From Fimbriimonadaceae bacterium (GTDB lineage Bacteria > Armatimonadota > UBA10988): a stretch of DNA of 44,754 nucleotides. Positions within the stretch are counted from its first letter, which is position 1; each line of letters opens with the position of its first letter. Where the stretch lies: contig JADZEX010000054.1 of assembly GCA_020850355.1 (NCBI GenBank), positions 1 to 44,754 on the forward strand, written 5' to 3'. The position numbers and the translations under genes were made by a program. Below, one piece after another: positions 1-44,754 of the stretch. The notes below the pieces were generated by a model. The model saw nothing but the letters and a program-made list of their open reading frames with translations, had not been told where the DNA came from and made no database searches.

Positions 1-496
1 CGCGCTGGACCATCCGCTGGTGGCTCATCGCCTTGTGCAGACTCGCGTTGGCGGGCAACTTCGTGCCGTCCAGCGCCACGTTGCCCAGCTTCACCAGCCC
101 GGCCGCCGCACACAGCCGCAACACCTGACAGAACAGCCCGGCCAGCGCCGCGTGGTGCACCCGGCGGAACTCCGACAGGCGGGTGTGATCGGGATGCGCC
201 TCGGCGGCCAGCACCCGAAAGGCCACATCCTCGTGGGTGGCGCGCTCGATGCGCCGCGACGAGTAGCCCCCCACGCATAGCGCATACAGCCACAGCGCGG
301 CCAGCAGCCGCGGGTCCCAGGGCTGGGTGCCGCGCGGGTCTTTGGCCTGGTAGACGGCTTGGATGCTGCTCAGGTCGAGTTCGGCAACCAGGTCCAGCAC
401 GAAGGACGCCAGGTGGTCGGCCGGCAGCCAGTCGCGCGGCGACGGCGGCAGCAGGTACTCCTGGTCCGGCGTCCAACGACGGTAGAGCTTGCCCAT
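1..496 (-). CDS. IS1182 family transposase, N-terminal part (runs off left edge)
   Basis: Reading leftwards from the ATG at 494-496 gives an open frame of 165 residues with no stop before the window edge. It begins MGKLYRRWTPDQEYLLPPS, followed by RDWLPADHLASFVLDLV. This is the characteristic start of DUF772-containing IS1182/IS5-group transposases. Further on it has the family blocks YSSRRIER, THEDVAFRVLAAE, HPDHTRLSEFRR and, near the edge, LVKLGNVALDGTKLPANAS, in which the Asp of ALDGT is the first residue of the DDE catalytic triad. The enzyme would cut and rejoin DNA at the element's terminal repeats. The visible part has no frameshift, so the element may be intact. The remaining catalytic Asp and Glu lie outside the window. 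Family assignment rests on remembered consensus and is firm; activity is unknown. Confidence 0.9.
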   Translation of the reverse strand, partial: MGKLYRRWTPDQEYLLPPSPRDWLPADHLASFVLDLVAELDLSSIQAVYQAKDPRGTQPWDPRLLAALWLYALCVGGYSSRRIERATHEDVAFRVLAAEAHPDHTRLSEFRRVHHAALAGLFCQVLRLCAAAGLVKLGNVALDGTKLPANASLHKAMSHQRMVQR

Positions 497-507
497 GCGC
501 CTGTGGA

Positions 508-542
508 ATCACAGGACGATCCGGATGTCGATCCCCTGTGAT
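508..542. repeat. 8-bp inverted repeat, possible IS end
   Basis: ATCACAGG at 508-515 is matched by its exact reverse complement CCTGTGAT at 535-542, with 19 bases between. It lies just upstream of the transposase start. It could be part of the insertion-sequence terminus or a hairpin in the transposase mRNA leader; the sequence does not decide which. Confidence 0.45.
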
Positions 543-709
543 GCGCAACGGGCTCCTAGGCGCACCAGCCGTGGCGCCTGTCAGGCAAAGGTGTGCCTCT
601 CGACCGTGTGGCTAGGACCAGCCCCAGCCGACGTCACTGCTGCACCGCGTCGCGCCGATGCAACTCGGGTGAGAACTCAGTGTACACGGAGATCGATGGT
701 AACTGGCAT

Positions 710-753
710 GTGCTTACCGGCTGCCTGTGCGGGGTCCTGACGACGGTAAGCAC
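710..753. repeat. Perfect 10-bp inverted repeat (stem-loop or binding site)
   Basis: GTGCTTACCG at 710-719 and its exact reverse complement CGGTAAGCAC at 744-753 are separated by 24 bases. The repeat sits about 80 bases downstream of the stop of the minus-strand gene at 834. No T-tract follows in the minus direction, so it is not a textbook terminator. A protein-binding site, a recombination site or an mRNA 3'-end hairpin are all possible. Confidence 0.55.
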
Positions 754-833
754 TCCCTCTGGGGGGTCCGGAACTCGCGCCAGAATCCTACGCTGCTTGG
801 CCGGAGCTAAGCCAGAGTTTCTCGTTGAGCGCC

Positions 834-3098
834 TCACGGCTGACTGCCGCGGGGTGCCCCGGGTGAACGGTGGTCGACCCGAGCGACGCCAGTGCGGCTG
901 CGTTGCAGCTCATCGAACGGCACGTCAAGCACTGCGTAATGCTCTGCCGAGGTGTCCTCGAAGTGCCACCACTCGCTCGCCAAGGGACGGAAGCCAGCTC
1001 GCAGCATGGCCTGCTGCAGCAGGTCGCGGCGTTGCCGGACAGCCGGCGGCAGGCCGGTGGCTCCCAGCCCAGCCGACGGCCCGAAGGCGTCGAACGGCGT
1101 TGGCATAGCGAGCGGCTGGCAGTACGTGTCCGCGAGCGAGACGTCGACCGCGGCGCCGCGGTTGTGGGCCGAGCCCGCAGCCGGATCGGCGACGAAGCGC
1201 CGGTCGGGAACCCGCTGCCACATCCTACGTTGGACGCTGAGAGGCCGATAGGCGTCCCAAATGACCAGCCTCAGCCAGTGCCGGCTAAGCGTCGCCTGGG
1301 CCGCAGCGAGCTTCCGCGCCGTACCTTGCCGCAGCCACGCCGTAGCGTCGGGTGGGTACAGTGGAGCCCCAAACCGCGGATGTGGGCGAGTGTACTGCAG
1401 TTGCACCAGACAGTGCGGTACGACACTCCGGACGGTCACCAAGTGGCCTGGCTGGCCCGCAGGCGGTGGCAAGCCGGCTTGCGCCGGCACCATCAATGTG
1501 GGGCCATCCGGCGACGCCACGACCTTCGTCCAGGCGCCTTGCATCTGGCACAGCTCCTGGAGCCGCACCAGCGTGTCGCGGGCTTGCGCGCCGGCAGACC
1601 ACTGCGGGATGCCGTCGACCAAGTAGACCGGCTTCAGCCGGCAGTCTACAAACCGGCGGCCCTGGAGCCGCAACTCAGCGAGCACGGTGCGGCAGAGGAG
1701 GTCTCGGTTGTTCGGGAAGACGAAGTTGCCGAGGCTGTAGAGGATCGGTCTGTCGCGGTAGACCTCGATCCCCTGCAGACAGTGCGGGTGGTGCCCCACC
1801 ACGACGTCTGCTCCCGCATCCACGGCCAGATGGGCCAGGTTGACCTGGAACCTGGTTGGACTCGGCTGCGTCTCGACGCCCCAGTGGAAAGAGACTACCA
1901 CGCTGTCGGCTTGTGACCGCGCTGCGGCCAGGTCGCGGCACAGGCCGGAGGCCGTCAAGGCGGTTGGCCGGCCGGCCGAGTCACCCGCGACAAAGGCCAG
2001 CCCGGGCTGCTTTGGCGTGGCTGCAAAGTGCGTCGTAGATGGCAGGGTGTCAGCCGCCACATAGGCCAGAAACGCGATCTTGACCCCGCGTGCCGTCACC
2101 ACGCTGGCCGGCCAGACCGGCGGCCGGCGCTCCGCCGCGCCAGGCCCCGCGATCCGCCGCTCGGCCAGAAGGCGGAGCGTGTCCCGCAACGCCACCGGGC
2201 CATAGTCCATGGTGTGGTTGTTGGCCAGGCTCACCACGTCAAACCCGGCGTCGGCCAACCAGTCAGCGGCTCGGCGCGGAGCTCGGAACACATACTCGTT
2301 CCGTAGCAGCAGCCCGTCCACCAGCTTGAGTGGCGTCGCTGAGCCCCGCGCTGAGATGGGACTCTCGAGGTTGCCGAAAGCCACATCGGCACCCCGAAGG
2401 GAGTTCCGTACCTCCGCTAGGGGCCGCTCAGCGTGCGTCAGGAGGAGATCACCGACCAGCGCCAGGCGCACCTCTGGCAGGGACGGCGGCGCCACCGCCG
2501 TGCCACCTGTTGCCGGGCGAACAGCCTGCTCCAGGCTGGAGCGAGCCTGCGATGGCGGCTCGCTGTGCGCCAGCGCCAGGACGATCAGGAGGACCACAGC
2601 AACCGTGCCGTGCCAGGACCGCAGCACTCCGACTGGTGCTTGCCGCTCGCGAGTGGCTGCAGGGCGCGGCAGCCACCCAATGACCCGGTTGATGGCTGTC
2701 CGCAGGCCCCGGCCGAGGAGACCGACCAACCGGCGCCCACTCGGCGGATTCGGCGGGCGGGCCGCCAACCGCGCCTGCCGGGCCGTCGCCGCCCCGTGGC
2801 TCGCATCCAGGTCCAGCGCGCGCTGGTAGGCCGCGGCAGCCGCCCTGTGGCGTCCGGCAGCTTCGGACGCGACGCCCAGATTGTACCACGCCGCAGCGCG
2901 CTCCGGGGCCAGCCCGCAAGCCCGTCTGAGGGCCCGCAAGGCCAGTCGATGGCGCCCCGCGCGGCTGGCTGCGGCGCCGAGGAAGGTCCAGGCCAGCGCA
3001 TCCCGGCGACCCGACCGCAGGTCCTGCCGCGCCCGCTGCAGGGCTTCCTGCACCGCACCGTCGCCGAGTAGCTGCTGCGTTGTGCGACCCGTCGCCAT
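834..3098 (-). CDS. TPR / CapA-like metallophosphatase / VanX-like D-Ala-D-Ala dipeptidase fusion
   Basis: A 754-residue envelope protein with three parts. Residues about 15-110 are TPR-like helices (AWTFLGAAASRAGRHRLALR; AAAWYNLGVASEAAGRHRAA). A single hydrophobic segment lies at about 164-178. Residues about 208-500 match the CapA/PgsA poly-gamma-glutamate-synthesis metallophosphatase family: LVGDLLL, FGNLESPIS, SLANNHTMDYG, GHHPHCLQGIEVY, LYSLGNFVF. Residues about 560-730 match VanX/DdpX D-Ala-D-Ala dipeptidases: WDAYRP with Arg618, SAHNRGAAVDVSL with zinc ligands His645 and Asp652, and EWWHFE with Glu709 and His712. All VanX catalytic positions appear to be present. The TPR part is probably cytoplasmic and the two enzyme domains outside, acting on wall or capsule polymers. 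The start at 3098 has GGAGGGG just upstream. It is divergent from the operon at 3352. The fusion itself is unusual; the domain calls are strong, the joint role is inference. Confidence 0.9.
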   Translation of the reverse strand: MATGRTTQQLLGDGAVQEALQRARQDLRSGRRDALAWTFLGAAASRAGRHRLALRALRRACGLAPERAAAWYNLGVASEAAGRHRAAAAAYQRALDLDASHGAATARQARLAARPPNPPSGRRLVGLLGRGLRTAINRVIGWLPRPAATRERQAPVGVLRSWHGTVAVVLLIVLALAHSEPPSQARSSLEQAVRPATGGTAVAPPSLPEVRLALVGDLLLTHAERPLAEVRNSLRGADVAFGNLESPISARGSATPLKLVDGLLLRNEYVFRAPRRAADWLADAGFDVVSLANNHTMDYGPVALRDTLRLLAERRIAGPGAAERRPPVWPASVVTARGVKIAFLAYVAADTLPSTTHFAATPKQPGLAFVAGDSAGRPTALTASGLCRDLAAARSQADSVVVSFHWGVETQPSPTRFQVNLAHLAVDAGADVVVGHHPHCLQGIEVYRDRPILYSLGNFVFPNNRDLLCRTVLAELRLQGRRFVDCRLKPVYLVDGIPQWSAGAQARDTLVRLQELCQMQGAWTKVVASPDGPTLMVPAQAGLPPPAGQPGHLVTVRSVVPHCLVQLQYTRPHPRFGAPLYPPDATAWLRQGTARKLAAAQATLSRHWLRLVIWDAYRPLSVQRRMWQRVPDRRFVADPAAGSAHNRGAAVDVSLADTYCQPLAMPTPFDAFGPSAGLGATGLPPAVRQRRDLLQQAMLRAGFRPLASEWWHFEDTSAEHYAVLDVPFDELQRSRTGVARVDHRSPGAPRGSQP

Positions 3099-3351
3099 GG
3101 CCCCTCCAGCCGGCCAATCCTGTACGCCGCGCTGAGCTTAGCCGGGGAGGATGGCGAGTCCTGCACAACGGGGCGCAACGACCTCTCAGTTTCGAAGCGA
3201 GAAAGGACCTGCGCGTCAGACAGCGTACTGGACCGCTCGGTCGAGTTCCGGAAGCTCCGTGCAGGAGCTTGCCAGGTTCCGACCAAAACGAGGTCCGAGT
3301 CCGTTTGGCCACCGTGCAGCGCGGTTGGGTGGGCTCAGAACAAGGGTGGGC

Positions 3352-4845
3352 ATGGAAGCAACCGAACCCCGCGGACAGGGGCTTTTGGCGGCGGCTGGAC
3401 TGCCGCCGGCCAGCCGCGTTGACGTGGTGCGCGCAGAGACCTGGCGGTACTGCCCGTACACAGGCCAGCCCTTACGGCTCGTAGTCACGGCCGAGGATGG
3501 CGAGGAGGACTCGGCACCGATTGGCGAGGCCGCCTTCACGGCTCGCTGTGGCCACGTCGTGCGTTACGGCCGCGACGGCGCAGAGCCGTTCGTCGTCAGC
3601 GGAGTCGGCGATGCCAGGCTGCGTGGAACCTTGGACCTGCTGGCCTCCAGCGGCAGCTGGCAGGCGGCTCACGAGCTCGCCCCCGGCGGAGCGGAGTCGA
3701 CGCAACACCAACCCGCTGCCGCCGGCCTCCCTCTGCTCAGCGTGGCGGCCCGCCACGGCCGTATGTGGTTCCTTTACGCCAGCAACGGCCAGCTCGTGCT
3801 CGATTGTCGCACGCTCCCTGACTTCGGCCGCGCCGCAGGCTGGTCGTCCCGTTCGGCGGCGCTGCCGGCGGCGGCCGGCCCCGATTGGAGGCCCCGGCTG
3901 CAGATCAGCGAGACGGCCGTCTTGGCGACCTGGCCGGGCAGTCTGCGACTGTGGCACGGCGGCACGGGCCAACCGCTCGCTGAGCACAGTTGGGATGACG
4001 ACCAGGCCAACACGGTGGTGGCCATGGCCGCCGACCGCCTGCTGCTGGTGCGCCAGATCCACGGCCAGATCGTCGCCTGCCGCGTGGATCTGGCTCAACT
4101 GGCCCGGCTCGGGCGCGACGCGCGGTGGGACAGCTATTCGCTGGGCAGCATCCCCTCGCACGACAACCAGCATCCCTGGGTCGGTTCGTGGCGGGAGGGC
4201 TTTGTGGTGATCACGGCGGATGCCCATGTCCGCGTGGTACCGTACGACGGCGCGCCGTGGCCCCAACCATTGATCGATAATGCCGCTGGCTTGCAGCTCT
4301 CGCCGGGTACCGTCTGGCAACCCAGCGCGAGCGGACCAGAGGCGTTCGCCTGCTTTGCCTACAGCCAGGAGACGCGAGTCACTGCCCTGTACCAGGTGCC
4401 GCTCCAGCCCAACGCCACGCTCACCGAGTGCCCCCTCGGCCAGGGCCGGCGAGAGTCTTACTACCATGCGCCGTGCTGGAGCGGCGACCGGCTCTACCAC
4501 GCCTGGCGTGGCGATGGCGACGGTACCCGACTGTGCCTTGGCTGGAGCAGTCTGGCCAGGCTGGATGACGTCACTGAGGGTGCCAGTTTCGCCGACGGTG
4601 GTGACCTGCAAGGCTTCGAGCCGGTGCGGCTCGGGCCAGACAACCTGATCGCCGTCCGGCGGCGGGTCGACACCCTGGTCCATCACAGCCTGGTTTCGGC
4701 CAAGACAGCCCAGCAGTTGCAGCCCCCGCTGCGGCTCACGGAGCTGATGGCGACCAAGGAGATCGTGTTTCAGTGGGATGGTCGTGGCCTCTACTTGTGT
4801 GACCTTCAAGAAGGCCGCGTCCACGTGCGGAGCCCGAAGCTATGA
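3352..4845 (+). CDS. Beta-propeller-like protein with N-terminal Cys cluster, first gene of the tubulin/vWA/Hsp70 operon
   Basis: 497 residues from the ATG at 3352, which has AAGGGTGGG just upstream. Upstream in-frame starts lack a better ribosome site and would add a low-quality leader. Near the N-terminus, RYCPYTGQPLRL and about 30 residues later ARCGHVVRYG give a sparse Cys/His set that may be a small zinc-ribbon-like fold. The rest is rich in short beta-strands with repeated aromatic, Asp and Gly turns (LVLDCRTLPD, TWPGSLRLWHGGTGQ, SWREGFVVITADAHV, LYLCDLQEGRVHV), as expected for a WD40- or PQQ-like propeller. No signal peptide is apparent. It overlaps the next gene by ATGA. The family is not recognised by name. 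In this operon a propeller would most simply be a scaffold or sensor. No promoter was identified in front of it. Confidence 0.75.
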   Translation: MEATEPRGQGLLAAAGLPPASRVDVVRAETWRYCPYTGQPLRLVVTAEDGEEDSAPIGEAAFTARCGHVVRYGRDGAEPFVVSGVGDARLRGTLDLLASSGSWQAAHELAPGGAESTQHQPAAAGLPLLSVAARHGRMWFLYASNGQLVLDCRTLPDFGRAAGWSSRSAALPAAAGPDWRPRLQISETAVLATWPGSLRLWHGGTGQPLAEHSWDDDQANTVVAMAADRLLLVRQIHGQIVACRVDLAQLARLGRDARWDSYSLGSIPSHDNQHPWVGSWREGFVVITADAHVRVVPYDGAPWPQPLIDNAAGLQLSPGTVWQPSASGPEAFACFAYSQETRVTALYQVPLQPNATLTECPLGQGRRESYYHAPCWSGDRLYHAWRGDGDGTRLCLGWSSLARLDDVTEGASFADGGDLQGFEPVRLGPDNLIAVRRRVDTLVHHSLVSAKTAQQLQPPLRLTELMATKEIVFQWDGRGLYLCDLQEGRVHVRSPKL

Positions 4846-6182
4846 CTCGCGCCCTGCTAACCGGCCTGCTGCTCGGCCTGGTGCCCTGCTGGGGCCAGCC
4901 CGGGAGTGAGCTGCCGCTGTCGCTCCAGGCGGCGCGGGAGCTGCGCACGTACTACGGCAGCGAAGCTTGTAGCCACGCGGTGCGGTGGGTGTTTGCACTC
5001 GACATCTCTGGCAGTATGGCCGGGCCTCTGCTGGACGGCGGCAAAGCGGCGCTGGCTGATCTGTTGAACACGGTGGTGGCGCGAGGCGACGAGGTCTTGC
5101 TGCTGCCGTTCGACGACCAGGTCGATCCGCCCTTGCCGGACGCCCCGCGGCGAGCGTTCCTGGTGGGCGACGCGACAGGCTCTGAGGAGGCCGTGCCACG
5201 GGGCTCCGTGTCGGCCGCCCTGACAGGCCTGACCCCACGGCCCGGGCGACGTGGCACAGCCTTGACCGGTGCCCTCCAGGCCACGCTGCGGCGGGTCGCT
5301 GCGGCGGCGCCGCGTTACGGCATCGGGGTGATCCTGACCGACCGGATGGATGACGACGAGCAGGCGCGGCTGGCCCGGTCGCAGCTCGCTGTGCCGGGTG
5401 TCCGACGCACGGCGGCGGGCCTGCTCTACGTCCATCTGCCCCTCGAATCGGTCAATCGCGACGGCCGGCAGGTGCGGCTGGAGCTCTTTCATTGCGGCGC
5501 CGCGAAGCTGCCAGCGGGGGCGCTGGCGCTGGCCGGCAACCGCTCACTACCGCAGCCGGAGGCGCCCACGCAGCCGCGCAGCCGGACCGTCGTCGAACCG
5601 CACCACGGGTGGCTGCTGGGCGGCGTGGTTCTGCTGCTGGCCGGGCTGTCGGCCACCTGCTGGGGCTGGCGCGAACGCCAGCAGAAGGTCCACCTGCACT
5701 GGGAAGGCAGCGTCGCTGACGGCACGCCTGCGGTGTTGCTGTCGCCCGGCGAGTCGGAGCCGTTGACCGCGCGGGCCGGCATCGGCCAGCCAGGCGGCTA
5801 CCTCATGCACTTCGACAGCGCAGACGGGCGGGTCGATGAAGCTCTGGGCAGCCTGGCGGTCACGCAGGATGGCGTGACCCTCGCCACCACGGAGGAGTAC
5901 CGCCTGCGGCAATCCGGCCGGGTCACCGCGGTGCGCGAGGTTGAGGTGCGGCGCGGCCAGGGACCGGTGGAGCTGGAGTTCCTGCGGGCCAACGGTCACG
6001 ACCCACTGCGGCGCCAGCCGCTGACGCTGGAGATCGGCGCCGCCGGGGCGAACGCCGGTCGGTGGTTGCTGCTGGGCGGCGGGCTGGTCTGCGGTGGGCT
6101 GCTGCTGCTGCTGACGGTGGGTCGGACTGAGCGACACCAGGAGTGGATTCCCGCGCCGCCGCCAGAGTCCTTCTGCGGCTGA
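4842..6182 (+). CDS. Membrane-anchored vWA-domain protein
   Basis: 446 residues. The N-terminus (MTRALLTGLLLGLVPCWG) looks like a signal peptide. A von Willebrand A domain spans about 45-230, with the metal-ion (MIDAS) motif DISGS at 54-58, a Thr in RRGTALTGAL around 146 and ILTDRMDDD supplying the later Asp. Two hydrophobic segments follow (about 256-276 and 407-427). They enclose a beta-rich domain of about 130 residues, and a short proline-rich tail ends the protein. The vWA domain should face the periplasm or exterior and bind a partner in a metal-dependent way. It overlaps the upstream gene by 4 nt and is 27 nt from the next. vWA proteins are among the known neighbours of bacterial tubulin-like proteins of this type (Makarova and Koonin 2010), which fits the context. 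The domain call is strong; the ligand is unknown. Confidence 0.85.
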   Translation: MTRALLTGLLLGLVPCWGQPGSELPLSLQAARELRTYYGSEACSHAVRWVFALDISGSMAGPLLDGGKAALADLLNTVVARGDEVLLLPFDDQVDPPLPDAPRRAFLVGDATGSEEAVPRGSVSAALTGLTPRPGRRGTALTGALQATLRRVAAAAPRYGIGVILTDRMDDDEQARLARSQLAVPGVRRTAAGLLYVHLPLESVNRDGRQVRLELFHCGAAKLPAGALALAGNRSLPQPEAPTQPRSRTVVEPHHGWLLGGVVLLLAGLSATCWGWRERQQKVHLHWEGSVADGTPAVLLSPGESEPLTARAGIGQPGGYLMHFDSADGRVDEALGSLAVTQDGVTLATTEEYRLRQSGRVTAVREVEVRRGQGPVELEFLRANGHDPLRRQPLTLEIGAAGANAGRWLLLGGGLVCGGLLLLLTVGRTERHQEWIPAPPPESFCG

Positions 6183-6209
6183 CACAGCGGGGTGGATGAG
6201 GAGGGCTGG

Positions 6210-6527
6210 ATGGCAGATCCGGTTGGGTTCTGGCTGGCACTGGCGGTGGTGGCCGTCGGCCTCTTGGCCGGCCATACGATCCTGTTCTGGCTGCTTCGCG
6301 ACGTGGTGCAGCTCGATGCGCACCGCGCTATCCGGGGCGGTCACACGCTCGGCGGCCCGCTCGGCTGGTGCTTCGCGGCGAGCCTGCTGCCGCGTACCCG
6401 CGATGTTGTGGCGTTCTGGACCGGCGTGCCGCCACTGCCCGGCGGCGTCGTCCTGGTGCTCTTACTGGGTTGGCTGTTGATCGTCTGGTTCTACCGGCGT
6501 CCGGCGGCCACACCGGTCGTCGACTGA
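6210..6527 (+). CDS. Small membrane protein of the tubulin-like operon
   Basis: 105 residues from the ATG at 6210. GAGGAGGGC sits 3-11 bases upstream and is a near-perfect ribosome site, so this start is preferred over an in-frame GTG at 6192. Two clear transmembrane helices are seen: residues about 7-27 (FWLALAVVAVGLLAGHTILF) and about 78-97 (GGVVLVLLLGWLLIVWFYRR). A polar, Arg/Gly-containing loop of about 50 residues joins them. No family is recognised. The gene lies 14 nt before the tubulin-like gene and is presumably translated with it. A membrane tether or assembly factor for the tubulin-like protein or for the channel pair is plausible but not shown. Confidence 0.75.
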   Translation: MADPVGFWLALAVVAVGLLAGHTILFWLLRDVVQLDAHRAIRGGHTLGGPLGWCFAASLLPRTRDVVAFWTGVPPLPGGVVLVLLLGWLLIVWFYRRPAATPVVD

Positions 6528-6541
6528 AAGGGGGGTGCCTG

Positions 6542-9500
6542 GTGGATATCGCTGTCAATCCGACTCTCTTCATCGCGCTTGGCGGCACCGGCCGCAACGT
6601 GCTGGAGCGGTACCGTCGCCGACTCCGCCAGCGGGTCGGCACCGATCAGATGCCGTTCCTGGAGTACCTGTACGTTGACACCGACCAGGACAACGGCCAG
6701 ACCAGCGGCGACGATGGCGTGGGCATCGGTCTGCCACCGACCACTGGCCAGCAAGTCGCCGATCTGCGGGGCTCCTTGGCGGAGCAGTTGCGCCTCGGCG
6801 AGTGGGTCCACGATGGCGTGTTGGAGCTGCTCAAGAAGGGCACCGTGAACGGCGCCGGGGGGAACCGCCAACTGGGCCACATCAGCTTCCTGGTCAGCCC
6901 TGAACTGCGCCGCCTGCAGGATCGGATTCAGACCAAGGTGGCCAGCCTGCGCACGGCCCGCTCGGGCGGCCTGCCCCGCGAGTTGACCAACGTGTACCCA
7001 GCCTACCTGCGGGTGGCGGTGCAGGGCGTCGGTCCCCAGATCAGCATCATCGTGGTCGCTTCGGCGGGCGGGGGCACGGGCAGCTCGACCTTCATTGACA
7101 TGGGCTACTTCGTGCGTCGAGCGTTGATGCTGCAGAGCGTGGACGAGGAGCTCTATCGGACGATCGCGATCGTCAGCGTCGCCTCCACCGCGCTGCCGGA
7201 CAGCGATCGTCGGCGGACCAACTCCGCCGGCGTGCTGACCGAGCTCAACCACTACCTCAGCCGGCACGGCAACTACAGCGCCGCCTACCCGCTGGCGTTC
7301 CCGGCGGCCCCGCTGGACCGCAGCCGGATGAACCGCGAGAACCCGCTGTACCATCTGCCGGAGCGCCCGCCGTACGACGCGCATTACCTGGTGCAGCCAG
7401 CTACCTACCATAGCGGGCACCTGCACCCGGCAGACCCCGCTGTCAGCATGAACCGACAGGAACAGAAGATCGCGGAGATGCTGCTCGCCGAGACCGTCTA
7501 CGCCGCCCGCGACCGCGGGATGGCCACCCGCCTGGAGGGCGGCACGCCGAAGAAGGCGCCGGCCGTGGAACGGGTCGAACGAAGCGAGCTGAAGTCCCGC
7601 AGCATCGACCTGGCAGCCACGGTGGACCTGGCCCGCTATGATGAGGTTTACCCGACCAGCTACCTGACCTTCGGCGTGGCGGTCCGCGAATTCCCGCCCG
7701 CGATGCACCACATTCTGGCCTACGGCCAGGCGGTACGGACGCTGGCCCGCGATTGGACCACGCTGCCGGAGGCCGCCGACGGCGACGACCTCAAGCAGCC
7801 TGCGGCGAACGACCTGCTGGCCGGCTGGGCCCGGCGGCTCGGACTCGCAGCCGACGAGGGGCTGCTGGCCGATAGCGGCTACGCGGTGCGGGCGGACGAC
7901 GACCCGCTGCTGCAGGCGCTGCTCGAGCCGACTGCGCGCGGCTTCGACCCGCGGCGGGCGCTGGATGAGGCCGCCACGCCGCAGCGCGCTGGTTACGGCT
8001 CCGCGAGCGAGGCCCAGAACTGGTTGGCGTCGGTCGGCAACCAGTGCGCTGCCTTGTGCCGCCCGGTGCAGGCTCGCGAGCCAGAGCCCTACGCCGAGGG
8101 GAGCGTCTTCGCGGCCGTGCGCAACCAGCGCGACCGACTGGCTGGATGGGACGACCGGGGCCTGCCGGGGGCGCTGGCGATGGCGTTGCTGGGGCTCGCG
8201 TTCGACCCCAACGCTGGCCCGGCAGCGGCCCTTCGAGTCGTCAGCCGACTCACCGCTCGCCTGGCCGCCGAGGTGGCTCATGTGCAGCACTGCCGTGAGA
8301 AGGTCCCGTCGCCACCTCCGGTCAGCGGGCTGCAGACCAGTGCCCGGCCGACGCAGCGGGACTGGTTGCTCTGGCCGCACCGGCTTGCCGCTCCGGGCGT
8401 CGACCCTGGGCCCTGGCGGTGTCAGGCCTGGGAAGTAGCCAACAGCGCGCTGCTGAAGCTGGTCCTGGAGGCTCGGTTGGCGGTGCTGCAGGCGGTCGAA
8501 ACGGCCTGCACCCAGATGCAACCCCGGCTGCAGTACTTGACCTCGTGGTTCCAGGCCTGGGCGGCGGCAGCGCCACGCGACGATGCCCCAGAGCACGTCT
8601 TGACCGATGAGGAGCAGAGGTCCGTACTGCGTCGTGACGACCTGGTGCGGAGGTTTGCCGACCTTGGTCCGGTGCGGCCGCAGCTTGGCCAGCAACTGCG
8701 TGAGACCCAACTGTACCAGGACCTCACCAGGCTGGTGCGACAGGGGCTGCCCGATACCGTGGACGGCCAACCAACGCTCCTGGCGCGGGACGTACCGCGG
8801 CAGCATGATGGTCGGACCGTGGATCTGGCTCCCCTGCAGGAGGTCGAGCGCAGTCTGTTCGAGAGCATCGGCAGCCGGGCGGATGGACCCTATGACCAGC
8901 AGGTCGATGAGCTGCTGCTTCACAGTGGACTGACCCCAGAGAAACTGGCTGCTCAACTGCACGAAGAGTCGTCGCCACTGTTGCAGTTCGATCACAACAA
9001 CCCACTCTTCAAGAACACGACAATGTTCCCAGCGCAGATCGAGCAGTGGTTCTACCTGGCGGATCCGGGCTGCCGGCAGTACGGCCACCTCGCGAGCGAG
9101 CTGGAGCGGCAGGCAATCTCGTCCTACCGCTTCACCGATCCCTCCCCGGCGGCCTTCCGGCTACCACAACAGGCCGATGGCATTGGCACGATGCTCGCTA
9201 TCGAGCGCCACCGCACCGGCATCCCGACGGCGCTGATCAACGGCTATGACACCAACGCCGTGCTGCGGTTGATCGATCAGGCCGCATCCCCGCCGGTCAC
9301 TGATCAACGGATCCGCCCGCCGGTCGGCCCCCTGCTGTTGCGCGAGGCCTGCCGGATGATCCTCGGCGGCCTGGTCCTTGGCAACGAGGTGATCTTCACG
9401 CTCGGCAAGCAGAGCGGCTTTCGGTTCACCTGGGCGGAGCGTCAGGCAAGCGGCTTCACCAAAGAGAACCCAGTCGATCTGCCCGCGGACCTGGTGGCGG

Positions 9501-9967
9501 CGGCGACCAGGCTGGCGCAGTCGGATCGCGACCGGCGCGAATTGGATCTGAAGATCCGCGGTCATCTGTTGAACCATGCCGATGCCGCCACGGTCCGGCT
9601 GCACGAGGTCTATGCACGGGCGAATCAGCTCCACAACAGCCGCCCGGCCGGCAGCGAGCAGCGGCAGTTCGATGTCTGGGAAGAGGGCGGACGACCTTCG
9701 GGCGTGTGCATCGAAAACGTGAGCTTCGAGGAAGCCATGACGTTTCTGATGAGCTTCGTGCAGCATTACCGCCTGCCCGTGATGCCCAGCGAGGAAGGCA
9801 ATATACGCTTCTACAGGCAGGGCGAGGACCTGCCAGCCGGCGGTCGGGCTCAGGTTGACGGATGGCACTGCAAGTTCGACGGCGAGCGGATTGGCAACGA
9901 TCATCCCGCCCCCGGCACGTACTGCCCGCGCTGCCTGGGCAGCAACTCGGGCGCCACGGCGCGTTGA
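6542..9967 (+). CDS. Giant tubulin/FtsZ-like GTPase (Tubulin_2-like) with C-terminal zinc ribbon
   Basis: 1141 residues from GTG 6542, which follows a strong G-rich ribosome site (AAAGGGGGG). The N-terminal third has the tubulin-superfamily nucleotide motifs: a T1-type glycine loop ALGGTGRNVL at 12-21 and the diagnostic signature GGGTGS at 176-181, inside VVASAGGGTGSSTFIDMG. The domain fits the Tubulin_2 / FtsZ-like families with large C-terminal extensions. About 700 residues of mostly helical sequence follow. The protein ends in a probable zinc ribbon (Cys1110; CPRC at 1128-1131). It would bind GTP and could polymerise at the membrane with its operon partners. At three times the length of FtsZ it is not the cell-division protein. 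An in-frame extension to 6368 would overlap the preceding gene and is rejected. Recognition of the superfamily is confident; function is inferred from neighbours. Confidence 0.9.
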   Translation: MDIAVNPTLFIALGGTGRNVLERYRRRLRQRVGTDQMPFLEYLYVDTDQDNGQTSGDDGVGIGLPPTTGQQVADLRGSLAEQLRLGEWVHDGVLELLKKGTVNGAGGNRQLGHISFLVSPELRRLQDRIQTKVASLRTARSGGLPRELTNVYPAYLRVAVQGVGPQISIIVVASAGGGTGSSTFIDMGYFVRRALMLQSVDEELYRTIAIVSVASTALPDSDRRRTNSAGVLTELNHYLSRHGNYSAAYPLAFPAAPLDRSRMNRENPLYHLPERPPYDAHYLVQPATYHSGHLHPADPAVSMNRQEQKIAEMLLAETVYAARDRGMATRLEGGTPKKAPAVERVERSELKSRSIDLAATVDLARYDEVYPTSYLTFGVAVREFPPAMHHILAYGQAVRTLARDWTTLPEAADGDDLKQPAANDLLAGWARRLGLAADEGLLADSGYAVRADDDPLLQALLEPTARGFDPRRALDEAATPQRAGYGSASEAQNWLASVGNQCAALCRPVQAREPEPYAEGSVFAAVRNQRDRLAGWDDRGLPGALAMALLGLAFDPNAGPAAALRVVSRLTARLAAEVAHVQHCREKVPSPPPVSGLQTSARPTQRDWLLWPHRLAAPGVDPGPWRCQAWEVANSALLKLVLEARLAVLQAVETACTQMQPRLQYLTSWFQAWAAAAPRDDAPEHVLTDEEQRSVLRRDDLVRRFADLGPVRPQLGQQLRETQLYQDLTRLVRQGLPDTVDGQPTLLARDVPRQHDGRTVDLAPLQEVERSLFESIGSRADGPYDQQVDELLLHSGLTPEKLAAQLHEESSPLLQFDHNNPLFKNTTMFPAQIEQWFYLADPGCRQYGHLASELERQAISSYRFTDPSPAAFRLPQQADGIGTMLAIERHRTGIPTALINGYDTNAVLRLIDQAASPPVTDQRIRPPVGPLLLREACRMILGGLVLGNEVIFTLGKQSGFRFTWAERQASGFTKENPVDLPADLVAAATRLAQSDRDRRELDLKIRGHLLNHADAATVRLHEVYARANQLHNSRPAGSEQRQFDVWEEGGRPSGVCIENVSFEEAMTFLMSFVQHYRLPVMPSEEGNIRFYRQGEDLPAGGRAQVDGWHCKFDGERIGNDHPAPGTYCPRCLGSNSGATAR

Positions 9968-9977
9968 GGAGAGCCTG

Positions 9978-10829
9978 ATGCCTTACTTCTACAGCGAGGA
10001 GAACAGCGTCCTGGGCACTCGGCCGCGGCGGGTGGCAGTAGTACCAGCGGCACGACCCGCGACCGGTGTGCTCGTGCTGCTGGTGCTGCTGGCCCTGCTG
10101 CTGGGAGGCGCCCTGCTGGCCTGGCCGGCCGGGGACGTGGCACGCAGGGCCGAGGCAGCCGTGGCGCAGATCGCCGTGGTCGGCGCGAGTGGCAAGCAAT
10201 ACCTGCGCTCGGGATGGGTCTATGACCCGCAAGGCTTCATCCTGATGACCCGCGACGCGGCATTCCCGGAGGGCCTCGAGCGACCACCGCAGTCGCGGAC
10301 GTTGACCATCGGCGGCGACGGGAACCTGGTCGACTTGCCGGCACGGCTGGTCGACTACGGCAGACCCGAGCCAGGCCACGGCAACGATACCGTCCAACTG
10401 CGCCGCAACTGGGCCCTGCTCCAAATAGCGCTGGAGCGCGCAACCCTGACCGCGCTGCCTGCCGACACCAATCCGGAAGCGGTGCAGCCGGGCCGCCCGC
10501 TGTGGGTCTGCGGGGCCTCCAGCGGCAGCAACAGCACTGGTACGCAGTCCAAACTGGCCCGGCTCTATGCGCGGGTCGTGACGGTGCGGCGCGAGCCCGG
10601 CCTCGGCGCGGTGCGGGCCGATCACGGCGTGGCCACGCCGGCCGAGATGCTGGGCGGCCCGGTGCTGGACGCCTGGTCTGGCCGAGTGATCGGCCTCAGC
10701 GCTGAGCCACCGGGAGAGGCACCCAGGCCCGGCGCTGGAGGCCAGGCAGAGCAAGCCAGCTCGGTCCTGCCCGTGCACCTGCTCGACAACGTGTTGAAGC
10801 AGCAGCGCGGCGGGGTGGCGGCGCAGTAA
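9978..10829 (+). CDS. Membrane-anchored trypsin-fold protein lacking catalytic residues (pseudoprotease)
   Basis: 283 residues. A cytoplasmic Arg-containing stretch precedes a transmembrane helix at about 29-49, which is followed by a domain resembling HtrA-type serine proteases. The family's 'GSGFVYDPDGYILTNAHVV' block appears as RSGWVYDPQGFILMTRDAAF (78-96), so the catalytic His is not present. The 'DLALLKI' block appears as NWALLQI (144-150), losing the Asp. The 'GNSGGPLLD' block appears as EMLGGPVLDAWSGRVIGL, with Leu225 where Ser should be. The fold is therefore recognisable but the triad is gone, suggesting a binding or sensor domain outside the membrane. No PDZ domain follows. ATG 9978 comes 10 nt after the tubulin-like stop with GAGGAGAG upstream. 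The alignment to the protease blocks is by eye. Confidence 0.75.
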   Translation: MPYFYSEENSVLGTRPRRVAVVPAARPATGVLVLLVLLALLLGGALLAWPAGDVARRAEAAVAQIAVVGASGKQYLRSGWVYDPQGFILMTRDAAFPEGLERPPQSRTLTIGGDGNLVDLPARLVDYGRPEPGHGNDTVQLRRNWALLQIALERATLTALPADTNPEAVQPGRPLWVCGASSGSNSTGTQSKLARLYARVVTVRREPGLGAVRADHGVATPAEMLGGPVLDAWSGRVIGLSAEPPGEAPRPGAGGQAEQASSVLPVHLLDNVLKQQRGGVAAQ

Positions 10830-10847
10830 GAAGGTTGAGGGTTACGG

Positions 10848-12761
10848 ATGGCAGTCGCGTGGACCGTGGTTGTTCTGGCCGGTGGGATCGAGCTGTGGCT
10901 GTGGTGGCTGGGGCTGCAGCGCTGCGGGGCGCTGCGCGAGCTGGCCAAGGGCTTGGAGTCCGGCGCCGCTGCCGCCATCAAGGGGGTGCCGCCGGAGAAA
11001 GCAGGCGCCACGCAGGTCGATCGGGGGCGCCATCTCGCGCACGACCGGTTCAGTGACCTGCGGCTGCTGACCGACAAGCCGCACGGCCTGGTCCTGGTCA
11101 GCGAAACTCTCGACCCGATCCACGAGCCGCTCGCCGAGCAGGTGGTGGCGATCCCACAGCAGATCGTCCTGGTCTCGCTGCTGGCGACGGTCAGCGGTCT
11201 CGGGCTCTGCGTCTGGCAGTTGGCCGGATCGCTGGGTGCGCAAGGCGATGCAGCGACTTCCCAGTTCCGGAGCATGGCGCTGGCCTTCGGGCCGACCGGG
11301 TTGGGTGTGCTCGTCAGTCTGTTGCTCAACAACGCCGCCCGCGGTGCGTTGGACGCCTGGGAGATGGCCTGCCGCGAGGCCGACGGATCGTTCACACGTT
11401 ACCTCGCCGAGAATGCCCAGACGGCGTCAATCGACGAAGCGGCCGTGGCCCTCGGCGACGCGGCCGCCAAGATGGGCGACCACGCCACCACCTTCAGCGA
11501 CTCCGTGAACACGCTGCATCAGGAGGTCCGCAAGCTGCGGGCCGGCGAGATCAGCGATGGTCTGCACAACGCGACCGACCTGTTCCGTCAGACGCTTGAC
11601 GCGGGCGCCACCAAGTTGGAGGCGGCGCTCGGCGGCCTGGCACGCTTCGGTCAGGACATTGGGCAAGTCGGTCCGGCCGTCGACCGGCTGGCTGAAATGG
11701 CGGCCAGTCTTGAGGGCACGGCTGACACCATCCGCGGTGGCTTCGAAGGGGTGGTCTCCCAGTCCGCGCTTCTTGCAGAGGCGCTGCAGCCGGCCAACCG
11801 CGCCGCGCAGCAGATGGCCGATGGCATGGCCGGCCTGCAGGCCGCCAGCGGCGACGTCAGCAATGCCGTCAGCGGCTTGCGCGAGGTCTTCAGCCAGGAT
11901 GTCGTGGCGCAGTACGAACGCAACTCCAAGGCCCTCGAGACGACCTCTGCCCGGTTTGAGGCACTGGTCGCCCAAACTAGTGCAAACAGCGAGCGTCTGG
12001 AGATGGTTTTCGACCAGGTGTCCACGCAGGTTGCAGCGCTGGAAGCCATGAACAGCGGGCAGCGCGCGATGGTGGAGCGGGTCGCTACGCAGCAGCATCA
12101 GACGGCTCAGGACCTGGCCGATTCCCTGGCGGCAACCCTGACCGCAGCGCCACCGGACCTGGCCAACCTGGCAGCCTCGGCCGCAGAGCTTGCCAGCGTC
12201 GCCGCATCGCTCCGGCAGGACCAGGAAGCGCAACGGCACGAACTCGAGGGAGCGCTCCAGAGCGTCTCGGCAGCGCTGGTCAGGCTCGACCAGACGCACC
12301 ACCAGTTGGTTGCGCAACAGGCTGCGGAGAGGACTCAGATCAGCCAGGCGCTGGAGAGCCTGGCGGCGTCTTCGCTTCAGTTCACGCACCTGGCGACGAC
12401 CTTGGCGGACAGCCAACGTGTCGCGCGAGATGACCTGACGGTCGCGGTTGGGGCGATGCAGGCAGCCTTGGCGCAGACGCGGGCCACCGCGGAGCGAGCT
12501 CCTGACTGGTCGCCCGAGGCCTTGGCCACCGCTCTGCAGGGCGCGCTGAAGGGCCTGGCAGGTTTGCCGGAGACCGTGCAACGGGTCTCATCGCGGCTGG
12601 ACCGCGTCGAGCGACGACTGGCTGAGACGCCCAACCCCGTCACCGCCGACCAACTCTCAGAGGCGATCACCGCGGGGGTACGGGCGGCGGCTGTCCCGAG
12701 TCAGCCAGCAGCCGGAGCCGAACGTCGGCCGTGGTGGCGCCGCTGGTTCGGCCGGCGCTGA
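10848..12761 (+). CDS. MotA/TolQ/ExbB-like channel protein with long coiled-coil tail (ZorA-like)
   Basis: 637 residues. There are three hydrophobic segments: TM1 at about 1-22, TM2 at about 105-127 (IVLVSLLATVSGLGLCVWQL) and TM3 at about 142-161 (MALAFGPTGLGVLVSLLLNN). This topology and the Gly/Thr-rich TM2-TM3 pattern fit the MotA/TolQ/ExbB proton-channel family. After TM3 comes a tail of about 450 residues rich in Ala, Gln, Leu, Glu and Ser with coiled-coil character, ending in a basic Trp-containing segment (WWRRWFGRR). Such a long cytoplasmic tail on a MotA-like core is typical of Zorya ZorA and unlike flagellar MotA. The next gene encodes its expected partner, a MotB-like protein with the membrane aspartate. 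Together they should form an ion-driven rotary unit. Assignment is by topology and neighbour rather than a single diagnostic motif. Confidence 0.8.
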   Translation: MAVAWTVVVLAGGIELWLWWLGLQRCGALRELAKGLESGAAAAIKGVPPEKAGATQVDRGRHLAHDRFSDLRLLTDKPHGLVLVSETLDPIHEPLAEQVVAIPQQIVLVSLLATVSGLGLCVWQLAGSLGAQGDAATSQFRSMALAFGPTGLGVLVSLLLNNAARGALDAWEMACREADGSFTRYLAENAQTASIDEAAVALGDAAAKMGDHATTFSDSVNTLHQEVRKLRAGEISDGLHNATDLFRQTLDAGATKLEAALGGLARFGQDIGQVGPAVDRLAEMAASLEGTADTIRGGFEGVVSQSALLAEALQPANRAAQQMADGMAGLQAASGDVSNAVSGLREVFSQDVVAQYERNSKALETTSARFEALVAQTSANSERLEMVFDQVSTQVAALEAMNSGQRAMVERVATQQHQTAQDLADSLAATLTAAPPDLANLAASAAELASVAASLRQDQEAQRHELEGALQSVSAALVRLDQTHHQLVAQQAAERTQISQALESLAASSLQFTHLATTLADSQRVARDDLTVAVGAMQAALAQTRATAERAPDWSPEALATALQGALKGLAGLPETVQRVSSRLDRVERRLAETPNPVTADQLSEAITAGVRAAAVPSQPAAGAERRPWWRRWFGRR

Positions 12762-12781
12762 GCGCCAGGAGGTAGCTGCAG

Positions 12782-13612
12782 ATGCCGACCGGCACTCACC
12801 GCCGCCATGCCAGTACACGGCAGAGCGTCAACCCCTTCGTGGTGTTGAGCGACATCACCGTGTCGGTCATCCTGTGCTTGACGGTCGCCCTGGCCTACCG
12901 CACGGTGCAGTACCAGAAGCTGCAGGCCGCCCATCAGGTACTCCAGGACAAGATTCGCGCTTGCCCGACCTGCACGCCGACGCCGGTCGTGGCAGCAGCA
13001 CCAGCGGCTCAGAGTAGCCCTGCCGACGATGCAGGTCTGACCGCGCAGGAGCGCGAAGCCCGCAAGTGGATCCAGGACACTCGCCAGAGCATTGAGGAGC
13101 GGTTGCGCGGTGCGGCGCAGTACCGCATGGTGTTCGGCACAGACAGCCTGGTCGTGCGGTTCCAGAACGACGTGCTGTTCTCGCTTGGACGAGCCGAACT
13201 ACAGGCGCGCGGCAAGGTCGTGCTGCGGAAGTTCGCGGACTCCATCCGGCCGGTGGTCGAGACCGCTGATCTGAACACCGGCAAGGGCCGAGTGTTGGAG
13301 ATCCAAATCCAGGGCCACACCGACCTCAGCGGCAGCTACGCCGACAACTGGGCGCTGAGCAGGTCGCGCGCCGAGTCGGTGCGCGACTTCTGGATCCAGA
13401 ACAAGCTGCTACCGGCTCACCTGCTGTCGGTTGCGGCGTACAACTACCACCGACCGATCCGTGACTACCCGACGAAGAACCCGCAGGACCGGCGCGCGGA
13501 GGTTGCCGAGAACCGTCGGGTGGACGTCCGCATCATCTTCCACCGGGCTGACAAGGACGAGCAGGATCCGCTGACCATTCTGCCTTTGGGCAACGATGGT
13601 CGGCGCCACTAG
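12782..13612 (+). CDS. MotB/OmpA-like membrane protein (ZorB-like)
   Basis: 276 residues, with AGGAGGT in front of ATG 12782. One transmembrane helix (about 18-39) carries an Asp at position 24 (NPFVVLSDITVSVILCL), the position of the proton-binding Asp in MotB, ExbD and ZorB. A linker with a CPTC pair (61-64) and a helical stretch (about 85-110) lead to an OmpA/MotB peptidoglycan-binding domain at about 115-265. That domain contains GHTD at 178-181, LSRSRAESVRDFW and the C-terminal ENRRVDVRI. The domain would anchor the channel to the cell wall while the helix lines the ion path of the preceding MotA-like protein. The order (MotA-like then MotB-like, 20 nt apart) is that of MotAB and ZorAB. 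Unlike a simple OmpA lipoprotein it has no lipobox. Confident. Confidence 0.88.
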   Translation: MPTGTHRRHASTRQSVNPFVVLSDITVSVILCLTVALAYRTVQYQKLQAAHQVLQDKIRACPTCTPTPVVAAAPAAQSSPADDAGLTAQEREARKWIQDTRQSIEERLRGAAQYRMVFGTDSLVVRFQNDVLFSLGRAELQARGKVVLRKFADSIRPVVETADLNTGKGRVLEIQIQGHTDLSGSYADNWALSRSRAESVRDFWIQNKLLPAHLLSVAAYNYHRPIRDYPTKNPQDRRAEVAENRRVDVRIIFHRADKDEQDPLTILPLGNDGRRH

Positions 13613-13620
13613 GAGTGTTC

Positions 13621-14547
13621 GTGCAGACGACAGCCGAACTGGTTCGCGAGCGCGTGGCGCTCCTGCGCGGGGTCCGTTGCGCGGCAGAGGCACAGGAGGC
13701 TCCCGCATCGTCGGCGGCCGCTGCGTGGCGTAACGTCAGCCGCCTGCTGGCCGATCCGTGGGGTCTCGCCGAACATCAGGTGTCCTGGGCGTTGGCCCTC
13801 GCGATGCAGACCGTCCACCAGGACCGCCTCGCGCTGAGCAGCCAGGCCACACCGGCACAGCGGCAGGGCGCGCTCGATGCACGACGATCGATCTGCGCCG
13901 CCGGCGCCGTCCTGGCAGCCCGTCTGCGGCGCCACGCGGCACTGCAGACGGCCGTCGCGGCCGCTGAGCTGGGCCCGGCCGAGGCCGCGCCGCTGCTCGC
14001 CATTGCAGCTCTGGATACCGCGCCATTGCACGACGATGTCCGCCTGGTCCCAGCCGTGCAGCTCCTTCAGGAGCTGCGAAGGCGGCCCACTGCGTCCGGC
14101 TCCCAGCGCCGCGTCAGGCAGCTCTTGGCGACGCTCCCGGCGGATGCCGCTGGCGAGGTGCGCTGGGTGCGGGCGCAGCTGCAACAGGTGTCCTGGTGGC
14201 TACAACTGGTGGCCGGCGCCAGGCCACAGAGTCTTCCAGCAAGCGGGGACCTGCTGGCCGATGACACCTGGCTTGGCTGGCTGGCGGCGGGCCCGCCGCC
14301 AGGGCTGGGCGAACTGGCTGCGGTGGAGCGCCGCGCCACGGCCGTCTGGGATCGGGCGCGCGCCCAGCGCTGGGAACGGTCGGTCGGCGATGCCACGGCC
14401 TGGGCCGTGGCGCAGGAAGCTGGCTGGGCGATCACTCTGCCGGTGGCGGTTTCGCCGCTGCGGAAGCGACGCCCCGCGGTGTTGTCGGTTGGGTTGCCAT
14501 TGGCCGACTCGGCAGCGGAGGCGAGCGATGACGTGTCCTCATTGTGA
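13621..14547 (+). CDS. Unknown helical protein of the tubulin-like operon
   Basis: 308 residues from GTG 13621, placed 5 nt after AGGAG. A GTG at 13615 would overlap this ribosome site and is less likely. The sequence is Ala/Leu/Arg-rich and predicted mainly helical, with amphipathic stretches and several Trp residues in its second half (WLGWLAAG, QVSWWLQLV). It has no transmembrane segment, signal peptide, Cys cluster or nucleotide-binding motif that I recognise. It starts 8 nt after the OmpA-like gene, and its last 20 nt overlap the start of the Hsp70-like gene, so the two are probably translationally coupled. A soluble adaptor between the channel pair and the chaperone module is one possibility; nothing in the sequence proves it. 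Confidence 0.7.
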   Translation: MQTTAELVRERVALLRGVRCAAEAQEAPASSAAAAWRNVSRLLADPWGLAEHQVSWALALAMQTVHQDRLALSSQATPAQRQGALDARRSICAAGAVLAARLRRHAALQTAVAAAELGPAEAAPLLAIAALDTAPLHDDVRLVPAVQLLQELRRRPTASGSQRRVRQLLATLPADAAGEVRWVRAQLQQVSWWLQLVAGARPQSLPASGDLLADDTWLGWLAAGPPPGLGELAAVERRATAVWDRARAQRWERSVGDATAWAVAQEAGWAITLPVAVSPLRKRRPAVLSVGLPLADSAAEASDDVSSL

Positions 14548-17218
14548 TAAGGAAGTACAGGGCCGGGCAACGGCCGACGCGGTAGCCGACGGCGGCGTAG
14601 TCCTAACTATCCCGAGGGCCTTCTGCGCACACTGCGGCTGGCCGCTGGCCGTCCTCGACGGCGACTCCGCGTCCGTTGCGCTGAATCCAGAGCTGCTCCG
14701 ACTGGAACCCGGCGCCGTGGGCGAGGTGGTGCTGCTGTTGACTAACCGTGGACCCCGAGCCGCTGGCGCGCTCTACTACAATGTGGAGTTGCCCGACGAC
14801 ACCGTGCTGCCCGGGCTCGCGCGAGACGATCTCAGGGGCCGAGTTGAGGTGGGGGCGGTTCGCGAAGTCAGACTGACGGTCGATGCCAGCGCCTGTCAGC
14901 GGCATGGCCAACGTGCCCGGCTGCTGCTCCAGACGCTCACCCGCCGGCCCAGTGCCAAACGCATGGCGCGCGACCTGCCTGCACACGAATGCTGGGCTGA
15001 GCAAGATCTCGCGATCCGCGTCGAGGTTGTCCAAGCCGGGCCGCTGGTAACCAACGCTGACGCCCTGATTTTCGGTCATGCGGTCGACCAGGCCAAGCTC
15101 GAGCTCGCCAACTGGGGCGATATCGACCTTCCGGTCGAACTGCACTGCGAAGGCCCGTTCGAGGTGCTGCACGCCGCCTTCGCCTGGGCCCCGCATGGCC
15201 GGGTGACCCTCAAGGCGGCCCGCGGCGGCGAGGACCGCTGCGGGCCCGGCTGCGTGGTGGTCACGGTCCGACCAACGACCGATCGCCCGGCTCGGGGCTG
15301 CCTGTATCTCCGCGCCAACGGCTTGCCGGAACAGCGCGTGGTTCTCGAACGTCAGCCCGCGCCGAGTGCCATCCAGCCGGCTCGAGCCTTCACGGTCGGC
15401 ATCGACTTCGGGACCTCCAAGACTGCCGTTGCCTGGGTCGACAACCGGGTCAACCAGCCCGAGCCGCAGATGCTGGAGTGGAATCGCCCGTCGGGCCTCG
15501 ATCCACGCTACCTGCCGTCCGCGGTGTTCGATGATGGCAGCGGCATCCTGGCCTTCGGCGACGCTGCCCTCGAAGAGGCGGCTGTCGTTTCGGATGTCGG
15601 GGTCCGCAGCCACAACAGCGGCTACTGGCAAGACGAGCGCGGCCAGCAGCTATACGTTGGTATGAAGCTGTTTCTGCATGCGGCCAACCCGCTGGGCCTG
15701 GCGGCCGGCGAGCTGGACCGGGTTGTCGAGGAGTACTTCCACGAGATCTTCCGCGCCCTGCAAGAACGCTCTCCCGTCGACCTGAGCGATTGCACCTTCG
15801 TGCTCTCGGTGCCGGTGCTACGCAACGAGGCCGAGCGCGCCGAGCAGGAGCGCCGCACCATCGCGGCGGCCGCCGCCGCGGGTGACTTCTTCGACCTCGA
15901 GCACCACCAGTTCCAAGTGCAGTTGGAGCCCCTCTGCGCGGCGGTGGACATCCTCGATTGCGAGGCCCGGCGCGCTGCGGCGGATCCCGCGGGCGGCCAG
16001 ACCCTGCACGACCACGACTGGCTGTGCGTCTTTGACGTGGGGGCCGGCACCACCGACATCTGTTTCATCCAAGCACGGCGTCGAGGGACCGCCTGGCAGT
16101 TCCGGGAGACACCGCCCATCGGCTATGTGTGGGGTGGCGACCAGCTCGACACAACCCTCTACCAGGAGCTGCTGCGTCAGTGGACCAGCGCTGACCACGG
16201 GTCTTCAGGGCCCGACATTGGCCCAGCCGGCGACCTGCCTGACGGAGCCCGCAGGGCGAGTGGAGAGCCGGAAGCCGTTTCGCTCTTCGAGGTGCTCAGT
16301 GATCCGGCGCACCGTGACATACCGCTCCGGTTCCGTGGCGCCAAACAAGACATCACGGTGAGCCGGCTGCTGGGTCAGGTGGTTCGGTTCAAGGAGCTAC
16401 ACCTCAGCGAGACCAGCCCGCCAGCGCCGGCAGACGTAACCACCCGTACACCGGTGGAGAACCTCCACCAGGACTGCGCCGGGACATTCAGCGGCCGGCC
16501 ATTGAACGTTCAGGACCTGATCCGACGTCAACGGAGCGAGTTCCTAGAGATGCAAGACGGCGGTGCCCTGGGCTTCGCCCACCAGCCCAAGCTGCGGGTG
16601 AAGTTCGAACGGCACACCCGCGAACATGGCATTCGGCAGCTCGATCATGTCTGCGCCGTCGGCGGCACCACTTTGGCGAATGGCTTCCGCGAAGCCCTGG
16701 CGCTGTTGAGGTTGAGCGAAGAGCGGCTCCTGCAGGTGGACCCCGACTTGCGGCGGCTGCACGTGGCCCGCGGCGCCGCTTTGTTCCCGCGGCTGCGCGT
16801 GGAGCTGCCGTTGCCTGAGACCGTGACCCTGCGCGCAAGCGACTGGCGGCCAGGTGCCGAGCCACGCGTGCGGGCCGAGGTTGCGGTGGACTCCGGCACC
16901 CCGCCCTCGCAGACTCAGCAATACGCCCTACCGCCCCAGGCGCTGACGCTGGAGCGGGACCGCTACCTGCTGTTCGAAGTGCTGCTGGGCGAGCGCGTCG
17001 TGCGGCGGGTGCCAGTCGGTTGGTTCCAGGCGGCCGACGCGCTCAGCCGCGCGGGGCTGCCGCGCTCGCCGGAACTCCAGATTCGGGCCTCGCTAGCCTA
17101 TGTCCGCTGGCCGCAGCCTTCGATCCGACTGGAGGCCAGGTGGCTCTTGGCCGCGGACCAGCAGCCGGTGGCGATTGCGGCGGACGAAGCGAGTGAGGTT
17201 GTCATTCCCCAGCGCTGA
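14528..17218 (+). CDS. Hsp70-like ATPase with N-terminal zinc ribbon and beta-sandwich region
   Basis: 896 residues from ATG 14528. It opens with a zinc ribbon: CPHC at 3-6 and CAHC at 33-36. About 240 residues of beta-rich, Ig-like sequence follow (EVVLLLTNRGPRAAGALYYN and similar strands). The actin-fold Hsp70 ATPase domain starts near 288. Its phosphate-1 loop is GIDFGTSKTAVAW (Asp at 293), its phosphate-2 loop is FDVGAGTTDICF (Asp near 503), and its adenosine loop is CAVGGTTLANGF (near 711). The C-terminal part of about 160 residues is not a standard DnaK substrate domain. This is a divergent Hsp70 dedicated to the operon rather than housekeeping DnaK. The two genes after it carry GrpE-like domains, which would be its nucleotide exchange factors. 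ATPase identification is firm; the client is unknown. Confidence 0.88.
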   Translation: MTCPHCDKEVQGRATADAVADGGVVLTIPRAFCAHCGWPLAVLDGDSASVALNPELLRLEPGAVGEVVLLLTNRGPRAAGALYYNVELPDDTVLPGLARDDLRGRVEVGAVREVRLTVDASACQRHGQRARLLLQTLTRRPSAKRMARDLPAHECWAEQDLAIRVEVVQAGPLVTNADALIFGHAVDQAKLELANWGDIDLPVELHCEGPFEVLHAAFAWAPHGRVTLKAARGGEDRCGPGCVVVTVRPTTDRPARGCLYLRANGLPEQRVVLERQPAPSAIQPARAFTVGIDFGTSKTAVAWVDNRVNQPEPQMLEWNRPSGLDPRYLPSAVFDDGSGILAFGDAALEEAAVVSDVGVRSHNSGYWQDERGQQLYVGMKLFLHAANPLGLAAGELDRVVEEYFHEIFRALQERSPVDLSDCTFVLSVPVLRNEAERAEQERRTIAAAAAAGDFFDLEHHQFQVQLEPLCAAVDILDCEARRAAADPAGGQTLHDHDWLCVFDVGAGTTDICFIQARRRGTAWQFRETPPIGYVWGGDQLDTTLYQELLRQWTSADHGSSGPDIGPAGDLPDGARRASGEPEAVSLFEVLSDPAHRDIPLRFRGAKQDITVSRLLGQVVRFKELHLSETSPPAPADVTTRTPVENLHQDCAGTFSGRPLNVQDLIRRQRSEFLEMQDGGALGFAHQPKLRVKFERHTREHGIRQLDHVCAVGGTTLANGFREALALLRLSEERLLQVDPDLRRLHVARGAALFPRLRVELPLPETVTLRASDWRPGAEPRVRAEVAVDSGTPPSQTQQYALPPQALTLERDRYLLFEVLLGERVVRRVPVGWFQAADALSRAGLPRSPELQIRASLAYVRWPQPSIRLEARWLLAADQQPVAIAADEASEVVIPQR

Positions 17219-17227
17219 GGAGTTGCG

Positions 17228-18247
17228 ATGTTCTTCAAGAGGCTGCTCGGACGGCCGCCATCCGCCACGCTGCCGGAGGCGCCCGATGACGATCCGCAGG
17301 CAGTAGCCGGTGGCACGCCGGTCGACGTGACGGCACCGGATTCCGGGCCGGCTGAGGAGGCCAGCCGGCAGGCCGCGGCGCTGGAGGACCTCTTGCGACG
17401 GCTCCACCGCGAGCTCTACCGTGCCGCCAAGGGCCAGCCATTGGGGCGAGACCTGCCACTCGCCAGGTTGTGCGAGTCGCTCGACCTCTTCTGCCACCAA
17501 CTCCACGCCGGGGCCTACCAACTCCAACGTGTGGGACCGGCCGCAGACAGCGCGGCGCCCGAGTCGGATGCACCCAACTTCGCCGCGGAGTCGGCCGACG
17601 TGGGGTGCGCGCAAGAGGGCCCCGCCCCGGCGCTGGTCGCTGCTCCAGCGGCCGTCGAGACGGCGCCAGCGGTCGCGGAACCAACCGACGACGGCGCGCC
17701 CGGCGGCGAGACACACCAGGACGAACCACCTTGGCAGCGGCTGCTACGGCAGATGGAGTCAGGCGAGCCCAGGTCCGGACTCGACTTTCTCGTGGCGATG
17801 CTTAAGGACCTTGAGGCGGTGCCGATAGCAGTCATGAGCGCGTTGGAGTCTGGTGACCAGGGCCAGCGGCTGCGCGAGCTTCGCCACCGGCTTGACCGAG
17901 CGCTGCACGAGCGGCTTGACCTGGCGCTGGTTGAGTCCGCATTAGGCGCCGACGAGGCCCAGGTTCTGGTGGTCGAGGTCGGCCAACGTCGGACGCAGGC
18001 CCTGGCTAACTTGCGTGCAGCGGGCGTGGAACGGATCGACCCGACGCAAGGGAGCCCGTTCCACCCCGGCGAGGTGGTGCCGAAGCCGGGTCTGGCGGTG
18101 CGGCCGACTCGACGCGCTGACTGGCACGGACGGGTCGCCGAGGTTTGTCCCGGCGATGCCGGCTACCGGCTGGCGGGGCGGGTCATCTGCCCAGCATTGG
18201 CGCGGCAATATGAGTACACTGGCGACCGCACAACTGACTCACCCTGA
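17228..18247 (+). CDS. GrpE-like protein 1, partner of the Hsp70-like ATPase
   Basis: 339 residues, with GGAG just upstream of ATG 17228. Two helical regions are seen (about 45-100 and 170-260), separated by an acidic/Ala/Pro-rich linker. The C-terminal 75 residues resemble the GrpE beta-domain: AGVERIDPTQGSPFHPGEVV, then RVAEVCPGDAGYRLAGRVIC and PALARQ. This follows the GrpE pattern 'GVERI...GxPFDP...V...GYxLxGRVLRPA'. An insertion of about 15 residues (KPGLAVRPTRRADWHG) lies inside the domain. GrpE proteins release ADP from Hsp70, so this is the expected partner of the preceding gene. The long N-terminal half is unlike standard GrpE. It shares the C-terminal module with the next gene, and the two genes overlap by 38 nt. 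The relation to GrpE is by motif inspection and moderately confident. Confidence 0.7.
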   Translation: MFFKRLLGRPPSATLPEAPDDDPQAVAGGTPVDVTAPDSGPAEEASRQAAALEDLLRRLHRELYRAAKGQPLGRDLPLARLCESLDLFCHQLHAGAYQLQRVGPAADSAAPESDAPNFAAESADVGCAQEGPAPALVAAPAAVETAPAVAEPTDDGAPGGETHQDEPPWQRLLRQMESGEPRSGLDFLVAMLKDLEAVPIAVMSALESGDQGQRLRELRHRLDRALHERLDLALVESALGADEAQVLVVEVGQRRTQALANLRAAGVERIDPTQGSPFHPGEVVPKPGLAVRPTRRADWHGRVAEVCPGDAGYRLAGRVICPALARQYEYTGDRTTDSP

Positions 18248-19052
18248 CCCCAGCAGCGCGCTGGACGAGCACCTGTGCACCGTTCTCCGGCAACTGGCTG
18301 CGCAATCGCGCCTCCCCGGCAGTTGCCGAACCGCCCTGGAAGGCGTCTTTCGAGCCCTGCCTGGTGCCCGACAGCAGGCCTGGCGGGAGTTGCTGCACCA
18401 GGACGACTTCGCCATCTGGCTGCGCGCCTTCACGCCGGGTGAACGGCTCGCTACCGAGTTCCGCCGCGGCCTGCTGCAACGGCTGGCGACGGTCGCCCGG
18501 CCGCCGCAGGCCACCCCAGTCGCATTGGCCCGGTCTGCCGACGTGCCGGCAGTGCTAGCCCGGCTGGCGGGCGTTTCCAACCCGGACGCCAACCTCTACG
18601 GACTCCTCGCCGCTGCCAACTGCCTGCCGCAGCTACCGGCGCAGCTCGCCGAGGCGCACAAGCGCGGCCAGTTGGCAGAGTGGGTGCGCAGCCATCGCGA
18701 CCGCCTGGACCGCGCTCTTTACACTCCATTTCGGGCTGTTCAGTTGGCAGACGAACTAGCCGCGCTGCTCACTACGAGCGAAGCCGAGGCGCTGGCCACG
18801 TGGCTCTGGGACCACCAGGCCGCCGGCCGCCGGGCTCTCGGAGCGCTCGGCCTGGAGCGAGTCGACCCGACCCCGGGCAGCCCCTTCGAGCCCGGCGAGG
18901 TTGTACCCAAAGCCGGTGCGGCACCTCGGCCAACCACCCGCCTCGACTGGCACGACCGGGTCGCCGAGGTGAGCCCGGGCGATGGCGGCTACCGTCTGGC
19001 CGGCCGCATGGTCTGCCCAGCGATGGCGCGGCGGTATGCGGCCACCGTTTGA
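18210..19052 (+). CDS. GrpE-like protein 2, tandem paralogue in the C-terminal domain
   Basis: 280 residues from ATG 18210, inside the end of the preceding gene. The N-terminal 200 residues are helical and show no obvious similarity to the first GrpE-like protein. The last 75 residues repeat its C-terminal module almost position by position: LGLERVDPTPGSPFEPGEVV, RVAEVSPGDGGYRLAGRMVC and PAMARRY, with the same inserted segment (KAGAAPRPTTRLDWHD). The two genes thus share one GrpE-like head on different helical bodies. This may allow two alternative or heteromeric exchange factors for the Hsp70-like protein. It is the last gene of the operon; a short GC hairpin follows about 55 nt after its stop. 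Identity as a coding gene is strong, the biochemical role is inferred. Confidence 0.7.
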   Translation: MSTLATAQLTHPDPSSALDEHLCTVLRQLAAQSRLPGSCRTALEGVFRALPGARQQAWRELLHQDDFAIWLRAFTPGERLATEFRRGLLQRLATVARPPQATPVALARSADVPAVLARLAGVSNPDANLYGLLAAANCLPQLPAQLAEAHKRGQLAEWVRSHRDRLDRALYTPFRAVQLADELAALLTTSEAEALATWLWDHQAAGRRALGALGLERVDPTPGSPFEPGEVVPKAGAAPRPTTRLDWHDRVAEVSPGDGGYRLAGRMVCPAMARRYAATV

Positions 19053-19372
19053 CGCTAGCCAGTCTGTGATTGGCTTGTCTGCACTCGCCCATCGTCCTGG
19101 CCGCGGCGCCGACTCGGCGCAGCTTGCGTTGGGCAGGCGGCACCTGGTGACGGCTGAATACGTCCCGGAGCAGCCGCAGGTGGCGCCCCGAACGACCTCC
19201 AGCTCAGCGGCGCAGCCGCTACGCGAGCGATCTGCTCGCCAAGCCGCCAGGTGAGCGTCCCTTGAGCCACGGCGTGTGTCGAGCAAGGCGTGCCGGGCCA
19301 CGCCGCCCGCGCGCCAGCCGTCGTGCTCAGGCCGGGCCGGCTGGTGCCCGCACGCCGGCGCTGGGCTGGCTC
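19053..19372. other. Intergenic region after the tubulin-like operon
   Basis: No gene is supported here. The open frames that cross it lack ribosome sites and domain content. It holds the weak hairpin at 19106-19120 and ends at the promoter starting at 19373. Confidence 0.6.
19106..19120 (+). terminator. Weak GC hairpin after the tubulin-like operon
   Basis: GCGCCG ACT CGGCGC forms a 6-bp stem with a 3-base loop about 55 nt beyond the last stop of the operon. It is not followed by a T-run, so intrinsic termination is uncertain. Confidence 0.3.
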
Positions 19373-19402
19373 TTGACCAGTCGCGGGGGCTACGCCTAGG
19401 AT
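19373..19402 (+). promoter_or_regulatory. Promoter of first HEAT-like gene, leaderless type
   Basis: TTGACC at 19373-19378, an 18-nt spacer, then TAGGAT at 19397-19402. The ATG follows after only 7 nt (19410), so transcription would start at or next to the start codon and the mRNA would have no leader. No Shine-Dalgarno site is present. Confidence 0.75.
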
Positions 19403-19409
19403 CCGGGGT

Positions 19410-20417
19410 ATGCGCCGAAGCGATCCTTTGCTGCAGCAGATTGCGACCGCTGGGCGGCTCGGTTGGCGAGCGCGCCGGCGGCTGGGGGCCGGGCCCGACG
19501 AGGCCTTGGTCGACGCGCTGCTGGCGCGTCTGCAGCGGGAGCCGGCGGGGGCGCGGCGGGGGCCGCGTGACACCGCGCTGGCGTGGTTGCAGGAGTACCT
19601 CTGGTGGTACGGCCGGCAGGCCTTCCGGTCCGCGACGCGCGCCGCGGTGCTGGCCAGTGAGTTGGCTCGCGAGGGGCTGCCGGCCGGGGCCGCGAGCAGC
19701 TCGACGGCCCGCCTGCCGCACCTGCGGGGCCTCCGGCTGCGGCGGCTCGAGGAGCTGCTGGCGCCGGGCGCTGGCGAGGTGGTGCCGCAACTGGTCAGCC
19801 TGCTGCGCGGCCCGGCCGGTGGCGGGGGGACGACCCTCACCCCGCTGGCCGCCCGGACCGGTGATCCGTGGCGGGACTGGATCTACACCGGCCCCAAGAT
19901 CGTGGCCTTGCGGCTGCTCTCGCCCGAAGTCCTGGCCAACCGCGTGCCGCTGCTGGAGGAGCTGCTCCGCAACGGCGACTCCTGGACCGCCCTCGCCGCC
20001 GGGGTGGCGCTGCACCAGGTGCAGGGCGCGGCGGCCGCGCCGCTGGTGGTGACGGAATGCCTCCGTCGCAGCGCCCCGGGCAGCGCCGCAGGCGGGCCGT
20101 ACCTGCGCGCGCTGGCGGCGCTGGGCGCCGATCTGGTGCCGCCAGCGGTGAGCTGGCTGGCCGACTCCGACGAGACCCGCGGCGCGCAGGCGGTGGCGCT
20201 GCTGTGGCAGCTCGGCCACCCAGCGGTGCCGGCCACGGCGGCCTGCTACGAGGCCTGTCCAGGCCCCCCACGGCAGCGCGCCGCGCAGGTCCTGGCGGCG
20301 CTCGACCCGGCCTGGCTGCGGCGCTTGCAGACCGCCCCCGACCCCGCCGAGCGCGGCCTCTCGCTGGCCCGCGACAGCGCCGACCCGGCGCTGGGCTTGA
20401 GCCGCAGCGAGCCGTGA
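19410..20417 (+). CDS. HEAT-like repeat protein 1 with C-terminal double GLS tag
   Basis: 335 residues, Leu/Ala/Arg-rich, with repeated helical pairs typical of HEAT/armadillo-like solenoids (VALLWQLGHPAVPATAACYE and similar). The N-terminal block (GWRARRRLG...ALVDALLARL) and the central block (GPKIVALRLLSPEVLANR) recur in the proteins at 20457-21461 and 22689-23669, making a three-member family. The C-terminus carries RGLSLARDSADPALGLSR, matched at identical spacing in both paralogues. No catalytic motif, signal peptide or membrane helix is seen. Solenoids of this kind usually bind proteins. The gene starts directly after a strong promoter with no ribosome site, so leaderless translation is likely. 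The functional partner is unknown. Confidence 0.78.
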   Translation: MRRSDPLLQQIATAGRLGWRARRRLGAGPDEALVDALLARLQREPAGARRGPRDTALAWLQEYLWWYGRQAFRSATRAAVLASELAREGLPAGAASSSTARLPHLRGLRLRRLEELLAPGAGEVVPQLVSLLRGPAGGGGTTLTPLAARTGDPWRDWIYTGPKIVALRLLSPEVLANRVPLLEELLRNGDSWTALAAGVALHQVQGAAAAPLVVTECLRRSAPGSAAGGPYLRALAALGADLVPPAVSWLADSDETRGAQAVALLWQLGHPAVPATAACYEACPGPPRQRAAQVLAALDPAWLRRLQTAPDPAERGLSLARDSADPALGLSRSEP

Positions 20418-20421
20418 ACCC

Positions 20422-20451
20422 TTGCCAGGTGCCCGCCGCGCCGACTACCCT
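20422..20451 (+). promoter_or_regulatory. Promoter of second HEAT-like gene, leaderless type
   Basis: TTGCCA at 20422-20427, an 18-nt spacer, then TACCCT at 20446-20451, with ATG 5 nt later at 20457. It matches the promoter of the preceding paralogue in layout, so the two tandem genes are transcribed separately and both probably without a leader. Confidence 0.7.
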
Positions 20452-20456
20452 GGGGT

Positions 20457-21461
20457 ATGGCTGACGACCACGGCTGGATCACGCAGCTCGCTACCAACGG
20501 GTCCTTGGGCTGGTGGACGCAGGTCCGCCTCAAACGACAGCCCGACTCGCGGCTGCTTGACGCCCTGCTGACGCGGCTCCGCCGCGAGGCGGAGTTGCCA
20601 GCGGGCCACCCGGAGCTGGCGCTGCTGCGGACCAGCGAGTACTGCGGCCACCACCAGTGTCTGGGCGACCTGGCGGCAGCGCACCGCGCCGCCGCGCTGG
20701 CCGCCGCCTTGCAGGCCGCCGCCGCGCGCGATGGGCGGACCTGGCTGTTCTGGCGCGAGCTGCCGCCGGACCACCCGCTGGTGCTGCTGCAGCACCTCCT
20801 GGCGCCCGGCGCGGCGGCGGTGGCGGCCGCGCTGCGACTGGTCCTGCAAGGTCCCCCGCAGCCAGCCCTGGCAGAGTTCGTCGATGCGGCCAGCAACCCC
20901 GTGCAGGCTGGCGCCTGCAGCAGCCCGAAGATCGTCGCCCTGCGGCTGCTGGCGTCGCACTGGACGACCGCTGACGAGCCGCTGCTGCGGCAGTTGCTGA
21001 CGCAGGAGGAGACCTTCACCGCGGCCCATGCGGGGCTGGCCTGGTGTCGGATCGCTGGTGGCGGCGTGGCGGGCGAGGTGGTGACGCGGCTGTTGCGGGC
21101 CCGGCTGGGGGCCGACTATGGGCAGGCCGAGTTGCTGGCGCAGGTGCTGGCACCGCTCGGCGCGGCCGCGGTGGCGCCGGCCTTGGGCCTGCTGACGGCG
21201 GCGGAGTACAGCCAGCGGCACCGCGCCGGCTGTCTGCTGGTGGCGCTCGGCGAGGTGGCGGTGGAGCCGCTGGCGAGTTACTGGCGGAGCTGCGCCGACT
21301 GGCGGGGACGACAGAACGCCGAGCAGGCCCTGACCGCCCTGGACCCGGAGCGTCTGCGGGCGGCCCGCCGCGAAGCCAAGAGCGCCGCCCGCGGGCTGAG
21401 CCTGGCCCGGCCGGACGGCGACCCCGAACGTGGTCTAAGTCGCGTGGACCCCGCCGGCTAG
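20457..21461 (+). CDS. HEAT-like repeat protein 2 with C-terminal double GLS tag
   Basis: 334 residues, a tandem paralogue of the preceding gene. Shared blocks are the N-terminal GWWTQVRLKRQPDSRLLDAL, the central SSPKIVALRLLASHW and the C-terminal EQALTALDPERLRAARRE. The protein ends with RGLSLARPDGDPERGLSR, aligned without gaps to the tags of its two paralogues. The body is helical and Ala/Leu-rich as in HEAT solenoids, with no enzyme motif. The sequences are clearly diverged (well under half identical by eye), so the duplication is old. Its own leaderless-type promoter lies between the two genes. Its stop overlaps by a few bases the stop of a convergent small gene. Function unknown; protein-protein interaction is the likely role. 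Confidence 0.78.
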   Translation: MADDHGWITQLATNGSLGWWTQVRLKRQPDSRLLDALLTRLRREAELPAGHPELALLRTSEYCGHHQCLGDLAAAHRAAALAAALQAAAARDGRTWLFWRELPPDHPLVLLQHLLAPGAAAVAAALRLVLQGPPQPALAEFVDAASNPVQAGACSSPKIVALRLLASHWTTADEPLLRQLLTQEETFTAAHAGLAWCRIAGGGVAGEVVTRLLRARLGADYGQAELLAQVLAPLGAAAVAPALGLLTAAEYSQRHRAGCLLVALGEVAVEPLASYWRSCADWRGRQNAEQALTALDPERLRAARREAKSAARGLSLARPDGDPERGLSRVDPAG

Positions 21462-21976
21462 GCCGTGGCGTCGAGGGCCTGCGGCGGCTCCTCGGGCTCT
21501 GGCGCCGGCCGGCCGCTGACCAGGGCGTGGTTGACGCGGGCCATCTGGTCGGTCATCAGGGCCTGCACCCCGAGGGCATCCTGGCTCTGCCCGCCAGCGG
21601 TCTGCGGCAGCTCGGCGGCCTCCTGCTCGGGCAGGGCTGGCTTGGCTGGCTCCTCTGGCGCGGTGCGACGCATCTGCTCGGCCAGCTCCACCAGCTCGGG
21701 CGCCGGCTCTTTGCTGGCAAAACTGGTGGCGGCGGCGCGCGCCGCGAGCAGCCTCCCGCGCAGCTCGAACTCCAACTCGATGCGCGCCTCGGTGACCACT
21801 TCGCCGCGCTGCGAGGCGCGTCGGAGCTGGTGGTTCAGCTCACCTTGTTCGCGATTGTACAACGTGACCGTCGTGGCGGTCACAGCGCTCTGCTCGGCTC
21901 CCGCCGCGCCTGTCCGATACGAGGTCGGTACCCTCGACGTGGCGTGGAGAGGAGCGCTTCCGCCCAAGTTGGCCAT
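21458..21976 (-). CDS. Hypothetical protein, Glu/Ala/Pro-rich
   Basis: 172 residues from the ATG at 21974-21976, chosen because TTGGAGACG lies 6-14 bases upstream; an in-frame ATG at 22018 lacks such a site. The N-terminal third is polar and Ser/Thr-rich (LHATSRVPTSYRTG; TATTVTLYNREQGELN). The middle is a charged helix (TEARIELEFELRGRLLAARA) and the C-terminal half is Glu/Pro/Ala-rich and probably disordered. No Cys, membrane segment or recognised motif is present. It is convergent with the second HEAT-like gene, sharing the last bases of both stop codons, and 110 nt downstream of the MocA-like gene on the same strand. A helical, repeat-binding partner of the adjacent HEAT-like proteins is conceivable but unsupported. 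Confidence 0.6.
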   Translation of the reverse strand: MANLGGSAPLHATSRVPTSYRTGAAGAEQSAVTATTVTLYNREQGELNHQLRRASQRGEVVTEARIELEFELRGRLLAARAAATSFASKEPAPELVELAEQMRRTAPEEPAKPALPEQEAAELPQTAGGQSQDALGVQALMTDQMARVNHALVSGRPAPEPEEPPQALDATA

Positions 21977-22086
21977 GGCTCGTCTCCAAAGACTGGTCCT
22001 CCCGATTCCTGAAAGCAAGTGGGAGGTAGACCACTGCTGACTCTGGTTTCGGCCGGTTCTCGATTCGCTTGAGGGTGAATCCGAAA

Positions 22087-22692
22087 TCAGTTCTTGCGTT
22101 TTTGTTGCCCCGCCGGCTGGTGGGCGGCGTAGTCGGCCGGGGTGTCGAGGTCGGTCAGGATGCCGTGGTCGGGCACGGCGACGAGGCGCACCCGGTGCGG
22201 CTGCTGCTGCCGCAGTTGGCGCAGCCCGACCTGCGGGTCGAGCGCGGCGACCGCCCCGAACAGGTCGGCCGCCAGCAGCAGCGGGTGGCCGCGTTGGCCG
22301 CCGCAGGTTGGGATCAGCAGCCCCCAGGGCGGCTCCAAGGCCGCGGCCAGGGATTGGTAGGTGGCGGCGTTCACCAGGGGCTGGTCGCCCGGCAACAGGA
22401 ACGCGCCCCGCCCTGCCGGCAGGGCCGCCAGACCCGCCAGCACCGAACTCAACATGCCGTCGTCGTAGCGCTGGTTCTCAACCCAGGCCGCGCCGGCCGC
22501 CGCGACCACCGGCCGCAGGCGGTCGGCCTGGTGGCCCAGCACCACCACCACCGGCGCGGCGCCGGCAGCTTGTGCCGTGGCAATGGTCGCGCCGAGCACG
22601 GTGCCGTCACCCCACGGCAGGTCGAGCTTGCGGCCGCCCATCCGACTCGCCCGGCCGGCCGCCAGGATCACCGCGCCGAGGGCCAGGCTCAT
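22087..22692 (-). CDS. mocA: MobA/MocA-like nucleotidyltransferase
   Basis: 201 residues. The N-terminus has the MobA-like NTP-transferase signature ILAAGRASRMGGRKLDLPWG (residues 9-28), in which the Gly-rich loop, Arg and Lys bind the nucleotide. LLPGDQPLVN supplies the metal-binding Asp region, and GQRGHPLLL and TDLDTPADY are typical of the MocA/YgfJ subfamily. MocA transfers CMP to molybdopterin to form the cytosine-dinucleotide cofactor of xanthine-dehydrogenase-type enzymes. Other members of this fold act on different nucleotides, so the substrate is not certain. The start overlaps the stop of the upstream HEAT-like gene (ATGA), so the two are coupled. No other molybdenum-cofactor gene is in the window. 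The family call is strong, the gene name is tentative. Confidence 0.85.
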   Translation of the reverse strand: MSLALGAVILAAGRASRMGGRKLDLPWGDGTVLGATIATAQAAGAAPVVVVLGHQADRLRPVVAAAGAAWVENQRYDDGMLSSVLAGLAALPAGRGAFLLPGDQPLVNAATYQSLAAALEPPWGLLIPTCGGQRGHPLLLAADLFGAVAALDPQVGLRQLRQQQPHRVRLVAVPDHGILTDLDTPADYAAHQPAGQQKRKN

Positions 22693-23669
22693 CGGGCGTC
22701 GTCCGGTCGGCTCAGGCCGCGCGTCGCGTCGCCGGGCGCGGCGGCGCGGCTCAGCCCCCGGGTCTGCAGGTCCCGCTCGCGGAGCACGTCGTGGAGCCGG
22801 CCGCGATCGAGCTGGCCCAGGGCCTCCTGCCCGTTTTCGATCACCAGCCACGAGGTGGCGGCCAACAGGCCGGCGGCCAGCGGCTCGACCGCCGCCGGCC
22901 CGATCCGCACCAGCAGCTTGACGGCGCGGTGCCGCACCACGAAGGAGTCGTCGGCCAGCCGACTCACGGCCCACTCCGCGGCCGCCGCGCCGCTGCCGGC
23001 GAGGGTTGGCAGCAGCAACGCATCGACCTGGGCTTCGCTGTGGCAGGCCGCCGCCAGGAGCTGGTCCAAGACGGCCGGCAGCACGGCCGGGCCGGCCAGC
23101 GCCAGCCATGGCACCGCTGCGGCCAGGGCGGTCCAAGGGTCCTCGGTCAGCACCAGCGCCGCCAGCCGCGGGACATCGTCGGCGGTGAGGTGGCCGGCCA
23201 GCAGCCGCAAGGCGCTGATCTTGGCCCCCACGGCGACCGGCGGCTGGCCCCGCCGCTCGACCACCACGGCCCCGCGCGATGGACCGTCCAGCAACTCGCG
23301 CAGCGCCGGCTGGACCGCCGCGCCGGCCACCCGCAGCAGGGGTTCGAGGGCAGCAAGCTGCAGCAGCCGGCCACCGTCCTCGCGATGCGGCAGGTTCGGC
23401 TCGCTGCTGCGCCGCAGGTCGACGGCTCCCAACGCGCCGACCAGTGCCCGCAGCCGCTCCGGCGTCTGCAGCCGGGCCGGCTGCTGGCGGGCCTGTTCGG
23501 CCACCAGTTGCAGCAACTCGCGCGGGTCGTTGAGCGGCTCGCCCAGGCGCTGCAGCACGGCGTCCAGGACCACCTCGCCCTCGCGTTGGAGCAGGCGACC
23601 CAACGACCAGGCGCCGATGCCGCGCGGCACCAGCCGATCGACGGTCGCCGGGTCCAGGGGCAGTGCCAT
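22689..23669 (-). CDS. HEAT-like repeat protein 3 with C-terminal double GLS tag
   Basis: 326 residues from ATG 23669. A farther in-frame ATG at 23693 lies inside the promoter's -10 box and is rejected. It is a paralogue of the two HEAT-like proteins at 19.4-21.5 kb. The N-terminal GAWSLGRLLQREGEVVLDAV, central GAKISALRLLAGHLTADDV and C-terminal QEALGQLDRGRLHDVLRE match theirs, and it ends with RGLSRAAAPGDATRGLSR. Helical solenoid repeats (AEWAVSRLADDSFVVRHRAV, KLLVRIGPAAVEPLAAGLL) resemble PBS-lyase/HEAT repeats. It overlaps the MocA-like gene, the only paralogue coupled to an enzyme, which may mean it helps load or deliver a cofactor; that is inference. The leader is only about 12 nt and has no ribosome site. 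Confidence 0.78.
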   Translation of the reverse strand: MALPLDPATVDRLVPRGIGAWSLGRLLQREGEVVLDAVLQRLGEPLNDPRELLQLVAEQARQQPARLQTPERLRALVGALGAVDLRRSSEPNLPHREDGGRLLQLAALEPLLRVAGAAVQPALRELLDGPSRGAVVVERRGQPPVAVGAKISALRLLAGHLTADDVPRLAALVLTEDPWTALAAAVPWLALAGPAVLPAVLDQLLAAACHSEAQVDALLLPTLAGSGAAAAEWAVSRLADDSFVVRHRAVKLLVRIGPAAVEPLAAGLLAATSWLVIENGQEALGQLDRGRLHDVLRERDLQTRGLSRAAAPGDATRGLSRPDDAR

Positions 23670-23688
23670 CGTGAGGGTCCGTGGCCTG

Positions 23689-23718
23689 AGCATACGCAGC
23701 GCGGCGGGCGGCGGTCAA
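23689..23718 (-). promoter_or_regulatory. Promoter of HEAT-like gene 3 and mocA
   Basis: On the minus strand, TTGACC (23718-23713), an 18-nt spacer, then TATGCT (23694-23689). The ATG is 19 nt below the -10 box. It is back-to-back with the nuoH promoter only 15 bp away. Confidence 0.75.
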
Positions 23719-23733
23719 GGGCGGCCGCGCGCG

Positions 23734-23762
23734 TTGACGCCGCTGCGGCGGCAGCGTAAGAT
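23734..23762 (+). promoter_or_regulatory. Promoter of nuoHI-cobA/hemD
   Basis: TTGACG at 23734-23739, a 17-nt spacer, then TAAGAT at 23757-23762. A GGAG ribosome site is at 23771-23774 and the nuoH ATG at 23786. It diverges from the promoter of the HEAT-like gene 3. Confidence 0.75.
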
Positions 23763-23785
23763 TACGGGCCGGAGAGCGCTACCCC

Positions 23786-25036
23786 ATGGATGCCGGCTGG
23801 GAGTTCATCCTCCGCGCCCTGATCATGCCGTTGCTGGTGATCATCGGGGTGATGTCCGCGGTACCGATCTGGATCTGGTTGGAGCGGCGGCTGTCCGCCC
23901 GCATCCACCAGCGGCTCGGCCCGAATCGCGTTGGGCCGGCCGGCCTGTTCCAGCCGCTGGCCGACGCCGTCAAGCTGCTCTTCAAAGAAGACATCACCCC
24001 CTCGCACGTCGACCGGCTGGTCTACCTGCTGGCCCCGGTGGTGGCGCTGATTCCAGCCCTCGCGGCGTTTGCGGTGATCCCCTTCGGCCGTGACCTCAAC
24101 GTGCGCCAGTACCTCTTCGGGGGGCCGGTGGTGGCGACGATTCCGGCCCAGGTCGCCGACGCCAACGTGGGGGTGCTCTGGATCCTGGCCCTCTCGTCGC
24201 TGGCGGTCTACGGCGTCGTGCTGGCCGGCTGGGCCTCCAACAACAAGTTCAGCCTGCTCGGCGGCGTGCGCTCGGCGGCGCAGATGATCAGCTACGAGCT
24301 GGCGCTGGGGCTGTCCGTGGTCGCCATCGTGCTCTCCAACAGCGTCTTCGCGAGCGCCAGCGGGGCCTCCACGCTGAGCCTGCGGACGGCCGTCGCCAGC
24401 CAACAGGGGCTCGGGCTGCTGAGCTGGAACGCCTGGTGGCACCTGCCGGCGTTCCTGGTCTTCGTGGTCTGCGCGATTGCCGAGACGAACCGCGCGCCGT
24501 TCGACCTGCCGGAGGCCGAGTCCGAGCTGACCGGCGGGTTCCACACCGAGTACAGCAGTTTCCGCTTTGCGATGTTCTTCATGGGCGAGTATGCCCACAT
24601 GACCACGCTGTCGGCGGTCGGTGTGACACTCTTCCTGGGCGGCTGGCTGAGCCCCTTCGCCGGGATTCCCCTACTGGGCGCGCTGAATGTCTCCAGCGTG
24701 CCGGTGCTGGGGGCGCTGATGCCGCTGGCCTGGTTCGGCCTGAAGGTCTTCCTGTGCATTGCCGGCTTCATCTGGCTGCGCTTCACGCTGCCGCGGATGC
24801 GGTGGGACCAGTTGATGAAGCTGGGCTGGATGGTGCTCCTGCCGGTAGCCCTGGCGTGGGTCGCGGTGACCGGCGTCTACCACGGCCTGGCGGGCCTGGT
24901 CGGCGGACCGCGCGGGTTGGTCCCGAGCTTCGACCCGGTCGACATCTACCGCTGGCTGGTGCTGCTGACGTACCTCGGCGTGGGCCTCATGCTGTACTTC
25001 CGGAAGACCGGCAAACTGGCGCCTGCCGCCGCCTAG
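23786..25036 (+). CDS. nuoH: NADH-quinone oxidoreductase subunit H
   Basis: 416 residues, a multi-pass inner-membrane protein with about eight to nine helices. It has the family blocks [22 protein letters not shown], here seen at residues about 30-52, [30 protein letters not shown] and [15 protein letters not shown]. These line the quinone-binding cavity and join the membrane arm of complex I to its peripheral arm. The acidic Glu-rich loop ([18 protein letters not shown]) is intact, which supports a working subunit. It is longer than the E. coli protein (about 325) because of a C-terminal extension with a further helix, as in several other phyla. It is followed 11 nt later by nuoI, and no other nuo gene is in the window. 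Its own promoter is seen upstream. Very confident. Confidence 0.97.
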
Positions 25037-25047
25037 GTGAGGTTCTG

Positions 25048-25515
25048 ATGCGCGAGTTCCTGCAACAGGTGCTGGAGGTGGTCGAGCCGCTGAAAGTCGG
25101 CTTCGCCACCACCCGCAAGCACATCGCCCGCGAGGCGGTGACCTACGAGTACCCCGAAGAGCGCAAGCCGCTGCCGGACCGCGCGCGCTGGCGGCACATC
25201 CTGCGGCGACACGAGAGCGGCGAGCACGCCGGCTTGGAGCGCTGCATCGGATGCTCGCTGTGTTCGGCGGCCTGCCCCGCCGAGTGCATCTACGTCGAAG
25301 CCGGGCAGAACACCACCGCCGAACGCTATTCGCCCGGCGAACGGTATGCGACGATCTACCAGATCAACATGCTGCGGTGCATCTTCTGCGGGATGTGCGA
25401 AGACGCCTGCCCCACCGGCGCGATCGTGCTGACCAGCGACTTTGAGCTGGCCGAGTACCGCCGCGAGGACTTCATCTACAACAAAGAGCGGCTGCTCGTA
25501 CCGCCGGTCTCCTGA
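25048..25515 (+). CDS. nuoI: NADH-quinone oxidoreductase subunit I
   Basis: 155 residues. It contains two complete 4Fe-4S ferredoxin motifs, [12 protein letters not shown] (Cys66, 69, 72, 76) and [12 protein letters not shown] (Cys111, 114, 117, 121), which hold clusters N6a and N6b carrying electrons towards the quinone site formed with NuoH. The N-terminal amphipathic stretch ([13 protein letters not shown]) and [14 protein letters not shown] are typical of NuoI. The ATG at 25048 is 11 nt after the nuoH stop, with GGTGAGG in front. All eight cysteines are present, so it should be functional. Very confident. Confidence 0.97.
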
Positions 25516-25535
25516 CTCTCCGCCGCGAGGCCGCG

Positions 25536-27041
25536 ATGCAAGTCGGCAAGGTCTTCCTGGTGGGCGCCGGCCCCGGCGATCCTGGGCTGCTGACGCTCAA
25601 AGCCCGCGACATCCTGGCTCGCGCCGAGGTGATCGTCTACGACCGGCTGGCCAACCCGGTCCACCTGCGCTGGGCCCGGCCCGAGGCCGAGCGGGTCTAC
25701 GTCGGCAAGGCTCCTGGCCAGGTGGCGCTCGACCAGGACGGCATCAACCAGGTGCTGGTCGACCGGGGGCTCGCCGGCCGGCTGGTCTGTCGCCTGAAGG
25801 GCGGCGATCCTTACGTGTTCGGCCGCGGTGGCGAGGAAGCCTTGGCGTGTCTGGCGGCGGGCGTGCCCTTCGAGGTCGTGCCGGGGATCACCTCGGCCAT
25901 CGGCGCACCCTCCTATGCCGGCGTGCCGGTGACGCATCGCAACGTCGCCACCAGCTTCGCGGTGATCACCGGCCACGAGAATCCTGACAAGGCGGCGACG
26001 CAGGTCGACTACGCCCGGCTGGCCAACGGGGCCGACACGCTGGTCTTCCTGATGGGCATCGGCAACCTGCCCGAAATCCGCGACCAGCTCCTGGCCGCCG
26101 GCCGCGATCCGGCGACGCCGGCGGCGGTCGTGCAGTGGGGCACCTGGCCGCGCCAGCGCAGCGTGCAGGGCACCCTGGCCGACCTTGTTGAAGTGGTCCG
26201 CGACAGCGGCATCCAGCCGCCAGCGGTGACGGTGGTCGGCGAGGTGGTGGCCCTCAAGTCGCAGCTCGGCTGGTTCGAAACGCGCCCGCTGCATGGCCGG
26301 ACGGTCGTCGTGACGCGCTCGCGGACACAGGCCTCGGAGATCAGCGAGCAGCTCACCGCGCTCGGGGCCGAGGTGCTCGAGTTCCCGGTGATCCGCATCG
26401 TCCCCCGCGAGGTCGGCCCGGCGGTCCGGGCAGCGCTCGACGCTGGCGTGCCGTACGACTGGGTGGTCTTCACCAGCACCAACGCGGTCGAGCTGTTCTG
26501 GCGGGCCTGGTGGGCGGCGGGCGGCGACGCGCGGGCCCTGGCGGCGGTACGCTGCGGCGCGGTCGGTCAGGCGACCGCCGCGGCCTTGGCCGGCTGCGGT
26601 CTGCGGGCCGACTTCGTGCCGCGCAGTTTCAGCGCCGCCGACTTCGCGCGGGAGTTCCCCGGCGCTGGCACGGCGCGGGTCTGGTTCCCCAGCGCGGCCA
26701 AGGCGGCCGACACGGTCCCCGCCGAGTTGCGGGCGCTGGGGGCGACGGTCGACGTGCTGCCGCTCTACGACACCGTCCTCGACCCGTCGGACGCCGCGCC
26801 TCTGGCCGAGCGCCTGGCGTCCGGCGAGATCGACGCGGTGACCTTCACGTCGTCCAGCACCGCCGAGAACTTCCGCCAACTGCTGCCAGACGCCGACCTC
26901 GGCGCGGTCTGCCTGGCCAGCATCGGCCCGAAGACCTCGGCGACTTTGCGGCAGCTCGGTCTGCCGCCCACCGTCGAGGCGGCCGAAGCAACGCTAGACG
27001 GTCTCGTCGCCGTGCTCCAGGCGCACTTCGCCGGGGACTAG
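25536..27041 (+). CDS. cobA-hemD: Uroporphyrinogen-III C-methyltransferase / uroporphyrinogen-III synthase fusion
   Basis: 501 residues. Residues 1-240 are the SAM-dependent uroporphyrinogen-III methyltransferase: VGAGPGDPGLLTLKARDIL, VIVYDRLANPVH, RLKGGDPYVFGRGGEE and VVPGITSAIGAPSYAGVPVT. Residues about 253-501 are uroporphyrinogen-III synthase (TVVVTRSRTQASEISEQLTA, WVVFTSTNAVELFW, DAVTFTSSSTAENF, CLASIGPKTSATLRQLG). The enzyme closes hydroxymethylbilane to uroporphyrinogen III and methylates it to precorrin-2, the branch point to sirohaem and cobalamin. Fusions of the two enzymes are known in several phyla. It follows nuoI by 20 nt and is probably co-transcribed. Its last 48 nt overlap the 3' end of convergent tilS. 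Very confident. Confidence 0.96.
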   Translation: MQVGKVFLVGAGPGDPGLLTLKARDILARAEVIVYDRLANPVHLRWARPEAERVYVGKAPGQVALDQDGINQVLVDRGLAGRLVCRLKGGDPYVFGRGGEEALACLAAGVPFEVVPGITSAIGAPSYAGVPVTHRNVATSFAVITGHENPDKAATQVDYARLANGADTLVFLMGIGNLPEIRDQLLAAGRDPATPAAVVQWGTWPRQRSVQGTLADLVEVVRDSGIQPPAVTVVGEVVALKSQLGWFETRPLHGRTVVVTRSRTQASEISEQLTALGAEVLEFPVIRIVPREVGPAVRAALDAGVPYDWVVFTSTNAVELFWRAWWAAGGDARALAAVRCGAVGQATAAALAGCGLRADFVPRSFSAADFAREFPGAGTARVWFPSAAKAADTVPAELRALGATVDVLPLYDTVLDPSDAAPLAERLASGEIDAVTFTSSSTAENFRQLLPDADLGAVCLASIGPKTSATLRQLGLPPTVEAAEATLDGLVAVLQAHFAGD

Positions 27042-28274
27042 CGCCACCGCCAGCGGGCCGCACCAACGCTGATCGGGCGGCACCCCCGGCGACCAGACCG
27101 GCTGACCGTCCGCCAGCAGCACCGGCAGGTCGTCGCGCAGCAGCACCGGGATGCCCCGCTCCTGCTGCAGGTCGCTCAGCTTGCGCGAGCCACCGCGGCC
27201 GACCGGCTGCCAGGCATCGCCCGGCTGACGACGGCGCCAGGTGAACGGTGCGGGCCGCAGCATGACGCTGCTGGCCGTCGCGGCGCCGCTAACCACCTGC
27301 CACTCGCGACGCCCGGGCCGGGCCAGATAGAGCCCGGCCAGAGACCGACAGGCCACCCAGCGCGCGGTCCGCAGCGGTCCGTGGCCGGGCTGTTGCGCCA
27401 ACTGGTCGAGCCGCTCACAGTCGTCGTGGCCGCTGCCCGCCAGACTGCCACAAACCGCGGCCAGCGCGTCGCGCAGCAACCAGGCCCGGCTCGCCGGCGG
27501 CAGCTCCGACCAGCCGTCCAACCGCAGCAGGCGCGCCTCGGGCGGGGCCAGCCAGGCGGCTGGCAGCGGCACCGACCGGGCGGTGGCGAGCTCGCTGGTG
27601 ACCTGTTGCAGCCAGGCGCGTTCGGCCTCGACGCGCCCGGCCGCGGCGGCCAGGTTGGCGCCGGCCCCGGCGCGGACCGCTTCCAGCAACGGCAGCACCT
27701 CCGCCCGCAGGCGGTTCCGCGGGGTCAGCGGCAGAGCGTTGGTCGGGTCGTCGAGAAACGGCAGGCACTCCTGCTCGACCCAGGCCCGCAGCTCGGCGCG
27801 CCGGGCGGCCAGCAGCGGCCGCACCACCTGGCCGTCGCGCGCCGGCAGCGCCGCCAGGCCGCTCAGCGCGCAACCCCGCAACAGATTCAGCAGCATCGTC
27901 TCGGCGCGGTCGTCGGCGGTGTGTCCCACGGCGATCCGCGCGGCGCCGGCACGGGCCGCGGCGGTCCGCAGGAAGGCCCAGCGCTGCTCGCGGGCGGCCG
28001 TCTCGCTGGGGGCCGGCGTGCCCGCGGCGGCCGTCATAAACCCCTGGCCGCGGCTCGCCGCGAGCTCGCGCACCAGCTCCACGGCCGCGGCGCCGTGGTC
28101 GCCCCAGCGGTGGTCGAAGCAGGCCACGGTGAGCGGCCCGGCGTGCCGGCGGTGCAGGATCTCGAGCAGCGCGACGCTGTCGGCTCCGCCGCTGACAGCC
28201 ACCAGCAGGGCGGCCCGCGGCGGCAGCCAGTCAGGTTCCCAGCCGGCCGCCAGGCGGTCCGGCAGGTCCCGCAT
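26994..28274 (-). CDS. tilS: tRNA(Ile)-lysidine synthase
   Basis: 426 residues. The PP-loop ATP-binding motif SGGADS is at 28-33, preceded by PPRAALLVA. It is followed by FDHRWGDHGAAAVELV (usual HVDHGLR region), VGHTADDRAETMLLNLLRG and the LPFLDDPTNALPLTPRNRLR block that contacts the tRNA. The C-terminal part (GGSRKLSDLQQERGIP; LPVLLADGQPVWSPGVPPD) is the TilS C-terminal domain. The enzyme adds lysine to C34 of the AUA-reading tRNA(Ile) and is normally essential. It is the last gene of the accB-purC-apgM-tilS run; its ATG overlaps the stop of the upstream gene by one base (TGATG). The 3' end overlaps cobA-hemD antisense by 48 nt. Very confident. Confidence 0.96.
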   Translation of the reverse strand: MRDLPDRLAAGWEPDWLPPRAALLVAVSGGADSVALLEILHRRHAGPLTVACFDHRWGDHGAAAVELVRELAASRGQGFMTAAAGTPAPSETAAREQRWAFLRTAAARAGAARIAVGHTADDRAETMLLNLLRGCALSGLAALPARDGQVVRPLLAARRAELRAWVEQECLPFLDDPTNALPLTPRNRLRAEVLPLLEAVRAGAGANLAAAAGRVEAERAWLQQVTSELATARSVPLPAAWLAPPEARLLRLDGWSELPPASRAWLLRDALAAVCGSLAGSGHDDCERLDQLAQQPGHGPLRTARWVACRSLAGLYLARPGRREWQVVSGAATASSVMLRPAPFTWRRRQPGDAWQPVGRGGSRKLSDLQQERGIPVLLRDDLPVLLADGQPVWSPGVPPDQRWCGPLAVALVPGEVRLEHGDETV

Positions 28275-29431
28275 CAGCGGCTCCAGAGCCAGCCGCGGAG
28301 ATCGACCGCCCCTTGCCGCAACCGGCCGGCGGCGACGCTGAACTCGTCAAACTCGCGCGGCCCTGCGATGCGGGCGCCGGGTCGCCAGGCCAGGTACGGC
28401 ACCGGCCGGCTGGCGTGCCGCCGGGTCGCCAAGAGGCTGGCGTAGTCGCTGACGATGGTGATCGCCAGCTCGTCATCACGGCCGGTCTTGGCCACCAGCG
28501 GCCCTAGGATCTCGCGGTCCAGCCAGGCGATCACGTCGCGCTTGTAGGCCACGTCGCCGAAGTGCCCGGCGCGGTCGGCGTCGTTGACATGCACCAGCAG
28601 CGTCGGAGCATGGTCCAGGGCGGCCAACATCGCTTCGGCGGTCAACTCGTCGGTCCGGCGTAGCACCGAGACCCCGGCGGCGCGGGCCGCCCCGCGGACT
28701 GCCAGGTTGCGGGTCAGCACGCTGACCACCTGCCCAGTCCGCAGCACGAACACCGGCAGCTCCGGCGCGCGGCCGCAGCCCCAGGGCCAGGCCACATCGA
28801 AGGTCGGCAGCCCATCGCCGGCGCGCCGCTGGTTGACCGGGTGGCGCGCCAGGACCTCGCGGCTGATGTCGACCAGCCACCGCAGCTCGTCCTCCCCTTC
28901 GCCTCGCGGCCACTGCGCTTCGAGGGGCTGGCTGGGGTCCAGCTCGCCCGGCGGCGTACAGCGCGCCTCGACGGGCCCGTCCTCCCAGAGCCCCAGCCAA
29001 CGTTTCGGCGCCACGGCTTTGACAGCCAACCCGGGCCGGCTGAGCGCGCGGGCCAGGGACTCGCCGAGCGCGTCCCAGTCTTCCGGCAACGGGGGCAGCG
29101 GGAACCGCTCCAGCTCGGCGCCCCAGGTCAGCAGGTCCAGGCGCACCCCCGCGTCGCGGCGACCGAGCGCGGCGCCAGCGCCCAGCAGCTCGACCGCGGC
29201 GCGGCCGCCGGCCGCCGGCGAGTAGCCCAACAGCGCCAGGGTGGTCTGGTCGGACCCAATCGCCGGCTCGTCGGGAGTGGTCTCCGGCAGCAGGTGCAGC
29301 AGCCCGACCTCGCTGCGGTGCGCCAGCTCGTCAAGGTGGGGCGTGACGGCCGCCTGCAACGGCGTGCGGCCGTCCAGTTCGTCCTGCGGATCGTCGGCCA
29401 GGCCGCTCAGGACCAGCAGCAGGTGGGGCAT
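28274..29431 (-). CDS. ApgM-like phosphoglycerate mutase family protein, altered metal site
   Basis: 385 residues of the archaeal-type cofactor-independent phosphoglycerate mutase (PhosphMutase) family, alkaline-phosphatase superfamily. Family blocks are DELDGRTPLQAAVTPHLDEL, PAIGSDQTTLALLGYSP (candidate catalytic Ser60), HVNDADRAGHFGDVAYKRDV and HASRPVPYLAWRPGA. Two positions that are normally metal ligands look changed. The N-terminal 'LDGLADRP' motif reads LSGLADDP (Ser9 for Asp), and 'GDHSTP' reads SDYASL (Tyr for His). The remaining Asp/His positions seem present. It may be a catalytically altered member, perhaps acting on another phosphate ester or none. It lies between purC (6 nt upstream) and tilS (1-base overlap). 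Family confident; activity doubtful, based on alignment by eye. Confidence 0.85.
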   Translation of the reverse strand: MPHLLLVLSGLADDPQDELDGRTPLQAAVTPHLDELAHRSEVGLLHLLPETTPDEPAIGSDQTTLALLGYSPAAGGRAAVELLGAGAALGRRDAGVRLDLLTWGAELERFPLPPLPEDWDALGESLARALSRPGLAVKAVAPKRWLGLWEDGPVEARCTPPGELDPSQPLEAQWPRGEGEDELRWLVDISREVLARHPVNQRRAGDGLPTFDVAWPWGCGRAPELPVFVLRTGQVVSVLTRNLAVRGAARAAGVSVLRRTDELTAEAMLAALDHAPTLLVHVNDADRAGHFGDVAYKRDVIAWLDREILGPLVAKTGRDDELAITIVSDYASLLATRRHASRPVPYLAWRPGARIAGPREFDEFSVAAGRLRQGAVDLRGWLWSR

Positions 29432-29437
29432 CGGCGG

Positions 29438-30325
29438 CTACAAGTCGCGGCCGGTGATCCGGCGCCACGCCTCGTGGTAGCGCGCTGCGGTCAGCGCCAC
29501 CACCTCGTCGGTCGGCGCCGGCGCCGGCGGCTGCTTGTCCCAGTCAAGCGTCTCCAGCCAGTCGCGCAAGACCTGCTTGTCCATCGACCGCTGGCCCCGC
29601 CCCGGGGCGTACTCGTCGACGTCCCAGAAACGCGACGAATCGGGCGTCAGGATCTCGTCGATTAGGATCACCGCGCCGTCCAAGATCCCGAACTCGAACT
29701 TCGTGTCGGCGATGATCACGCCCTGCGCTCGCGCCAACTCGGCGGCCGAGCGGTAGAGCTGGATGGTCGCGTCGCGCAGCGTCTCGCTCAGCTCCCGGCC
29801 GATCCGCTCGACGCACTGCTCGAACGAGATGTTGATGTCGTGGCCGTCGGATTCCTTGCTGGCCGGCGTGAAGATCGGCTCGGGGAGCTGGTCCGATTCG
29901 CGCAGCCCGGCCGGCAGGCGGATCCCGCAGACCGTGCCGTCGGTGCGGTACTCCTTCCAGCCACTCCCGGCCAAATAGCCGCGCGCGACGCACTCCACCA
30001 GGATCGGCTCGCACTTGCGGACGTACATCGAGCGGCCGGCGAGGTCGGCGCGGGAGGCCTGGAACTCGGCCGGGAACTGCGCCTCGTCGGCGGTCAGGCG
30101 GTGGTGGCGCAGGCCGATCCGGTCGCAATGGTCCAACCAGAAGTTGGTCAGCCGGGTGAGGATCCGCCCCTTGGCGGGAATCGGCCGCGGCAAGATGCAG
30201 TCGAACGCCGAGATACGGTCCGAGGCGACCAGCAGCAGGGCGTCACCGAGGTCGTAGATGTCGCGGACCTTGCCGGAATGGTCGGGCTGCCGGCCGGCCA
30301 GCGTGGTGTGCAGCAAACCACTCAT
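29438..30325 (-). CDS. purC: Phosphoribosylaminoimidazole-succinocarboxamide synthase
   Basis: 295 residues, close to the long (yeast-type) SAICAR synthases rather than the about 237-residue E. coli form. Family motifs are GKVRDIYDLGDALLLVASDR, DRISAFDCILPRPIPAKG, CVARGYLAGSGWKEY, DTKFEFG and DEILTPDSSRFWD. It catalyses ATP-dependent joining of aspartate to CAIR, the eighth step towards IMP. It is 42 nt downstream of accB and 6 nt upstream of the apgM-like gene. The ATG at 30325 has GGGAGGTGC upstream. No other purine-biosynthesis gene is present here. Very confident. Confidence 0.97.
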   Translation of the reverse strand: MSGLLHTTLAGRQPDHSGKVRDIYDLGDALLLVASDRISAFDCILPRPIPAKGRILTRLTNFWLDHCDRIGLRHHRLTADEAQFPAEFQASRADLAGRSMYVRKCEPILVECVARGYLAGSGWKEYRTDGTVCGIRLPAGLRESDQLPEPIFTPASKESDGHDINISFEQCVERIGRELSETLRDATIQLYRSAAELARAQGVIIADTKFEFGILDGAVILIDEILTPDSSRFWDVDEYAPGRGQRSMDKQVLRDWLETLDWDKQPPAPAPTDEVVALTAARYHEAWRRITGRDL

Positions 30326-30367
30326 CGAGCACCTCCCAGGGCAGGATTGCGCGTTGGCCAGGGGCGG

Positions 30368-30808
30368 TCAGGAATGGCCGTCGAGCGGCTCGAACTCCAT
30401 CAGCGTCTCGCCGGTCACGACCAGTTGCTCGTTGGCGGCAACCACCCGGACGACCCGGCCCCGGGCCCCGGCCGAGATCTCGTTGAAGATCTTCATCGCC
30501 TCGATCAGGCACACCGTGTCGGTCTCCTCGACGACATCGCCCTCCTTCACGAAGGACGGCTCGTTGGGCGACGAGGAGCGGTAGAAGACCCCGGTGATCG
30601 GCGATTTCAGCGGAATCCAGTGGCTCGGCCGGTCGTCGCCCAGCGGCTCCGGCGCCACGGTCGCCAGCACCGCGGCCACTTCGGCCGCCGGCAACGCGGT
30701 GATGTTGATCTCGAGGTCGTCCTCACGCACCGCCAGCGACTCCAGGCCGTGGCGCTGGACAATGTCGAGCAGGCGCTGCAAGTCGGTTAGTTCGACCAGG
30801 GGATCCAT
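30368..30808 (-). CDS. accB: Acetyl-CoA carboxylase biotin carboxyl carrier protein
   Basis: 146 residues from ATG 30808, which gives the family-like start MDPLVELTDLQRLLDIVQRH. An in-frame ATG at 30826 is 12 nt beyond the promoter's -10 box and less likely. The C-terminal biotinyl domain begins at IPLKSPITGVFYRSSSPNEP and contains the biotin-attachment motif EAMKI with Lys106. The N-terminal LESLAVREDDLEINI and the Pro/Ala linker are typical. BCCP carries CO2 on biotin for malonyl-CoA synthesis. accC is not adjacent, which is unusual since the two genes often form one operon. It is first of the accB-purC-apgM-tilS run and has a clear promoter. Very confident. Confidence 0.95.
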   Translation of the reverse strand: MDPLVELTDLQRLLDIVQRHGLESLAVREDDLEINITALPAAEVAAVLATVAPEPLGDDRPSHWIPLKSPITGVFYRSSSPNEPSFVKEGDVVEETDTVCLIEAMKIFNEISAGARGRVVRVVAANEQLVVTGETLMEFEPLDGHS

Positions 30809-30837
30809 GCGGTTCGCCGCTCCCATCAGGTCGGCCC

Positions 30838-30866
30838 AAGGTAGCCTAGAACGGCAGTCGGGTCAA
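30838..30866 (-). promoter_or_regulatory. Promoter of accB-purC-apgM-tilS
   Basis: Minus strand: TTGACC (30866-30861), a 17-nt spacer, then TACCTT (30843-30838). The -35 box overlaps the last bases of rdrB. Confidence 0.75.
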
Positions 30867-33313
30867 GCGCGGCGCCGACGGCCAGCCAGTTCGCGGCAGC
30901 AACGATCCAACAGCTGGCCGAACTGCTCCCGATCGGTCGGCCACGGCTGGTCGCTGCCGCTGTCGTCGGCCGCCGCGGCAGCGCTCCGCTGCAACCACTC
31001 GCGGGCCTCAGGGTAGGTCTGCCCGCGCGCCAAGGCGGCCTGCAAGAGCGCCTCATACTCCTCGTCCACCGCTGAATCGAACAGCGACGGATCATCGGTG
31101 TTGACGGTGAACCGCAAGGCCGATGAGTGCGGCGGCGACCAGTCAAACACCGGGTGCTCCTGCAGCGACCGCATCGCACCGATCCGCAGGTTGGAGGTGG
31201 GGCAGACCTCCACGGTGAGGTCCAACTGCGCCAGGTCGCGCAGCAACACCTCGCGCGCGGCCGCCGTCGCTTCCGGCAGCCAGGGCAGCTCGGACAACGG
31301 CACGGTGCCAGCGAGCGGTCGCGTCAGATAGCGGGCCAGCAGCCGGTCACACTCAGTTGGCAAGTTGTCGGGCGCGTGGACATGGCGCCGCAGACGCCAG
31401 TGCCGAGGGGCCTCGGCGAGCAGTCCGACCCGCGCCAACGCTGTGGGCTCGTAGCGCAGTTGGTAAGCCTGCCAGAGGGTCTGCGGGCTGCGACCATCGC
31501 CGTTCGGGTCGCTGGCCTCAGCGGCAAGCCGGTCCTCCAACTGCGCCAGGCAGCGCTGGCTGAGCGCCTCCCGAGCGCGGGCCCAGAGCCAGACGAGATC
31601 GTCGACCAGTTCCTGGCGGTCGACCCGCACAGCGGTGTCGCACGGCCGGTGGGAGAGCGCCAGGGCGTGACCCACCCGCTGCGGGTGTAGCCGGACGCCG
31701 TCGAAGCAGACCCGCTGCGTCAACTCGTCGAGTCGGCGCAGTCCTTGGAGCTGCGTGTCGAATCCCTCACCGGCGTGGCAGATGAAGCTCAGCCGCGGCG
31801 CTGCGGGGCCGCACAGGCTGTAGTAGTAGGTCCAGGTGCGGTTCACCAGCAGCGCCATCACCCAGTTTGCCAGGGAGCGCTCGTTGCCGGCAATGTCCAC
31901 CGTGCCCACCCACCTGGTGAGATTCGGGCGCTTCGCCAGGAACTGCCCGACCGCCCTCGCCTGCTGCCAGAGCCCCTCGAAACGCAGATGCACGGGGTGC
32001 ACATAGGCACCTCGTCGCGGGCGCCTGTCCGGCTCTCGGAGCAGGTGGATCGCGAACCGGGCAGTCAGGAAGCGCGCTGGGTTGCCGTCAGCGTCGCGGT
32101 CGTGCAGGTAGGCTTCGCAGCTCTTGACCTTGGACCGGAACTCGGTCCGCAACTGGTCGACCGTCTTCTCCGGCCCGACCCGCCACTCCACTCCGCGAAT
32201 GGCCGGCCGGGCGGCCATCCAGCGCAGGGCCGCCTGGACCAGGTCGGCCTCGGCGTGCTTCTTGACCTTGCGCCATGCCGCGAAGTGCGCATCAAAGAGA
32301 TCAAACGACTGGGTGTCGGGCAGCGCGACCAGACCGCGGTAGATGACTCCAATGATGCGCAGGACCTGCGTCAGAAGCACCGTGTGGCAGTTCGCCTCGG
32401 CTGGCCAAGGGTGTGACTGGAACCAGGCGTGCAACGCCGCCCCGACGCGTTCGCGGAAGCAGCGCTCGCCGTCTGGCGGCAGACTCCCCCGCCGGACCCG
32501 TTGGGCAAAACGGTAGACCCGCCGCCAGGCCGGCGACTTGCCGCAGTTGGCCGGGTCGGTCTGGGCGGCCGCGATCAGCACCTCCCAGTATGCGTCGAGA
32601 CTGCTCCCCAAGGCCGCGAAAGCCCGGTCTCGCTTGATGACTATGTCGACAGCGCAGCCCTCCATGGCGGCTCGTTCGAGAGTCTGGAACCCCCAGCGCG
32701 CGGCGACTAGCAGCACGTCGAGCTGCAACTGCTCGCCGCCTACGACCCAGCGCGCCTCGGCGGCACTTCTTCTGGCAGGTAGATCGCGCAGTTCTGCGCG
32801 CTGAATCGCCGCCCAGGTCAGCCCGTTGGGCGGCGCACCAGCCCCCAGGTGAACATGGCCGTCCAGCAACCCCTCCGGCGCCAACCTGGCCGCTTGCCGC
32901 GGCGGCGGCAGGGCCGTGCGGACCACCAACGGCCCGCCGCGACAGGCGCTGGCGCTGGCCGCCGCTTCGAGCAGCGCCAGCGGCCAGATCTGCCGCTGCA
33001 CCGCCAGATCCGCCGGCGTCAGCAGGCACCGCAAGCCGCCCTCCAGCCGCGTCGGCTCGAAGCAGCTCTGCGCCTCACCGAGCAGCGCCGCCAACGCCAA
33101 CGGCATCCTGGCGTCAGCCGCCTGCCAGGCTGCCTTGCGGCAGTCCGACAGCTCGGCGCCGCCGCCGTACTGGATCCACGGCGGCTGGCGCAGCCAGTCG
33201 TCCGCCAACTGCCCAAGCTGCCCAGAGTCCGCACCCGGTCGGCGGAGAGCCGCCGGGTGCGTCCAGAGCCAGGCCCGAGCCGCACTTCCGAAGACGTCCA
33301 ACGGCGCGCTCAT
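30863..33313 (-). CDS. rdrB: RADAR adenosine deaminase RdrB
   Basis: 816 residues, the size of RdrB of the RADAR anti-phage system. The complete adenosine-deaminase metal site can be read in order: DGHVHLGAG with His153 and His155, ICHAGEGF with His513 and Glu516, RVGHALAL with His549, EVCPTSNLRIGAM at about 702-714, and FTVNTDDPSLF with Asp740/741. A large insertion of about 350 residues between the first two motifs separates it from housekeeping deaminases (about 340 residues) and fits RdrB. RADAR proteins are reported to deaminate adenosine in RNA or ATP during infection. The start overlaps the stop of the ATPase gene upstream by ATGA, the canonical rdrA-rdrB layout. Housekeeping purine salvage is rejected on size and context. 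Confidence 0.92.
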   Translation of the reverse strand: MSAPLDVFGSAARAWLWTHPAALRRPGADSGQLGQLADDWLRQPPWIQYGGGAELSDCRKAAWQAADARMPLALAALLGEAQSCFEPTRLEGGLRCLLTPADLAVQRQIWPLALLEAAASASACRGGPLVVRTALPPPRQAARLAPEGLLDGHVHLGAGAPPNGLTWAAIQRAELRDLPARRSAAEARWVVGGEQLQLDVLLVAARWGFQTLERAAMEGCAVDIVIKRDRAFAALGSSLDAYWEVLIAAAQTDPANCGKSPAWRRVYRFAQRVRRGSLPPDGERCFRERVGAALHAWFQSHPWPAEANCHTVLLTQVLRIIGVIYRGLVALPDTQSFDLFDAHFAAWRKVKKHAEADLVQAALRWMAARPAIRGVEWRVGPEKTVDQLRTEFRSKVKSCEAYLHDRDADGNPARFLTARFAIHLLREPDRRPRRGAYVHPVHLRFEGLWQQARAVGQFLAKRPNLTRWVGTVDIAGNERSLANWVMALLVNRTWTYYYSLCGPAAPRLSFICHAGEGFDTQLQGLRRLDELTQRVCFDGVRLHPQRVGHALALSHRPCDTAVRVDRQELVDDLVWLWARAREALSQRCLAQLEDRLAAEASDPNGDGRSPQTLWQAYQLRYEPTALARVGLLAEAPRHWRLRRHVHAPDNLPTECDRLLARYLTRPLAGTVPLSELPWLPEATAAAREVLLRDLAQLDLTVEVCPTSNLRIGAMRSLQEHPVFDWSPPHSSALRFTVNTDDPSLFDSAVDEEYEALLQAALARGQTYPEAREWLQRSAAAAADDSGSDQPWPTDREQFGQLLDRCCRELAGRRRRA

Positions 33314-36300
33314 GGTTCGCGATCGCCGGCCGCGGGATCCGGCTGGTCCGAGCTGTCGATGGGTGGCTCGTCGGCCTCCAGGTCGTCGTTGACGAACGGC
33401 TCGGGGGTACTGGAGTCCGGCTCATCCGGATCGACGGCAGCCGCCTCAGCCCCGTCGTCAAGAGTCGCCGCAGGCGCTGCCGCACTGTTGCCCGGCTCCA
33501 CAACGTCCTCCGCCACCGGCTCCGCCAAGGCGCTGGCGTCCGGCTCCACAGCTTCCGGGGCAGACGGCTCAGCCGCATCGTCCGCAGTCGCCGCCGGCGG
33601 TACCGCGGCAAGTTCCGGTGCGACGCTGGCGTCCGGATCAGCCAGGCTGCTGGCGGCTGAGGCCAAGCCGCGGCGATCCGCAGGTTGGTCGGGTGTGGCG
33701 AGCGGAGCCTCCTCTTGAGGCGTCTGCTCAGTGGTCCCGCGCTGTTGTCTCAGCCACTTAATGATGAGATTCAGCACCTCTTGGCAGACTCGGTAAGCGT
33801 CGCCCTTGCGGAAGTCCCGCACCAGGCGGACGAAGCCGAGAAGGTGCTCTGGGCACCCGATCTGCTCAAGCAGTGGTAGCGCTAGGACGAGCAGCTCGAC
33901 CACTCCACAACCTGCTTTGAGCCAGGCTTCGAGTTTGTCGGCGATCTCGCAGAAGGGCAGAGTGGCGCTCGCGGCCAAGTCGTCAGCTACCATCGAGTTC
34001 AACGCCATCTCACCGGCGACCGCTGGCCCAACAGGTTCGCCGTCCGTCGCTGAGGTCGGCGCCGCGGCGCCGCCCGGCTCGACCGCATCTGCCGCGCCAG
34101 GCTCCCGAGCGACGCTGGCGGCCGGTTCGGCGGCGCGTTGCTCAAGCGGATCCGCACCTGACGGCTCAGCCGGATCGCTCCCGGTCGCCGCGGAGGACGA
34201 GCTCGGACTACCTGCCAAGCCGAGATTAGCGAACGGTTCGGCCAGTTGCGAATCGAGTTCGTCCAGCGAAGCCAGGTCCAATGCGGCGTGGCGCGATGGC
34301 GGCCTGCGCTGGAGGGCCGACCTGAGGTAGTTGCTGTATTCACACCTTCGTTGGTAGGCCAGTCGGACGTCCTGGCCCGCAGCGGCGAGTGCAATAATCC
34401 ACAACTCGATGATCTGCTGGCGTATCGTGGTCGCCGGGCACCACTTCGGCTGCGCAAGCTCGGGAATGGCAACTACAAGCCACTCGACGTAGTCCGCCAA
34501 CTCCCTCGGCTCCTCCTGTAGCCGCTCGCCAACTTCCTGGAGCGCGGTCTTCACGCGCTCCAGCGCCTCGCCACGACCTTGGGCCTGCCAGTTGCGGAGG
34601 TTAGCGTCGAGGTCCTGCGGCAGCGCAGGCAGCGCCGCTCGCGGGGAATCGTCGCCTGGAACCGACAGATGCAGCCGTTGAACTGCCGCAACCAACTCAA
34701 GGTGACTCAACAGGAGCCACTCCAGTGCATCATCGTCTTCGCGGACGCCTGGGTCGAGCTTCGTTAGCTCATGGCGCCAGTGGTTCCAGTAGCGGCGGTA
34801 GACTTCACAGTCCGTCGCGCCATTCGTCCGTGGCAGATGCCAAGGGGCACCCAGGTGGCTCTCGTCGCTGGCCCCAGGGTCCTCGTTCGGCAACTGCAAC
34901 GGGAGTCCACTCACAAGCACCGGTCGCCACTCCGACCAGGCCAGCGGCAACCCGGATTCCAAGTCGCATCCGATGACCTCCCAGCGCCTGACAGCCTCGC
35001 CGATCAAGGCCATCGCCTGCGGCAACCAGGCCGGCATGGTCCCAGGCTCGGCCGGCCCTCCGCCTACAGCAACGAGGTCGCTGTCCGGACGAAAAGTGAC
35101 GCCAAGCCGCAGCCGCACCCTCGTCTGCACCTGTTCTGTGCCGACGGTACGACTCCGGCCGAGTAGGACGGGGCTGCCGTAGCGGCTTCTTGCAGTGAGG
35201 TTGCGCCAGTCGATCTCCACCCCGAGCCCGTCCTGCCGTTGCGTCCAGCGGAGGTGCTCCCGATGGTCGGACGGCAACTCGAGGTTGGCCAGGCGCAGCC
35301 GGCAGTCGATCAGGCACCGGATGGCCTCCCCCGTCTTCCCCCGTGCATCCAGCGCGGGGTCGTCGGCCAGACGCTGCAGTTGGCGGTACACCTGCCACAG
35401 CTCGCGGGGCGTCGGCGGCAGGATCTCGGCGTACCAAGTCGGGTCCAGTGGCGGAGTCTGCCCCGTCCGGTCCCCGGCGTCGGGGATCAGGTGCAAAAGA
35501 AGCGGGCCGATGTCAAAGAGGTCGCCAAGGGTGCGGGGACCATTGTCGCGTGCGCCGAGGTCGAACCTCCGCAGCAGATCGACCAGGCTGCTCTCGTCGG
35601 CGCTGGGTTTGAAGCGCAGTCGGTCACGGACCGGCCACTCGCTCAACTGCACCAGCAGGTGGTTCGGGAAGGCCTTGTCCATCTGCCGGCGGATGCCGTC
35701 GGTGACCTCTTCGCGCTGCAGCAAGTGCCGTTTGGTGGCCCACTTGATGGCCTCCTTGCGGCTATGCGGCAGGGCAGTCTGGCAGACAGCGGTCCAAAGG
35801 CTGTCCGCGCTGGCGCAGACCAACGGCACAATCGCCGGATGCACGGCGCAGCAGCGGATCTCCCGGAACAGGCTGGGCAGGCGTTTGGGGACCAGATCCG
35901 CATCGTCGATGGGCAGCAGCAACAACGGCCTCTGGTCGTCGGTGCAGCTCCACTCTCGCAGCAGGCCGTCCACGAGGCCGAACAGGTTCTGGTGACAGCG
36001 CCGCCGGATCTCGGCGATCTGATGGACCTCTTCGGCGTACTCCAAGCCGGTCAGCCCGCGCCTCCGCAGCGCTTTGCCGAAGTCGCCCAGGTACACCGGC
36101 CAGTCCTCGCTGAGTTCCTCCCAGCACTCCCGCAGGTGCTTCGACGCAGACTCGCGGGCCGGCTCGAGGTACTCGACCAAGCAGCCCAAGACCTGGTCGG
36201 TCGACGCCAGCCGCTCGGGGAACACGGTCGGCAGCACCAGATCACCCCGGACCTCGTTCGCATGGCTCGCGACCGCCGCCAGCAGTGTGGACTTGCCTGA

Positions 36301-36624
36301 GCCGCGGCCGCCGAGGATGGAGATGGTGGTTGACCGCGGGATCCCAAGACCGCCCCAAGAGGCGCGATGCCGCCGCTCGGACTCGAGACGCTCGGCCGCG
36401 CCGCCGCCGCGGCCACCAGGCCGGCCTGACTGCGCATGCGCGGCCAGCAACTGCTGACGGCGCTGCTGGCAGTCATCGCGGGACTGTGCCGTCGACTTCG
36501 TGGCTCCATCCGGCCAAGCCTCGGCAGCCAGCCGGTCCAGCATCGCGGTGACGGCGCCGAATGGGCTCTCTAGCTCCACAGGCAACAGAACCAGCCGCTG
36601 AGGCTCCGACGTTGATTGGCCCAT
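33310..36624 (-). CDS. rdrA: RADAR ATPase RdrA with acidic low-complexity insertions
   Basis: 1104 residues from ATG 36624, which has AAGGAGG 6-12 bases upstream. The P-loop ATPase core has Walker A GGRGSGKST at 105-113 (within TTISILGGRGSGKSTLLAAV) and Walker B LLLLPIDDADLV near 260. The helical lid region that follows suggests the AAA/STAND-like ATPase of RADAR. The protein is longer than I would expect for RdrA because of two disordered Ala/Pro/Glu/Asp stretches. One lies at about 810-855 (SDPAEPSGADPLEQRAAEPA and similar) and one over the last about 145 residues, with a conserved-looking helical segment between them. RdrA forms a ring that works with RdrB. The gene has its own promoter. 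The RdrA call rests on the ATPase plus direct coupling to an unmistakable rdrB. Confidence 0.87.
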   Translation of the reverse strand: MGQSTSEPQRLVLLPVELESPFGAVTAMLDRLAAEAWPDGATKSTAQSRDDCQQRRQQLLAAHAQSGRPGGRGGGAAERLESERRHRASWGGLGIPRSTTISILGGRGSGKSTLLAAVASHANEVRGDLVLPTVFPERLASTDQVLGCLVEYLEPARESASKHLRECWEELSEDWPVYLGDFGKALRRRGLTGLEYAEEVHQIAEIRRRCHQNLFGLVDGLLREWSCTDDQRPLLLLPIDDADLVPKRLPSLFREIRCCAVHPAIVPLVCASADSLWTAVCQTALPHSRKEAIKWATKRHLLQREEVTDGIRRQMDKAFPNHLLVQLSEWPVRDRLRFKPSADESSLVDLLRRFDLGARDNGPRTLGDLFDIGPLLLHLIPDAGDRTGQTPPLDPTWYAEILPPTPRELWQVYRQLQRLADDPALDARGKTGEAIRCLIDCRLRLANLELPSDHREHLRWTQRQDGLGVEIDWRNLTARSRYGSPVLLGRSRTVGTEQVQTRVRLRLGVTFRPDSDLVAVGGGPAEPGTMPAWLPQAMALIGEAVRRWEVIGCDLESGLPLAWSEWRPVLVSGLPLQLPNEDPGASDESHLGAPWHLPRTNGATDCEVYRRYWNHWRHELTKLDPGVREDDDALEWLLLSHLELVAAVQRLHLSVPGDDSPRAALPALPQDLDANLRNWQAQGRGEALERVKTALQEVGERLQEEPRELADYVEWLVVAIPELAQPKWCPATTIRQQIIELWIIALAAAGQDVRLAYQRRCEYSNYLRSALQRRPPSRHAALDLASLDELDSQLAEPFANLGLAGSPSSSSAATGSDPAEPSGADPLEQRAAEPAASVAREPGAADAVEPGGAAAPTSATDGEPVGPAVAGEMALNSMVADDLAASATLPFCEIADKLEAWLKAGCGVVELLVLALPLLEQIGCPEHLLGFVRLVRDFRKGDAYRVCQEVLNLIIKWLRQQRGTTEQTPQEEAPLATPDQPADRRGLASAASSLADPDASVAPELAAVPPAATADDAAEPSAPEAVEPDASALAEPVAEDVVEPGNSAAAPAATLDDGAEAAAVDPDEPDSSTPEPFVNDDLEADEPPIDSSDQPDPAAGDREP

Positions 36625-36650
36625 CCCATCACCCTCCTTGGCGCTTGGGC

Positions 36651-36679
36651 AAGGTAGCACACGCCGGCCGCGAACTCAA
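36651..36679 (-). promoter_or_regulatory. Promoter of the RADAR operon
   Basis: Minus strand: TTGAGT (36679-36674), a 17-nt spacer, then TACCTT (36656-36651). The rdrA ribosome site and ATG follow 27 nt below. The -10 box is identical to that of accB. Confidence 0.7.
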
Positions 36680-36893
36680 GACCGAACTCAGCAAGTCTGG
36701 ATCGAGGCCGATTCTCCCACCGTTCCACGACACGTCAGATGACTGTCCCGATGTTTCGACAATCCCCAACGCTACATCTCGGATGATCCCACCAGCCGTA
36801 TCTAGGGCCTCTTGGACATCGCTCGCTGGCAGTTGGACGGCCGACCGCGGACGGTTCGAGCGTCTGCCGCGGCGCCGGGGCGGGTCCTGTTGT

Positions 36894-39050
36894 ATGCTAG
36901 ACAGACCGGCCGGGCGGCGGTCGGGGACGGAGTCGTGGTTGGACGCTCAAGCGGCTGGCTATCGGCGCGAACCGGCGCGGCGCGGGCCGCGGTGGGGCGT
37001 GGTGCTGGGAACCCTGGCCGGGGCGGTGGCGCTGGGGGCCTTGGTGGGGCTGCTGCTGCCGCTTCCTGGGGCGCGGCAGACTGCCTGGACGCTGCCCAGC
37101 GTGACGTTGCCGCTGCTGCCGTGGCAGCGCTCCGGGCCGGTCGATCCGGCGGCGGCGCGGGCGTCCCGCGAGCTCGGCCTGCTGCCGCCGGCGGTGGCGC
37201 CCTTGTTGGACCGCGCGGCGCCGCTCTGGGGGTTGCCGACCTGGCCGGCCACCTACGACGACTCCGGCCCACGTTCGGCACTGCGGCGGCTGGCCGCGCC
37301 CGACCTGGGCCCCGACCCGTTGGCGCCGCCGCTGCGGGTGGTCTGGCAGGGCCGCCGGCACGGGCTGGAGGCTCGCCCGATCGACCCGCTGGCGAAGCTG
37401 GCGCATGTACCGGTGATCATGTACCACGACGTGGTGCAGCCGCCGAAGGGCGTCTGGTTCGACATCACTGTCGCCGAGTTCGAGGCCGATCTGGCGAAGA
37501 TCGAGCAGGCCGGCGCGACGCCGATCAGCCTGCGGCAATGGTGGCGCTATCTCACGGCCGGTGAGGCGCTGCCGAAGAAGCCGGTGCTGCTGACTTTCGA
37601 CGACGGCTACCGCAGTGTCTACGACCTGATCTACCCGCGGTTGCAGGCGCGGCGCTGGCCGGCGGTCTTCTTCATCGTCACCTCGACAGTCGGCCGGCGC
37701 ACCCAGCGAGACCACCTCACCTGGGACCAGATGCGCGAGATGCACGCCACCGGGCTGTTCGAGTTTCAGATTCACACCGTCAGCCACCCCTACCTGACCC
37801 GGATCCCAGCGAAGGATATGCAACGCGAGATCCTCGACTGCCGCGACACGCTGGAAGCCGAACTGGGTGTGCCGGCGCAGTTCATCTGCTATCCGATTGG
37901 TGACCGCGACGCCGAGGTGATTGCGACCTGCAAGAATGCCGGGCTGGTGGCCGGCTTCACGATGGAGGCCGGCGGGTCGGCGCAATCGCCGAACGTGATG
38001 GAGATCAACCGTTACGCCAGCCAGGACCTGGCGACTGCGCTGAGCCGGGCGACCGGTGAGATGACGCTGGCGGTGCCGGCGCTGAACCCGCCGCCCGATT
38101 TGACCCAGCCGGTGGTCTTTCACCGGCGGATCTTCCGCGAGGGCGGCAACCGCATTCCGCTCTGTTGGGTCACCGGCGGTCGCCCGACGACCGTCCACGC
38201 CGACTTCCGCTACGGCGTGCCCGACGTCGCCCGGGCGCTCGGCGCGCCGGCTGGGATCAACGGCGGGTTCTTCCAGATGTCGCACGTGCGGGACATCAGC
38301 AACCAGATGATCGGCCCGGTGATGTCCACCTGGACGACCACCCGCAACGAGGCGCTATGGCGCGAGACCGAGGTCGCCGAGCCGGAGAGCATCCTGCCGT
38401 ACGGCCGGTTCGTCCCCGGCAGCGACCTGGAGAACGCGCGGCTGGAAGGGCGGCCGATGGTGCTGATGAGCCCGTCGATGCTGCGCTTCCTGCCGTTCAA
38501 CGCGGCGCTGATGAACAGTGGCAGCACCCTGCGGCGGATTGTGCCCGACCTCTCGGACGCCTTCATCGGGGGCGCCTGGCTGGTGCGTAACGGGCAGGCC
38601 CTGAGCCGCGAGGAGATCGACGCCGCGGCGACGCGCGACCATCACGATCCGCGGCGGCGGGCGGTATTTGGAATCGACCGCCGCGGGCGCCCGGTGCTGG
38701 CGGCCTCGCCCTCCAGCCAGTCCAGCGCCACCATCGCGCGTTGTCTGGCCGAGCTGGGTGTGGTCCAGGCGGCGCTGCTGGACTCGGGTTTCAGCAGCTC
38801 GCTGTACTACAACGGCAGCCTGTTCGTGACCGGCCACAGCGACGAGAAGCCGAGCCGGCCGGTGCCGCACATGGTGTTCCTGCAGCGGCCGGAGGACCCG
38901 GTCGCCAACGCCGTGGCGGCGGCGGTCAGCAAGGTGGACACTCTGGCGCGGGGCGCCGACGACGACCGGCAGGCCGATGAGATGCCGCCCCAGGCACGGC
39001 TGGTCGACGTGCCGTACAAGCGGATCACGGCGCAGGACGAGGACCGGTGA
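36894..39050 (+). CDS. Polysaccharide deacetylase / phosphodiester glycosidase fusion, membrane-anchored
   Basis: 718 residues. A basic N-terminus and transmembrane helix (about 34-56, VVLGTLAGAVALGALVGLLL) anchor it. A NodB-type polysaccharide deacetylase domain spans about 170-390: VPVIMYHDVV, LLTFDDGYRSVYD with Asp236/237, and HTVSHPYLTR with His294 and His298 completing the metal site. A second domain at about 430-690 matches the phosphodiester glycosidase (NAGPA/DUF2233) family: GVPDVARALGAPAGINGGFF and ALLDSGFSSSLYYNG. It probably trims N-acetyl groups and a sugar-phosphate linkage on an exopolysaccharide or wall polymer outside the membrane. The start is uncertain: TTG at 36939 has a better ribosome site (GGGGACGGAG). 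It is coupled to the next gene by overlapping stop and start (GTGA). Confidence 0.9.
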   Translation: MLDRPAGRRSGTESWLDAQAAGYRREPARRGPRWGVVLGTLAGAVALGALVGLLLPLPGARQTAWTLPSVTLPLLPWQRSGPVDPAAARASRELGLLPPAVAPLLDRAAPLWGLPTWPATYDDSGPRSALRRLAAPDLGPDPLAPPLRVVWQGRRHGLEARPIDPLAKLAHVPVIMYHDVVQPPKGVWFDITVAEFEADLAKIEQAGATPISLRQWWRYLTAGEALPKKPVLLTFDDGYRSVYDLIYPRLQARRWPAVFFIVTSTVGRRTQRDHLTWDQMREMHATGLFEFQIHTVSHPYLTRIPAKDMQREILDCRDTLEAELGVPAQFICYPIGDRDAEVIATCKNAGLVAGFTMEAGGSAQSPNVMEINRYASQDLATALSRATGEMTLAVPALNPPPDLTQPVVFHRRIFREGGNRIPLCWVTGGRPTTVHADFRYGVPDVARALGAPAGINGGFFQMSHVRDISNQMIGPVMSTWTTTRNEALWRETEVAEPESILPYGRFVPGSDLENARLEGRPMVLMSPSMLRFLPFNAALMNSGSTLRRIVPDLSDAFIGGAWLVRNGQALSREEIDAAATRDHHDPRRRAVFGIDRRGRPVLAASPSSQSSATIARCLAELGVVQAALLDSGFSSSLYYNGSLFVTGHSDEKPSRPVPHMVFLQRPEDPVANAVAAAVSKVDTLARGADDDRQADEMPPQARLVDVPYKRITAQDEDR

Positions 39051-39709
39051 ACGAGGATTCGCTGTTCTACCTGGAGCTCGGCTTCGGGATCCTGCGGTCG
39101 GTCTTGGATGCGCCCGCCTGGAGCCCGCAGGGGCAGCGCAGTCTGGTGCGCTACCTGCCGACGATGACGGCGTTCTGCCGGCTCTGGGGCTGGCAGGACC
39201 CGAGCGCGGCGGTCGGGTCGGCCGCCGGCCTGAGTGCCGCGCCGCTACGCGCCGCCGGCCGTTGCGCGGCGGTCGAGTTTGCGCCCTGGCCGGCGGCCGC
39301 GGTCCGGCCGGTCCTGCGCCGGGCCTTGCGCGACGCCGCCGACCCGGAGTGGCAGCAGGCCCTGCCGGCGGCGGTGCGGAGCGACCTGGCTGACGTGCTG
39401 GCGGTCTCCTGGGCACGGCACTGGCCGGCGGGCCTGCCGGAGGTCTACGCCGCGTTGCAGCAGCCGCTGCTGGGTGGCGACGGCCGGCTCTGGGCGCACG
39501 AGGTGCAGCGCCGCGCCGTCGGTCGCACACCGTGGCCGGGCCGCGAGTTGCTGCCCGGCGGCAGCGTCAGCCAGTGGGAATGGGCCGCGGCGGGCCTGCT
39601 GCCGCACGAGCGGGTCCAGGCCTGCCTGGCCCTGGCCGCGCACCACCTGCGCGAGGATCCCCCCGCCTCACCAGCCGGCGATCTGCCAACGTTCGGCGAC
39701 GGTGCGTAG
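39047..39709 (+). CDS. Hypothetical protein coupled to the deacetylase gene
   Basis: 220 residues from GTG 39047, which overlaps the deacetylase stop (GTGA), so translation is coupled. It is rich in Ala, Leu, Arg, Pro and Trp. Helical stretches are seen (LFYLELGFGILRSVLDAPAW; LVRYLPTMTAFCRLWGWQDP), but no signal peptide, membrane helix, metal motif or known domain. The C-terminus (HERVQACLALAAHHLREDPP) is helical. Its 3' end overlaps the convergent glycoside-hydrolase-like gene by 42 nt. Given the coupling it may assist the upstream enzyme from the cytoplasm, but I do not recognise the family. Confidence 0.7.
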   Translation: MNEDSLFYLELGFGILRSVLDAPAWSPQGQRSLVRYLPTMTAFCRLWGWQDPSAAVGSAAGLSAAPLRAAGRCAAVEFAPWPAAAVRPVLRRALRDAADPEWQQALPAAVRSDLADVLAVSWARHWPAGLPEVYAALQQPLLGGDGRLWAHEVQRRAVGRTPWPGRELLPGGSVSQWEWAAAGLLPHERVQACLALAAHHLREDPPASPAGDLPTFGDGA

Positions 39710-41302
39710 ATCAGCCGGCTCCAGCGGCGCGGCACACTGCTCCAGGCCTTCGACGCAGCCCAACCAGGGCACCCCCAGCTCGGGCTGCAACTGCACCACC
39801 TCGCGCCACGCCTCCAGGTTCGGCGCGTGGCGGTCCTCGACGGCCAGATGCCAGTGCGGCGAGACCAGTCGCGCCAGGGCGGCGCGATGCCGCAGCAGCG
39901 ACACGACACTGTGGCGGTCACTCCAGAGCCCGCCCAGGGGCACCATGTCGACCAGATCGGCGAAGTACGGGTTGACCGTCGGGGCGACGATCAGCGCGTC
40001 GGGCTTGACCTCGCGCACGGCCGCCCGCACGGCGGCCAGGTGGCTGCGCAGCGTGCCGGTGCTGCCGTCGGGGGGAGCCAGATCGATCAGCCGCAGCCCA
40101 TCGGCGTCCAAGCCGTCGGGCGCCACGGTCTGCCGGGCGACCGTCGGGTGCAGCCGCAGCCGACCGAACAGCGTCCAGGTCAACACCACCTTGCGCCCCG
40201 CTTCGTGCTGCCGGGCGATGAACCCCGCCAGGTCAGGCCAGCGCAGCGGATCGGGCCGGCCGGTGTCGTCCTGCCAGCCCGGCCCGAGGCAGATGGTGCC
40301 CGGCCGCAGGCCCTGCTGCTCCAGCAGCGCCAGCGCATCGAGCGCGTTGGCCAGCGTGTTCTGAGCCTGCATCTCCCGCCCGCGCGCCAGCCAGCACTGC
40401 TGCGCCGTGGTGTCGTAGACCGGGCCGGCCCACCAGGCCGGGAAGGGCCCGTCGGGAAAATGCACCAGGCCCCGCCCTTCGAGCGCGGCGACCTGCCCGC
40501 GGAAGGCCCCGTAGACGTCCCGGGCGCCGAAGGTGAAGAGCAGCGGTGGGGCCTGCCAGGTGCCCTCGACGGCGACCCGGCCGCCGTAGTCGAGGTCGAA
40601 CCCAAAACTGCTGCCACCACGGTAGCGGAACGCGCCGAACTGCAACGCAGCGGGCTCGGGCGCCAGGCCGACCGCCGTCCAGGGCCCGTCGGGCAGCTCC
40701 CAGGCGGTGCCCCACAAGGCTGGCAAGAAGCTGTCGCAGCCCCCGTGGCGCAGCGGGTCGTCGCAGAGGTCGATAGAGTCCTCCTCGACGGGCAGCCGCA
40801 GGTCGCGCTCGGCAGCCGTCGGCCGCGGGCTGAAGTAGGCCCCAAAGTGCGGGCGCGAGCCGCGGGCCAGGTCGCCGTAGGGCCGCTCGTAGCCCGCCCG
40901 GAAGCGGCTCGGCCCGAGCCCCAGCCGGGCGGCGTCGCTGGCCAGCGTGCCCTGCAGGTAGTGCACCTGATCGACCCGGCCCTTGCCGCTCACCGCGACC
41001 TGATAGGTCAGCTCGCCATCGGTGCAGCAGAGCTGGTAGACCTTCTGGTCCCAACACGCCGAGCGGCTGCGGAAGGTGACCGTGGTGACGGTCCCCTGGC
41101 GCGACAGCTCGGGTTCGCCAGGCCGGTCGAGGTCATCTCGTCCGAGGCTGGTGTCGACGCTCGAGGCGACGAACAGGTCGGCCAGCGGCTCGCCCGTGCC
41201 GGTGCCGAGGGTCACCGTCCAGGGCCGTTCGCGGTCGAACGTCAGGCTGTAAGCCGGAGCGGTCAACTCCAGGCGCTGCGCCGATTTCGTGAGCCGGACC
41301 AT
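39668..41302 (-). CDS. Glycoside-hydrolase-like protein (GH31/GH36 clan type)
   Basis: 544 residues from ATG 41302, with GAGG 5 nt upstream; a GTG at 41308 is the alternative. The N-terminal about 270 residues are beta-sandwich-like (WTVTLGTGTGEPLADLFVAS, TVTTVTFRSRSACW, GSSFGFDLDYGGRVAVEGTW). The C-terminal half looks like a TIM barrel of the alpha-galactosidase/alpha-glucosidase superfamily: ICLGPGWQDDTGRPDPLRWP, HEAGRKVVLTWTLFGRL, LRLIDLAPP, VKPDALIVAPTVNPYFADLV, LGGLWSDR. The 'GWQDD' segment recalls the DDGW motif of GH36/GH27. The catalytic pair cannot be assigned with confidence. No signal peptide is seen, so it probably acts in the cytoplasm on an imported oligosaccharide. It begins 7 nt after the membrane-protein gene and forms one operon with it. 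Its 3' end overlaps the convergent gene by 42 nt. Confidence 0.75.
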   Translation of the reverse strand: MVRLTKSAQRLELTAPAYSLTFDRERPWTVTLGTGTGEPLADLFVASSVDTSLGRDDLDRPGEPELSRQGTVTTVTFRSRSACWDQKVYQLCCTDGELTYQVAVSGKGRVDQVHYLQGTLASDAARLGLGPSRFRAGYERPYGDLARGSRPHFGAYFSPRPTAAERDLRLPVEEDSIDLCDDPLRHGGCDSFLPALWGTAWELPDGPWTAVGLAPEPAALQFGAFRYRGGSSFGFDLDYGGRVAVEGTWQAPPLLFTFGARDVYGAFRGQVAALEGRGLVHFPDGPFPAWWAGPVYDTTAQQCWLARGREMQAQNTLANALDALALLEQQGLRPGTICLGPGWQDDTGRPDPLRWPDLAGFIARQHEAGRKVVLTWTLFGRLRLHPTVARQTVAPDGLDADGLRLIDLAPPDGSTGTLRSHLAAVRAAVREVKPDALIVAPTVNPYFADLVDMVPLGGLWSDRHSVVSLLRHRAALARLVSPHWHLAVEDRHAPNLEAWREVVQLQPELGVPWLGCVEGLEQCAAPLEPADLRTVAERWQIAGW

Positions 41303-41309
41303 CGCCACC

Positions 41310-43259
41310 TCACCAGTTGATCGGGTAGATCTTGAGCTGCGGCAGGAAGCAGGCCAGCAGGGTGGCCCCCGCGCCGCACAGGAAGTCGCCCAGAATCAGG
41401 CCCAGGAAGAACGGGATGGCGCGCCGGTAGGCCTTCATACCGCCCACGCGCAGGGTCACCGACTTGATCAGCCAGGCCAGGAAGAACGGCATCCAGATGC
41501 TGTTCATGGTGTTGGTCCCGGCCATCGCGTAGCCAATCGGATGCAGCGGGCAGCTCACCCAGGTGGCCCGCACCACGGTCAGCAGAATCGTGGCCACGAA
41601 GCCTACCCCAACGAATCCGAGCTGCGCCGCGGCGCTGCGCGGCGGGTTGAGGACGACACTGACGATCTCCTCGAAGATCGTCCGCCCCATCGTGGTGCGC
41701 CAGGGCTCCGCGCGGCCCAGCGCGCCTTGGGCATACCAGACCTGCAGCGCCAGCACCAGCGCCACCGGAATCGCGAAAGCCAGCGCCACGATGATGGCCA
41801 CCGAGACCTGCCGCGGCCGGATCTGTGCGACGTCGGCCATCTTGAAGGCATCGAGCTGATGCGGCATCGACTGACAGCGCATGTCGAAGTTGGAAAGGCT
41901 GCGCAGGAAAGCCATGATGGTCAGATCGCGCAGCCCCAGCCGGCCGTTGGTGGCCGCCAGAATCAGCCGGTGCGGGTCCATCATCGGCCCGAACAGCCAG
42001 GCGTTGCCGGTCTCGGCCCGGATCCGGGTCGCCGCCACCAACACCGCCAGCGACAGCGCAAAGACCACCGCCGCCAGCCCGACCGCCAGGCCGGCCTGCG
42101 CGCAGAACGCCAGCAGCACCAGCAGGCAGCCGCCCGCGCCCAGGAACGCCGTGCGATAGCTCAGCGGCTCCTGCGAGTCGTCCAGCGGCCGCCGCCGCGT
42201 GAAGGCGGTCTGCAGCATCTCGCGGATGGTGCCCCGCGCAAACCACAGACTGAAGGCGGTCAGCGCCAGAAACGCGCCGGCGCCCTGCTCCTGCAGGTAC
42301 GGGAAGCGCCCCAGCCCGGTGCCGATGTCGGAGTGGCCGAGCTGCGCCGCCAGCCCGGCCTGCAGCTTGCCAATCCACAGGAACAGCCAACAGCTCAGGG
42401 TGACGTCGAGGCTCAGCAGGTAGCCGATGCCGATCACGAAGGGGTAGAACGAGACGCTGACCGGCCGCATCGCCTGGGCGAACTTGCTGCTGAAGGCGGC
42501 GTCGATCGGCATCACGCGGACGTTCAGGTCGGGCACCGCCGGCAGGTTGGCGTGCAGGTTGTTGATCAGCCCCAGCAGAAAGGCCACCGCGAAGCCGCCC
42601 CAGAGCACCGGGTTGCGGAGCAGCGCGCCGTCGCTGCGCGTCAGCTCCAGCGGCAGCACGACGGTCGGGAAGGTCAACCGCTCGCGGTCGACCCACTGCC
42701 GCCGCAGCAGCACGCTGAGGTTGACCGTCAGGCCCAGGAACGCCAGCAGGAAGATGGTCCAGGCGAGCCCCGGCACGAGCCAGGCCTGGTAGGGCACCGG
42801 GGCGTTGCCCTGGTAGAAGTCGGCGATGGCCTGCGGGCTCTGGGGCGCGAACCACTTGGGGATGTACGGCACCACCAGATCGAGGTGGTTCTCGGCAGTG
42901 GCGAAGTGGAACGGCGCCAGCATCACCGGCACCAGGAAATGGATGCCCCCCGACGAGGCGACCACCGTGGCGCAGGTCATCATAACATAGACCACCAGCA
43001 CCTCGCCCCGCGCCAACGCCCAGCGCGGCAGCAACCGCCGGATCAGGGCGTTGCCGGCCAGCACCAGCAGCAGCCCGCCAAAGGCGCCGAGCGGAATCGA
43101 GGTGTTGGCCAAGGCCGAGTGCCCACGCTGCCCGACAACCAGTTCGGCCTGGTGGATCCAGCGGCAGACCAGCGCCACCATCGCCAATCCGAGCAGTAGC
43201 GACCGCGGAGTCAACCCCCGCTGGCGTTCGATCCCGGTGGCAGACGGAGCGCTGGACAT
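41310..43259 (-). CDS. Multi-pass membrane protein, DUF6784/DUF6785-like
   Basis: 649 residues from ATG 43259, with about 12-14 hydrophobic helices (LLLGLAMVALVCRWIHQAEL, LGAFGGLLLVLAGNALIRRL, YQAWLVPGLAWTIFLLAFLG and so on). Loops contain IPKWFAPQSPQAIADFYQGN, RRQWVDRERLTFPTVVLPLE and, near the C-terminus, MRCQSMPHQLDAFKMA and TMNSIWMPFFLAWLIKSVTL. I recognise these as the uncharacterised DUF6785/DUF6784 membrane family common in Armatimonadota and Planctomycetota-like genomes, with a distant resemblance to oligopeptide-transporter-type permeases. Co-transcription with a sugar-hydrolase-like protein suggests uptake of an oligosaccharide or glycoconjugate. A clear promoter precedes it. Family assignment is from memory; the transport role is inference. 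Confidence 0.8.
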   Translation of the reverse strand: MSSAPSATGIERQRGLTPRSLLLGLAMVALVCRWIHQAELVVGQRGHSALANTSIPLGAFGGLLLVLAGNALIRRLLPRWALARGEVLVVYVMMTCATVVASSGGIHFLVPVMLAPFHFATAENHLDLVVPYIPKWFAPQSPQAIADFYQGNAPVPYQAWLVPGLAWTIFLLAFLGLTVNLSVLLRRQWVDRERLTFPTVVLPLELTRSDGALLRNPVLWGGFAVAFLLGLINNLHANLPAVPDLNVRVMPIDAAFSSKFAQAMRPVSVSFYPFVIGIGYLLSLDVTLSCWLFLWIGKLQAGLAAQLGHSDIGTGLGRFPYLQEQGAGAFLALTAFSLWFARGTIREMLQTAFTRRRPLDDSQEPLSYRTAFLGAGGCLLVLLAFCAQAGLAVGLAAVVFALSLAVLVAATRIRAETGNAWLFGPMMDPHRLILAATNGRLGLRDLTIMAFLRSLSNFDMRCQSMPHQLDAFKMADVAQIRPRQVSVAIIVALAFAIPVALVLALQVWYAQGALGRAEPWRTTMGRTIFEEIVSVVLNPPRSAAAQLGFVGVGFVATILLTVVRATWVSCPLHPIGYAMAGTNTMNSIWMPFFLAWLIKSVTLRVGGMKAYRRAIPFFLGLILGDFLCGAGATLLACFLPQLKIYPINW

Positions 43260-43290
43260 CAGAACACCTGCACCGCCACGGCGCAGGAGC

Positions 43291-43320
43291 ATCCTACCAT
43301 GTGCGGAGTCGGGAGGGCAA
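43291..43320 (-). promoter_or_regulatory. Promoter of the membrane protein / glycoside hydrolase operon
   Basis: Minus strand: TTGCCC (43320-43315), an 18-nt spacer, then TAGGAT (43296-43291), with ATG at 43259. The -10 box is identical to that of the first HEAT-like gene. Confidence 0.7.
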
Positions 43321-43372
43321 GGCGGAGGGCGCAGCGGGTCGGGGCGGCTCAGCCGAAGGGCGCCCCGGCGTC

Positions 43373-43795
43373 TCAGCCACGCACGGCGAGGCGTCCTGCG
43401 CAGATCCGGCGGAGGTCCGGGTCGTACGAGATCACGGCATCGGCGCCAGCCCCGATCGCCGACGCCGCAATCATGATGTCCACTTTGAGCTTGTAGCGGT
43501 TGGCCCCCGGCGGCCTGGTCACGGCCTGGTCCAGCGCGGCGCCCAGCACGGCGCGGCGAGCGTCGTAACTGATGATCTCGAGGCGCTGCTGGAACTGCGC
43601 CAGCCAGGCCAGCCGTTCGGCGGGCTGGGCTTTCACGAGCGCCTCATGCACTGCCACGCTGGGCACGACGATCCGGTGGCCGCCGGTGTCGGCCCAGGCC
43701 AGGAAGGCGGTGCCCTGAGCGACCCGGGCGGGCGCCTGAGAGTCCTCGCGCATCAGCGCCCAGATGATGCACTGGCTGTCGAGACAGAAGGTCAC
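43373..43795 (-). CDS. PIN-domain ribonuclease toxin (VapC-like)
   Basis: 140 residues from GTG 43795, overlapping the upstream gene's stop (GTGA). PIN-domain acidic residues are visible: Asp6 in TFCLDSQCIIWAL, Glu51 in VPSVAVHEALVKA, Asp106 in YKLKVDIMIAASA and Asp125 in ISYDPDLRRI. The Val-Pro-Ser...Glu block and the IAASAIGAGADAVISYD block are the two best-conserved PIN signatures. VapC-type enzymes cut RNA in a Mg-dependent way and are held by an upstream-encoded antitoxin. The coupling and order (partner first, PIN second) fit a type II toxin-antitoxin pair, although the partner is much larger than usual. All four acids are present, so it is probably active. Confidence 0.88.
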   Translation of the reverse strand: MTFCLDSQCIIWALMREDSQAPARVAQGTAFLAWADTGGHRIVVPSVAVHEALVKAQPAERLAWLAQFQQRLEIISYDARRAVLGAALDQAVTRPPGANRYKLKVDIMIAASAIGAGADAVISYDPDLRRICAGRLAVRG

Positions 43796-44568
43796 GCGCC
43801 GCCACCCCCGCGGACCTGCCGGATCCAGGCATCCGGGTCGATCCCGGCGAAGGCATCGCCGACAACTTCCCGGAGCGCTTCGAAGGCCGCACTGGCGGCA
43901 GTCTCGGTGTAGGGCAGCACCAGCTCTGCCTGGAAGCGCCGCAGCGTCCAAGTGCCCAGGTCCCAGACCGCCCGGCCTTCGAGCGCAACGACCTCAAACA
44001 GCCGCGGCGCCAACTGCCGGGCCAGCGTCTCATCGAGAGCGACGTGCAGGTTGCCACCTTCGCGGAGCGCCAAGGTGGCGTGCTTGCGTGGACCGGCGCC
44101 GCCAATCGCCAGCAGGCGACCGTAGACGGTGGTCTGCTCGGTCAGCTCGGCTGGTGGTGGCGGGGCGGCCGGGTCGGCCAGGCAGACTTCCGGTAGCCCG
44201 GCAGTGGGCTCGCCGACCAGCGTCACGGCAACGCCGAGTCGGGCGCTCTGGCGCCGGAGCTGCGCCAGAGCCCGCGTGGCCTTGGGCGGCAACCCCGTCC
44301 CAGCACCTTCCACAGCCGCCCGGCAGACCGCCCGGAGGCCAGGCAGCAGCGCCGCCGGCACCGCCAGGCGTGGTCGGCTGCTGCCTGCTTCGTGGCCCAG
44401 CAGCGCCAGCCCCAAGCCGCGGCCGCCGCCGGCCGCTGCCACGATGGCACGTTCGAACGGCACCAGGATCTTGGCAAGGTCGCCGACCGTGACGGTCAGC
44501 GGCGTCGGCTCCTGGCCGGAGCCGCGCAGGTTGCCACTCAGCCGCAGCACCACCTCAACCTGGTCCAT
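43792..44568 (-). CDS. Large putative antitoxin partner of the PIN protein
   Basis: 258 residues from ATG 44568. It has no classic ribbon-helix-helix or AbrB sequence at its N-terminus. Residues about 1-100 form an alpha/beta segment (MDQVEVVLRLSGNLRG; DLAKILVPFERAIVAAAGGG; RLAVPAALLPGLRAVCRAAV). Residues about 150-225 are beta-rich (TEQTTVYGRLLAIGGAGPRK, HATLALREGGNLHVALDET, LFEVVALEGRAVWDLGTW). The last 35 residues (AFEALREVVGDAFAGIDPDA, then WIRQVRGGGGA) are a short helical tail like the toxin-binding end of VapB-type antitoxins. It is directly coupled to the PIN gene and has a near-consensus promoter. Antitoxin function is inferred from position only; the family is not recognised. Confidence 0.7.
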   Translation of the reverse strand: MDQVEVVLRLSGNLRGSGQEPTPLTVTVGDLAKILVPFERAIVAAAGGGRGLGLALLGHEAGSSRPRLAVPAALLPGLRAVCRAAVEGAGTGLPPKATRALAQLRRQSARLGVAVTLVGEPTAGLPEVCLADPAAPPPPAELTEQTTVYGRLLAIGGAGPRKHATLALREGGNLHVALDETLARQLAPRLFEVVALEGRAVWDLGTWTLRRFQAELVLPYTETAASAAFEALREVVGDAFAGIDPDAWIRQVRGGGGA

Positions 44569-44596
44569 GCCATGCCTCGCCCCACCCGTGGTGCAG

Positions 44597-44625
44597 AGGC
44601 TAATCGCTCGATTCAGGGCTGTCAA
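44597..44625 (-). promoter_or_regulatory. Promoter of the putative toxin-antitoxin pair
   Basis: Minus strand: TTGACA (44625-44620), a 17-nt spacer, then TAGCCT (44602-44597); ATG follows at 44568. The -35 box is the full consensus, the best in the window. Confidence 0.72.
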
Positions 44626-44641
44626 CGGCTCGCCCCCGGCG

Positions 44642-44754
44642 CTACTCCCCCACCGGCCCCAGGCGGTACCAGCGCGGTAGGTCGACCTGGCCGCCCCAGG
44701 CGACATCGAGCCGCAGCCAGGCGCGGGGCGGGGGGCTGGTCGGGGTGAAGAGCG
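44642..44754 (-). CDS. C-terminal end of an unknown protein (runs off right edge)
   Basis: Reading leftwards from the window edge, one frame is open to a TAG at 44642-44644. It gives the ending PPPRAWLRLDVAWGGQVDLP then RWYRLGPVGE. The composition looks coding (Trp, Arg and Asp rich, not a repeat) and codon third positions are G/C-rich like the neighbours. The two adjacent promoter elements for the toxin-antitoxin pair begin just 17 nt below its stop. No family can be named from 37 residues. Confidence 0.6.
   Translation of the reverse strand, partial: LFTPTSPPPRAWLRLDVAWGGQVDLPRWYRLGPVGE

Follow-up and report, generated by a model that had tools for sequence, protein, structure and literature searches.

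A predicted motor-type subunit pair recurs beside Tubulin_2 genes in Armatimonadota genomes and on Deinococcus plasmids

Genes of the operon

The window analyzed in this study is a 44,754-nucleotide stretch of DNA from a Fimbriimonadaceae bacterium (contig JADZEX010000054.1). Its ORF listing includes a run of genes, from position 3151 to 19052, that all reside on the same strand and are separated by intergenic gaps of 27 bp or less. Within this run are two ORFs, 10848–12761 (+, 637 aa) and 12782–13612 (+, 276 aa), spaced 20 bp apart, whose products are called here the A subunit and the B subunit. Because both recur intact in a genome of the same family (G002; 27% identity for A and 41% for B), they are not chance ORFs.

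Upstream of the pair, the run begins with P1 (3151–4845, +), which appears beta-propeller-like by eye, has no Pfam match, and is similar (phmmer, 1.3e-35) to a protein encoded by a paralogous cluster of the same genome. This second cluster (contig C38, 5829–12416 of locus L035) consists of P1, P2, and Tubulin_2 genes without the pair and is located beside sulfatase and glycosidase genes. P1 is followed by a gene for a vWA-domain membrane protein (4842–6182, +) assigned on the basis of a MIDAS-like DISGS motif and a weak VWA_2 match, with a TM helix near residue 256, and then by a gene for a small membrane protein of 105 aa (6210–6527, +) in the position occupied elsewhere by a 3-TM protein preceding Tubulin_2. 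Similar TM proteins of ~440 aa are found at the vWA position in other Tubulin_2 loci, and membrane proteins of the vWA type and small TM proteins are widely encoded upstream at these loci. The Tubulin_2 protein itself, also known as FtsZl1, is 1141 aa in length (6542–9967, +; PF13809, E 2.8e-34). Between it and the A subunit gene is an ORF for a membrane-anchored trypsin-like protein (9978–10829, +; homologue matches Trypsin_2 at 7e-25) whose catalytic triad is apparently lost, as the His, Asp, and Ser positions are not kept, whereas relatives from loci L052 and L053 keep the triad.

Downstream of the pair is P5 (13615–14547, +), a protein with no assigned function; an ORF apparently of the same kind occupies the same place after the B gene in the same-family genome. 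The next gene (14528–17218, +) encodes an ATPase of the Hsp70/actin-like kind that carries zinc-ribbon-like CxxC motifs at its N-terminus. This protein matches an HscA profile (1.3e-4) and its homologue L048 (phmmer, 4e-37), which matches HSP70 (E 4.1e-6), and it has no direct PDB match by sequence. The run ends with two genes for proteins carrying a GrpE-like C-terminal domain. Copy 1 (17228–18247, +) aligns with a GrpE set (hhalign, 81%, E 1.5e-6), copy 2 (18210–19052, +) resembles copy 1, and genes in this position in other loci match Pfam GrpE. Two further genes encode the repeat proteins R1 (19410–20417, +) and R2 (20457–21461, +), which are paralogues (9e-33) whose membership in the operon is uncertain given the 357-bp gap that precedes them. 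Tandem paralogues therefore occur twice in the window (17228–19052 and 19410–21461). On the opposite strand, an RdrB-like adenosine deaminase gene (30866–33313, −; PADLOC RdrB, 4e-20) and a gene for a 1116-aa P-loop protein (33313–36660, −) form a probable RADAR-like defense pair.

The A and B subunits and their relatives

The sequence-only reading of this DNA had described the first product as a MotA-type protein with a coiled-coil tail of about 450 residues, a description that is borne out by TM prediction, periodicity, and the profiles of relatives. Hydropathy analysis places helices near residues 1, 99, and 142, and the three TM helices span about residues 1–20, 101–123, and 142–163. Residues 186–637 (~452 residues; 11403–12758, +) exhibit a helical periodicity peak of 3.56, and this cytoplasmic tail is predicted to form long helices or a coiled coil. 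A low-confidence AlphaFold model from the single sequence (pLDDT 54.5) contains helices of up to 118 residues, including 314–431 and 439–550.

The A subunit of the window alone yields no match to Pfam MotA_ExbB, and its homologue from genome G079 yields one (E 6.6e-4) that is just short of the curated cut-off. By using hhalign, the A subunits of the window and G002 were aligned with the other Tubulin_2-linked A subunits (95%), and these relatives were aligned with TolQ/ExbB (97%, E 5.8e-11), ZorA (94%, E 1e-7), and MotA (40%). When a profile of ten A proteins was compared with the PDB, the top match was ZorA (8VVN, E 1.1e-5), followed by other ZorA proteins, TolQ, and MotA. By transitive homology, through its relatives only, the A subunit is thus classed with the MotA/TolQ/ExbB superfamily, and profile comparison places its family no farther from TolQ/ExbB than from ZorA. 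An alignment of ten Tubulin_2-linked A proteins has two invariant motifs, L..T..GL within TM2 and AF within TM3; the TM2 Thr corresponds to Thr114 in the window.

The second product had been read as a MotB/OmpA-type protein with Asp24 in its sole membrane helix, and both the class and the residue number proved accurate. The B subunit (MotB/ZorB type) carries an OmpA peptidoglycan-binding domain (PF00691, E 6.6e-12) with GHTD, LSxxRA, and NRR motifs, and it matches the PADLOC ZorB1 profile (E 3.2e-24). Its single TM helix includes the sequence NPFVVLSD24. The motif NP[FY]xxxxD, with Asp five residues past [FY], is present in 13 of 13 Tubulin_2-linked B homologues, and Asp24 (codon 12851–12853, +), the predicted ion-binding aspartate, is aligned and invariant across all of them. 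The Asp of GHTD is replaced in the B proteins of G079 and Deinococcus, and the motif is gone in G137, G176, and G231. Therefore, peptidoglycan binding by B may not be general across the relatives. In G231, tandem B paralogues follow a single A subunit (locus L117, 13014–14802), which suggests a heterodimeric B.

The pair had also been called ZorAB-like. This holds for its architecture: like type I and II ZorAB (PDB 8VVN, 8VVI, 8QYK), it combines a MotA-like subunit bearing a long cytoplasmic tail (residues 236–696 in type I, 186–637 in the window) with an OmpA-type B subunit whose only helix carries Asp24. It does not hold for family membership. The ZorB helix motif is FWIS[FY]xD rather than NP[FY]xxxxD, and the window pair is linked to Tubulin_2, lacks ZorC/D/E, and falls in a clade of its own. 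In the A tree, the five ZorA proteins group together with support of 100/99. The Tubulin_2-linked proteins, along with four that are related to them, lie on the other side of a branch that is not firm (81/78). AU tests rejected placement of the window A subunit with ZorA (p 0.003), MotA (p 0.025), or ExbB/TolQ (p 0.0125). In the B tree, Zorya proteins form one clade (95/89); placement of the window B subunit with MotB was rejected (p 0.007) and placement with ZorB was borderline (p 0.052). Note that both trees have long branches, and that the Zorya references are a canonical locus from the same phylum and plasmid copies, with type II and III ZorA outside the sampling of the A tree. Membership of the pair in ZorAB is not supported by these sequence comparisons, with the B placement borderline.

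Searches of plasmids by tblastn gave a similar division. Canonical ZorA retrieved annotated zorA genes (41–50% identity) and no Tubulin_2-linked ones, whereas the G079 A subunit retrieved four loci only, all of them Deinococcus Tubulin_2 operons; the two sets of matches are disjoint. The B subunit as a tblastn query retrieved mostly unrelated OmpA proteins. The absence of Zorya effectors noted in the sequence-only reading was upheld: the EH_Signature domain of ZorC/E is absent from the whole assembly, no PADLOC Zorya effector was matched among the window genes scanned, and ZorC/D/E genes were not found beside any tailed pair scanned. Another genome of the phylum (G208, contig C26; locus L134, 3639–11826) contains a canonical ZorABCD locus resembling Zorya I; such loci are rare in Armatimonadota.

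We also considered a flagellar or Tol/Ton motor. The pair shares the channel superfamily and the MotB-type OmpA domain with TolQR, ExbBD, and flagellar MotAB, but it has a long tail, no flagellar or Ton/Tol partners adjoin it, and B is of the OmpA type rather than the ExbD/TolR type. The trees and the neighboring genes both reject this assignment, and the phylogenetic check proposed in the sequence-only reading thus places the pair outside MotAB and TolQR/ExbBD. Three MotA_ExbB genes are present elsewhere in the genome of the window.

Linkage of the pair to Tubulin_2

Tubulin_2 is encoded by 84 of 291 Armatimonadota genomes. In nine of these, representing five Armatimonadota families (G000, which is the source of the window, and G002, G053, G054, G079, G101, G137, G176, and G231), a tailed pair follows the Tubulin_2 gene on the same strand. 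The same is true of all four Deinococcus plasmid loci recovered; a Deinococcus version of these genes is DEIDE_RS15205–15215 on plasmid 2 of Deinococcus deserti. The trypsin-like gene is the only one between Tubulin_2 and A in the window, and A is directly downstream in the other eight genomes (the G002 gene is split over two contigs) and the four plasmids. Because the Deinococcus search covered plasmids only, the plasmid location is itself uninformative. Most Tubulin_2 loci lack the motor pair, including the paralogous cluster of the same genome.

The query for the genome-wide protein search was the N-terminal domain of A, because full-length A picks up coiled coils by chance (C30). Six of the nine genomes had been identified before the search profile was made, and therefore the remaining pairs provide the fair test of linkage. 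Seven further tailed pairs were found, with three beside Tubulin_2, one at a contig end, and three away from it. Among pairs found without the use of Tubulin_2, including the four Deinococcus loci, 7 of the 10 that could be evaluated are adjacent to Tubulin_2. One of the Tubulin_2-free pairs adjoins an Hsp70-like gene, and one (G195; locus L115, 8361–14072) has vWA and PP2C genes after it.

Tubulin_2 proteins encoded with a pair are all confined to one half of their tree, with support of 100/99. When one Deinococcus locus is kept, evolutionary distances correlate at 0.80 for A and tubulin, 0.82 for B and tubulin, and 0.68 for A and B, although shared descent of the hosts could account for part of this congruence. 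Given the synteny and the congruent distances, Tubulin_2 is likely the partner of the motor.

The sequence-only reading had proposed that the neighbors be checked for whether they are always the tubulin-like and Hsp70-like genes. The tubulin-like gene indeed recurs (nine genomes, four plasmids), but the Hsp70-like gene occurs both with and without the motor pair beside Tubulin_2, and none was recognized in the Deinococcus operons, which instead encode a protein with LRV repeats and a kinase that carries SH3 and beta-helix domains. Therefore, no partner is as constant as the tubulin-like gene, and the Hsp70-like gene is frequent but not fixed.

A proposed machine and its possible roles

Some components of this module have been described. 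Operons of FtsZl1 with vWA and OmpA genes were reported by Makarova and Koonin in 2010 (PMC2875224), and the window resembles them in having Tubulin_2, vWA (by motif and weak profile), and OmpA proteins. It differs in that the OmpA protein is the B subunit of a putative motor and is accompanied by an A subunit, which is unmentioned in the accessible part of that report. Tubulin, HSP70, and vWA conflict systems were described in 2020 (PMC7159879), and these GTPase-centric GAP1-N2 systems share with our loci the themes of tubulin with vWA, HSP70 with GrpE, and kinase/PP2C, but no ion motor is reported there. Among the operon genes scanned we found no Pfam match for a GTPase, a search that could miss a diverged TRAFAC GTPase. 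The Synechocystis cluster sll0445–sll0447 likewise has Tubulin_2 beside an actin-like ATPase; no motor pair was reported for it, and a role in phototaxis was tested there (PMC9880817). Novel 5:2 motors with vWA proteins are already published (PMC12204202). We found no paper joining a MotA-type subunit to Tubulin_2 in the open-access literature (supplementary files aside). The module of motor pair and Tubulin_2 is real and recurring, and as far as could be searched the combination is new.

These observations suggest an undescribed machine that ties the energy of the cell envelope to a tubulin-family protein. We lean toward the view that the pair is a motor that is coupled to Tubulin_2, without commitment to a particular biological role. 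Against this coupling stand the many Tubulin_2 loci that lack the pair, the three tailed pairs away from Tubulin_2, the assignment of A to its superfamily through relatives only, and the decayed OmpA motif of some relatives. In the most likely form of this view, A and B would form an A5B2 ion-driven motor in the inner membrane, with the OmpA domain tethering B to peptidoglycan and Asp24, within a ring of A-subunit threonines, carrying the ion. The five A tails would bundle into a cytoplasmic rod. If the wall were damaged or stretched, or the envelope altered in some other way, B would grip the wall and ion flow would open, and the ring and rod would then rotate or alter their shape. The rod could act on Tubulin_2 by promoting its assembly near the membrane or by loading it there, with help in anchoring from the vWA and small TM proteins, and the Hsp70-like ATPase and GrpE-like exchange factors could regulate or disassemble it. 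Superfamily and domain membership, the conserved Asp and Thr, the helical tail, and the congruent linkage to Tubulin_2 come from the sequences. We infer the stoichiometry, ion flow, gating by the wall, contact between tail and tubulin, and biological role; the model for the mechanism is ZorAB, which requires its tail and its wall-binding domain as well as the Asp (PMC11890865). A bolder reading, that a peptidoglycan-anchored, ion-powered rotary motor mechanically drives or switches the tubulin-superfamily protein through its cytoplasmic tail, is tentative and on present evidence rather doubtful.

Two roles appear about equally likely, and each is a possibility well short of an even chance. The pair might belong to an antiphage or conflict system in which the motor senses envelope damage by phage and Tubulin_2, Hsp70, and vWA proteins take over from ZorCD or ZorE as the effector or signal relay. 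The ZorAB-like architecture and the ZorB1 match agree with this idea, as do the tubulin, HSP70–GrpE, vWA, kinase, and PP2C themes shared with predicted GAP1-N2 conflict systems (PMC7159879), the resemblance of the Deinococcus operon kinase to defense kinases, a McrB-like AAA/EVE gene adjoining one operon, and the RdrB-like gene 9.4 kb downstream in the window. However, housekeeping or carbohydrate genes make up most of the Armatimonadota flanks, the module has no recognized nuclease or toxin-like effector, and the pair lies outside the Zorya clade. Alternatively, the motor might pull or steer FtsZl1 assemblies, as in membrane remodeling or surface movement, and so shape, move, or repair the envelope. 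A membrane-remodeling function was proposed in the 2010 report for FtsZl1 operons that encode vWA and OmpA proteins (PMC2875224), and Synechocystis mutants of sll0445, the Tubulin_2 gene, and of the adjacent actin-like sll0446 are impaired in phototaxis, with the proteins co-fractionating with pilus assembly proteins (PMC9880817). Yet motor genes are not reported for the Synechocystis cluster, and a distribution that is patchy and includes plasmid copies is more in line with an accessory function than with a core one.

It is improbable that the pair works separately from Tubulin_2, as an ExbB/MotA-like unit that is simply carried along in these operons. The three tailed pairs located away from Tubulin_2 and the pairless paralogous cluster would agree with such independence, but gene order and strand are the same in two phyla and the distances are congruent. 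We strongly disfavor a divergent true Zorya whose effectors are lost or located elsewhere. ZorB profile matches speak for it, whereas EH_Signature is absent from the assembly, the AU test separates A from ZorA with B borderline, and the ZorA of the canonical ZorABCD locus in the same phylum finds zorA genes, none linked to Tubulin_2.

A motor coupled to Tubulin_2 would bear on a question that a reviewer of the 2010 paper posed: how does a cytoplasmic tubulin homologue work with periplasmic OmpA proteins (PMC2875224)? A membrane-spanning A subunit with a cytoplasmic tail and a hold on the OmpA protein is a possible answer. The finding points to cooperation between 5:2 motors and proteins of the cytoskeleton, and it opens the function of FtsZl1 to experiments in Deinococcus. 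If the rotary-drive reading is true, energy would pass directly from the envelope to a bacterial homologue of tubulin.
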